A stretch of 37,618 nucleotides of DNA from a bacterium (GTDB lineage: Bacteria; 4484-113; JAGGVC01): NCBI GenBank assembly GCA_039961635.1, contig JABRWB010000022.1, forward strand, positions 1 to 37,618, read 5' to 3'. The translations under genes and the position numbers were made by a program. Shown in pieces: positions 1 to 37,618 of the stretch (position 1 is its first letter; the number at the start of each line of letters is the position of its first letter). The notes under the pieces are model-generated. The model searched no databases, was not told where the DNA came from, and was given only the letters and a program-made list of their open reading frames with translations.

Positions 1-184
1 TTTTGGTGTAACCTCCCCCGGTTTTCGCCGTTTTCGAGGTTACGGAAGCCGGCTGGAAGACGAAAACCGTCCGCTCCGCACGCTCCGGCGGCTTGCCGAA
101 CCGGACGATGCCGCGCTCCGCGTCGCGGTGGATGGGATAAAGCGCAATCGGGATCAAGGATGTGAAAGCAAGAAGGCATGTTAA
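1..184. other. Left-edge stretch, possible truncated gene, strand unresolved
   Basis: No gene is secure here. A plus-strand frame is open from base 2 to a stop at 182-184 and would be the last 60 residues of a gene entering from the left, overlapping the 3' end of the cyclase gene convergently by 4 nt. The opposite strand is also open from about 157 to the edge, with GC-rich third positions, and could be the start of a further minus-strand gene from a TTG codon. I recognise neither product. An 8-bp inverted repeat sits at 8-43. Confidence 0.25.
8..43. repeat. Inverted repeat, 8-bp arms, 20-nt spacer
   Basis: GTAACCTC at 8-15 is perfectly complementary to GAGGTTAC at 36-43. The spacer holds two direct TTTTCG copies. 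The total span of 36 bp is in the size range of a CRISPR repeat, but only one copy exists in the window and it may be coding, so I label it only as an inverted repeat. Confidence 0.35.
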
Positions 185-1236
185 GCATAAAAATCCTCGG
201 CATGATCAAATTCACTGTCAAAGGAGTTGATTGCTGCACTTTTTTGATGATTGTTCATTTTTGATTTTACAAATTCCTTCAGCTCCCGCGCTTCTATGTA
301 AGATCTATCCAGTTCCAAAGCCGATTCAAAATCCTCAATTGCCCGGCAAAAATACTCATTTCGCTTCTCGTCATTTTCCTCCAAACGATCCCCTATTTCA
401 TATTTCGCGCGGCCACGATAATATAAGGAAGCCGTTCTATACGTAGGGTCAACAATTAATCGGTCAAATAATTCAATTGCTTTACAATATTTGCATAAAT
501 CATAATTAGCACGCGCCAAGTTAAAGAGCGCGGACGCCAATGATGGTTTAATCCGGAGGGCTTTTTTGTATGCGTGAATTTCCTTTTCATGCTGTCCCCT
601 TCGGGCATATGCCAAACCCAACTCATACCATAGCGATGCTTCCTTTTCACCCCCTCCAACCAACCTGAATACTTTTCTTTTATTCTTTCGATCGCCCTTT
701 AATTTGTAATTGCTTGTCGGCATTAGTCGAAAATAGTCGGAGCCTAAAGCGCTCACAAACTCATCCGTAACAACAACATCCGGCCCATTAACCTTGGCTA
801 GTATCCGACTGGCCATAATAATGTCACGTGAAACGTGATCCTGACGATCTCCAGTATAATACTGAATGGGAAATGCAGTTCCCCAATGCAGCACGGCTCT
901 GAATTCCAAATCCTTAGGATATCTAATTTCTTTGTACTTATTTTGGATTGATGACAGCAAATCAGGCCATTTTTGTCTAAAGCTGAGGCAAAACTCCAGT
1001 GCGTATTCGGGTTGACTGAAACCAATTAGCGCCCCATCGCCAGTAAAATTAAACGATTGGTTTCCGCGTGTTTCATTTATCATATCTATCATCAAATGCT
1101 TCAGCATAAACAACAGACACTGAAGCACTTTGTCCTCGCACTCTTTCGTTTTCTCCGCGTGGTCAACAAGGTCGATAAACATTATCGCCACTTCATAAGA
1201 TTCAGGCATATTTTCGCATAAATTAGGCGATTTCAA
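181..1236 (-). CDS. Class III nucleotide cyclase-like domain fused to TPR repeats, last gene of the type III-A operon
   Basis: A 351-residue protein with no signal peptide or membrane segment, so cytoplasmic. Residues about 14-192 match a class III adenylate/guanylate cyclase fold: a first metal-Asp motif FIDLVD (D22), a hairpin FTGDG (D67), LHWG at 116-119, and a helix with ASRI (R144). Residues about 201-315 form three TPR units, suggesting a protein-protein interface. The usual transition-state Asn aligns with I140, and the usual purine-selecting Lys three residues before GD aligns with N63, so substrate and activity are uncertain. The gene begins 4 nt after the CARF stop, probably at TTG 1236 behind a GAGG ten bases upstream; ATG 1209 is the alternative but lacks a ribosome site. 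By eye it is much AT-richer than its neighbours (21 G/C in 661-720), which hints at later acquisition. That it makes a nucleotide signal is inference. Confidence 0.8.
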   Translation of the reverse strand: MKSPNLCENMPESYEVAIMFIDLVDHAEKTKECEDKVLQCLLFMLKHLMIDMINETRGNQSFNFTGDGALIGFSQPEYALEFCLSFRQKWPDLLSSIQNKYKEIRYPKDLEFRAVLHWGTAFPIQYYTGDRQDHVSRDIIMASRILAKVNGPDVVVTDEFVSALGSDYFRLMPTSNYKLKGDRKNKRKVFRLVGGGEKEASLWYELGLAYARRGQHEKEIHAYKKALRIKPSLASALFNLARANYDLCKYCKAIELFDRLIVDPTYRTASLYYRGRAKYEIGDRLEENDEKRNEYFCRAIEDFESALELDRSYIEARELKEFVKSKMNNHQKSAAINSFDSEFDHAEDFYA

Positions 1237-1240
1237 GACG

Positions 1241-2371
1241 CTACAACCTCATAAGGCCAATTAATTTTTCCTTGACCAAATGCATCGCGGCGCTCTGCTC
1301 CCGCTTGGTGGCGGCGGTCGTGACAAATTCAAACGGATAAGTCGCCTGCTCCGTGGAAATATCCACCTTAATCAGCTTGACCGTAGCACCGGGCTTTACT
1401 TTCAGCCGGGGGAGCGACGGGCCGCTCCATGCGAATGAATTCCTGCGTTCGATGAAATTCAAATCGTCGCAGGTTTTGTCCAGCCAGGCCATGACATTCT
1501 TGTCGTAATTTGGAGTGTCGTGGATGCCGTCCACCCAGCGGCCTTTGCGCGGCTTGGGAGCGCAAATTGCGCCTTCGCGCTTCACGATTTCCTTGAACTT
1601 TTCATGAAACAATTGACCGACCGGATTCAAATAAATCACTTTTTCGCTCTCTACGTATTCGAACAGCGCGCCGATTGCCGTCGAAACAAAGGACTCCGGA
1701 TTCTTTATTCCAAGCTCCTTCGGATCCAGCAAGTCGTGGTCCGCGAGCGCATCGAAAATTTCCCAATTGTCCAGCCAATCCTCGATGCTGTAGGAAACGG
1801 GCATCGGAGGCATTCTGACCGCGGTCTTGAAATCCTCGAACTGATACCACACATCGCAGCCCATAACCTGTCCGATGAGACCCGCAAAGCTGATCTGTGC
1901 CTTGTATCCGCCCGTGGCGTTTATCGCCACGATACCGTTTTCGCGCTCGCGGATGGCGCGTATTCGTTCCACCATTTTGACGACCAGGTTTTTTAAACCG
2001 TAAGGCGAAAAGCGGTTGTAGATTGGTTTCAGGTCTTCAATTAGCGTAATCAACACTTTCTTTAGCTTGCATGAGTTCCGTTTGCCATCCAACAGCCTGG
2101 GAAGAAGCTCCTTGTATAATTCCCCCATATACCTGCCGTCGTCGGTATCCGAAACGAAAAAGTCAATTTGCTCTATTTTGCCGCCGACCTGCGGAAGAAC
2201 GCACAAGATGGAATTCAGTTCCGCGGAATCCCTTTTAAGCTCCTCATCGGTGCGTTCCGATTCTTTAACCGCAATGTGCGGCGCATCGGGAAGCGGATCG
2301 TATGACGCGCGAAGTCGGTTGAGATAGCTTGTTCCCACCGTGCAAATAAGGTGAGTAACCGCATTGCCCAT
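1241..2371 (-). CDS. CARF-domain CRISPR effector (APE2256/Csx1-like N-terminus)
   Basis: A 376-residue protein. The N-terminal ~195 residues show CARF hallmarks of the APE2256-type family: CTVGTSYL at 10-17, the ligand-loop motif NATGGYKAQ at 151-159, then YQFEDF and MPPMPV. Such domains bind cyclic oligoadenylate made by Cas10. A linker like a winged helix follows (LNPVGQLF, 248-255). The C-terminal ~100 residues (about 275-372) carry no convincing HEPN motif; the only R-X5-H (R278/H284) lies in a loop-like context. This tail resembles, from memory, the tail of long APE2256-family proteins, some of which (Cami1) contain a RelE-like mRNA interferase, but that match is tentative. The ATG at 2371 follows the csm5 stop by 3 nt, with GGAG eight bases upstream. 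The operon position fits a cOA-activated effector, or possibly a ring nuclease. Confidence 0.85.
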   Translation of the reverse strand: MGNAVTHLICTVGTSYLNRLRASYDPLPDAPHIAVKESERTDEELKRDSAELNSILCVLPQVGGKIEQIDFFVSDTDDGRYMGELYKELLPRLLDGKRNSCKLKKVLITLIEDLKPIYNRFSPYGLKNLVVKMVERIRAIRERENGIVAINATGGYKAQISFAGLIGQVMGCDVWYQFEDFKTAVRMPPMPVSYSIEDWLDNWEIFDALADHDLLDPKELGIKNPESFVSTAIGALFEYVESEKVIYLNPVGQLFHEKFKEIVKREGAICAPKPRKGRWVDGIHDTPNYDKNVMAWLDKTCDDLNFIERRNSFAWSGPSLPRLKVKPGATVKLIKVDISTEQATYPFEFVTTAATKREQSAAMHLVKEKLIGLMRL

Positions 2372-2374
2372 TTT

Positions 2375-3904
2375 CTATGCTCCAAAGTTTCTTACTTCCA
2401 CCAGCTTCACCCACCCCATCGGCCGCCATCCTTCCGGCGTGTGGACGAGCCTGAACGAAAGCGGGAAGGGATTGCCCGGGCCGTAGCTTCCGTCTTTCAG
2501 TCTTGATTTGTAAAACCGGTTGCCGATTTTGTTCGCGTTCTCGATAATTTTCTTCTCGTCGTCGTACATCGCCGGGATGCCCGTCATTCCGCTCCAGCCC
2601 GAGCCGAATCCGAGCTGCAGATAACCGCCGGGAGATTCGAGCACGGTGGATTTCAACCATTCCGCGGCCTGCCGGAGCGCCCTTCGGCCGTCTTCGTCCT
2701 GCGACTTTTCCGCCCGCCGGTCGAGTCCCGCGGCCTGGTAACCCGCCACCGCTTCGTTGAAGGATTTGAGCATCCCGCGCAAGGCATGCCAGCCGTTTTT
2801 TCCTTCTTCCTGCTCAAGCTGCCAGACCTGATCCCGATTGAACGACGTTTTTAGTTTGCCATGCGCCTTCGCTTTTTTGAGCGATGCATCGACGCGGATC
2901 GAAGCCGCGAATTTCGCTCCGGGAAGAAGCGCCTCCACTTTTATGGGGGCGCCGGGCTTGCCTTTGCTGACGACGCTTATCCTGTAAAGCCCCAAAGCCA
3001 GCGGAGAAAGAGCGGCGTCGCAAACCTGAAACAGCCGCCCCAAATCGCCGGTCAAGCCGCCGCCGCGATCGCGCTGATCGTTCTTGTCCGGTGGGCGCCG
3101 CATGTTTTCGATTCGTTTGTCACCCGCAAGCTTGTCGCGGTTCGCCTGCAGCACCGTCCGCAGGCTTCCTTTTAGCGAGCTTCCGGGGATGTACGGATTG
3201 CCGAATCCGTCCCGGATGAACTGGTGCAGCTCGTTCAGGTCGGCGAAGTTGCCGCAATCTTCCTCCGCCGTTGCGCCTTTTGGGGCGGCGCGGCCGGTAG
3301 GACTTTTATGCTTTGCGGATTTAAGGCCGCGCCAGTAGTCTATAAATCCCTGCTCCCTGTCCCAGGATTCGGGCAGGTTCGGGCACTGCCTGACCTTGTC
3401 CCGGTCTCTTAAAAGCTTCATGAACTTGAAATCATCTTCACCGCACGATGCCCAATGCTGCGGAAACTTTTGGTCGAATCCGATCGCTTTCGCCGCTTCC
3501 ATGTGGGTTTCCGCCGCAATGAGCAGCTCTTCAACGGTAGAGGCGGGCGTCGGCTTCGCAGGTTCGAATTTCCCCGACGGCTCGCCGCCTCCATCGTCCG
3601 GGGGTCTGCCGTTCCCCGACGCCGGCACCAGCTCCGGCGCGACGCCCCAGTCCGACCAGCAGGGGCTGCCCGGAATGCCGTCCTTGTCCCATTTTATTCC
3701 CTGTTTCGGCGTTATGCCCCCCTGCGGGAACAACGCCGCCAAGTCCGGATAAAACATCCTCCCCCCGTCGAACCTGAAATCGTACGCCTGGTAGGAAAGC
3801 TTCTCCCCGCTGCCGATGTGGAGCGGGGTCGCCACCTCGAACGTCCAGATTTCCGGAAGTCCGAGATTGTCCACGCGCGGATCGAAAAGCGCATTAGTGC
3901 TCAT
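2375..3904 (-). CDS. csm5: Csm5, type III-A RAMP protein
   Basis: A 509-residue Cas7-like RAMP protein that caps the Csm3 filament at the crRNA 3' end in type III-A complexes. Visible family marks are TPLHIGSGE at 26-34, NPYIPGSSLKG at 236-246 (the glycine-rich loop also seen in Csm3), and LGFGSGW at 431-437, typical of Csm5. It is somewhat longer than many Csm5 proteins because of a Pro/Gly-rich stretch at about 92-125. I place the start at ATG 3904, which overlaps the csm4 stop as ATGA and has GGAGG seven bases upstream. A longer frame to 4021 would run inside csm4. Translation is probably coupled to csm4. No catalytic role is expected. Confidence 0.92.
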   Translation of the reverse strand: MSTNALFDPRVDNLGLPEIWTFEVATPLHIGSGEKLSYQAYDFRFDGGRMFYPDLAALFPQGGITPKQGIKWDKDGIPGSPCWSDWGVAPELVPASGNGRPPDDGGGEPSGKFEPAKPTPASTVEELLIAAETHMEAAKAIGFDQKFPQHWASCGEDDFKFMKLLRDRDKVRQCPNLPESWDREQGFIDYWRGLKSAKHKSPTGRAAPKGATAEEDCGNFADLNELHQFIRDGFGNPYIPGSSLKGSLRTVLQANRDKLAGDKRIENMRRPPDKNDQRDRGGGLTGDLGRLFQVCDAALSPLALGLYRISVVSKGKPGAPIKVEALLPGAKFAASIRVDASLKKAKAHGKLKTSFNRDQVWQLEQEEGKNGWHALRGMLKSFNEAVAGYQAAGLDRRAEKSQDEDGRRALRQAAEWLKSTVLESPGGYLQLGFGSGWSGMTGIPAMYDDEKKIIENANKIGNRFYKSRLKDGSYGPGNPFPLSFRLVHTPEGWRPMGWVKLVEVRNFGA

Positions 3905-5082
3905 TTTGCACCTCCCGCGGAGCCGTTTCCGTCCGGCAGCTTGACGGGCAATGCGATCGTGCGCCCGGAGCGCCAGATGCGCTTTTGCCAAGGTTCGAGC
4001 GGCGGCTCCGGCGTGTAGCATTCCGGGAATACGTTGACCGGATGGCCGAGCGCGCCCGGAGCAAGCCCCGCAAGCAGCGCGCCCTTGTCCACCATTCTGA
4101 CGCGTTTGGATACGACCATCTGCGATGTTCCCGGCACCGTGTTTCGCCCCTGGCGGGAAATCGCCTGCCAGCGCGAAGCGGAGTGGGAAAGCGCGGATTG
4201 CATTTCGCCGGAGGGCGAGTGGCCCGGATACATCAGGCCCAGCGTGAGCGCCGCGCCGGCAGGAGCAATCTCCGGAAGATTGAAATTAGACTTGTCTTTC
4301 GACGGCTCGAACTGGTATTGCCCGTAGCCATATGTCCTATCTCCGCCGATGCCCGCCAATCCAAGCAACTTGACCGCCTTTATAAACTCGGCCTCATGCC
4401 CGCCCGCATCCACGACAACCGCGGCTGCCGCGCCTTTGGCGAACCGGAAAGAAGCGACGCGGTATGGATCTGAGGCTTTGGCGACCACTTTGCCAATTTC
4501 ATCCGCGGGCTTGCGATCATTTCTCATCGCCTCACGTTCCCGCTCAGCACGCGCCTCAAGCATATCCGGTTGCAGCAGCACGCGCTCCTGGACGCTTCGT
4601 TTCACCCATTTGCCGTCATACTCCGAAAGCGTAAGCGGCGGCTCCTTCGGCTTTCCGTTCCGCTTTTCGAATTCAGAAAAATATTCGCCGAGAACCAATT
4701 CCGCGACGTCAACGCCCGAAGCCCATTGCCTCCATACATCCTCGCGCAGCCACCTGACCTTGTTGACCACTTTGATCAAGTGCAGCTGTTCTGCTGGATT
4801 TATTTCAATGGACTTCGGCGGAACCGGCAGATACAGATGTTCCTTTCCGTCCTCATCGAGCAGAACGGGAAGCAGGCCGGAGCAGGCCACGGCGCCGCCG
4901 TCCGGCGCGAACCAGTCATCGGGAAACTTGCCGGTGGTGTTTGCCCATGCGACCGCCGCGGCGGGAACTATCGTGTCGTTTTCCGGCAGCCGCGCGCCGT
5001 GCTCCTGCGTCACGAACCGCGCTCCGATGTGGTGCACGGCGGAGCGCCCGAAGTGCAAAATCAATTTAAGCAAAGGCGGCAT
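3901..5082 (-). CDS. csm4: Csm4, type III-A Cas5-like RAMP protein
   Basis: A 393-residue protein. Csm4 sits beside Cas10 at the foot of the complex and holds the 5' handle of the crRNA. The N-terminus has the RAMP beta strand LLKLILHFG, and the C-terminal half holds the G-rich loop GIGGDRTYGYG at 244-254, characteristic of Csm4. A charged insert at about 135-200 may replace the hairpin seen in other Csm4 proteins. The start at ATG 5082 is preceded by AGGAGG with an 8-nt spacer; TTG 5088 two codons upstream is less likely. The gap to csm3 is 38 nt, the longest inside the operon, and shows no promoter or terminator. The stop overlaps the csm5 start. Confidence 0.92.
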   Translation of the reverse strand: MPPLLKLILHFGRSAVHHIGARFVTQEHGARLPENDTIVPAAAVAWANTTGKFPDDWFAPDGGAVACSGLLPVLLDEDGKEHLYLPVPPKSIEINPAEQLHLIKVVNKVRWLREDVWRQWASGVDVAELVLGEYFSEFEKRNGKPKEPPLTLSEYDGKWVKRSVQERVLLQPDMLEARAEREREAMRNDRKPADEIGKVVAKASDPYRVASFRFAKGAAAAVVVDAGGHEAEFIKAVKLLGLAGIGGDRTYGYGQYQFEPSKDKSNFNLPEIAPAGAALTLGLMYPGHSPSGEMQSALSHSASRWQAISRQGRNTVPGTSQMVVSKRVRMVDKGALLAGLAPGALGHPVNVFPECYTPEPPLEPWQKRIWRSGRTIALPVKLPDGNGSAGGAK

Positions 5083-5120
5083 GCCCAACTCCTCCTAATC
5101 CCAATCGAGAACCGGCAGGG

Positions 5121-5909
5121 CTATGCCGCTCCCGGCCCGATTTCCTTACGCGAATCCCCGTGCAGCAAGGATTTGAACGGAATCACGTCGCCCCAGTCTT
5201 CCAATTTCCTTACCAAAATCGCTCCGTCAACGAACTTGATTTCCACGATATCCTTGGGCAAAACCATGACCTGTCCATAGCCGCGTGTTCCGCTTCCGCC
5301 CAAATATTCCGTTTCAAGCAGCGTCAGGCATTTGCTCAGAGCTTCGCAAAGCTCTTTGCCGTCGCCGTCCGTGTCCCAGATGGAAAGTACCATCTCGCAG
5401 GAAAACTCTGCCCCTCTAGGCACGCGTTCAAAAGTTCTGAGACCTCCGACTCGACTCACTCCACCAGTAAGTCGATCAATTGAGTTCTCGGTTTTTACTT
5501 CGCCAAATTGCGAATCCAAAAAAAACTCTGCACTCCTGAATTTCTCCCGTGATTCTATTGTAAGAAACGAATCTCGCACGGTAAGGCGCGATGGCCTTGC
5601 TCCAGCTTCCGGTTTATCGGCCGAAACTCCAAATAACATAGCCGAAACAGAATCTAGTTTCTGCGATGGGAGAGCGTTACCATTTGCATCAAGCTCGTAA
5701 TCTCCGCGCACACGCTCCAAACAACTTCGAAGCTTGCCTTTTAAGGACGAGCCGGGTATGTATGGCTCATTAGTTAATGGATCCCGAATCACCGGCGCGT
5801 CAATTGCTCCAATTGCAATGCCTGGATCCGACGCGCCGATGCGCATTCCGGTCAAAAGCTCGAGATTGAATCTGGCAACGATTTTCTTCGTTAATCTCGG
5901 TACGCCCAT
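5121..5909 (-). CDS. csm3: Csm3, type III-A backbone RNase subunit
   Basis: A 262-residue Cas7-family subunit. Copies of Csm3 polymerise along the crRNA and cut target RNA at 6-nt intervals. Diagnostic motifs are RIGASD at 23-28, AIGAIDAPVIRDP at 32-44, where D37 aligns with the catalytic Asp (D33 in Streptococcus thermophilus Csm3), PYIPGSSLKGKLR at 49-61, ENSIDRLTGG at 141-150, and LGGSGTRGYG at 203-212. All key residues look intact, so target RNA cleavage is predicted to work. ATG 5909 has AAGGAG seven bases upstream and lies 10 nt after the csm2 stop. The 5' half is noticeably AT-richer than the 3' end. Confidence 0.96.
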   Translation of the reverse strand: MGVPRLTKKIVARFNLELLTGMRIGASDPGIAIGAIDAPVIRDPLTNEPYIPGSSLKGKLRSCLERVRGDYELDANGNALPSQKLDSVSAMLFGVSADKPEAGARPSRLTVRDSFLTIESREKFRSAEFFLDSQFGEVKTENSIDRLTGGVSRVGGLRTFERVPRGAEFSCEMVLSIWDTDGDGKELCEALSKCLTLLETEYLGGSGTRGYGQVMVLPKDIVEIKFVDGAILVRKLEDWGDVIPFKSLLHGDSRKEIGPGAA

Positions 5910-5919
5910 TTCTTACTCC

Positions 5920-6300
5920 TTATTTCCTCGGCATGTAGGCCACAATTGTTTCGAAGGCTTCGACGAACCGGTTGAATTTGCCATCGTCCGTTCCCACTTC
6001 TTTCAACGCGGAAAGTATCTCTTTCTTAAACGAAATTACCGCATCGCGACTATCCTTGTTCTGTTCTATGTGACGCTCCAGTCGATAATGAATTCGGGGC
6101 TCCAGCAGCCTAAACTTGGTCCAGTCCCGCTTAACCTGGCCCATTGCATCAAGTCGCCGCACATGCCCGAAAATACCGCGAAGCTGCGTCATGGTGAATT
6201 TTCGCGACGCAAGCGAATTTGCAATGGCTTCGGCTTCTTGAATCATCTTTTCCGCCGAATCCGGGGTTGGCGAATTTCTAACATAATCAGCCAGCGACAT
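5920..6300 (-). CDS. csm2: Csm2, type III-A small subunit
   Basis: A 126-residue, mostly helical, basic protein of the size usual for Csm2, the small subunit that lines the crRNA-target duplex opposite Csm3. Residues 39-76 contain the recognisable core: LRGIFGHVRRLD followed by FRLLEPRIHYRLER. The start ATG 6300 lies inside the 3' end of cas10, overlapping by 14 nt, and its Shine-Dalgarno AAGGAGG is encoded in the last cas10 codons, so translation is coupled. Csm2, rather than Cmr5, together with the csm order marks the system as III-A. Confidence 0.92.
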   Translation of the reverse strand: MSLADYVRNSPTPDSAEKMIQEAEAIANSLASRKFTMTQLRGIFGHVRRLDAMGQVKRDWTKFRLLEPRIHYRLERHIEQNKDSRDAVISFKKEILSALKEVGTDDGKFNRFVEAFETIVAYMPRK

Positions 6301-9028
6301 CTTGAACCTCCTTTTCCTTCTTCACTTTATTTCTGCAAAAGTAATCCGCCCAGCGCACAATTGTGGCCAGGTATTCGATCGGCTGCCTGCCGTCCGGTCC
6401 GCCTGAAACCGTTTCGCGGCCGCTTGCACCGGAAGGCAAAAACACAGCCGAAAATTCGCGGGCCAGCGCGCCATCCGAACCGGAATCGCCTTCTTTTCCC
6501 TTCATCCTGGACAAAGAATATTCAAGCAGCGGCTTCCACCGGCCCGGATTGAAAAACTCAGGCCGCTCGGCCTGTTCGAATTCCCGCAGGTATTTTCTTC
6601 CGCGCAGATATGCAACGGCGACCTTGCCCAGCATGCGGATAAGCCCTTGATCTTTAATTTTTGCGGATACTTCCACAAGCTCTGCACGCTTTTTCCTGAT
6701 CCAATTCCACTCGTTCCAGGTTGCGGTGAAGTCCAGGAAATCCATCCTGTCCTTGCGGACCGGTCGATCCTTCTTAAGCGACCGTTCGAATTCCCGGCCA
6801 AGGTTTTTCGCCGCGCTTTCGGCGTCTCCTGCCCATTCCGATGCAACCGAGATCGGGAATTTTCCGCCCGCAAGCGCGATACCCGCCGAAAGCCCGACAT
6901 CCGCGTTCCGGCCCGTCCAACTTCGGAAGCAATCGCGAATCCGCATCGCGAGTTCCGGCATGACAAACCACGGCCCCACCAGGAACGCGTCGTCTCCGCC
7001 GGAGTAAATCGTGAACACAAGGTCGCCTGCGCGAATTTCTTCCTCGCCGTACTTAAACCGAAATTCATCGAGTATTATCGGGAGCAGGCCGCTGAAAAAC
7101 CTGACCAAAGAAGCCGAAAGCGACATCATCCGGCCCATTGAATACGCTTGGCGCTCCCCGGTTTCCTCGATAAGCTTGGACTTTTCGAATTCGTCCAGTC
7201 CTTTTGCCATAAGCCAACCGAGGTTGTCTACGTCCATTCGCAGCACGCCGATTCTGCCGAAGCCGGTTGTCAAGCAAGCCGCGGCGTCAAGTTCGTCAAA
7301 GGTGATCGGCCGTCGCTCATTATCGCTTTCGTCTTCGTCCAAATTTCTTTTTTCCCAAAGATCTTTCCAGAATTGAAGGCCGCCGCCCGCCTTTCCTTTC
7401 CAGGTAGGCGAATTCGCGCCCGCGTAGTATCTCAATCCGTCGCAGCCGCCGCGAATCGAGTTCAATCCGAACGAAAGGATCGCAGCGTTATCGCGGCCGC
7501 TTCCCGCAAATATCCACTCATCCGCGCCGGGCACCTTGATGGCATGTCCCGATTGCTTTCCGTAAACGACAATTCTGTCGGCGGAAGCCAGTCTTCGTCC
7601 GAGCTCTTCGAGGTCGCGATCGAATTCGGTTTCTTCCTTTCGATCCATCTCCCAAAACCTCGGATCGACAGCCTCGAAAAATCCGGCCTCCGCAGGCGGC
7701 CGCGACGATGCGCGCGGCAGTTCCTCGTCAAGCAATTTTTGAAGCTTCTTTCCGAATCCTTTGCTCATCAAGTCGGCTTGGGAAATCGGCAGACTCGCAA
7801 GCCTCAACGAAAGCGGGCAATCCGCTCCGGCGATTTCAGCTAATTCGTTGTTGGCGTTTCTTAGGAATTCTCCGATTTTTTCGACGCTGTCCTCAATATT
7901 CGGCAGCAATAAAAGGAATTTGCCGCCCGTCGCATATATCCGGCACGCTTTCGGCATGCCAAATTCCGCAGCCAGATTCGCGGCGAGCCTGTCCGCCCAT
8001 ACATCCACGAGAAAGCTTCTCGCCTTGAGTTGCCGCGATGCGCCCTTTGCCTCGATATCGGTGATGAACTTCTGTATCCCGGCCAAATCTCCGAGCGCTA
8101 TTCTGAAAAGCGCGCCGCCGCAACGTTCTTTTTCGATTTCACCGCACGGCCCGCCATTCCATTCGCGATTTTCCTTAAAACACTTTTCCGCTTCCTTTGC
8201 CAGATGCCCAAGCGCCGCGTCGCTTCCGAACAGCTCATCGAAATCACCGTCGCCGTCTTTGAAAAGCGCGCCAATCGCCGCCGCGATTATCGCCACCGCT
8301 TTCGAGTGATCAGCAAGGCTGATGTCGGAAAACGCGTTCGTGGCCGAGGGAACCGTCCATCCGTACCATTCCAGAAGCGCCGACGCTTTTTCAAGCGCGG
8401 CTTCCCTGTCATCGTTCCACTTGACGTCCTTCGACTCTTTTAACAAGCCCTCCCAAAGTTTTTGATATCCGGCCTGATTCACGTTGGTTTTGGACGGCGA
8501 TGTAAGCGCATCCAATTTGACGCCCTCGAATCCCGCGCACAGCGGCAGCACGGCTTCGTCGCCCGCTTTGATTGCGTTGTCCTTCAGCCTCAAAAGCGAC
8601 AGTACCGACACGAGCGCGCGCTCGCGCATTTGCTTGATATAGTCCGGCTGGGAATCGTCACAGTCTTTAATGCGATCCGCGGCGCTCGCAAGCCTGTCCG
8701 CGCGCGCGAGAATCCATTGCTCGAATGTCGAGGGTATGTGATGACCGAGCGCGATCCCCTCCACCCCTTTCCAACTCGCGCTTTTTCCAAGCCCGGATTC
8801 CAAAAGAAACTGGCCCGTATAAAGAACGTGGAAACGCGAAAAGCGGTTGTCGGAACTTGGTAGATACAGGGTTTGATATCCCGATGAAAGCACTTCGGGT
8901 GAAAGCCCTTTTTTATGCTCGCAAGCTCTTTGTCCGATTTTTCCCAAATCGTGAACGAGTCCGGCCATGCACAGCTTATGGCTGCGCGTCGGCAAATTCC
9001 GTCCAGCCGAGTCCACTTCCCCTTGCAT
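6287..9028 (-). CDS. cas10: Cas10 (Csm1), HD nuclease and cyclic oligoadenylate synthase
   Basis: A 913-residue large subunit of the Csm complex. When the complex binds target RNA, the HD domain cuts single-stranded DNA and the Palm domain turns ATP into cyclic oligoadenylates. The HD motif is VHDLGKIG (H26, D27), backed by GHH at 95-97 and the helix ADRLA at 110-114. The first Palm strand shows ATGGKFLLLLPN. The second Palm domain has SGGDDAFL, with GGDD at 677-680, so both activities look intact. I start at ATG 9028, which has AGGAG seven bases upstream; a TTG 39 nt further up would add 13 residues without a ribosome site. It is the first gene of the operon, about 70 nt downstream of a good promoter. 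It overlaps csm2 by 14 nt. Confidence 0.95.
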   Translation of the reverse strand: MQGEVDSAGRNLPTRSHKLCMAGLVHDLGKIGQRACEHKKGLSPEVLSSGYQTLYLPSSDNRFSRFHVLYTGQFLLESGLGKSASWKGVEGIALGHHIPSTFEQWILARADRLASAADRIKDCDDSQPDYIKQMRERALVSVLSLLRLKDNAIKAGDEAVLPLCAGFEGVKLDALTSPSKTNVNQAGYQKLWEGLLKESKDVKWNDDREAALEKASALLEWYGWTVPSATNAFSDISLADHSKAVAIIAAAIGALFKDGDGDFDELFGSDAALGHLAKEAEKCFKENREWNGGPCGEIEKERCGGALFRIALGDLAGIQKFITDIEAKGASRQLKARSFLVDVWADRLAANLAAEFGMPKACRIYATGGKFLLLLPNIEDSVEKIGEFLRNANNELAEIAGADCPLSLRLASLPISQADLMSKGFGKKLQKLLDEELPRASSRPPAEAGFFEAVDPRFWEMDRKEETEFDRDLEELGRRLASADRIVVYGKQSGHAIKVPGADEWIFAGSGRDNAAILSFGLNSIRGGCDGLRYYAGANSPTWKGKAGGGLQFWKDLWEKRNLDEDESDNERRPITFDELDAAACLTTGFGRIGVLRMDVDNLGWLMAKGLDEFEKSKLIEETGERQAYSMGRMMSLSASLVRFFSGLLPIILDEFRFKYGEEEIRAGDLVFTIYSGGDDAFLVGPWFVMPELAMRIRDCFRSWTGRNADVGLSAGIALAGGKFPISVASEWAGDAESAAKNLGREFERSLKKDRPVRKDRMDFLDFTATWNEWNWIRKKRAELVEVSAKIKDQGLIRMLGKVAVAYLRGRKYLREFEQAERPEFFNPGRWKPLLEYSLSRMKGKEGDSGSDGALAREFSAVFLPSGASGRETVSGGPDGRQPIEYLATIVRWADYFCRNKVKKEKEVQDVAG

Positions 9029-9103
9029 GTGCCTTCTCCTCAAATGAACCAAAGGCCATTTTCCCAATTACTCGGGTGAAGCCCATTGGACAGCCCGGAT
9101 GAC

Positions 9104-9132
9104 AAACTAGCGCTTTTTTACAACCTTGTCAA
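9104..9132 (-). promoter_or_regulatory. Sigma-70-type promoter of the csm operon
   Basis: Read on the minus strand, TTGACA (9127-9132) is followed after exactly 17 nt by TAGTTT (9104-9109). Transcription should start near 9097, giving a leader of about 70 nt before the cas10 ATG. The -35 box is perfect, unlike most housekeeping promoters in this window. Confidence 0.65.
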
Positions 9133-9292
9133 CACATTCAAAAACAAGTTCAATGCATTGCGCTTTCAAGCGGCTTGCGACATTCGCTTTTCTTTGAAAG
9201 TGAAATATTGAACGTACGGCTGACGCAACAATTCAAGTTTCGGCAGGTCGCGGCGCGATTTTCTCCAAAGAGCTTGAATATTTGGAATTAAA

Positions 9293-9310
9293 GCCCCTCG
9301 GTTGAGGCGC
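9293..9310 (-). terminator. Possible weak terminator after the last ASST-like gene
   Basis: GCGCCTC/GAGGGGC arms (one mismatch, 4-nt loop) are followed on the minus strand by CTTTAATT. The T-tract is poor. It lies between the stop of the ASST-like gene and the csm promoter, where a terminator would be expected. A second stem, GCCGCC/GGCGGC at 9351-9371, has no T-tract. Confidence 0.3.
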
Positions 9311-9380
9311 GTTAATTTTCGTCGGAAATATCGCAATCCAAAGTAACGCAGCCGCCGATTTCCTTGGCGGCCGAATGCGG

Positions 9381-12182
9381 TCAGCTTCCCAGGGCGGAAA
9401 GCCCCGGATAGTCCGGGGTGTACCTTATCGCCTTGAAAAGATCGAACGGCTCGCCCGCCTGCCACCTGCAATCGAACTCCCACGTTGTTTCGCCCATCGG
9501 GTTGACTTCAAAAATCCGGTTCTGAAGCGCGCTGCATATCAGCGTGTTCCCTCCGGGAAGCCTTTGCGCACTGCCCATGAATTGCGAATGAAAATCCCCG
9601 AGCGGATTGGATAAATACTGCCAAGCCGGTTCCGCCGGCCCGTAAACTCCGTCCGTCAAATAGTAGCTTCCGTCGGGATTCAGCGGCGTTGCGAGCTGGA
9701 CGACCGACGAAAACGACTCCCCGCCCAGCGTTCCCGCGTTGTTGTTGAACACGAGCAAATTTCCTGCCCCGTCGAGACCGTCTTCGATCCAGTACGGATT
9801 GTGCTGACCGAACAGCCTTTGACTGCCCGGCCCGCCCGCGCGGTAGTTCTGCGGATTTCCCCACCGGTAAAGTATGTCTCCGCCCCGGCCGTATCTTCCG
9901 CCCGTGTGCCCGGCGGCCTCTTCCATCGTGGTTGAGTGGTCTATCACCCAGATTTCGCTCAAGTCGCGAGGGCTTACCGCGATTTGGTCAAGCTCCGCGT
10001 TGTACGACACCGTGTTTATGTGCGTCCAGTCGAGCGTGCAATCCAGCCTTAAGTTGAAATCGATCAACTCGGGATGCTCCGCGGGATTTCCATAGTTGGC
10101 CTTCGAAGGATCGTAGTCCTGAACGAGATGATCCCATGCTTTCCATTCCCAGACGACCTCCCCGCCGTCGGGAAGTACGGGTTCTATTTCGACTATCGAA
10201 TCCACCCACATTCCGTACTGGGATATACCGGCGGGATTCCTTCCCGCGTCAACCGCATCCTGCCGGGAGTACGCGTTCCAGACTATCAAAAGCACGTTCC
10301 CGTTGGGCAGCCTTTCGAATTGATGATGGCAGCATCGCTCCCAGTCGTAAAGCTCGTACGACCAAACCAGGTTTCCGTCCCAGTCGTACTCCTCGATTCT
10401 TCCGGCCTTGCCCATCCCGTTGAACCAAAAACCGCCCACGTATCCAAGCCGAAGCAAATGGCCGGTTTCCTCAAGCTCCGCTGAAAGCCCCGGATAGTAA
10501 TTGCTGTCCCATGTGTGGACGGGATTTCCATCCATATCGATCAAATACGTTCTCTTTTCGCCGAGCGGCGCGACCAAAGTGTATCCGTCCGCGGATTCGG
10601 GAATTACCGACACGACGAAATTGTGCAACGACGAGCCGCAATGATTTTCGACCAAAAGGCTCGCAGCGTAATCGCCGGGCGCGTCCGTCAGCCGGACGGA
10701 CGGCTGTGCGCTGTCAGCCGAGTCGGGGATTCCCGCTTCCCCGAAATTCCAGGTATAGTCGAACGGCGCATCGCCCTCCACTTCCGCGGCGAACACGAGG
10801 ATTTGACCGGCCATTCCCAAAGAGGGAGAAACCGACAGGATTTCAGGAACCGCACCGACGCCCACCGAAAACTCGAACTCGGTGCTTCCACAATCGTTAA
10901 AAACCGTCACACTCGCGGGATAATCGCCGGGGACGGCCGTAAGGGTCACCAGCGGACGCTCTTCGTCGGAGGTATCGGGCGTTGCAGCGTCTCCGAAATT
11001 CCAGAAATATGTGAACGGCCCGGCGCCTTCCACCTCCGCGGTGAATCGAACATCCTCGCCGGGCGCGCCTCCACGCGGATTTACGCGCGACAGAGCCGGC
11101 GCGGCTTTTACTTCAAGAAACCATGCGAACGTGTCGCTAGAGTAGTTGTTCGAAACCGTCACGCTCGCCTCGTACACGCCGGGCGCGGTCGAAAGAACCA
11201 CAACCGGCGCCGCATCCGTCGAAGTGGCCGGTTGCGCTCCCCCCCCGAAATCCCATTCGTACGTGAACGGTCCCGCGCCGGCGGTCAGCTCCGCTTCGAA
11301 CCGCACCTCCGTTCCCGGCAGGCCGCAAAGCGGAGACACGCCGGCGATCGAGGGGCCGTCCCTTCCCCCCAGATGGAAAGGCGCGCTCGATGTAAATTCG
11401 CATGCCCCGTCGGCGTCCCTCAACCCGAAGTAATACTCTCCCGAAGGAAGACCATGGCCGCCCGGGGAGATCTCGACACCTGTCCAGCCGTAATGCGAAC
11501 TGGATTGGTCGAGATTCATGACGAGCGGGAGCTCGGACTCATCCGCGGGATCAAACGACGCGGTTCCGAAGTAAAGAGCCGCCGTTTCCCATTTTTCTTC
11601 CTGCCAGGAATAAAACGGGGGAACATCGTAAATCCCGAATTGAATTTTGTACCTGGCGCCGAAATTGAGTGCGATGGTGGTCACGTCTCCCACGCCGATT
11701 TCGCCCGAGCCGTCGCCGTCAATGAATTTTTCCACGATGTCGCCTTCGCCGTCGGTGACCGACCGCATAAATCGAAGAGCGACAGGAGTTATGTCGGAAA
11801 CGGAAACCTCCCCGTCAAGGTTGTAGTCGCCGGGCAGAAAATAGCGCCACGAAACGGAATAAGTTCCATCCCCGTTGGAAACCGATTCAAGCATCAGAGG
11901 CGGGGACTGCGGCGGCAGCTGCGAAGAAGTTCTGCCGTTCGCGATTTCGCCCAATTCCGATAAGAGCCTTTTGGAAAGCAGGGAAAAAACCTTCGGATCG
12001 GCGCCGTCTGGAACAGCCATCCGGGACAGCTCCGTTTGCGCAACCCGGAAATGATTTCCCGCGTCCGCCGCGGCGCTTCGGCCCGGGCTCAATCCATCCG
12101 CCTTGCAACCGGCGAGCAACACCGCCAACGCCAACAGCGAAAGCGCCCCGTTGCACCGAATTCGAATCGCCCCAACCGCCAT
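9381..12182 (-). CDS. Lipoprotein with dockerin-like pair, three PKD-like repeats and ASST-type domain (paralogue A)
   Basis: A 933-residue exported lipoprotein. The lipobox VLLAGC puts the lipidated Cys at residue 26 when ATG 12182 is used; ATG 12239 would add 19 residues. Neither start has a clear ribosome site. Residues about 118-176 hold two calcium-loop repeats of dockerin type (DYNLDGEVSVSD and DGDGSGEIGVGD). Three PKD-like units follow at about 279-360, 362-443 and 444-527, each with a Y-x-W-[DN]-F-G core. Residues 531-933 match an arylsulfotransferase (ASST)-like propeller: LIDMDGNPVHTW, HH at 619-620 followed by LPNGN, DWTHIN, DHSTT and QHNPYW. Known ASSTs move sulfate between phenols through a catalytic His; whether this one does is unknown. 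A G8 tract lies in PKD1. It is the most diverged of the four copies. Confidence 0.85.
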   Translation of the reverse strand: MAVGAIRIRCNGALSLLALAVLLAGCKADGLSPGRSAAADAGNHFRVAQTELSRMAVPDGADPKVFSLLSKRLLSELGEIANGRTSSQLPPQSPPLMLESVSNGDGTYSVSWRYFLPGDYNLDGEVSVSDITPVALRFMRSVTDGEGDIVEKFIDGDGSGEIGVGDVTTIALNFGARYKIQFGIYDVPPFYSWQEEKWETAALYFGTASFDPADESELPLVMNLDQSSSHYGWTGVEISPGGHGLPSGEYYFGLRDADGACEFTSSAPFHLGGRDGPSIAGVSPLCGLPGTEVRFEAELTAGAGPFTYEWDFGGGAQPATSTDAAPVVVLSTAPGVYEASVTVSNNYSSDTFAWFLEVKAAPALSRVNPRGGAPGEDVRFTAEVEGAGPFTYFWNFGDAATPDTSDEERPLVTLTAVPGDYPASVTVFNDCGSTEFEFSVGVGAVPEILSVSPSLGMAGQILVFAAEVEGDAPFDYTWNFGEAGIPDSADSAQPSVRLTDAPGDYAASLLVENHCGSSLHNFVVSVIPESADGYTLVAPLGEKRTYLIDMDGNPVHTWDSNYYPGLSAELEETGHLLRLGYVGGFWFNGMGKAGRIEEYDWDGNLVWSYELYDWERCCHHQFERLPNGNVLLIVWNAYSRQDAVDAGRNPAGISQYGMWVDSIVEIEPVLPDGGEVVWEWKAWDHLVQDYDPSKANYGNPAEHPELIDFNLRLDCTLDWTHINTVSYNAELDQIAVSPRDLSEIWVIDHSTTMEEAAGHTGGRYGRGGDILYRWGNPQNYRAGGPGSQRLFGQHNPYWIEDGLDGAGNLLVFNNNAGTLGGESFSSVVQLATPLNPDGSYYLTDGVYGPAEPAWQYLSNPLGDFHSQFMGSAQRLPGGNTLICSALQNRIFEVNPMGETTWEFDCRWQAGEPFDLFKAIRYTPDYPGLSALGS

Positions 12183-12277
12183 CAAATTCGAACCATCTAT
12201 CGCGCGGCTGCAGGAACGCCGCACGCGGACTTTCTCCATCCGGACGAATACCCCGCCGCGCCCGGATGCATGGGATG

Positions 12278-12309
12278 TTTATACCTCAAAACCCCAAAAA
12301 AATATTCAA
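12278..12309 (-). promoter_or_regulatory. Possible promoter of paralogue A
   Basis: On the minus strand TATAAA (12278-12283, preceded by GG) is the -10 candidate. TTGAAT (12304-12309) lies 20 nt upstream, which is too far for an ideal -35. Transcription would start near 12272, upstream of both candidate ATGs. Confidence 0.35.
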
Positions 12310-12409
12310 GTTCCCAATGAGCCCCGCATGGACTCGGCCGCCCCGCGCGCGGCCCGCCCGAAATCCGCCCAAGCCGCGGCACCGCCGCACACCCGGCCTT
12401 AGCCGTCGG

Positions 12410-15220
12410 TCACTGCTCCAGCCGGGCAAGGCCCGGAAAGTCCGGCGTGTACCTGAACGCCTTGAAGATGAATCCCGGGCTGCCCGACGGGAACTGGTTG
12501 TCGTATTCCCAGACGATTTCGCCGTCCATCGTAGCTTCGAACAGCCACCTCTGCAGTGAACTGGTCACAAGAGTGTTGCCTCCCGGCAGTCTCTGCGCGC
12601 TGGACATCAGCTGGCTGTAAAAAAGATTGGGCGGATCGGAGATGAACTCCCAGGTTGGCTCGCTCGGTCCGTAGAATCCGTCGGTCATGTAGTAACTGCC
12701 GTCCGGATTAAGCGGCGTCGTTATTTGTACAACGGAAGAGTAAGGTTGGCCGTCGAACGAACCCGGCTGATTGTTCAGAATCAGAATGTCGCCTTCGCCT
12801 TCCAGGCCGTCGGGAATCCAGTAGGGATCGTGCTGATAAAAAAGCTTGTGATCTTCTGCGGCGCCCTTTTTGTAGGATGCCGGGTTTCCCCAGCGGTAAA
12901 TCAGGTCGCCGCCCCTGCCGTACCGCCCGCCGGTGTGGCCGGCCGCTTCTTCGGTAGTGGTCGAATGGTCTATGACCCAGATTTCGCTGATCGAATGCGG
13001 GCTGATCACGATTTGGTCCAAGTCCTCGTTGTACGCCACCGCATTCACGTGAGTCCAGTCAAGCGGCGAGCCGGGGCTTAGATTTATGTCAATCAGCTCC
13101 GGATGTTCGGCGGGATCTCCGAAGTTGTTCTTGGTGTCGTCGTAGTCCTGGATCAGATGATCCCACACGTACCATTCCCAGACGATCTCGCCGCCGGAGG
13201 TTCCGACGGGCTCGATCTCGGCGATCGAGTCCGCCCAGAATCCGCGCATGCTGGTATATGAAGGATTTCTGCCATGTTCTATCGCCTCGTCGCGCGTGTA
13301 CAGGTTCCATACGATCAACAGAATGTTGCCGTTGGGCATCAGCTCGAAGTCGTGATGGCAGCACTGGGTCGAGCTGCTAAGCTCGTAGTACCATACCAGA
13401 TTTCCGTCCCAGTCGCGCTTTTCGATCCTGCCGGCGCTCCCCCCCCCGTTGAAAGTTGGATTGTTTATGTTGCATAGCCGGTACATGTATCCGTCCGCGG
13501 ACAGCTCCACCGCGGCTCCCGGATAGTAGTCCGCCGTCCAATCGTGGACAACGTTCCCGTCCATGTCTATAAGGTACGTTTTATTGTCGTTCATCGGCGA
13601 AAACAGCGTGAATCCTTCGCTTCCGAGCGGAATCACTTTCAGCGTGAAATCGTAACTGAAGCTGCCGATGTTGTTGGAAACGGTCAGGTTCGCAGCGTAA
13701 TCGCCGGGCAAATCGCCGAAAGTCACTTGCGGGTTTTCATCGGCGCTGGAATTTGGAACCGCCCCCCCCCCGAAATTCCAGGAGAACGCAAAAGGAGGGT
13801 CGCCGGAAACGTCCGCCGAAAGCGCGCCGGGTAGCCCCGACATCCCGATTAGAGGGCTTACGCCTGTGACCACCGGAGGATCGCCCACGCCCAGAATCCA
13901 TTCATATGTGTCGCTTCCGTACACGTTGGTCACCGTCAGGCTCGCAAAGTAGCTTCCTTTTGCGTCGGCAAGGCTGACCGTGGGGCTTTGAGCATCCGAA
14001 AGAGCCGGGGTCGCCCCGCCTCCGAAATCCCACGAGTACGTGAACGGCTGCTCTCCCGCGACTTCCGCCGAAAACGTCACCGGCTGGCCCGGCGTTCCGC
14101 CTATCGGAGAGACAGAATTGATAACCGGAACTTCGCCGACCGTAAGTTCCCATTCGAATGTGTCGCTCCCGTAGGCGTTGGAAATCGTCACGCTAGCTTG
14201 ATATGCGCCCTTGGCCGCCGCGAGCGTCACTATCGGGCTTTGCTCTTCTGAATGATCGGGATTTGCGCCGCCGCCGAAATTCCAACTGTAACTGAGCGGC
14301 TCGGCGCCCGAAAGCAGATCGGCGTAGAATTGAACCTGCAAGCCCGGCGAGCCGCTGGTCGGGCTCACGGCCGCGATTTCCGGATCGTCCCTCCCGGTCA
14401 GGCTGAACTTGTCGAAAGACACGAATTTGCACGGGTCGCTTAAATCCCGGACTCCGAAATAGTAATCGCCGGATGTCAGCGCCGCTGCGTCGATATCGAA
14501 ATCAAGGCTCAACCAGCCGTATTTCGGATTGGCGGGATCCAGGTTGACGGCGGGCTTCACAGTCCCGGGAGAATCCGATATCAACGCGGCGGTAACGATT
14601 GCCGCGGCTTTTTCCTGCCAGTTCGAAAGCGTCCACGCCGAGCTGGGCAATTCCTCGAAAATTGCGGCAACAACGTGATATGAAGCAAGGTAATTAAGGG
14701 CGATCGGGGTGATGTCGCTCACTCCGATTTCGCCGGACAGATCTCCGTCAATGAACCGCTGGACGTTGTCCGCATTGCCGTCGGAAACTGACTGAAGGTA
14801 GTTGAGCGCAATTGGAGTGATGTCGGCAACCGACACTTCCCCGTCAAGGTTGTAGTCGCCTTGGTGGTAGTATTTCCACGCGAAGTTTCCAATTCCGTCT
14901 CCCAAATCGGTGAAGACCAGGAAAAGGGGCGGGCTTGCGGGGGCGGCCTGCGACGGCAGACGGCCCTCTTCCCTCGCTCGTATTTCCTCCACCAGCTTGT
15001 CCGCCAGCAGCTTGAAGACCTTCGGGTCGACGCCGTCCGGCGGCTCGTAAGCCGAAAGGTCGTGAAGCACGGCGTCGGAAAGCGAAACCTCGGCCTGCGG
15101 CGTCAGCCCCCCGCCTCCGCTCGCGCCGCCGCGGAAATTGCGGGAGCATGCGGAGAGCGAAACGGCGGCGAGAAGAACAATCAAAACAGACAAAATTATT
15201 GAAGAATTAAAGCGGATCAT
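12410..15220 (-). CDS. Lipoprotein with dockerin-like pair, three PKD-like repeats and ASST-type domain (paralogue B)
   Basis: A 936-residue lipoprotein. ATG 15220 has GGAG seven bases upstream. The signal ends in lipobox SLSAC (C25). The dockerin-like pair spans 121-177, with loops beginning D122 and D158. A small beta domain at about 180-275 ends in YYFGVRD. The PKD-like units are at about 280-362, 366-447 and 448-530. The ASST-like domain is 535-936, with H622-H623 before LMPNGN, DWTHVN (H724), IDHSTT (H752), GHTGGRYGRGGD and QHDPYW (H797). These conserved His residues probably line the active site by analogy with ASST families. G10 and G9 tracts lie in PKD3 and early in the ASST domain. 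It has its own promoter, so it can be expressed apart from copies C and D. Confidence 0.87.
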   Translation of the reverse strand: MIRFNSSIILSVLIVLLAAVSLSACSRNFRGGASGGGGLTPQAEVSLSDAVLHDLSAYEPPDGVDPKVFKLLADKLVEEIRAREEGRLPSQAAPASPPLFLVFTDLGDGIGNFAWKYYHQGDYNLDGEVSVADITPIALNYLQSVSDGNADNVQRFIDGDLSGEIGVSDITPIALNYLASYHVVAAIFEELPSSAWTLSNWQEKAAAIVTAALISDSPGTVKPAVNLDPANPKYGWLSLDFDIDAAALTSGDYYFGVRDLSDPCKFVSFDKFSLTGRDDPEIAAVSPTSGSPGLQVQFYADLLSGAEPLSYSWNFGGGANPDHSEEQSPIVTLAAAKGAYQASVTISNAYGSDTFEWELTVGEVPVINSVSPIGGTPGQPVTFSAEVAGEQPFTYSWDFGGGATPALSDAQSPTVSLADAKGSYFASLTVTNVYGSDTYEWILGVGDPPVVTGVSPLIGMSGLPGALSADVSGDPPFAFSWNFGGGAVPNSSADENPQVTFGDLPGDYAANLTVSNNIGSFSYDFTLKVIPLGSEGFTLFSPMNDNKTYLIDMDGNVVHDWTADYYPGAAVELSADGYMYRLCNINNPTFNGGGSAGRIEKRDWDGNLVWYYELSSSTQCCHHDFELMPNGNILLIVWNLYTRDEAIEHGRNPSYTSMRGFWADSIAEIEPVGTSGGEIVWEWYVWDHLIQDYDDTKNNFGDPAEHPELIDINLSPGSPLDWTHVNAVAYNEDLDQIVISPHSISEIWVIDHSTTTEEAAGHTGGRYGRGGDLIYRWGNPASYKKGAAEDHKLFYQHDPYWIPDGLEGEGDILILNNQPGSFDGQPYSSVVQITTPLNPDGSYYMTDGFYGPSEPTWEFISDPPNLFYSQLMSSAQRLPGGNTLVTSSLQRWLFEATMDGEIVWEYDNQFPSGSPGFIFKAFRYTPDFPGLARLEQ

Positions 15221-15266
15221 GGCACAACTCCAAAAATCAAACGACGATTAAAAATGATGGAATAAT

Positions 15267-15295
15267 ATTGTATCGAAACCGGAATGAAATTTCAA
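15267..15295 (-). promoter_or_regulatory. Sigma-70-type promoter of paralogue B
   Basis: On the minus strand TTGAAA (15290-15295), a 17-nt spacer and TACAAT (15267-15272) form a near-consensus promoter. Transcription should start about 40 nt before the paralogue B ATG at 15220, and the leader carries its GGAG site. Confidence 0.7.
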
Positions 15296-15370
15296 CGCCG
15301 CGCATCCGCACGGAAGCAAGGCCGGATCCGGCCCGTTCCGATGATTCCCCCGAATGTACGACGGTTAATT

Positions 15371-18181
15371 TCATTGCCGCCTCAACCGCTCCAGTCCGGG
15401 GTAATCCGGCGTGTAACGCCTTGCACGGAAAACGTGCGCCGGCAATCCGTCGGGAAACCGGTTGAAATACTCCCAAACGATCTGCCCGGAAGGATCCACC
15501 TCGAAAATCCAGGCCTGCTCCGCGCAGCAAATCAGCGTGTTCCCGCCGGGCAGCCTGTATGCGCTCGACAAAAGCAGGCTGAACATTGATTCACGCGGCT
15601 GCGCCTCGTACTCCCAAACCACGCCGGAGGGGCCGAATCTGGAACCGCCCAGTGGATAGCTTCCGTCCGGATTTATGGGCGGGCTGAATTCGACAACCGT
15701 GGAATAGGGCGGATTCTGCAAATCCGTAATGCCCACCTGGTTGTTGAAAACAAGTATGTTTCCTTCTCCGGGATATCCCTCCTTTATCCAGTTGGCGTTG
15801 TGCTGATAGTAAAACATCCTGTCCGAATCCGAGCCTGCGCGGTATGCGGCCGGATTGCCCCATCGGTAAAGGATGTCGCCGCCGCGCCCGTACCGTCCGC
15901 CCGTATGTCCCGCAGCCTCTTCAGTCGTCGTCGAATGGTCTATGACCCAGATTTCGTTGAACGCGTGTACGCTGATCAGGATTTGGTCGAGGTCTTCATC
16001 GTATTCGACCGAGTTGATATGCGTCAGCTCCAGCGTCGCGTTGGGATCGTAGTTTATATCGATCAACTCCGGGTGCGCCCCTGGATCTCCGTAGTTGTTT
16101 TTGGAAGGATCGAAATCCTGGATCAGGTGGTCAAGGGAATTCCACTCCCATACCACTATTCCGCCGTTCGCCCCTACCGGCTGAATTTCCCGAATCGAAT
16201 CGAACCACATGCCCAACTCGGAAATGTTGGCCGGATTCCGCCCGGCTTCGGTTGCTTCCTCCGCCGTATAAGCGCTCCAGACAATTACGAGTACGTTGCC
16301 GTTGGGCATTTGCTTTACGTCATGGTGGATCAATTCCTCGGTCGTGGAAATCTCGTGGCTCCACAACAGGTTGCCGTCCCAATCGAACTTTTCCAGCCTG
16401 CCGCCGTTGACCATTCCGAACGGGTGCTCCTCGGTGTTGCAAATCCGCAGCAGCTCGCCGCCCTCCGTCAACTCGCAGCTGAAAGCGGGGATATACTGGC
16501 TCGTCCAGTAATGCACCACCTCTCCTTCCATATCCACCAAGTATGTTTTGTCTCCAATCAATGGCGCATAAAGCGTGTAACCGTCGCCCGAAAGCGGGAT
16601 AACTTCCAGCGTGAAGTCGTACCTGTCGCTTCCCGCCGGATTTGACACCGTGAGACTCGCGGAGTAATTGCCCGGATTCGGCCCGAAATCGACCACGGGG
16701 CTTGAATCCTGGCTTTCATTCGGGGACGCTCCCCCGCCGAAGTCCCAGTGGAAAGCAAGCGGCTGGTCGCCCGAAACCTCCGCCGCGAACTTCCCCGGCA
16801 TCGTGGCCATCCCGATATCGGGAGCAACACTTTCGATTTCCGGCGGATCGCCGATAAACACCGAAAATTCAATCGAATCGGAGCCGTATTCGTTCGAAAC
16901 CGTCAAGCTGGCTTCATATTCGCCTTTCACAGTGGTCAGCGTCACGGCAGGGCTTGGTTCACCGGATTGCTGCGGTTCCGACAAAGTCCCAAACCGCCAG
17001 TCGAACAGGAAGGGCGCCTCGCCCGTCACCTCCGCCTCGAACGCGGCTGTGCTTCCGGGCTTTCCGGATTTGGGCGAAATTGAAATAATCGAAGGCGCTT
17101 CCCCGACCCGAAGTTCCCACTGATAAGTATCGCTTCCGAACGCGTTGGAAACCACCACAAACGCAGGGTAAACTCCGGTCTCGGTGGTCAGGGCCACCAG
17201 CGGCAGCTCGTCCATTGAAGTGTTCGGAACCGCCCCTCCGCCAAAACCCCAAAAATAGCTGAAAGGACCAGTACCGGATTCCAGATCCGCGTAAAATTGC
17301 ACCTGGGATCCCGGCAAACCCCCGCGCGGCGACACGGATGCTATCTTCGGCAAATCGCGCCCCGAAAGGCTGAACACATCCGAGGAAGCAAATCGCGGCG
17401 GCTGTGCGGCATCCCGCACCGCAAAGTAATATTCTCCCGTCGAAAGCCCGGCCGCGTCGATGTCGAATGCAATACTCGCGCGGCCGTATCCGGTGTCCGA
17501 CGCTTCGCGGTTGACGTTAACTTCCTGCCAGCCCGACTGCGGCTGTATCATCGAGGCGTACGTGCCCGACAACGAGCCGCTCTCCCACTCTTCCAACGAA
17601 GCGTTCGCCGCGGGAGCGCTTGTGTAAATTCCCGCGTAGATTTCATACTTCGCCTGATAGTTGAGAGCAATGGGAGTCACGTCGCTGACACCAATTTCGC
17701 CGGATAGATCGCCGTCAATGAACCGCTGGACGTTGTCCCGGTTTCCGTCAGTAACGGATTCGAGATAATTCAGCGCGATCGGCGTGATGTCCGCAACGCT
17801 TACTTCCCCGTCCAGGTTGTAATCTCCGGGCAGGTGATACCGCCAGGAAAATTCCGCGGTCCCCTCCCCCTTATCCTCCACCAGAAGCTGAAGCGGCGGA
17901 CTGGCAATCTTCGCCTGCGACAGTGATCTGCCTTCCTCGTTCGCGGCCAGCTCCAGGACGAGCTTGCGCGCGAGCATTTCGAAGAGATGCCGGTCAACGC
18001 CTGCGGGAAGATTGTAAGAATCTATATCGGCGATCGCCGCGTCCATCGGGGAGACGCGGGGCGAAATCGCGGAATCCACGCGCGGGCTCCGGCCGCCCAG
18101 GGCGCGCGAGCAGCCGAAATCCGCCGCCGCCGCAAGCGACAAAAGCAAAACAATAACCGCGATTCTGACTCCGGCCATCAT
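15371..18181 (-). CDS. Lipoprotein with dockerin-like pair, three PKD-like repeats and ASST-type domain (paralogue C)
   Basis: A 936-residue protein starting ATG-ATG at 18181, where the ATGA overlap with the stop of paralogue D indicates coupled translation. An upstream frame to 18424 is only read-through inside gene D. The signal ends in ADFGC (C24), a less canonical lipobox. The dockerin-like pair is at 119-175 (DYNLDGEVSVAD; DGDLSGEIGVSD). Three PKD-like units and an ASST-type C-terminal domain follow in the same order as in the other copies. The Cys-Cys pair that precedes the His-His motif in copies A and B is replaced by LI here, while HHD and MPNGN remain. The GHTGGRYGRGG block is unchanged. 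The protein is surface-anchored; its substrate is unknown. Confidence 0.86.
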   Translation of the reverse strand: MMAGVRIAVIVLLLSLAAAADFGCSRALGGRSPRVDSAISPRVSPMDAAIADIDSYNLPAGVDRHLFEMLARKLVLELAANEEGRSLSQAKIASPPLQLLVEDKGEGTAEFSWRYHLPGDYNLDGEVSVADITPIALNYLESVTDGNRDNVQRFIDGDLSGEIGVSDVTPIALNYQAKYEIYAGIYTSAPAANASLEEWESGSLSGTYASMIQPQSGWQEVNVNREASDTGYGRASIAFDIDAAGLSTGEYYFAVRDAAQPPRFASSDVFSLSGRDLPKIASVSPRGGLPGSQVQFYADLESGTGPFSYFWGFGGGAVPNTSMDELPLVALTTETGVYPAFVVVSNAFGSDTYQWELRVGEAPSIISISPKSGKPGSTAAFEAEVTGEAPFLFDWRFGTLSEPQQSGEPSPAVTLTTVKGEYEASLTVSNEYGSDSIEFSVFIGDPPEIESVAPDIGMATMPGKFAAEVSGDQPLAFHWDFGGGASPNESQDSSPVVDFGPNPGNYSASLTVSNPAGSDRYDFTLEVIPLSGDGYTLYAPLIGDKTYLVDMEGEVVHYWTSQYIPAFSCELTEGGELLRICNTEEHPFGMVNGGRLEKFDWDGNLLWSHEISTTEELIHHDVKQMPNGNVLVIVWSAYTAEEATEAGRNPANISELGMWFDSIREIQPVGANGGIVVWEWNSLDHLIQDFDPSKNNYGDPGAHPELIDINYDPNATLELTHINSVEYDEDLDQILISVHAFNEIWVIDHSTTTEEAAGHTGGRYGRGGDILYRWGNPAAYRAGSDSDRMFYYQHNANWIKEGYPGEGNILVFNNQVGITDLQNPPYSTVVEFSPPINPDGSYPLGGSRFGPSGVVWEYEAQPRESMFSLLLSSAYRLPGGNTLICCAEQAWIFEVDPSGQIVWEYFNRFPDGLPAHVFRARRYTPDYPGLERLRRQ

Positions 18182-20970
18182 TGCTGTCTCAGACGCGCGA
18201 GTCCCGGATAATCCGGCGTATAACGCGTCGCCCTGAAAACCTGGGACACCACTCCTTCGGGAACGTTGACATCGTAATTCCAGACTATGGTCCCCGACTT
18301 GGTGACTTCGACAATCTTGCGGGGAAACGCGCTGCATATCATCGTATTTCCTCCGGGCAGCCGCTGAACGCTGGACAAAAGCTGGCTGAAAAGAAGCATG
18401 GGCGGGTCGGGAATGAACTCCCATTCCGGTGCAGGCGGACCGAACACCCCGCCGGCGAAATTGTAAACGCCTTCCGAAACGGTGGCGGGAGTCATTTCAA
18501 TGGCGCTTGAATAAGGCATTCCGTCTATCAACCCCGGCTGGTTGTTGAAAACCGTGATGTTGCCGCCCCCTTCCAAATCGTAGGCCACCCACTGCGCGTC
18601 ATGCTGCCAGAAAAGATACTGGCTGGCAACATCGTCCGCGCCGTACGCAGCCGGATTTCCCCATCGGTACAGCAGGTCGCCGCCCCTGCCGTATCTTCCT
18701 CCAGAATGACCGGCCGCTTCTTCGGTCGTAGTGGAGTGATCGATTATCCATATTTCGCAGTACGCGTGGACGCTGATTAGAATTTGGTCGAGCCGCTCGT
18801 TGTAGCTGACCGAGTTGAAATGCGTGAGTTCCAGCTGGGCGTTCAAGTCGTAATTGAAGTCCACAAGCTCCGGATGGTCGTCCGGATTGCCGTAATTCGG
18901 TTTCGCGGGATCGAAATTCTGAACCAGGTGGTCGAACACCTTCCATTCCCAAACGACGTTGGCATCGTCAGTGCCGACGGGCTGAATCTCCTTGATCGAA
19001 TCCAGCCACATTCCGCCGCCGGAAACCCCTTCGGGATTCCTTCCGGCCGCGATCACCTCTTCCGGGGAGTATACGTTCCAGACTATCACCAGAAGATTGC
19101 CGTTCGGCATCAGCGTGAAATCATGGTGGGAAATGTGCTTCGGCCCTTGCACTTCGCATGACCATACGAGGTTTCCGTCCCAATCGCGCTTCTCAATCCT
19201 CCCCGCTCCCCCGGCTCCGAACTGGGATTGCTCTAGCTGGCACTGCCGGTACAAATATCCGTCCGGCGAAAGAAGCGCGCTGAAGGAAGCGGGATAATCG
19301 CTTGTCCATGAATTTGCGACATTTCCGTCCATATCGATCAGAAAAGTATCGTTCACTTTGACCGGCGCAATCAGCGTGTACCCGTCGCCTGATAGCGGAA
19401 TGACTTCGAATTCGAATTCGAGCGTGTCGCTTCCGGCGGGATTGGAAACCGTCAGGCTCGCGTTGTATACGCCCGGATGCGGGCCGAATGTCACCGGCGG
19501 GCTTTCTTCCGCGCTTGCATCCGGCTGCGCCCCGCCCCCGAAATCCCAGTCGTATGTCAGCGGCGCATCGCCGGATACCTCCGCCTCGAACGTCCCATTG
19601 CGCGTCGCCATCCCTATGTCCGGAGTTACTCCGGTTATCTCCGGTGGATAGCCCACGTAAATCGAAAAGTCGAAAGTGTCTACTCCGTATTCATTCGTCA
19701 CCGTCAGGCTCGCCGGATATTCGCCTTTCGAATCCGTGAGCGTAACCGAGGGGCTTTCTTCATTGGATACGGCCGGGCCGGCGGCATCGCCGAACCGCCA
19801 TTCGTATGCGAGCGGCGGCTCCCCTGCGACGACGGCGGAGAACTCCGCAATCGCTCCCGGCCTGCCGGTAAGCGGCGTTACGGATTCGATCGAAGGCGCG
19901 TTTCCCACACCCAGCACCCACTCGTACGTGTCGCTCCCGTACGCATTCGTGACCGTAACGCTCGCGTTGTAGCTTCCCGTCGTTTGCGAAAGCGTCACGA
20001 GCGGCAGCTCCTCGCTGGATGCGTTCGGCGCGGCTCCCCCGCCGAAGTCCCACTCGTACGTGAACGGCGGCGTTCCGGCCGACACGTCGGCATAAAACTC
20101 CAAGTTCGTTCCGGGAATCCCGCCCGATGGATTAACGGACGCGATTTCCGGAATATCCCGCCCCGAAAGGCTGAACACGTCCGCCGAAGCAAACCTTGGC
20201 GGATTCCCCGCATCCCGCACTCCGAAGTAATACGTCCCTGAGGTCAGCCCTGCCACATTCATGTCCACCGCAAGCGCAGCGAATCCGTAGTCCGTCGCCG
20301 ATTCGCTCCGGTTGACTTCCAGTGCAGCAGCCTCCGGATCCGCGGGAGTCAGCGCCGCAACCGCGCTGAACACCGCATTGGCACGCCATTCGTCCGAAGT
20401 CCAGTTCGACGCGGGCGCCGACCGGAAAATCCCGCAAATCACCCGGTAATTCGACTGAAAGTTGATGGCGATGGGAGTCACATCGCTAACGCCGATCTCG
20501 CCCGAAAGGTCGCCGTCTATGAACCGCTGCACGTTGTCCCGGTTCCCATCCGTAACCGACTGCAGGTAGTTCAGCGCAATCGGCGTGATATCGGCCACTC
20601 CCACTTCTCCGTCCAGGTTGTAATCCCCCGGATGGTGGTAGCGCCAGGAAAAGTCCGCCGTACCGTCCCCGTTGTCAGAAACTTGAAGCATAAGGGGCGG
20701 CGATGCGATCACCGCTTGTGATTTGGAGCGTCCAACCTCAAACGCCTCCAACTCGGATAGAAGCCGCCCGGCAAGCATAGAAAACAACCCGTCGTCCACA
20801 CCGGCGGGCACCGCATACCCGGCCACCTCAATCCTGGCCGATTCAAGCAGAGATTTGGCAACATCAGGCAATGCGGAATCACGGCCCAATCGGCCTCTTC
20901 CCCCGCACCCCAGTAAAAAAGACGCGCACGCGATAAGCGCGCAAGCCGCCATGAATCGGAGGCAAGCCAT
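18178..20970 (-). CDS. Lipoprotein with dockerin-like pair, three PKD-like repeats and ASST-type domain (paralogue D)
   Basis: A 930-residue protein, first of the cluster in transcription order. ATG 20970 has AGGAG eight bases upstream, and a TATAAT -10 lies about 30 nt before the start. Lipobox FLLGC gives C22. The dockerin-like pair is at 115-171, followed by a beta region, three PKD-like units with FGGGA or FGDAA cores, and the ASST-type domain with SHHDF, LMPNGN, HFN, DHSTT and QHDAQW. In the region after DHSTT it reads GHSGGRYGRGG rather than GHTGG. It is followed without a gap by paralogue C. The function is inferred only from the domain family. Confidence 0.86.
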   Translation of the reverse strand: MACLRFMAACALIACASFLLGCGGRGRLGRDSALPDVAKSLLESARIEVAGYAVPAGVDDGLFSMLAGRLLSELEAFEVGRSKSQAVIASPPLMLQVSDNGDGTADFSWRYHHPGDYNLDGEVGVADITPIALNYLQSVTDGNRDNVQRFIDGDLSGEIGVSDVTPIAINFQSNYRVICGIFRSAPASNWTSDEWRANAVFSAVAALTPADPEAAALEVNRSESATDYGFAALAVDMNVAGLTSGTYYFGVRDAGNPPRFASADVFSLSGRDIPEIASVNPSGGIPGTNLEFYADVSAGTPPFTYEWDFGGGAAPNASSEELPLVTLSQTTGSYNASVTVTNAYGSDTYEWVLGVGNAPSIESVTPLTGRPGAIAEFSAVVAGEPPLAYEWRFGDAAGPAVSNEESPSVTLTDSKGEYPASLTVTNEYGVDTFDFSIYVGYPPEITGVTPDIGMATRNGTFEAEVSGDAPLTYDWDFGGGAQPDASAEESPPVTFGPHPGVYNASLTVSNPAGSDTLEFEFEVIPLSGDGYTLIAPVKVNDTFLIDMDGNVANSWTSDYPASFSALLSPDGYLYRQCQLEQSQFGAGGAGRIEKRDWDGNLVWSCEVQGPKHISHHDFTLMPNGNLLVIVWNVYSPEEVIAAGRNPEGVSGGGMWLDSIKEIQPVGTDDANVVWEWKVFDHLVQNFDPAKPNYGNPDDHPELVDFNYDLNAQLELTHFNSVSYNERLDQILISVHAYCEIWIIDHSTTTEEAAGHSGGRYGRGGDLLYRWGNPAAYGADDVASQYLFWQHDAQWVAYDLEGGGNITVFNNQPGLIDGMPYSSAIEMTPATVSEGVYNFAGGVFGPPAPEWEFIPDPPMLLFSQLLSSVQRLPGGNTMICSAFPRKIVEVTKSGTIVWNYDVNVPEGVVSQVFRATRYTPDYPGLARLRQQ

Positions 20971-21000
20971 AACAATGACTCCTCTGGTTTCCCAACGAAA

Positions 21001-21006
21001 ATTATA
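21001..21006 (-). promoter_or_regulatory. -10 element of paralogue D
   Basis: A perfect TATAAT read on the minus strand, about 30 nt upstream of ATG 20970. No good -35 hexamer is visible at 16-18 nt, so the assignment is moderate. Confidence 0.45.
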
Positions 21007-21265
21007 TATGAAACCGCTTATATGTTATCGCCCGATTTGAGGATTCGCCACATTTCGCGCGGTATTTCCGAAAATTCTTGTGCTCGGAAGCGGCGATATC
21101 TCCGCCTGTTGGCAAGCCTGAACGAATCGTTTGTTTTCCGTTGCTTTTTCTGGCCGCTCGACCTTCGGACCTGCCCCACGGAATCGCGCGCTGCGAGTCG
21201 CGGAGTGACAAAAGCCAAAATTCTCAAGCTCAAGCCGTTCATTCATATAACTCCGGGAGCGGTGT

Positions 21266-21271
21266 TATAAT
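21266..21271 (+). promoter_or_regulatory. TATAATC -10 element of the proline dehydrogenase gene
   Basis: TATAAT followed by C, preceded by TGT, which would serve as an extended -10. No TTGACA-like -35 is found. The start codon is 32-41 nt downstream. Confidence 0.55.
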
Positions 21272-21303
21272 CGCCGCCGGCCCATTCCGGGAACGGATCT
21301 GCC

Positions 21304-22419
21304 GTGGCAGATATGAGCGCATCCGCCAGCGAACAGCCGGGAACCGAAAATGCAGCGCGCGACGAAGCCAACCCGTCGCGCGGGCAGCAATCCGTTTCAA
21401 GCTCCCAGGCCGCGCCGCCGAAAAACGACACGTTTCCCCATCCTCACGTGATTCCGACCGCGCCCGGCGCGTCCGCGCGCACATACCAGACGACGATCCG
21501 CGTTTTAAACAAGCTCTTTCTCCCCGCGTTCAAAATCTGGGTAGCGGGCGAAAAGATCGACGACGCCATTAAAGAAACGAAAAAACTCAACGCGCGGCAC
21601 CCGAAGGCGACCGCGATAATCAACTTCCTCGGCGAGCATTACACCCAGGACTGGAAAGTGCTTCGGACGGTCAACGAATACATGCGCGCGATAGGGCGAA
21701 TCTCGGACAGCCGCGTTCGCGCCAGCATCAGCCTCAAGCCGAGCCAGATGGGATTCGACCTGCCGGAAAACGGCCCCTCGACCGCGGAGCGCAACATGAC
21801 CGCGATTGTCGAAGCCGCGGCGAAGCGCGGAATTTTCGCGTGGATCGACATGGAGCACACGGGATACACCGACTTCACCGTCGTCACCTACCGCGAATGG
21901 CTGCGGACGATGTCGAACGTCGGAATCGTCCTCCAGGCGAATCTGAAGCGGACGATGGCCGACCTGCGCACGCTTTGCACGCTCGACCGCGGCGAGTATC
22001 CGAATCCCGCGAAAATCCGGCTCTGCAAGGGGATTTACAAGGAGCCGCCGGAAGTGAGCTTCACGCAAAAGCCGGACGTGAACCGCAATTTCGGCGAGCT
22101 TATCGAGTATTTGATAAGCGAGGCGCCGCAGGACGTTTGGGCGGCCGTCGCGAGCCACGACGACGTTTACACCGACCTGGGAATCAAGCTGAATGCCGCG
22201 CGGCCGCACGCGTTCTTCGAGGTGCAGATGCTCCGCGGAGTTCGCCCGGAGCTGCAAACCGAGCTTATGGAACGCGACATCCAGCTGGCGGTGTATACGC
22301 CGTACGGCGAGGACAGCCTGCCCTACTCGTTCCGGCGCGCGACGCGGGCGAACAACCTGACGGCGACCGTCATCCGCAGCCTGCTTTCGGGGATATATAA
22401 AAAGGTGTACCAGAAGTGA
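21304..22419 (+). CDS. Proline dehydrogenase family protein (FAD-dependent TIM barrel)
   Basis: A 371-residue protein matching the proline dehydrogenase (PRODH/PutA barrel) family, which oxidises proline to pyrroline-5-carboxylate with FAD as the first step of proline breakdown. Motifs in order: SLKPSQMG at 143-150, IDMEHTGYTDFT at 181-192, IRLCKGIYKEP at 238-248, ASHDD at 283-287, FEVQMLRGVR at 305-314, YTPYG, and YSFRRATRANN at 341-351 near the flavin/substrate end. The first ~55 residues are low-complexity and not part of the barrel. Start is GTG 21304 or ATG 21313; neither has a strong ribosome site, and a 7-bp palindrome spans them. No P5C dehydrogenase domain or gene lies next to it, so this is the stand-alone type. 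Confidence 0.9.
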   Translation: MADMSASASEQPGTENAARDEANPSRGQQSVSSSQAAPPKNDTFPHPHVIPTAPGASARTYQTTIRVLNKLFLPAFKIWVAGEKIDDAIKETKKLNARHPKATAIINFLGEHYTQDWKVLRTVNEYMRAIGRISDSRVRASISLKPSQMGFDLPENGPSTAERNMTAIVEAAAKRGIFAWIDMEHTGYTDFTVVTYREWLRTMSNVGIVLQANLKRTMADLRTLCTLDRGEYPNPAKIRLCKGIYKEPPEVSFTQKPDVNRNFGELIEYLISEAPQDVWAAVASHDDVYTDLGIKLNAARPHAFFEVQMLRGVRPELQTELMERDIQLAVYTPYGEDSLPYSFRRATRANNLTATVIRSLLSGIYKKVYQK

Positions 22420-22457
22420 TTCGCACGCCGCAGCGTTTCGTCCGTCCGACTCGGTGG

Positions 22458-22463
22458 TAAAAT
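22458..22463 (+). promoter_or_regulatory. TAAAATC -10 element of the lipoprotein gene
   Basis: TAAAAT followed by C and preceded by TGG (extended -10), 18 nt before the GTG start of the next gene. The leader would be about 12 nt long. Confidence 0.45.
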
Positions 22464-22481
22464 CAATCCGGTGGCGCAAGC

Positions 22482-23171
22482 GTGAATCTGTTGTCGAGAG
22501 CTGTTCTTTTCTTTGCCGCGGCGGGGATTCTGGCCGCGTCCTCGTGCGCCAAGGACGCGCTCAAAGGCACCGTCCAGGGCGTTGAGAGGATTAACATTAA
22601 TGCCACGTTCGATTCGTTAAGACCGGAAGTTTATTACTTCATCGTCCTCAATTTCACTACGACCACCGGCGTCAACGACACCAACCGCCCGCAGCACGTA
22701 ATCAGCGGCACCGACCGCGGCGAGAACTGGGACTTTTACATCGTCTACCACCACTATGGAATCGAGGGCGGGCCGGCGGCTTGGGAAACGCTCTGGCGCA
22801 GGCCGGGCGATCCGCGCTACTGGATGGACGAAATTCCGCTCCAGTTCAACCAGCAATTTTTCTACTTAAGCGCCAGCGCGTCTTCGACCGGGATTCAGAT
22901 AGCGCTCGATCCGCTGGAACTTACCGCGCCCGACAATTCGGTGCCGACGCGGTTCGTGCTGGACATAATGACCGCGGACCGCGGAATTGACCGCGAGACG
23001 AACTCGGACGACCGCGGCATCGTGTACGACTGGCTCGACGACCCGGTCATCGTGAATATTGCTGTGAACGAGCGGTTGAACGAGAGCGAGCTTTTGATCG
23101 AACAGCTCGACGACAGCACAAACCTGCCGCCGGGCACGGATCTTGTAACCTGGTCGGTGCAGGTAAGCTGA
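22482..23171 (+). CDS. Hypothetical lipoprotein
   Basis: A 229-residue protein from GTG 22482. The N-terminus has a hydrophobic stretch ending in AASSC (Cys about 22), a lipoprotein-like signal. The rest is predicted beta-rich, with several Asp/Thr-rich loops and the phrase YYFIVLNF; I do not recognise a named domain. The stop overlaps the next ATG by one base (TGATG), so it is probably co-translated with the LmeA-like protein, suggesting a shared envelope role. The gene lacks a strong ribosome site and has a -10 element very near, consistent with a very short leader. Confidence 0.7.
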   Translation: MNLLSRAVLFFAAAGILAASSCAKDALKGTVQGVERININATFDSLRPEVYYFIVLNFTTTTGVNDTNRPQHVISGTDRGENWDFYIVYHHYGIEGGPAAWETLWRRPGDPRYWMDEIPLQFNQQFFYLSASASSTGIQIALDPLELTAPDNSVPTRFVLDIMTADRGIDRETNSDDRGIVYDWLDDPVIVNIAVNERLNESELLIEQLDDSTNLPPGTDLVTWSVQVS

Positions 23172-23932
23172 TGGGCTGCCTAAACAAACTCGCGGGATGC
23201 ATCGGAACGATAATCATCATCCTCGCGATTATCGCGGCGATACTTTATTTCTGGCTCGTACCGCAGCTTTCCGGAAAAATAGAAGACGGGCTTAGAAAAA
23301 AGCTTATGCTCGGCCCGTCGGCGACCGTCGAGATACAGGACACCGGAATAATCGCGATGTCGCAGGGCCGTATCGAAAAGGTCGTCGTGGACGCGCCCGA
23401 GGCGCGGGTGAACGATTACGTCGTCAAGAACCTCAAGTTCGACGCGGAGGGTCTCAAGTTCGACCTGATCAAGACCGCGTTCATGGGCGACCCGGTGATA
23501 GATACGCTGGGAGAGGGCGAACTTTCGTTCGACGTGCCCGCGGACACGCTGGCGTCCGTATGGAAGGAATCCGCGTCAAAGATCGGCGTGAGCGATTTCA
23601 AACTGACGCTGTCGCCCAAGGACTCCGAAGTCGGTCTCGAAGGAAAGTGGAAGATATCCTGGCTGAACAAGGAGTTCCCGTTCAGCGCGAAGGCGAAGCT
23701 GTCGGTGCGCGGGGGAAGCCTGATATTTTTCGAGATTCCGGAAATCCAGGTGGGCGACCTGAAAGTGGGGCTCGACCGGCTGAAGGACGGCATATCCAAA
23801 ATCAGCCCGCGGATCGACCTGGGCGACTACAAGGTGAAGCTGGACATAAACGACATTTCGATCACAAACAGCGGAATCCACATCGAGGCGCACGCGGAAG
23901 AGGCGGAAGCGGAATCTTCCAACAGCAAATAG
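23171..23932 (+). CDS. LmeA/DUF2993-like membrane-anchored protein
   Basis: A 253-residue protein. A single hydrophobic segment at about 11-33 anchors it with the bulk outside the cytoplasm. The following region resembles the DUF2993/LmeA family of lipid-binding tubular proteins: VEIQDTGIIAMSQGRIEKV, alternating amphipathic strands, and repeated Asp-Leu-Lys phrases near the C-terminus (IDLGDYKVKLDINDISI). LmeA of mycobacteria binds phospholipid and supports lipoglycan maturation; a similar lipid-carrier role here is inference. It overlaps the lipoprotein gene by one base. The last ten residues are Glu/Ser-rich. Confidence 0.7.
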   Translation: MGCLNKLAGCIGTIIIILAIIAAILYFWLVPQLSGKIEDGLRKKLMLGPSATVEIQDTGIIAMSQGRIEKVVVDAPEARVNDYVVKNLKFDAEGLKFDLIKTAFMGDPVIDTLGEGELSFDVPADTLASVWKESASKIGVSDFKLTLSPKDSEVGLEGKWKISWLNKEFPFSAKAKLSVRGGSLIFFEIPEIQVGDLKVGLDRLKDGISKISPRIDLGDYKVKLDINDISITNSGIHIEAHAEEAEAESSNSK

Positions 23933-23955
23933 AAAATCGCAGTACGTTTACGGTA

Positions 23956-23961
23956 TATAAT
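23956..23961 (+). promoter_or_regulatory. TATAATC -10 element directly before the PAS-like gene
   Basis: TATAAT followed by C, with only 6 nt between it and GTG 23968. The expected transcription start falls at or next to the start codon, predicting a leaderless mRNA. No Shine-Dalgarno sequence is present. Confidence 0.6.
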
Positions 23962-23967
23962 CGACGC

Positions 23968-24657
23968 GTGCCCGCCGGATTGGATTCTGACTTTCTTTCC
24001 TCTTTCCTCTCCCTCTCGCGCGCGGCGTTCCTTATCGAGACCGACGGATCGCTCGCGGTGCGGTCCGCGAGCCGGGGATACTTCCGCGGGATAGGCGAGC
24101 CGCTCCACACGCCAGTCGGCAGAAACCTGCGGGAGCTGCTCGCCGGAGGAACCAAGACGGCGGCGAGACTTTCGGAACTTGCATCGCAGGGAGGAATGGA
24201 GCCGGTTGCGCTTACGTTCCTGCCGCCGTTTCCCCAGCCGCGCAACGTTTCGGGCGTGGCTCTTGGCGCGGACGGCAGGCTGCTGCTGTTGCTCGAACGC
24301 GACGTGGACACGGTCGGCGCGGACTATCCAGCGCCAGAGCGGAGCTTTGTAAGCGAGGCCGGGGTTCACAAGGAGCTTTTCGCGACTCAGGACGAGCTGT
24401 CCCGGCTGCGCCGCGATCTCTCGCAGGCGCTCGACAGGCTCGCCGCAATCGAAGACCAGCGCGCGATGCTGCAGATGCTGGTGCCGATGATCTCGGCGGT
24501 TGCGGACAAGGCGAAAGATTTATCGTCGCTCGCCTTGATCATCTCGACGCGGCTGGGCGGCGAGAATGCGGAAAACGACGAGCTGTTGGCAAAGCTCGAA
24601 GCCGAAAGCGCGAAGCTGCACGAATTCGGCAAGCGTCTGGGAAGAGGGCTGGGCTGA
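23968..24657 (+). CDS. PAS-like domain with C-terminal coiled coil, unknown function
   Basis: A 229-residue protein if GTG 23968 is used. A longer frame reaching back to 23560 lies inside the LmeA-like gene and is spurious. Residues about 5-110 read like a small PAS-type sensor fold (RAAFLIETDGSLAV near the start, then a GRNLRELL helix and LGADGRLLLLLERD strands). Residues about 130-225 are a Leu/Arg/Glu-rich coiled coil that could mediate dimerisation. There is no kinase, GGDEF or other output domain, so it may be an adaptor. The GTG sits 6 nt after a TATAAT box, so the transcript is likely leaderless. Confidence 0.65.
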   Translation: MPAGLDSDFLSSFLSLSRAAFLIETDGSLAVRSASRGYFRGIGEPLHTPVGRNLRELLAGGTKTAARLSELASQGGMEPVALTFLPPFPQPRNVSGVALGADGRLLLLLERDVDTVGADYPAPERSFVSEAGVHKELFATQDELSRLRRDLSQALDRLAAIEDQRAMLQMLVPMISAVADKAKDLSSLALIISTRLGGENAENDELLAKLEAESAKLHEFGKRLGRGLG

Positions 24658-24676
24658 TGCCGGCCCGGCGATTAAA

Positions 24677-25264
24677 ATGGAAAACACCAATTTTCTCTAC
24701 GACGACGTTGCGGCGCTCGTGCCGCTGACCGCGGAGCACGTGCCGGATATGGTTAAGTGGGTAAACGATCCGGCGGTCATCCACTTCCTGATGATTCCGG
24801 GCAACCTTACCACCGACCAGGAAATGCAATGGCTCGAACGCGTGAGAAACGACCAGAGCCAGATCGTGATGGGGATAGTCGAGCGGGAGGGGGGGAAATA
24901 CGTCGGCAACATCGGACTGCACAACATCTCGCGGCGCAACTCGCATGCCGAGTACGGGATCTTCATAGGCGAGCGCGAATTCTGGGGAAGGGGAATCGGC
25001 ACTTCGGCCGGAAGACTTATTATCGACCACGGCTTCAATACATTGAACCTGAACCGGATATTTTTGCGCGTTTACGCGTTCAACGAGCGCGGGATCGCGT
25101 GCTACAAAAAGCTGGGATTCACAGAGGAAGGTCGGCTGCGCGGCCACGTTTTCAAGGACGGGCGCTACCACGACGAGGTGATGATGGGAGTTCTAAGGGA
25201 CGAATGGAACGAGCGATGGAAGGAGTGGCGCGCGCGGCAGCGAAAGCGGTACGGAATCGAGTGA
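24677..25264 (+). CDS. GNAT-family N-acetyltransferase (RimJ/RimL type)
   Basis: A 195-residue acetyl-CoA-dependent acetyltransferase. The acetyl-CoA loop is GRGIGTSAG at 104-112, following EYGIFIGEREFWG. The C-terminal signature NERGIACYKKLGF (136-148) and the tail RGHVFKDGRYHDEVMMG are typical of RimJ/RimL- and SpeG-like members that modify protein N-termini or small amines. The substrate cannot be told. I chose ATG 24677, where the fold begins, 19 nt after the preceding stop; an in-frame extension upstream lies in the previous gene. Its stop is 3 nt from the end of the convergent thermonuclease gene. Confidence 0.9.
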   Translation: MENTNFLYDDVAALVPLTAEHVPDMVKWVNDPAVIHFLMIPGNLTTDQEMQWLERVRNDQSQIVMGIVEREGGKYVGNIGLHNISRRNSHAEYGIFIGEREFWGRGIGTSAGRLIIDHGFNTLNLNRIFLRVYAFNERGIACYKKLGFTEEGRLRGHVFKDGRYHDEVMMGVLRDEWNERWKEWRARQRKRYGIE

Positions 25265-25267
25265 CGT

Positions 25268-25987
25268 TCACCGCGCCGGCTCGCCGATTTTTTCCTCGTC
25301 CGCCCAGAGCCCCCTGCCCTCCTCGCGCGCGGCGCGTTCCAGCGCGCGGAACTCCTCCATGTATTCAAACGGATACTTCGTGTACGCGAAGCCGTACCCC
25401 TGCGAGATAATTTCCGCGTTGATGAAGAAGTCGTCCGGATAACGCCATACGTACCCGAGGGTGCGGCCGTAGCGGTCGCGCCTCTCGTAGCCGAACGTCA
25501 TCCGCACTTGGCGGCCGTCCATCTCCCGCTTCGTGAACGCGGACGCCTCGCGCCCGAAATACTCCACGGGCTTTTGCGGATGCACGGTTTCCGGCGTGTC
25601 CACGCCGATCAGCCTCACCTTTTCGCCGTCCGAGAGCCGCAGCGTGTCCCCGTCCACGACTTTGGACACGCGGTACACCGGCTCGTCCGCGCTCCACCGC
25701 GGGCGCGGGATGTCCGCCGCGGTGCGCACCGACGGCGGATCGACGCGGATATCCGCGCGGCCGGAGTAGTTCGATTCGCCGCGCGCGCCTTCCGACGCAT
25801 TCTGCGCCGGCGCGCTTTGTCCGCTATCGGGAGCACTGGTTCCGTCCGCCTGCGGCCGCGCAAGGATCGACGCAAGCACGAAGGCGACAACGAGCATCGC
25901 CGCGGGCGCGGATGCGCAGCCGCGTCTCAACGCGCGCCTCGCGGCGCGCCTTGCGCTTCTCCTGACGATACCCGACTGCCTGGGCAC
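25268..25987 (-). CDS. Thermonuclease (SNase-like) with N-terminal membrane segment
   Basis: A 239-residue protein with an Arg-rich start, a hydrophobic segment at about 30-44 and an SNase-like domain at about 103-235. The fold motifs are KVVDGDTLRL at 109-118, VRLIGVDTPET at 124-134 (R125 and E133 match catalytic residues of staphylococcal nuclease) and RDRYGRTLGYV at 170-180 (R175 the other catalytic Arg). It is probably exported or membrane-tethered and cuts DNA or RNA outside the cell, with calcium. The GTG at 25987 lies 5 nt after a TATCAT -10 element; ATG 25897 at the hydrophobic segment is an alternative start. It is transcribed away from mnmG. Confidence 0.85.
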   Translation of the reverse strand: MPRQSGIVRRSARRAARRALRRGCASAPAAMLVVAFVLASILARPQADGTSAPDSGQSAPAQNASEGARGESNYSGRADIRVDPPSVRTAADIPRPRWSADEPVYRVSKVVDGDTLRLSDGEKVRLIGVDTPETVHPQKPVEYFGREASAFTKREMDGRQVRMTFGYERRDRYGRTLGYVWRYPDDFFINAEIISQGYGFAYTKYPFEYMEEFRALERAAREEGRGLWADEEKIGEPAR

Positions 25988-25992
25988 ACTAA

Positions 25993-25998
25993 ATGATA
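25993..25998 (-). promoter_or_regulatory. TATCAT -10 element of the thermonuclease gene
   Basis: Read on the minus strand, GGG-TATCAT sits 5 nt before GTG 25987. This is the same short-leader layout as the plus-strand genes nearby, though without the following C. Confidence 0.4.
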
Positions 25999-26127
25999 CC
26001 CGTATTCAAGTGCTTTTGTCGAATATCGAACGAAAATTTGGAAAAAATTGTCGAGCCGGCAATTTTGTCGTCGTGAATGACGCCTTAAACGGCTGCAGAA
26101 TTTCAGCTCTCGTCGCCAAACCGCTGG

Positions 26128-26133
26128 TATAAT
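26128..26133 (+). promoter_or_regulatory. TATAATC extended -10 element of mnmG
   Basis: TGG-TATAAT followed by C is an extended -10. Only 10 nt separate it from ATG 26144, so the mRNA leader would be about 4 nt or absent, and no Shine-Dalgarno sequence is found. Confidence 0.6.
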
Positions 26134-26143
26134 CCCGCGGCCA

Positions 26144-28057
26144 ATGGAATCCGGAAAATTCGATGTGATTGTGGTCGGCGGCGGGCATGCGGGCGTGGAA
26201 GCCGCGCTGGCATGCGCGCGCATGGGGAGGAAAACCGCGCTGATCACGATGAGCTTGGACGCGATCGGCCGTATGAGCTGCAATCCCTCGATCGGCGGGC
26301 CGGCGAAAGGACATTTGGTCAGAGAAATCGACGCTCTGGGCGGCGTGATGGGGGAAGCGATAGACAAAAGCTTTCTCAACATCCGGCGTCTCAACACAAG
26401 CAAAGGCCCGGCGGTCTGGACGCTCCGCGCGCAGGCGGACAGGCCTCGCTACGCCGCCGAAATAAAGGCCGCGCTAGGCCGCGAACGAAATCTGGAAGTC
26501 ATTGAAGGCACGGTCGGAGAGCCGATCGTACGCGAAACGGCTCCCGGAAGCGGCTATGAGATGCAAATCGAAGGCGTCCGGACGGTTGAAGGCCGAGAAT
26601 TCTGGGCGCGCCGCGTCGTCATTTGCCCGGGAACTTTTCTCGGCGGGATGCTTTTTATCGGAGAAGAGCGGATTATCGGCGGCAGGTGGGGCGAACCTGC
26701 AAGCCGGGAGCTTTCCGATTCTCTCCGAGCGTTAGGATTCAACCTTGGAAGGCTAAAAACGGGAACTTCGCCGCGCGTCGACGGCGCATCGCTGGATTAC
26801 ACGGCGCTAGAAGTTCAACCTACCGAGTATTTCGAAAAAGGTTTTTCAAGCTTCCACCACATGGCGGATCTCCCGACTCTCGCCTGCTGGCTGACGCGCA
26901 CGAACGCGGAAACAATCGAATACATAGGGCGCAACCGCCACCGCGCGGCGCTTTTCAGCGGCGACATTACGGGCGTCGGCCCGCGCTACTGCCCCAGCAT
27001 CGAGGACAAAGTCGTCCGGTTTCCCGAAAACATCGGCCATCCGGTGTTTGTCGAGCCGGAAGGCTGGGATACCGAGCAGGTCTATCTGCAAGGGCTGTCA
27101 ACTTCGCTTCCCCGTGATGTCCAGGAACGATTCGTACGGACCATTGCGGGGATGGAAAACGCCCGGATCAACCGGCCCGGCTATGCGGTCGAATACGATT
27201 ACCAGGATCCGATGTTATTGCATCCGACACTGGAAACCAAGCGGTGCAGGGGACTTTACTTCGCCGGACAAATCAACGGAACCAGCGGCTACGAGGAGGC
27301 GGCGGCGCAGGGCATTGTCGCGGGAATCAATGCCGGTCTGGCTTCAGCCGGCCTTGGCGAATTTGTTTTGGGCCGCGATCGCGGGTATATCGGCGTTCTG
27401 ATTGACGATCTCGTCACCAAAGGCGTAAACGATCCGTACAGAATGTTTACGGCCCGATGCGAATACCGCCTTCTTTGCCGCCACGACAACGCGGCGCTGC
27501 GACTGGCCGAACTTGGATTTAGAGCGGGCTGCGTTTCGGAGCGAAAGCTCGCCTTGATTTCGGCGCTCAAAAACGAAATTGACGAGCTTTCGGCCTTGCT
27601 GAAAAGCCTAATTCTGCGCCCGGAAGAGGTCCAGGCGCTTGGAGCGGGCAACAAGGGCGCAAAATCGGCATTCGAAGCTTTGAAGGTGCCGGAAATGTCG
27701 ATTGCAAAAATGTTTCACGTGAAACAATCGCTCGATCCATCAGCCCTTGCAAACGGCTGGGGCGCGCTGGCGCGCTTCTCGCCCGAAGCGATTGAGCAGG
27801 CCGAGGTGGAAATCAAATATGAAGGATATATCGCCCGGCAGCTCGAAGAAGTCGAGCGCTACCGGCGCAGCGAATCGCTTGCCGTTCCGCGTCAATTCGA
27901 TTTTGCTTCGCTTACAAATATGTCCAAGGAAGCCCGCGAAAAACTGGACAAAGTTCGGCCGCGGACATTCGGCCAAGCAATCAGGGTGAGCGGCGTTTCC
28001 CCCGCGGACGCCCAGGTGCTTCTGATCGGACTTCGGGCCGCAGCCGCGAACGCTTGA
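26144..28057 (+). CDS. mnmG: tRNA uridine-5-carboxymethylaminomethyl modification enzyme MnmG (GidA)
   Basis: A 637-residue FAD enzyme which, with MnmE, installs the (carboxymethyl)aminomethyl group on wobble uridine 34 of certain tRNAs. Visible marks: the Rossmann motif [14 protein letters not shown] at 9-22, the family signature [50 protein letters not shown], and [17 protein letters not shown]. The C-terminal GidA helical region runs to about 635, and the length is normal for MnmG. ATG 26144 starts 10 nt after a TATAAT box with no ribosome site. The gene is often found next to the replication origin in bacteria, and here the downstream stretch carries DnaA-box-like sequences. No mnmE or rsmG is adjacent. 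Confidence 0.97.
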
Positions 28058-28480
28058 GGCTCACGAAACCAGCCAGTCAATTTCGCGCGGCAATTTCCCA
28101 ATTCCAAATATTTCACAAGCGTAATCAAATCATTAATGCATTTTAATAGCTCTCAACCTTTGCGAATATGGAGAATTCTCATGCGCCTCATGAAGCCCCG
28201 AAAATGCACTATACTGATGTATTGCTGATTTTGGCCGATTTCGCGGCTTTTCCACAAGTTATCAACATGACGAGTTGTTAACATCGCCTGGCGCTTTTCC
28301 TTGTCTAACTGCATGTTGACTTTTATTAAACCCTCCCCCCCTCGCGCAAGGCATTATCAGGCCGCATCAGTATTGAATTCCGGCCGCGCATTGTCGCAAT
28401 ACAGGCTCTGGATAAGGCTTCAAGCCGATTCTTGCACTCTGGAATTTTTTTGCTATCGTAGCGTTTTGGCGCGGTCTTAA
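28058..28480. other. Candidate chromosomal replication origin (oriC) downstream of mnmG
   Basis: This stretch of about 420 nt without a gene is visibly AT-richer than its surroundings. DnaA-box-like nonamers are TTTTCCACA (28248-28256) and TTATCAACA (28259-28267), separated by 2 nt in the same orientation, and TTATCCAGA on the minus strand (28407-28415), each one mismatch from TTATCCACA. A GTTAAC palindrome and T-rich runs lie between them. The position next to mnmG (gidA) is a classic origin context. No dnaA, dnaN, parA or rsmG is seen, and the boxes are few, so this is only a candidate. Confidence 0.35.
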
Positions 28481-28481
28481 T

Positions 28482-28510
28482 TTGACAACTCGAAGTGTTG
28501 ACAATAAACT
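28482..28510 (+). promoter_or_regulatory. Promoter of the histone-H1-like gene
   Basis: TTGACA (28482-28487), a 17-nt spacer and TAAACT (28505-28510). Transcription should start about 22 nt before the GTG at 28539, and the leader contains CGGAGG. A second TTGACA at 28498 has no matching -10. Confidence 0.6.
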
Positions 28511-28538
28511 TAATTATCTCTCTTACCGGAGGTGTGTT

Positions 28539-28691
28539 GTGGCTGCAAAGAAGGTGACAAGCAAGGCTGCAAAGCCTGCTGCCAAGGCTGCTGCGAAGAA
28601 GGCCGCGCCCGCGAAGAAGGCTGCGCCCGCGAAGAAGGCTGCGCCTGCGAAGAAGGCAGCACCGAAGAAGACCGCAACCAAGAAGAAGTAG
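28539..28691 (+). CDS. Small Lys/Ala/Pro-rich histone-H1-like protein
   Basis: A 50-residue protein made almost wholly of Lys, Ala and Pro. Its core is several direct copies of the pentad-like unit KKAAPA, ending in TATKKK. Such tails occur in bacterial histone-H1-like or HU-tail proteins that bind DNA non-specifically through charge, so nucleoid binding is the likely role. I chose GTG 28539 because GGAGG lies 7 nt upstream and a good promoter precedes it; a longer in-frame extension upstream would cross that promoter. A rho-independent terminator follows at 28728-28761, so this is a single-gene transcript. The repeats make its length prone to change. Confidence 0.8.
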   Translation: MAAKKVTSKAAKPAAKAAAKKAAPAKKAAPAKKAAPAKKAAPKKTATKKK

Positions 28692-28727
28692 CAGGTTTTG
28701 GTCTTACCGGACCTTGTTGTCTGGTGA

Positions 28728-28761
28728 AAGGGCTTTCGGCTCTGGGCCGGAGCCCTTTTTT
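28728..28761 (+). terminator. Rho-independent terminator
   Basis: AAGGGCT and AGCCCTT form a 7-bp outer stem with an inner CGGC/GCCG stem, followed by a run of six T. It lies 37 nt after the stop of the Lys/Ala/Pro-rich gene. Confidence 0.85.
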
Positions 28762-28889
28762 GTCGCCCGGATTCGGGATAAGTGCCCGTCCGGGTAAGCG
28801 CCGTCCGCACGATGTTAGGGATGTGACGCGATTCACTTACAAATCCCCGTTCCGGCCTTATATGTTTGCCTCCGCTTCCGCCCCGACTA

Positions 28890-28895
28890 TATAAT
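28890..28895 (+). promoter_or_regulatory. TATAATC -10 element upstream of nifJ
   Basis: TATAAT followed by C inside TATATAATC. It is 158 nt before ATG 29054, so unlike its neighbours this transcript would have a long leader, ending in an AGAGGTGG ribosome site. Confidence 0.5.
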
Positions 28896-29053
28896 CGGCT
28901 TTGGACCGGCGGCGATGCCAAAGCGCGATTGGATAACGATGCGCGCGGGAAGCGCACCTTGCATTTGCACCTAGGCACCCGGCGAAAGATGGTACGCGGC
29001 ACAGTTCGCGCCGCGTCCGGATTGCGTCCCGATCTCGGTTAAGAGGTGGAACC

Positions 29054-32000
29054 ATGAATCTCGGAAAAGTCACTCTCGACGGCAATTACGCCGCGGCTTA
29101 CGTGGCGCATGCGACGAACGAGGTGATTGCGATATATCCAATCACTCCGTCTTCGGTGATGGGAGAGGTGGCCGACGAATACTCGGCTCACGGAAAGAAA
29201 AACATTTGGGGGCAAGTCCCGACCGTCGTCGAGATGCAGAGCGAGGGCGGCGCCGCGGGCGCGATCCACGGCGCGCTGACCGGCGGCTCGCTTGCGACCA
29301 CGTTCACCGCGTCGCAGGGCCTGCTTTTGATGATCCCGAACATGTACAAAATCGCGGGCGAGCTGTCTCCCACCGTTTTTCACGTTTCGGCGAGGGCAAT
29401 TTCGGCGCAGGCGCTCTCGATCTTCGGCGACCACCAGGATGTTTACGCGACGCGCATGACCGGCTTCGGATTGATAGCATCCGGCAACGCGCAGGAAGTG
29501 ATGGACAACGCGCTTTGCGCGCAGCGGGCGACGCTTAAAAGCCGCGTCCCGATGCTGCACTTCTTCGACGGATTCCGCACGAGCCACGAAGTGCAGAAAA
29601 TAGACAACGTATCCTTCGATACGATGCGCGAAATGCTGGACGAAGAAGACATAATCGCGGTGCGGGACCGCGCGCTGCGCCCGGAAAACCCGACAATGCG
29701 CGGCACCGCCCAGAATCCGGACATTTATTTCCAAGCGCGCGAAACCGTCAACAGGTACTACGACGCATGCCCCGACCTGGTACAGGAAGCCTACGACAAA
29801 TTTGCGCGGCTCACCGGGCGGCAGTATCATTTGTTCGACTACGTGGGTCACAAGCGCGCGGAGACCGTTATAGTGATAATGGGCTCCGGAGCGGAGACGT
29901 GCGAAGAAGCGATCAACTGGCTTAACAAGGAGCGCAAAACAAAGTACGGCTTGATCAAAGTCCGGCTGTACCGCCCGTTTTCCATACGGCATTTCATCGA
30001 CGCGCTGCCGTCCAGCGTGAAGCATGTCGTCGCGCTTGACCGCACCAAAGAACCCGGCGCGGCCGGCGAGCCGCTTTATCTGGATGTCGTGAACGCCGTT
30101 GACGCGGCCGTCGCCGGCGGCAAGCTCCGCAAGCGCCCGCTCGTGATAGGGGGACGCTACGGGCTTTCCAGCAAGGAATTCACGCCGTCAATGGTCAACG
30201 CTGTTTTCGAGCACGCGCGCGGCTCCAACCCGTTCCACGGATTCACTGTGGGAATCAAGGACGATGTGACGCACCTCTCGCTGGAAATTCCGGAAGACCT
30301 CGACACAGAGCATCCTTCGACTTTTCGCGCGAAATTCTGGGGTCTCGGCGCGGACGGCACGGTTGGCGCAAGCAAAAACAACATCACCGTCGTGGGCGAC
30401 AACTCGAAAAAGTACGTGCAGGGCTTCTTCGTGTACGACTCGAAAAAGGCGGGGGGCGTGACATGCAGCCACCTTCGTTTTTCCGACAAACCGATCAAAA
30501 GCACTTACCTGATTCAGCGCCCGGATTTCGTCGCGGTCCACAGCGAGTCCTTTTGGGGCAGAATCAACACGCTTAAGGGGATAAAGGAAGGCGGGACGGT
30601 TCTTTTCAACACCTTTCATAAACCGGAGGAGCTTTTCGACGCGCTGCCGCGGCAGGAGCAGGAAATCATTCTCGAAAGAAAGCTCAAGGTCTACTGCATA
30701 AACGCGTACGACATCGCGAAAGAGCTCGGCTTGCCCGGAAGAATAAATACGACGATGCAGGCGGCGTTCTTCAAGGTTTCCGGCGTTCTTCCCGAATCCA
30801 AATACGTCAAGGCGATCGAGGGCGCGATCAAGAAGAGCTTCTCATCGAAAGGCCAAAAAGTGGTTGATCAAAACATCGCCGCGTTCCGCAAAGGACTCAC
30901 GGAAGTGCGCGAGGTGCCGATTCCCGAAAAGATAACCAAATCGGGCAAGCCCTTCAGCCTGATGATGAACATGACCGATGAAGAAAGGGAGTTCTACGAG
31001 GAAGTCGTCGTTCCGATCGCGCGGATGGAAGGAGATGAAGTTCCCGTATCCAAGCTCGCAGTGGACGGCTTCTTCCCCACCGCGACCGCGCAGTTCGAAA
31101 AGCGCTCGATTGCGACGCACCTGCCCGAATGGCACGCCGACCTGTGCACACAGTGCAACCTGTGCGCGTTCGTCTGCCCGCATGCGGCCATCCGGCCGAA
31201 GGTTTCCAAGGAAGCGGAGATCGAAGCCGATCCCAATGTCTATCAGACGATCCAATACGTGGACAAGCTGGCCGAACCGGATGACCGCTATCGCATCCAG
31301 GTTTATCCGGATGACTGCACAGGCTGCGAGGCCTGCGTGGTTGTGTGCCCCGGCATCGAAAAGATCGGCGGGCAGGAAACCGGCAGGCGCGCCTTGATGA
31401 TGGTTCTCAAGAGCGAAATCGCGGACGACCTGCGCGCGTCGCTTGCGGAATTCGAGCGGCTGCCCGACACTCCGGAGCGGCTTATCAAGTCCAACGTCAA
31501 GGGCGTTATGTTCCGCCGTCCCCTGTTCGAGTTTTCGGGCGCGTGCGCGGGCTGCGGCGAAACTCCGTACATAAAGCTCGTAACCCAGCTTTTCGGCGAC
31601 AGGATGATGCAGGCCAACGCGACCGGGTGCAGCTCCATTTTCGGCGGGACCGCGCCCACATCGCCCTACTGCAAGGACGATCGCGGATGGGGTCCGGCAT
31701 GGTCGAGCTCGCTTTTCGAAGACAACGCCGAATTCGGAATGGGAATGCGGCTCTCCGTCAACAAGCTGCACGAAAAGGCGTTCATGCTGCGCGACAAGAT
31801 TCTTGCCGACAGCGCGGCTCCGGGCGAAATAAAGGATCTCATCGCGAAGCTTGCCACGATAGCGGAGCAGTACAAAAGCGCTGACGCGATCCGCGAAAAC
31901 CAGGATTTAATAGAAGAGCTGGCGGTCTTGCTCGAAAAGCGCGACGGGAAGCTGGACGCGGATCTGATGGAGCTCAAGGCGCTTCTCCCCTATTTCGTCA

Positions 32001-32683
32001 AGAAGTCGATCTGGATCGTGGGAGGCGACGGATGGGCATACGACATCGGCTACGGCGGACTCGACCACATGCTGACGAGCGGCGAGGACGTGAACGTTCT
32101 CGTTCTAGACACCGAGGTTTATTCCAACACGGGAGGCCAGCGCAGCAAGGCCACTCCGCTGGCCGCGGTTGCCAAGTTTGCCTCAAGCGGCAAGCGCGTC
32201 GCGAAAAAAGACCTCGGCCTTTTGGCGATGAGCTATCGCACGGTATACGTGACGAGCGTTTCCTACGGCGCGCGGCCGGGCCAGGTGGTGAAGGCGCTGA
32301 TGGAAGCGGAGGAATACCCCGGCACATCGCTAGTTATCGCGTACGCGGCGTGCATGGAGCACGGTCTCGACCTGAAGGACGGCACGGTGCACGGCAAGAT
32401 GGCGGTCGAAAGCGGCTACTGGCCGATTTACCGCTATGACCCGCGGCTGATAGACGAAGGCAAGAATCCGCTCCAGCTCGATTTCAAAGAGCCCAAGTAC
32501 TCGTTCAAGGAATACGCGATGATGGAGAACCGTTTCCGCAGGCTCCTGCGCGAGTTTCCGCAGGAGGGCGAAGCGCTGCTCGGCATCGCGGAAACAGAGG
32601 TGCGCCGCCACTTCCTGTATTACAAGCACCTTGCCGAAATGGACTACAAGGATTTCAAGCGGGAAACGGCGGTCACCGCTTGA
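29054..32683 (+). CDS. nifJ: Pyruvate:ferredoxin (flavodoxin) oxidoreductase, single-chain
   Basis: A 1209-residue homodimer-type enzyme that converts pyruvate and CoA to acetyl-CoA and CO2, passing electrons to ferredoxin. It is a hallmark of anaerobic metabolism. The N-terminal pyrimidine-binding half begins with AYPITPSS-like IYPITPSSVMGE and VEMQSEGGAAGAIHGAL. Two ferredoxin-type 4Fe-4S motifs use C698/C701/C704/C708 and C755/C758/C761/C765. The C-terminal TPP domain shows CAGCGETPY, NATGCSSIFGG and VLDTEVYSNTGGQ with SKATPL. The length and domain order match NifJ/PFOR. ATG 29054 has AGAGGTGG upstream. The gene is followed after 29 nt by the PSP1-domain gene. Confidence 0.97.
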   Translation: MNLGKVTLDGNYAAAYVAHATNEVIAIYPITPSSVMGEVADEYSAHGKKNIWGQVPTVVEMQSEGGAAGAIHGALTGGSLATTFTASQGLLLMIPNMYKIAGELSPTVFHVSARAISAQALSIFGDHQDVYATRMTGFGLIASGNAQEVMDNALCAQRATLKSRVPMLHFFDGFRTSHEVQKIDNVSFDTMREMLDEEDIIAVRDRALRPENPTMRGTAQNPDIYFQARETVNRYYDACPDLVQEAYDKFARLTGRQYHLFDYVGHKRAETVIVIMGSGAETCEEAINWLNKERKTKYGLIKVRLYRPFSIRHFIDALPSSVKHVVALDRTKEPGAAGEPLYLDVVNAVDAAVAGGKLRKRPLVIGGRYGLSSKEFTPSMVNAVFEHARGSNPFHGFTVGIKDDVTHLSLEIPEDLDTEHPSTFRAKFWGLGADGTVGASKNNITVVGDNSKKYVQGFFVYDSKKAGGVTCSHLRFSDKPIKSTYLIQRPDFVAVHSESFWGRINTLKGIKEGGTVLFNTFHKPEELFDALPRQEQEIILERKLKVYCINAYDIAKELGLPGRINTTMQAAFFKVSGVLPESKYVKAIEGAIKKSFSSKGQKVVDQNIAAFRKGLTEVREVPIPEKITKSGKPFSLMMNMTDEEREFYEEVVVPIARMEGDEVPVSKLAVDGFFPTATAQFEKRSIATHLPEWHADLCTQCNLCAFVCPHAAIRPKVSKEAEIEADPNVYQTIQYVDKLAEPDDRYRIQVYPDDCTGCEACVVVCPGIEKIGGQETGRRALMMVLKSEIADDLRASLAEFERLPDTPERLIKSNVKGVMFRRPLFEFSGACAGCGETPYIKLVTQLFGDRMMQANATGCSSIFGGTAPTSPYCKDDRGWGPAWSSSLFEDNAEFGMGMRLSVNKLHEKAFMLRDKILADSAAPGEIKDLIAKLATIAEQYKSADAIRENQDLIEELAVLLEKRDGKLDADLMELKALLPYFVKKSIWIVGGDGWAYDIGYGGLDHMLTSGEDVNVLVLDTEVYSNTGGQRSKATPLAAVAKFASSGKRVAKKDLGLLAMSYRTVYVTSVSYGARPGQVVKALMEAEEYPGTSLVIAYAACMEHGLDLKDGTVHGKMAVESGYWPIYRYDPRLIDEGKNPLQLDFKEPKYSFKEYAMMENRFRRLLREFPQEGEALLGIAETEVRRHFLYYKHLAEMDYKDFKRETAVTA

Positions 32684-32712
32684 GCGGGGCGCGTTTGACG
32701 CCGCATTTATAG

Positions 32713-33663
32713 ATGACTAGCGCGGGCCGGAGGCTGGTCCGGGTCCGGATCGGCATGCTGGGCCGAGAATCGGTTTTCCTTGCGCCGGCGGACGTCGAAC
32801 TTGAAAACGACGCCGTCGTGGTGGTCGAGCGCGCATACGGCCCGGACTGGGGACGCGTATCCGGCGCGGAGGAAGACGTCGGCCAGGAAATCAACGAGTG
32901 CATCCTGCGCAAGGCGGACGAAGATGATTTGCTTGCAATAGACGCATCCGCTCCGGTGCAGGAGGATGTCGACACATTCAAATCCCTTGCCGCGGAATGC
33001 GGGCTTTCAATGAAGCTTGCGGGTATAGACAACAGCCTCGCGTTCGACAAAATCACGTTTTACTTTATCGCCGAGGGGCGGGTTGATTTCCGTGAACTGG
33101 TCAAGCGCCTTGTCAAGAAATACTCCCGCCGGGTCGAGCTGCACCAGCTCAATCTGGAAGACCAATACAAATTCCTGCCGTCTTTTGGAATCTGCGGACT
33201 CGAAGTATGCTGCAGGAAGATGAAAGGGTTGTTCGGAATGAAGGTCGCGGCGCGCGTATGCCGCGACCAGAGGATCGCGTACAATCCGATGAAAATGGCC
33301 GGATGCTGCGGCAAGGCGCGGTGCTGCTTCGCGTTCGAGCACGACAATTACGCGGAATTTGCCGCGAAGCTGCCGAAGCTGGGAGGCAAGGTAGAGTTCC
33401 GCGGCCGCGAATACAGGCTGGAGGACTGGGATATTTTCAGCAGATCCGTGATACTTTCCGATCCGGCGGAAGGCTCGAGCCGCCGCGTCGGATGGGACGA
33501 ATTCACCGACGCGGAGATTGCGGGAGACAGCGAAGCCGCCGCAAGCGAGCGCGTGATTGACGCGGCTCCCGCGCCCCCGCAGCGGCGCGATCCGCCTGCA
33601 GGAACTCCCCGCGCCAGGCACGCGCGGCACGTTCGCGCGCGCGGGCCGCGGCGCGGGCAATAG
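32713..33663 (+). CDS. PSP1-domain protein (RicT/YaaT-like)
   Basis: A 316-residue protein. Residues about 60-235 match the PSP1 family that includes Bacillus RicT (YaaT), part of the Ric complex controlling RNase Y-dependent RNA processing. The cysteine motifs GICGLEVCC (C161, C166, C167) and MAGCCGKARCC (C198, C199, C204, C205) match the residues that bind iron-sulfur clusters in RicT. The core FYFIAEGRVDFRELVKRL is highly typical. The C-terminal ~50 residues are Pro/Arg-rich and probably disordered. The start ATG 32713 lacks a ribosome site and lies 29 nt after nifJ, so co-transcription is likely. The role in this organism is inferred only by family. Confidence 0.88.
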   Translation: MTSAGRRLVRVRIGMLGRESVFLAPADVELENDAVVVVERAYGPDWGRVSGAEEDVGQEINECILRKADEDDLLAIDASAPVQEDVDTFKSLAAECGLSMKLAGIDNSLAFDKITFYFIAEGRVDFRELVKRLVKKYSRRVELHQLNLEDQYKFLPSFGICGLEVCCRKMKGLFGMKVAARVCRDQRIAYNPMKMAGCCGKARCCFAFEHDNYAEFAAKLPKLGGKVEFRGREYRLEDWDIFSRSVILSDPAEGSSRRVGWDEFTDAEIAGDSEAAASERVIDAAPAPPQRRDPPAGTPRARHARHVRARGPRRGQ

Positions 33664-33693
33664 CGGAATGCGCAAGGCGCATCCGAGCGCGGT

Positions 33694-33699
33694 TATAAT
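33694..33699 (+). promoter_or_regulatory. TATAATC -10 element of the YARHG-domain gene
   Basis: TATAAT followed by C, with no clear -35. The next start codon, ATG 33744, is preceded by GGGGAG seven bases upstream, so this leader is about 38 nt. Confidence 0.5.
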
Positions 33700-33743
33700 C
33701 GGAGGGCGCGCAAGCGCAGACCGCAACCGCGGGGAGCACAGCC

Positions 33744-35054
33744 ATGACAAAATTAATTTCCGCCGTTTTGGCAATCTTTTTCATTTTGCCCGTTACGCCG
33801 GCATGGCCGAACGACAGCGCGGCCAGCGTTGACGGTCTCGCGATAGCGCCGGTGCAGGGCGAAGTGGATACGGTGCGACTGGAAAAGGAAATTTTGAACA
33901 TCCGGTTCGCTGACGATTATTACGCGTACGTGGACGTGACGTTTTTCCTCAAGAACGAATCGCCGGAGCCTGTAACCATTGCGATCGGATTCCCGGACGA
34001 GCGCGCGACGGTTTGGAGAAACGCTCCCAAGAGCGAAATGGAAGAACTCACTCCGGACGACTGGTTCGTAAACTGGTACGGCGGATATACGGGATGGATA
34101 GAAGATTTCACTTGCACCGTTGACGGCAAAAAAGTGGAGACAACCGACAGAACGCAGACTTTGCCTTACGAGCGCGATGTGCTTTCCGGCCTTTTGAACG
34201 CGTATTGGAACGAAGAACCTCCCCAGGGCGAATTTCCGTTCAACCTGGGGCCGCAATTCCTGCACCTTGCGCTGGGACTCGAAAAGGATCTGGAAGTAGT
34301 TTGGAAAAGCTTCGTGCTTTCCTGGGCGCCTGGCGAGACGCACAAAGTTCACCACACCTTCAAAGCGTACCGCGGCTCGAGCATCGGATGGGCGCCGCAC
34401 ATCACCAGCACTTTCGAATACACATTGATTACGGGCAAAAGCTGGAAGGGAACCATAGGCGAGCTTGTCGTCACCGCGACGCTGGATCCCGAAGTCAATT
34501 TCGAATGGCTAACAGGCGAGCCCGGCGACGAGTGGGCGGCGATCAACCGGCTGCTGTGGGGGAACGAGATGGAGGCGGCGTATCCGCCGACCGACGAAGA
34601 AGGCCAGCCGACGTCGTGGGAGGAATATTATCCGGACTGGGAAATCACGACCGGATGGCTGGAGCGCGTGGATTCGCGCACGCTGCGCGGCGTAAAGACA
34701 AACTGGGAGCCGTCGTCATCCGATTCTCCGGTCGTGCGGTTCGGCGCGTCGATGGTCGAGTATTACGCGCTCGAACAGGTATTCCCGGACAGCGCGACCG
34801 AATTGATTCCCGCGGAAACGCTTGCAGCGATGCCGCTCTCGCTTCTGCGGTACGGGCGCAATGAAATATACGCGCGCCACGGACGGAAATTCGCGGACGA
34901 GTGGCTGCAAAGCTGCTTCGAGGACAAGACATGGTACACCCCCGACCCGTCATACCGCTCGCCGCGCGACGACGACGAAAGGCTATCGGAAATAGAAAAG
35001 AAGAACATCGCCCTGATCAAAGCCGAGGAAAACCGCCGCAGGCATCCCAAATAG
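33744..35054 (+). CDS. Exported YARHG-domain protein
   Basis: A 436-residue protein with an N-terminal signal peptide (hydrophobic from about 4 to 19, cleavage probably near TPAWP). The middle part is beta-rich and resembles the DUF4424 type of exported domain (YYAYVDVTFFLKNES). The C-terminal ~75 residues form a YARHG domain, with the signature EIYARHGRKF (YARHG at 376-380) followed by SCFEDKTWYTPDPSY and a charged helix LSEIEKKNIALIKA. YARHG domains are extracellular modules in lipoproteins and peptidases; their ligand is unknown. ATG 33744 has GGGGAG at the proper spacing. Confidence 0.85.
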   Translation: MTKLISAVLAIFFILPVTPAWPNDSAASVDGLAIAPVQGEVDTVRLEKEILNIRFADDYYAYVDVTFFLKNESPEPVTIAIGFPDERATVWRNAPKSEMEELTPDDWFVNWYGGYTGWIEDFTCTVDGKKVETTDRTQTLPYERDVLSGLLNAYWNEEPPQGEFPFNLGPQFLHLALGLEKDLEVVWKSFVLSWAPGETHKVHHTFKAYRGSSIGWAPHITSTFEYTLITGKSWKGTIGELVVTATLDPEVNFEWLTGEPGDEWAAINRLLWGNEMEAAYPPTDEEGQPTSWEEYYPDWEITTGWLERVDSRTLRGVKTNWEPSSSDSPVVRFGASMVEYYALEQVFPDSATELIPAETLAAMPLSLLRYGRNEIYARHGRKFADEWLQSCFEDKTWYTPDPSYRSPRDDDERLSEIEKKNIALIKAEENRRRHPK

Positions 35055-35152
35055 CTAGGTTCGGGAGTGCCGGAGCATGCCTAAGCCCGTGCAGCGGCAG
35101 GCCGCGGCAATCCAAAACAAGCATGGATTACTGGAAAGCAACCAATTCACGG

Positions 35153-35158
35153 TATAAT
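35153..35158 (+). promoter_or_regulatory. TATAATC -10 element of the small unknown gene
   Basis: TATAAT followed by C, 23 nt before ATG 35182. A GGGGAGG ribosome site lies between them. The -35 is poor. Confidence 0.55.
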
Positions 35159-35181
35159 CCCCGCGTGGGGAGGTGGCGCGA

Positions 35182-35580
35182 ATGTTGCTCCGGTTTTTCA
35201 AATACTTGTATCTTTACCTGAACGGCACGCTCTCGCGGATCCAGTTCGGCTACCTGGTGCGCGAGGGAACGGACGTGCGTTTGGCCGCGTCTTACCGGTG
35301 GTCGGCCGAGCTTCGCGTCAAGGATAAGCCGCCGGAAACCGAGCGAGAAAAGATATTGCCCCTCAAAAACCACACGATAATCCTCAAAGATCTCACCGGG
35401 CTCAAGCCCGACACGCTCATTTACCAGGGCACGGACTCCGAAAAAGCCGAGGCCGCCATCAGCAAAATCAAGTACGACCTGTTCAATATGCCCTGTCACG
35501 AGTTCTACGAAAAGTGGGTCGTGCATCCGAACTTCGATTTCCTCGTCACGCCGCACGACCGGATGGAGATGGGAGCGTAG
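35182..35580 (+). CDS. Hypothetical protein, 132 residues
   Basis: I do not recognise this protein. It begins with an aromatic/basic helix (MLLRFFKYLYLYLNG) that may be amphipathic and associate with membrane, followed by mixed charged sequence and a Trp/His/Phe-rich C-terminus (HEFYEKWVVHPNFDFLV). ATG 35182 has GGGGAGG eight bases upstream; GTG 35173 is an in-frame alternative within that site. It is a single gene with its own -10 box, followed by a cloverleaf repeat and hisC. Confidence 0.7.
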   Translation: MLLRFFKYLYLYLNGTLSRIQFGYLVREGTDVRLAASYRWSAELRVKDKPPETEREKILPLKNHTIILKDLTGLKPDTLIYQGTDSEKAEAAISKIKYDLFNMPCHEFYEKWVVHPNFDFLVTPHDRMEMGA

Positions 35581-35588
35581 TGTCTATA

Positions 35589-35639
35589 GGAGTGCACCGG
35601 CTTGCCGGTGCTTGGGGCGGGAGCAAGCTCCCGCACTCC
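35589..35639. repeat. Cloverleaf-type palindromic repeat (REP-like)
   Basis: Outer arms GGAGTG (35589-35594) and CACTCC (35634-35639) enclose two perfect 7-bp hairpins with 2-nt loops: CACCGGC/GCCGGTG (35595-35610) and CGGGAGC/GCTCCCG (35618-35633). The 7-nt linker is CTTGGGG. It lies in the gap before hisC, just ahead of its -10 box. Such elements are usually dispersed intergenic repeats. Confidence 0.8.
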
Positions 35640-35653
35640 CAAAATATAAATTG

Positions 35654-35659
35654 TATAAT
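35654..35659 (+). promoter_or_regulatory. TATAATC -10 element of hisC
   Basis: TATAAT followed by C, 32 nt before GTG 35692. A CGGAGG ribosome site precedes the GTG. It starts just downstream of the cloverleaf repeat. Confidence 0.55.
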
Positions 35660-35691
35660 CGCCTCTCCAATCCCGCGCAACGGAGGCGTCC

Positions 35692-36789
35692 GTGGACTTC
35701 TTCAAGCTCGCCAAGCCGCAGATAAGGGAAATCCGGCCGTATCAGCCCGGCAAGCTGTTCGAGGGCAGGGGGGACGTCCTCAAACTCGCGTCGAACGAGA
35801 ACCTGCTGGGAATCTCGCAGCAAATCCGCGACGCGATTATCGCCGAGCTGGATTACGTCCACTATTATCCCGATGACGACGCGCTGCGCGTGCGCACGGC
35901 GCTTGCGGATAAATACGGCTGCTCGCCGGATAACTTAATCATGGGCAACGGCGCCGTCCAGATTATTTACTATCTCGCCGAGGCGTTCCTTCTCCCCGGC
36001 GACGAGATGATAATGGCCTGGCCCGGATTCTCGATATTCGACATTTACGCGCAGGCACAGGGCGCGACGCGCATCCGCGTCCCGGTTGATTTGAATTTCA
36101 AAGCGGATTTGGGAAAAATTCTCTCGGAGGTCACCGACCGCACGAAATTGATCTGCATTGACAATCCCAACAATCCTTGCGGGACGTACGTGAGCGAGCG
36201 GGAACTTCGGGATTTCCTGTCCAAGCTCCCCCCCCGTGTTTTAGTTTTGCTTGACGAGGCGTATTACGATTTCACCGACGCGCCCGACTATCCGGAGGCG
36301 ACGCTTATATGGCGCGAATTCCCGAACGTCGTCGTAGCGCGCACGTTCGCGAAGGTGTACGCGCTCGCGGGGCTGCGGGCCGGAGTCGGAATCGGGCATG
36401 AGGGCATGATGCAGGTGCTGTGGCGCGTGAAAGGCCCGTTCAATTTGAACAGGCTCGCCGGCGCGGCGCTTCTCGCGGCGCTCGGCGACGAGGAATTCTA
36501 CAAAACGACAACCGAAAACGTAAAGCGGATGCGGAAATACATCGACGCGAAGCTGACGGAAGCCGGAATATTCCACCCCCCCTCCCAGGCGAACTTTTTT
36601 CTATTGGACAGCGGCGTGGACGGAAAAAAACTCAACGAGCTGATGAACGAGGACGGCGTATACCTGCGCCCGATGGCGGGATTCGGCCTGCCAACTTATT
36701 TTCGCGCAAGCTTCCCGCCGACCGAGGAACAGGCCGAAAGATTCATCGAAACTCTGGTGAGGAATATAGGAAGCGTGAGGGGATTTTGA
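35692..36789 (+). CDS. hisC: Histidinol-phosphate aminotransferase
   Basis: A 365-residue fold-type I PLP enzyme that makes histidinol phosphate from imidazole-acetol phosphate in histidine synthesis. Motifs: KLASNENLLG at 31-40, YYPDDDALR at 58-66, MGNGAVQ at 84-90, CIDNPNNPCGTYVS at 155-168, LLDEAYYDF at 186-194 with D188 binding the pyridine nitrogen, RTFAKVYALAGLRAG at 217-231 with K221 as the Schiff-base lysine, and FRASF near the end. The C-terminus is normal length. GTG 35692 has CGGAGG five bases upstream. No other his genes are adjacent, so a related aromatic/broad aminotransferase activity is possible. A C8 tract at about 36229 encodes LPPR. Confidence 0.9.
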   Translation: MDFFKLAKPQIREIRPYQPGKLFEGRGDVLKLASNENLLGISQQIRDAIIAELDYVHYYPDDDALRVRTALADKYGCSPDNLIMGNGAVQIIYYLAEAFLLPGDEMIMAWPGFSIFDIYAQAQGATRIRVPVDLNFKADLGKILSEVTDRTKLICIDNPNNPCGTYVSERELRDFLSKLPPRVLVLLDEAYYDFTDAPDYPEATLIWREFPNVVVARTFAKVYALAGLRAGVGIGHEGMMQVLWRVKGPFNLNRLAGAALLAALGDEEFYKTTTENVKRMRKYIDAKLTEAGIFHPPSQANFFLLDSGVDGKKLNELMNEDGVYLRPMAGFGLPTYFRASFPPTEEQAERFIETLVRNIGSVRGF

Positions 36790-36825
36790 ATCAAGCAACA
36801 AGATGCAGCGCGGATTTTACAACTT

Positions 36826-36853
36826 TTAACATATCTCAACATGAATCTATAGA
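36826..36853 (+). promoter_or_regulatory. Promoter of the right-edge dockerin-pair gene
   Basis: TTAACA (36826-36831), a 16-nt spacer and TATAGA (36848-36853) in an AT-rich gap. The GAGG site and ATG 36878 follow. Confidence 0.4.
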
Positions 36854-36877
36854 ATATTGAAACTTATTGAGGGTATC

Positions 36878-37618
36878 ATGCCATGCAAGTCGGCAGCCAG
36901 CTCCCTAGTACTTTGCGCATGGGCACGGTTGGTTAGCCGGCAAAGCAGTCTGAGTATTCTTCTCGGGGTGAAATCAATTGTGATAATGCGGGTAATTGAA
37001 TTGTTATCAGGTTTCCAAGAGGCGAAGCTTAGCAAATTTCTGCGCGCACTAAATCAAACTCGCTTTGCCTCCGCGACTTACTTGCTCCTTAACGCTATGG
37101 CAGCGCTATTCGGGTGCACCGTTCACTCCGCAAAGGCCGTGGATTCAATACCAAGTGCCTTTAACCATGAACTTATCCTACATCTATCGCAGGTTCTGCA
37201 GGAAAGGCTCTCGGAACTCGGCACCGCTAATCGTGCTGCATTGGTACTTCCTTCCGAGGATGCCGGAAAGGTAACCGACCTAGCGTACGATCCAGCAACG
37301 AAAACGCTTTCGTGGAGTTATCGCAACACGGGCGATTACGATGTATCCGGCGAAGTGGGAGTATCCGACGTTACGCCGATAGCCTTGCATTATCTCGCGA
37401 ATGCGAATGACGGACTCGGCGACGATCCGCTGGAGAAGTGGATAGACGGCGACGCGTCGGGGGAAATAGCCATCGGGGATGTCACCCCCATCGCGCTTGG
37501 CTATATGTCGCAAGTAGCTGGCTACCGGTTTTTCACTTCGCAGGTGATCGACGGCGAGTTTTACCGCGTGGGAGCGGACGTTCCATTCGGCGAGCCGGGA
37601 ATTTTCCCCAAGACGTTT
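36878..37618 (+). CDS. Dockerin-pair lipoprotein, truncated at the window edge
   Basis: An open frame without a stop to the end of the window. It encodes the same dockerin-like pair as the four ASST-type proteins (YDVSGEVGVSDVTPIALHYL and DGDASGEIAIGDVTPIALGY, nt about 37331-37505), preceded by a helical region and a short hydrophobic segment ending in ALFGC (nt about 37080-37117) like a lipobox. The start is uncertain: ATG 36878 has GAGG five bases upstream but places the Cys at about residue 80; ATG 36986 (Cys about 44) or a later codon would fit a lipoprotein signal better. The C-terminal domains, including whether an ASST domain follows, are off the window. Confidence 0.7.
   Translation, partial: MPCKSAASSLVLCAWARLVSRQSSLSILLGVKSIVIMRVIELLSGFQEAKLSKFLRALNQTRFASATYLLLNAMAALFGCTVHSAKAVDSIPSAFNHELILHLSQVLQERLSELGTANRAALVLPSEDAGKVTDLAYDPATKTLSWSYRNTGDYDVSGEVGVSDVTPIALHYLANANDGLGDDPLEKWIDGDASGEIAIGDVTPIALGYMSQVAGYRFFTSQVIDGEFYRVGADVPFGEPGIFPKTF

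Follow-up and report, generated by a model that had tools for sequence, protein, structure and literature searches.

The window analysed here, the whole 37,618-nucleotide contig C22 of a bacterial genome assembled as 2.78 Mb in 100 contigs, carries a type III-A CRISPR system (Table 1). Its csm module, identified with Pfam, PADLOC and NCBIfam models, encodes the complete effector set (Cas10/Csm1, Csm2, Csm3, Csm4 and Csm5) and is followed on the same strand by a CARF7 protein, in agreement with the type III-A operon assigned by the original prediction. The GGDD motif of Cas10 leads one to expect the synthesis of cyclic oligoadenylate. In all of this the locus resembles other type III-A systems with CARF accessories, namely a complete csm module, a Cas10 with HD and GGDD motifs and a CARF7 effector; it differs from them in an additional gene, which encodes a class III nucleotidyl cyclase-like domain joined to tetratricopeptide (TPR) repeats.

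Table 1. Features of the type III-A locus and the adjoining contig end
Feature	Coordinates	Strand	Basis and remarks
Contig end identical to the first 100 bp of contig C19, same genome	1..100		Repeat or assembly branch
Cyclase-TPR gene	181..1236	-	351 aa; TTG start; stop 181-183; GC 41.2%
TPR region, about residues 199-331	244..642	-	Pfam, PDB sequence search, AF2 helices
Predicted class III nucleotidyl cyclase domain, about residues 11-195	652..1206	-	PF00211, Ma1120 phmmer, alignment, AF2, Foldseek
Gap between CARF stop and cyclase-TPR start	1237..1240		4 nt
CARF7 / APE2256-family protein (TIGR02619)	1241..2371	-	PADLOC CARF7--CARF_DUF2103, E=9.8e-61, near full length
csm5	2375..3904	-	Profile matches
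csm4	3901..5088	-	Profile matches
csm3	5121..5909	-	Profile matches
csm2	5920..6300	-	Profile matches
cas10/csm1	6287..9067	-	TIGR02578, 404 bits; HD at residue 39, GGDD at 690

No CRISPR array was found within the window, and the cas6 genes of this genome lie outside it, on contigs C5 and C59. The Cas6-family ORF of C5 occupies positions 3-977 at the very start of that contig, where a CRISPR locus has perhaps been broken by the assembly. The genome has a second type III system, a III-B system at positions 1-11600 of the stretch 45000-60000 of C59, which comprises Csx1 (CARF-HEPN), Cas6, Cmr1, Cas10/Cmr2, Cmr3, Cmr4 and Cmr6 and is adjoined by a CRISPR array of about 54 repeats; the 15 kb examined around it hold no cyclase. 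Elsewhere in the window, the minus strand between 9381 and 20970 holds a run of consecutive genes for large PKD-arylsulfotransferase-like paralogues that carry a lipoprotein-like signal at the N-terminus; Pfam confirmed the assignment of two.

The cyclase-TPR gene is an intact open reading frame and the last visible gene of the csm-CARF unit, the contig ending 180 bp downstream. Its TTG start is preceded at 10 nt by a GAGG that sits within the 3' end of the CARF gene, and an ATG at codon 10 offers an alternative start. The junction contains no promoter-like site, a consensus scan giving no more matches than shuffled sequences do; the claim that the gene begins 4 nt past the CARF stop with no intervening promoter thus holds. 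Judging by this spacing on a common strand, the cyclase-TPR gene is probably co-transcribed with csm.

Several lines of evidence assign the two domains. The TPR region is recognised by Pfam at residues 207-246 (E=4.6e-10, over the cut-off); models over their cut-offs span residues 200-246, PF13414 scoring 39.5 bits against a cut-off of 26.8, and the full-protein AF2 model has helices at residues 196-331. Only about three to four repeats are seen in this region. The Pfam family Guanylate_cyc (PF00211) matches residues 11-190 with E=4.9e-4 and 20.2 bits in the protein search, against a curated cut-off of 21.9 bits; the genome search gave 21.9 bits and was counted as over. When the isolated cyclase domain is compared with the PDB, phmmer matches Ma1120 at E=7.5e-5, and a profile built from same-phylum cyclases and Ma1120, with the query excluded, recovers the cyclase-TPR protein at E=3e-7. 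An AF2 model of the domain, made from an alignment with 35 cyclases from viral contigs, reached a pLDDT of 74.7 and a pTM of 0.74, and its best Foldseek neighbours are the cyclases CyaB, Ma1120, Rv1900c and Cya2 (E about 1e-10, TM 0.64-0.79; CyaB E=7.6e-11, TM 0.74). Since the model was guided by an alignment to other cyclases (13-19% identity), part of the fold match stems from the input itself, and it serves as support, not as independent proof; single-sequence AF2 of the full protein gave no confident model of the cyclase part. Taken with the sequence matches, the model indicates a divergent domain of the class III nucleotidyl cyclase type at residues 11-195, and the predicted pairing of a nucleotide-cyclase-like domain with TPR repeats is borne out by Pfam, the PDB search and Foldseek.

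Is the domain catalytically competent? Across the 36 aligned cyclases F20, D22, G66, D67, D133, R144, K180 and G181 are invariant, and these include both metal-binding aspartates (D22 and D67), the aspartate of the base site (D133) and the transition-state arginine (R144). Two canonical positions are changed: N63 occupies the base-selecting position, which is Lys (together with Asp/Thr) in adenylyl and Glu in guanylyl cyclases, and the transition-state asparagine position is I140. With the adenine-selecting lysine replaced by asparagine and the asparagine by isoleucine, the substrate cannot be read from the sequence. The same two replacements, and a Pfam score slightly under the cut-off in the protein search, lend some weight to the idea of a pseudo-cyclase, a domain that binds a nucleotide or is structural in a TPR protein acting as scaffold or regulator, with no cyclic nucleotide made. 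Against this stand the intact metal aspartates, D133 and R144, as well as the comparison with Ma1120, which is an active adenylyl cyclase and, in the phmmer alignment, likewise has no asparagine four residues before the arginine. Crystal structures of Ma1120 (PDB 4wp3, 5d0e) with ATP, GTP and pyrophosphate are among the Foldseek matches, and the enzyme shares with the query the fold, the two metal aspartates, the base aspartate and the arginine; it differs in its base lysine, and the matched chain of 210 aa has no counterpart of the C-terminal TPR repeats. A pseudo-cyclase is a reading that we take seriously and nonetheless consider unlikely.

Relatives of the whole protein are few and distant. 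A search of about 1,900 genomes from five other phyla yielded only generic cyclases at 21-26% identity, as did one of 10 genomes of its own phylum apart from the query itself; the 28 genomes that host selected csm loci likewise gave only generic cyclases, and a rare-peptide search found no homologues in phages, viral contigs or genome contigs. Plasmid records gave weak matches, including two R. leguminosarum proteins with a TPR annotation; in the protein of strain WSM1325 of that species, TPR repeats follow a class III cyclase. Such rhizobial plasmid proteins are the closest relatives of the same architecture. Three from Rhizobiaceae plasmids (WP_041935809.1, WP_105009424.1 and an unannotated one of Ensifer adhaerens) have an N-terminal class III cyclase and C-terminal TPR repeats, are colinear with the query over about 240-260 aa and share the motif NFTGDG with asparagine at the lysine position, yet they are only 22% identical to it, have a longer TPR array and keep the transition-state asparagine. 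Since these relatives have the lysine-to-asparagine change and yet retain that asparagine, the change alone looks lineage-typical rather than a sign of decay, which speaks against a pseudo-cyclase. Unlike the query gene, the rhizobial genes are free of neighbouring Csm3, Cas10 or CARF homologues in the 3-4 kb covered on each side. The architecture is thus of an already known kind, and the protein falls within a broader class of cyclase-TPR proteins that is not tied to CRISPR.

A dedicated role in immunity would lead one to expect the gene to recur beside csm or CARF genes in distant genomes, as the original prediction proposed, and this expectation failed. A scan with a Csm3 alignment provided 80 csm3-anchored loci, the best-scoring ones, all in other genomes and together 1.16 Mb long (many of them cut by contig ends), which represent Bacteroidota, Chloroflexota, Nitrospirae, Deltaproteobacteria, archaea and others. 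None of these 80 contains a class III cyclase: with E values of up to 1 allowed, no ORF was matched by the query domain, by Ma1120 or by the cyclase profile. In the positive controls Csm3 matched 83 ORFs in the same set and the cyclase profile matched a PAS-cyclase at E=5e-46. Because only the best-scoring loci were taken and many are cut short, a rare cyclase-csm linkage may still occur. Two relatives of the CARF7 protein, on a Nostoc plasmid and an Allomeiothermus plasmid, both lie in type III loci that have no cyclase-TPR gene. An apparent cyclase-CRISPR link in the nearest relative (contig C80 of genome G008) was discarded, as the cmr system and the PAS-cyclase found there are about 6 kb from each other, on opposite strands and separated by unrelated genes. 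That cmr locus (10496-19189) is preceded by PLD, PRTase-CE and NADAR genes, perhaps as part of a defence island; the PRTase-CE and NADAR genes are on the strand opposite to it.

No paper was found, in an incomplete coverage of the literature, that joins type III CRISPR with a cyclase (adenylate or guanylate) and with TPR or CARF domains, and the main texts of two surveys of type III accessories (PMC11229360, PMC12669027) do not mention a cyclase-TPR protein. The signals of type III CRISPR described in the main text of one of these are cyclic oligoadenylate and SAM-AMP (PMC12669027). A TPR protein tied to a type III-derived CRISPR system is known in TPR-CHAT (Csx29) of Cas7-11 (Craspase), but going by its description it is a protease, not a cyclase.

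These findings bear on the proposal of a dedicated second signal, in which the cyclase would be switched on in response to Cas10 activation or to cyclic oligoadenylate, either by itself or by way of the CARF protein, and its cyclic mononucleotide would recruit further effectors. The immediate succession of the CARF and cyclase-TPR genes, the cyclic oligoadenylate expected of Cas10 and the conserved catalytic aspartates and arginine are what one would predict of such a pathway; the empty csm loci and CARF7 neighbourhoods are not, and neither is the lack of a CARF domain in the cyclase-TPR protein, nor the fact that the ten other window proteins scanned have no domain for binding cyclic nucleotides. 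We consider the proposal improbable. Its fullest form, an active cyclase with altered base choice that is produced together with Csm and controlled by the Csm or CARF machinery by way of its TPR repeats, so as to add a mononucleotide signal to cyclic oligoadenylate, is more doubtful again. The mononucleotide signal of the original prediction cannot be assumed, given the two substituted catalytic positions.

The base composition of the gene points to a separate origin. Its GC content is 0.412 and its GC3 0.409, as against 0.49-0.61 for the csm and CARF genes and 0.57-0.62 for the other, non-CRISPR genes of the window, and the low-GC stretch coincides exactly with the gene, the GC content returning to 0.63-0.64 at positions 1-180. 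The low GC, which had been taken to suggest a separate addition to the operon, is thereby confirmed and confined to this gene, and the composition fits the acquisition of a single gene from elsewhere. As the CARF7 model matches nearly the whole CARF protein (profile coverage 4-352 of 353), the insertion left the CARF gene uncut. Misassembly or contamination is an unlikely source of the low GC, for the gene is flanked by host-like values, and C19, a contig of the same genome, begins with the same sequence as this one. One may also picture a chance passenger, an unrelated gene that landed after the operon and is barely expressed or self-regulated and without function there; foreign composition, a single instance and the nearby contig edge would suit it, while the intact reading frame across two domains and the tight junction with a CARF gene left complete would not, and we regard it as very improbable.

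The identity of the C22 and C19 ends implies that the assembly halted at a repeat or a strain branch, leaving the next gene out of view. Beyond the common 100 bp, C19 runs into a tRNA-Met at 120-192 on the minus strand; this tRNA sequence was considered as an attachment site, but only chance matches of 13-16 nt occur in the window. RNA at the contig end, whether an rRNA operon or some other kind, was likewise discarded, no Rfam model matching at its gathering score. The common end holds GTAACCTC...GAGGTTAC, an 8-bp inverted repeat able to fold as a hairpin.

A contig that ends before the next 3' gene leaves space for a Pycsar-like arrangement, in which the receptor of a cyclic pyrimidine would lie just past the edge. 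Like PycC, the query is a class III-type cyclase in a defence context, and it has a non-canonical base site. The PycC proteins described in PMC11224242, however, have the uracil- or cytosine-site residues Y50/D94/R97 or F100/R142/Q144, and they are presented there as a cyclase core to which only small elements are added at the N- and C-terminus, not as fusions of a cyclase with TPR repeats. In that description Pycsar does not adjoin CRISPR, no CNBD effector was seen in the window proteins scanned, up to the contig end 180 bp downstream of the gene, and no PADLOC model matched the cyclase-TPR protein, in a release whose Pycsar content is unconfirmed. A Pycsar-like system is exceedingly unlikely.

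The reading that we favour, with a confidence about evenly poised, is that of a horizontally acquired gene, probably co-transcribed with csm-CARF, whose product is a homodimeric class III cyclase gated by TPR binding. The gene would have been acquired from elsewhere and placed as the last visible gene of the csm-CARF transcription unit, and would be transcribed along with it. Class III cyclases such as PycC pair head to tail and have their active site where the two subunits meet (PMC11224242), and by analogy the cyclase-TPR protein would most likely be an active homodimer of this kind; as TPR repeats are protein-binding modules, a partner bound by the C-terminal repeats could set its activity. 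The case for this reading is limited by its single genome and by the two changed catalytic positions. What stands of the original prediction is the cyclase and TPR fold, the same-strand position at 4 nt and the separate acquisition; the recurrence and the assumed mononucleotide signal do not.

The role of the gene as a dedicated component of type III immunity is unproven; its position makes a new signalling layer conceivable, against which stand the failed recurrence and the non-canonical active site. Were it to function in immunity, type III CRISPR would gain a mononucleotide signal; the locus is in any event one clear example of a foreign signalling gene taken up into an operon.

Follow-up and report, generated by a model that had tools for sequence, protein, structure and literature searches.

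Few natural substrates are known for PAPS-independent sulfotransferases. Two solved sulfotransferases are the closest structural references for the locus described here: Cpz4 (PDB 9kf4, 9kf6), a PAPS-independent enzyme of caprazamycin biosynthesis that consists of a single chain of 453-472 residues, mostly propeller (aligned over 72-454), and AssT of E. coli CFT073 (3elq). A review gives an antibiotic sugar as the known acceptor of Cpz4 and describes E. coli ASST as periplasmic, with one disulfide and with DsbL/DsbI (PMC13426309). The roles ascribed below to ASST residues His252, His356, Asn358 and His436 are taken from the same review, in which a figure legend states that every published AST in its comparison keeps the active-site residues identified (PMC13426309). 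Dockerin and cohesin systems outside cellulosomes are described for Cloacimonadota (PMC8542988) and for ANME archaea (PMC9012536).

Here, four ORFs of 930-1017 aa each lie head to tail on the minus strand at positions 9381-20970 of a 37,618-nucleotide stretch of bacterial DNA (the window). All four share one architecture: a lipid anchor, an FN3 domain split by a dockerin pair, a run of three PKD domains and an ASST propeller (Table 1). The original prediction of four tandem copies of a single five-part design holds for the tandem arrangement and the common architecture; its separate dockerin pair and beta region are instead parts of one predicted, interrupted FN3. Lipid anchoring, also predicted, agrees with ordinary lipoboxes in copies 1, 2 and 4, whereas copy 3 has the poor, non-canonical lipobox D-F-G-C. 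Translation of copy 3 most likely starts at Met82 (18181) rather than at 18424; in the sequence ATGA the Met82 start codon and the TGA stop of copy 4 overlap. PKD matches form three stretches in every copy (PF00801, E 2.8e-18 or better).

Table 1. Features of the array and of a further dockerin-module lipoprotein in the window
Feature	Positions	Strand	Remarks
Copy 4 (P0004, 930 aa)	18178..20970	-	First in transcription order; lipobox LLGC (Cys22)
Copy 4, dockerin pair	20440..20628	-	Inside the predicted FN3 domain
Copy 4, three PKD domains (stalk)	19405..20154	-	
Copy 4, ASST propeller	18181..19404	-	ELTH replaces DWTH; His at Arg374 site
Copy 3 (P0003)	15371..18181	-	From likely start Met82; first-ATG ORF 15371-18424; lipobox DFGC
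Copy 3, dockerin pair	17639..17827	-	
Copy 3, three PKD domains	16604..17353	-	
Copy 3, ASST propeller	15374..16603	-	ELTH; His at Arg374 site
Copy 2 (P0002, 936 aa)	12410..15220	-	Lipobox LSAC
Copy 2, dockerin pair	14672..14860	-	
Copy 2, three PKD domains	13637..14386	-	
Copy 2, ASST propeller	12413..13636	-	DWTH; His at Arg374 site
Copy 1 (P0001)	9381..12182	-	From likely start Met20; ORF to 12239; lipobox LAGC
Copy 1, FN3 halves	first ~11832-11906; second ~11367-11642	-	Second half is the predicted beta region
Copy 1, dockerin pair	11643..11831	-	
Copy 1, three PKD domains	10608..11357	-	
Copy 1, ASST propeller	9384..10607	-	Modelled copy; equivalents of all five: His252, His356, Asn358, Arg374, His436
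Fifth dockerin-module lipoprotein	36857..37618	+	Truncated by contig end; dockerin 37295-37513

The reading that we favour, with a probability of roughly 0.6, is that the four proteins are PAPS-independent sulfotransferases of the ASST/Cpz4 type, lipid-anchored and surface-exposed, carried on PKD stalks by a phylum-specific, dockerin-bearing base. The phylum is diderm and uncultured, and within one of its lineages local tandem duplication would have produced the array. From the lipid anchor outward, each protein would consist of an FN3 domain with the dockerin pair in the loop between strands 2 and 3, a stalk of three PKD domains and a catalytic propeller. After presumed export to the outer face, the stalks would hold the predicted sulfotransferases off the outer membrane. 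The putative reaction is ping-pong: an aryl sulfate, bound by the equivalents of His252, His356 and Asn358, would donate its sulfuryl group to the equivalent of His436, which would hand it on to a hydroxyl acceptor on the cell surface. Both the catalysis and these substrates are proposals. Such an array could be useful because so few natural substrates are established and because four divergent paralogues, side by side, expose pocket differences.

Profile computations show that the dockerin pair and the predicted beta region make up a single putative FN3 domain, interrupted by the pair. When the dockerin was excised in silico, the resulting profile (29 of the 61 modules in this set) matched the FN3 chain 3mpc at E 1.2e-4 in a PDB search, in which 15 rows also included some non-FN3 names (galactose oxidase, a DUF3472 protein and an endo-beta-N-acetylglucosaminidase). 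The second half of FN3 alone reached an FN3 match at E 0.088, with a tail fibre protein as its best row. The intact module profile, built from 60 of the 67 module ORFs (six were too short after the dockerin and one odd sequence was dropped), returned no FN3-named chain at E up to 1, and returned dockerin-bearing and EF-hand chains instead. A weaker signal lies in the same direction: Pfam fn3 matched three of 29 excised modules (best E 0.0059) as against none of 60 intact ones. Profile-profile comparison does not serve as proof. Set against six FN3 repeats, the excised FN3 gave a weak P of 0.002 over 38 columns and the intact module 0.097; a PKD control scored equally well (P 0.0017), though over just 15 linker columns. 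The model of the N-terminal module had a pLDDT of 59, with most of the insert below 40, and its best structural alignments (Z at most 7.0) were to FnIII domains of insulin receptor and integrin beta 4 and also to SKICH and helicase sandwiches. Among the titles and abstract openings of the literature matches listed, none described a dockerin nested in FN3, and an earlier description is possible; a survey of inserted domains published in 2026 (PMC13114784) uses neither the word fibronectin nor the word dockerin.

This base is, judged from sequence, the standard mount for dozens of predicted lipoproteins, and it is phylum-specific among the genomes searched. The module occurs on 67 ORFs of this genome; all ten genomes of the phylum have it, and none of the 279 others searched does. 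Per-genome counts are lower bounds, since at most 11 candidates were scored per genome. A lipobox is present in 54 of the 67, as against five of 65 controls, which were long, non-overlapping ORFs of the same stretches that carry no dockerin and are not verified genes. Omp85 in 10/10 genomes marks the phylum as diderm. Among the named parts of the sister lipoproteins, PKD and Ig-like domains occur most often (PKD in 32/61), no glycoside hydrolase appeared among the 25 families listed, of 41, for 61 of the 67 module ORFs, and NCBIfam models searched with ten proteins gave nothing near cut-off, mostly weak PKD-type matches. In importance the base module outweighs the sulfotransferase array: a nested dockerin of this distribution, together with the cohesins described below, points to a surface assembly system, which a handful of recombinant domains would suffice to probe.

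The insert carries what we take to be the hallmark of type I dockerins, two F-hand calcium loops with Asp at position 1, Asp or Asn at position 3 and Asp at position 12. Asp1 and Asp12 are present in both repeats of all 60 modules, and position 3 is Asp or Asn in 58/60 (repeat 1) and 57/60 (repeat 2). Just after the loops, repeats 1 and 2 keep Thr in 59 and 57 modules, Pro in 59 and 50, and Ala in 60 and 59. The nearest solved chain to the module profile is the 88-residue 4fl4_A (E 8e-4), presumably a dockerin. Pfam Dockerin_1 matched eight of the 60 modules (best E 0.0025); when the window's four copies were searched as whole proteins, it was not among the matches listed up to E 1. Cohesins are the usual partners of dockerins. 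Profile searches confirmed cohesins (best E 7.5e-9), and nine of the ten genomes of the phylum have them. In this genome they occur on two stand-alone ORFs (L149 and L150) and on ten of the 67 dockerin-module ORFs, one of which sat in the training alignment; nine of these ten carry a single cohesin and one carries two. The search of the whole genome, made with the Pfam cohesin model alone, found three weak matches.

The most durable alternative concerns this insert, which might be a calcium-stapled element that stiffens FN3 and through which the exported lipoprotein would need calcium to fold, and not a docking module at all. We rate this a little below an even chance. Its position within another domain and the invariance of Asp1 and Asp12 would suit such a role, and the predicted lipid anchors on most module proteins mean that docking is not needed for attachment. 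Against it stand the cohesins in nine of the ten genomes of the phylum, which in this genome occur both alone and fused to the module itself, and the conserved Thr, Pro and Ala after the loops, perhaps more than stiffening requires. Binding of the dockerins to cohesins of the same genome, which would group proteins on the surface, is probably the better account.

A bolder extension is that the outer membrane of the phylum is covered by a self-assembling lipoprotein network. Each genome would supply dozens of lipoproteins with a dockerin in the FN3 B-C loop. In a subset of them a cohesin would sit between the anchor and FN3, and its pairing with dockerins would build chains or a lattice that holds plugged-in enzymes such as the four sulfotransferases, multihaem cytochromes and proteases. 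We advance this tentatively and regard it as rather doubtful. If true, it would be the lipid-anchored equivalent of a cellulosome, poor in scaffoldins and with its docking domain nested in another domain. As in cellulosomes and the non-cellulosomal systems, many dockerin proteins share the genome with fewer cohesin proteins, and the fused ORFs resemble both the adaptor scaffoldins described in PMC4959524 and the clostridial scaffoldin Coh-Doc units, whose FN3 repeats are described as separate (PMC11557425). In contrast to those systems, the dockerin here interrupts FN3 near the N-terminus of a lipoprotein, and the cohesins are mostly single.

The four propellers are, by sequence, members of the ASST superfamily. 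Both Pfam models exceed their cut-offs in all four copies (PF05935, 34-77 bits against 24.2; PF14269, 30-46 bits against 27), and the propeller profile matches 3elq at E 1.1e-12. The predicted fold of copy 1, the only copy modelled, agrees (pLDDT 93.7, pTM 0.93): its best structural alignment in the PDB was to Cpz4 9kf6 (Z 32.7, 329 residues, 3.1 Å, 20% identity), followed by 3elq (Z 27.3, 321 residues, 2.9 Å), after which scores drop to 3no2, of unknown function (Z 22.7), and megalin propellers (22.5). Identity to any solved relative is about 14-20%. With Cpz4 the copies share a QHD stretch containing the catalytic His, a GD..(Y/W)R.G stretch and LPNGN. The ASST-like propeller proposed at the outset is thereby upheld.

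The profile match to 3elq, with numbering checked, sets the conserved His and Asn residues on positions 252, 356, 358 and 436. The proposed comparison with the catalytic His gave a clear answer in the alignment: equivalents of His436 and of His252, His356 and Asn358 are present in all four copies (in copy 1, His639, His740 and Asn742 for 252, 356 and 358, Arg758 for Arg374 and His813 for His436). The loci of the relatives, the best 80 of 204 found, were chosen by motifs other than the scored His and Asn; the 127 propeller ORFs, less three short envelopes, the four window copies and two merged duplicates, left 118 relatives. Among these, His252, His356 and Asn358 are each kept in 117 and His436 in 116. 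One of the 118 is a gap at these columns and, since some loci overlap on one contig, a few others may show the same gene in truncated form. The pocket is less constant. At the Arg374 site copy 1 has Arg and copies 2-4 have His (74 Arg, 20 His and 18 Gln among the 118 relatives), and at the Thr501 site copies 1-4 have Met, Met, Leu and Leu, with Thr in one of the 118. These losses appear to count against a pocket of the EcAST/DhAST type (clusters I and II). The absence of both catalytic His and sulfate pocket, named in the original prediction as grounds for abandoning it, was not seen at the aligned residues, but the Arg374 and Thr501 sites are changed. Its core motifs were likewise only partly general: HH, DHSTT and GGRYGRGG occur in all four copies, but DWTH is restricted to copies 1-2 and is ELTH in copies 3-4. 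As the two pairs differ in the pocket, both in the motif (DWTH or ELTH) and in the residue at the Arg374 site (Arg or His), copies 1-2 and 3-4 likely use different acceptors or donors; the original suggestion of different sulfated or phenolic substrates is speculative.

These pocket changes also allow a second alternative, in which the propellers are non-catalytic or perform another reaction, with the His cluster binding metal, sulfate or sugar in stalked adhesins or substrate-binding proteins. The distance to the nearest solved enzyme would accommodate this, adhesion fits PKD stalks and surface display, and PKD and Ig-like domains prevail among sister lipoproteins on the same base. We nonetheless think it unlikely: the retention of His436 and its three partners in the window and across relatives from many phyla is hardly demanded by binding alone, and both of the nearest solved folds belong to sulfotransferases. 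The sulfotransferase reading is retained with these differences from E. coli AssT in mind, to which the copies add lipid anchoring on PKD stalks. The alignment of the four copies contains no shared cysteine column, and a disulfide like that of E. coli ASST is rejected on this basis.

Relatives of the propeller also occur in Verrucomicrobiota, Planctomycetota, Hydrogenedentota, Bacteroidota, Ignavibacteria and Thermoplasmatota, with 40-52% identity over the propeller and the same His set. Among these unstudied ASST-type propellers the dockerin model matched none of 123 ORFs, and the PKD model matched two. No relative was found in viral contigs, and a viral origin was rejected.

Compared pairwise, the propellers of the copies are 52-60% identical and their PKD domains 48-60%; for the N-terminal module the range is 43-59%, and for the dockerin pair 66-88%. 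The dockerin pair thus surpasses the propeller in conservation, contrary to the suggestion that the ASST core is kept while other parts diverge. Selection for function finds better support, with propeller dN/dS of 0.14-0.26 indicating purifying selection in the five of six pairs that were computable, values that rest on saturated synonymous sites (dS at least 1.55). In the tree the copies form one clade (support 100/92) divided into pairs (1,2) (99/85) and (3,4) (100/93), and copy numbers in the phylum are 4, 1 and 1, in three of its ten genomes. Four adjoining genes of one design might suggest that the array is recent or an artefact of assembly and that one enzyme is redundantly repeated. This is highly improbable: propeller identities of 52-60%, saturated synonymous sites and an ELTH common to the tree pair 3-4 refute it. 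The regional identities likewise speak against chance.

Adjacent sulfatase or DsbA/DsbB-like genes, which the original prediction had proposed to seek, were absent from the 20 neighbouring ORFs scanned, and no donor-making gene was seen beside the array. These neighbours comprise a type III CRISPR-Cas operon to one flank and genes of mostly housekeeping type to the opposite flank, and a sulfation locus around the array was rejected on them. Within the window no RNA family reached its gathering score, and promoter and terminator scans performed at chance level. The whole genome yielded two sulfatase matches, one of them barely over the cut-off.

The reading best supported by the structural and sequence data is that the four tandem minus-strand genes encode surface sulfotransferases carried on PKD stalks above a base specific to the phylum; catalysis, substrates and docking we infer. 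Each protein (930-1017 aa) contains three PKD stretches and matches both ASST models above Pfam cut-offs, and the four account for every PF05935 match in the genome. The propellers belong to the ASST superfamily. A model of the copy 1 propeller, built from 58 sequences (pLDDT 93.7, pTM 0.93), aligns best among solved structures with Streptomyces Cpz4 (Z 32.7, 329 residues, 3.1 Å, 20% identity) and then with E. coli ASST (Z 27.3, 321 residues, 2.9 Å); below both are a protein of unknown function (Z 22.7) and megalin propellers (22.5). Sequence-profile matching gives 3elq at E 1.1e-12 and Cpz4 at E 0.03. This assignment rests on Pfam and fold, and the propellers are kept apart from the studied cluster I and II enzymes because Arg374 (E. 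coli ASST, 3elq numbering) is lost in three copies and Thr501 in all four.

In ASST, His436 is transiently sulfated and the pocket comprises His252, His356, Asn358, Arg374 and Thr501, according to a review (PMC13426309). With residue numbering checked on the aligned chain, equivalents of His252, His356, Asn358 and His436 are present in all four copies, and these positions are invariant across the 58-row alignment. At the Arg374 site, copy 1 has Arg and copies 2-4 have His; at the Thr501 site, copies 1 and 2 have Met and copies 3 and 4 Leu. Among 118 distinct propellers from named genomes (best 80 of 204 loci, gathered by patterns free of the motifs holding the four residues), His252, His356 and Asn358 are each found in 117 and His436 in 116; the Arg374 site holds Arg in 74, His in 20 and Gln in 18, Thr501 is kept in one, and the Trp of the DWTH motif, replaced by Leu in copies 3 and 4, is found in 114. 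By these counts, the four residues for the chemistry are retained, and the Arg374 and Thr501 sites vary within the branch. The propellers may be non-catalytic, as this variation would allow; the retained residues favour sulfotransferase activity.

The four propellers form a single clade (100/92) in a tree of 60, with copies 1 and 2 (99/85) and copies 3 and 4 (100/93) as pairs. Nearest are the single propellers of two genomes of the same phylum (G005, G006), on long branches; these proteins have a lipobox and no match to the dockerin or PKD models built here. Three of the ten phylum genomes carry the propeller, in 4, 1 and 1 copies. Fusion to the dockerin base and fourfold copying thus arose in the lineage of the studied genome, as far as ten genomes show. 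Elsewhere, 10 of 123 propeller ORFs in the named loci (best 80 of 204) exceed 1600 aa.

The original prediction treated a beta region behind the dockerin pair as a part of its own. The region exists, but instead of forming a separate domain it is the second half of an FN3 domain interrupted by the dockerin, as judged from PDB matches of modules with the insert excised. Across 67 ORFs, the pre-dockerin stretch generally reads ..V.DL.Y.....LSWTY.N and the post-dockerin stretch V.GY.V.TS......V.P.D..G..G..SN, patterns typical of FN3 strands A-B and C-G, respectively. A profile of intact modules (60 rows) retrieved 15 sequences from the PDB with E no higher than 1 (best 4fl4, E 8e-4); their names are those of cellulosomal chains bearing dockerins and of EF-hand proteins that bind calcium, and none of the 15 is FN3-named. 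With the dockerin removed (29 of 61 usable modules), the profile matched the FN3 chains 3mpc (E 1.2e-4), 1k85 (0.0018) and 5g56 (0.0037) in alignments spanning the excision junction; lower matches include titin (0.5) and fibronectin (0.93), the other rows not being FN3-named. In a control with the second half alone, 1k85 was lost and E rose to 0.088 for 3mpc and to 1.0 for 5g56, so that joining the halves gains ~9 bits on 3mpc. Two weaker tests neither decide nor oppose the interruption: Pfam fn3 matched 3 of 29 excised versus 0 of 60 intact modules, and profile-profile comparison of the excised FN3 scored no better than its control. The window module model is poor (pLDDT 59); in it, the strands flanking the insert superpose together, as a single sandwich, on targets of one domain (Z at most 7.0).

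At E 1e-8 the module profile matches all ten phylum genomes and none of the other 279 (289 searched). A four-row profile of the copies' N-terminal parts gives, at E 1e-3, 71 (studied genome), 40, 23, 45, 67, 39, 67, 81, 51 and 1 matches in the ten. Two of 40 named propeller-bearing genomes have module matches, which cover only the dockerin part with its edge, and the dockerin model matches none of 123 propeller ORFs of the named loci (best 80 of 204). In the studied genome, the analysis covered 67 distinct ORFs bearing the dockerin pair; a strict lipobox lies upstream in 54, versus 5 of 65 long ORFs taken from the same stretches as controls. An Asp directly after the lipobox Cys leads, by the classical rule, to inner-membrane retention; it occurs in 1 of the 54, so retention is not expected. 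Omp85 is encoded in all ten genomes, making the phylum diderm.

The dockerin may be a purely structural calcium insert. Docking is favoured by the Pfam cohesin model, which matches nine of the ten phylum genomes; the exception, G009, likewise has the fewest copies of the dockerin module. This genome (same class, family f4), with few weak module copies, offers a natural contrast for the system. A 13-row alignment of the cohesin matches retrieves mostly cellulosomal cohesins from the PDB (best E 7.5e-9). Using a cohesin core model trimmed before the FN3 part, a cohesin precedes the dockerin in 10 of 67 module ORFs (one of them a training-alignment member), one having a second behind it. Sorted by the spacing between lipid anchor and dockerin, these make up 8 of the 17 ORFs in which it exceeds 125 residues and none of the 37 in which it is shorter; the remaining 2 are among the 13 with no called lipobox. 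No cohesin was seen in copies 1-4. Two further lipoproteins, L149 and L150 (Table), have a cohesin and lack the module; they are candidate receptors for the dockerins.

A payload scan of 61 of the 67 module proteins, with figures from 25 of 41 families, matched PKD in 32, ASST in 4 (the window copies), multihaem cytochrome models in 2, PQQ/BamB-type propellers in 2, subtilase in 1 and, at this threshold, cohesin in 2. The closest base relatives of the sulfotransferases, on contigs C96 and C1 of the same genome and in three proteins of G001 (same phylum), have PKD domains and no ASST match, so the base remains as payloads are swapped. The L112 lipoprotein possibly serves extracellular electron transfer; its cytochrome part scores far under the cut-off of NCBIfam decahaem models.

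Table. Positions of the features discussed
Location	Strand	Feature
window 9381-20970	-	four tandem ORFs, copies 1-4
window 181-9067	-	type III CRISPR-Cas operon adjoining the array
L112:7551-9788 (studied genome, contig C13)	+	lipoprotein, FN3-dockerin base and multihaem cytochrome part
L149:1578-2363 (studied genome)	+	small lipid-anchored protein, one cohesin domain
L150:1656-2270 (studied genome)	+	small lipid-anchored protein, one cohesin domain, little else
L073:1359-9758 (propeller locus)	+	2800 aa ORF, three propeller matches listed

The window, an entire contig, belongs to a 2.78 Mb draft genome (completeness 96%). The copies are transcribed in the order 4, 3, 2, 1. The ATG of Met82 in copy 3, most likely its start, shares bases with the stop codon (TGA) of copy 4, and gaps of 150 and 170 nt between ORFs follow copy 3, which makes a single operon plausible. 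This array is the longest run of module ORFs seen in the genome. Other same-strand runs, with members less than 1 kb apart, comprise two module ORFs (contigs C11, C37, C21, C79) or three (C5). No CRISPR array was seen by repeat search of window positions 1-12000. The adjoining operon encodes Cas10/Csm1, Csm2, RAMPs, a Cas_APE2256 protein and a TPR protein that weakly matches a nucleotide cyclase.
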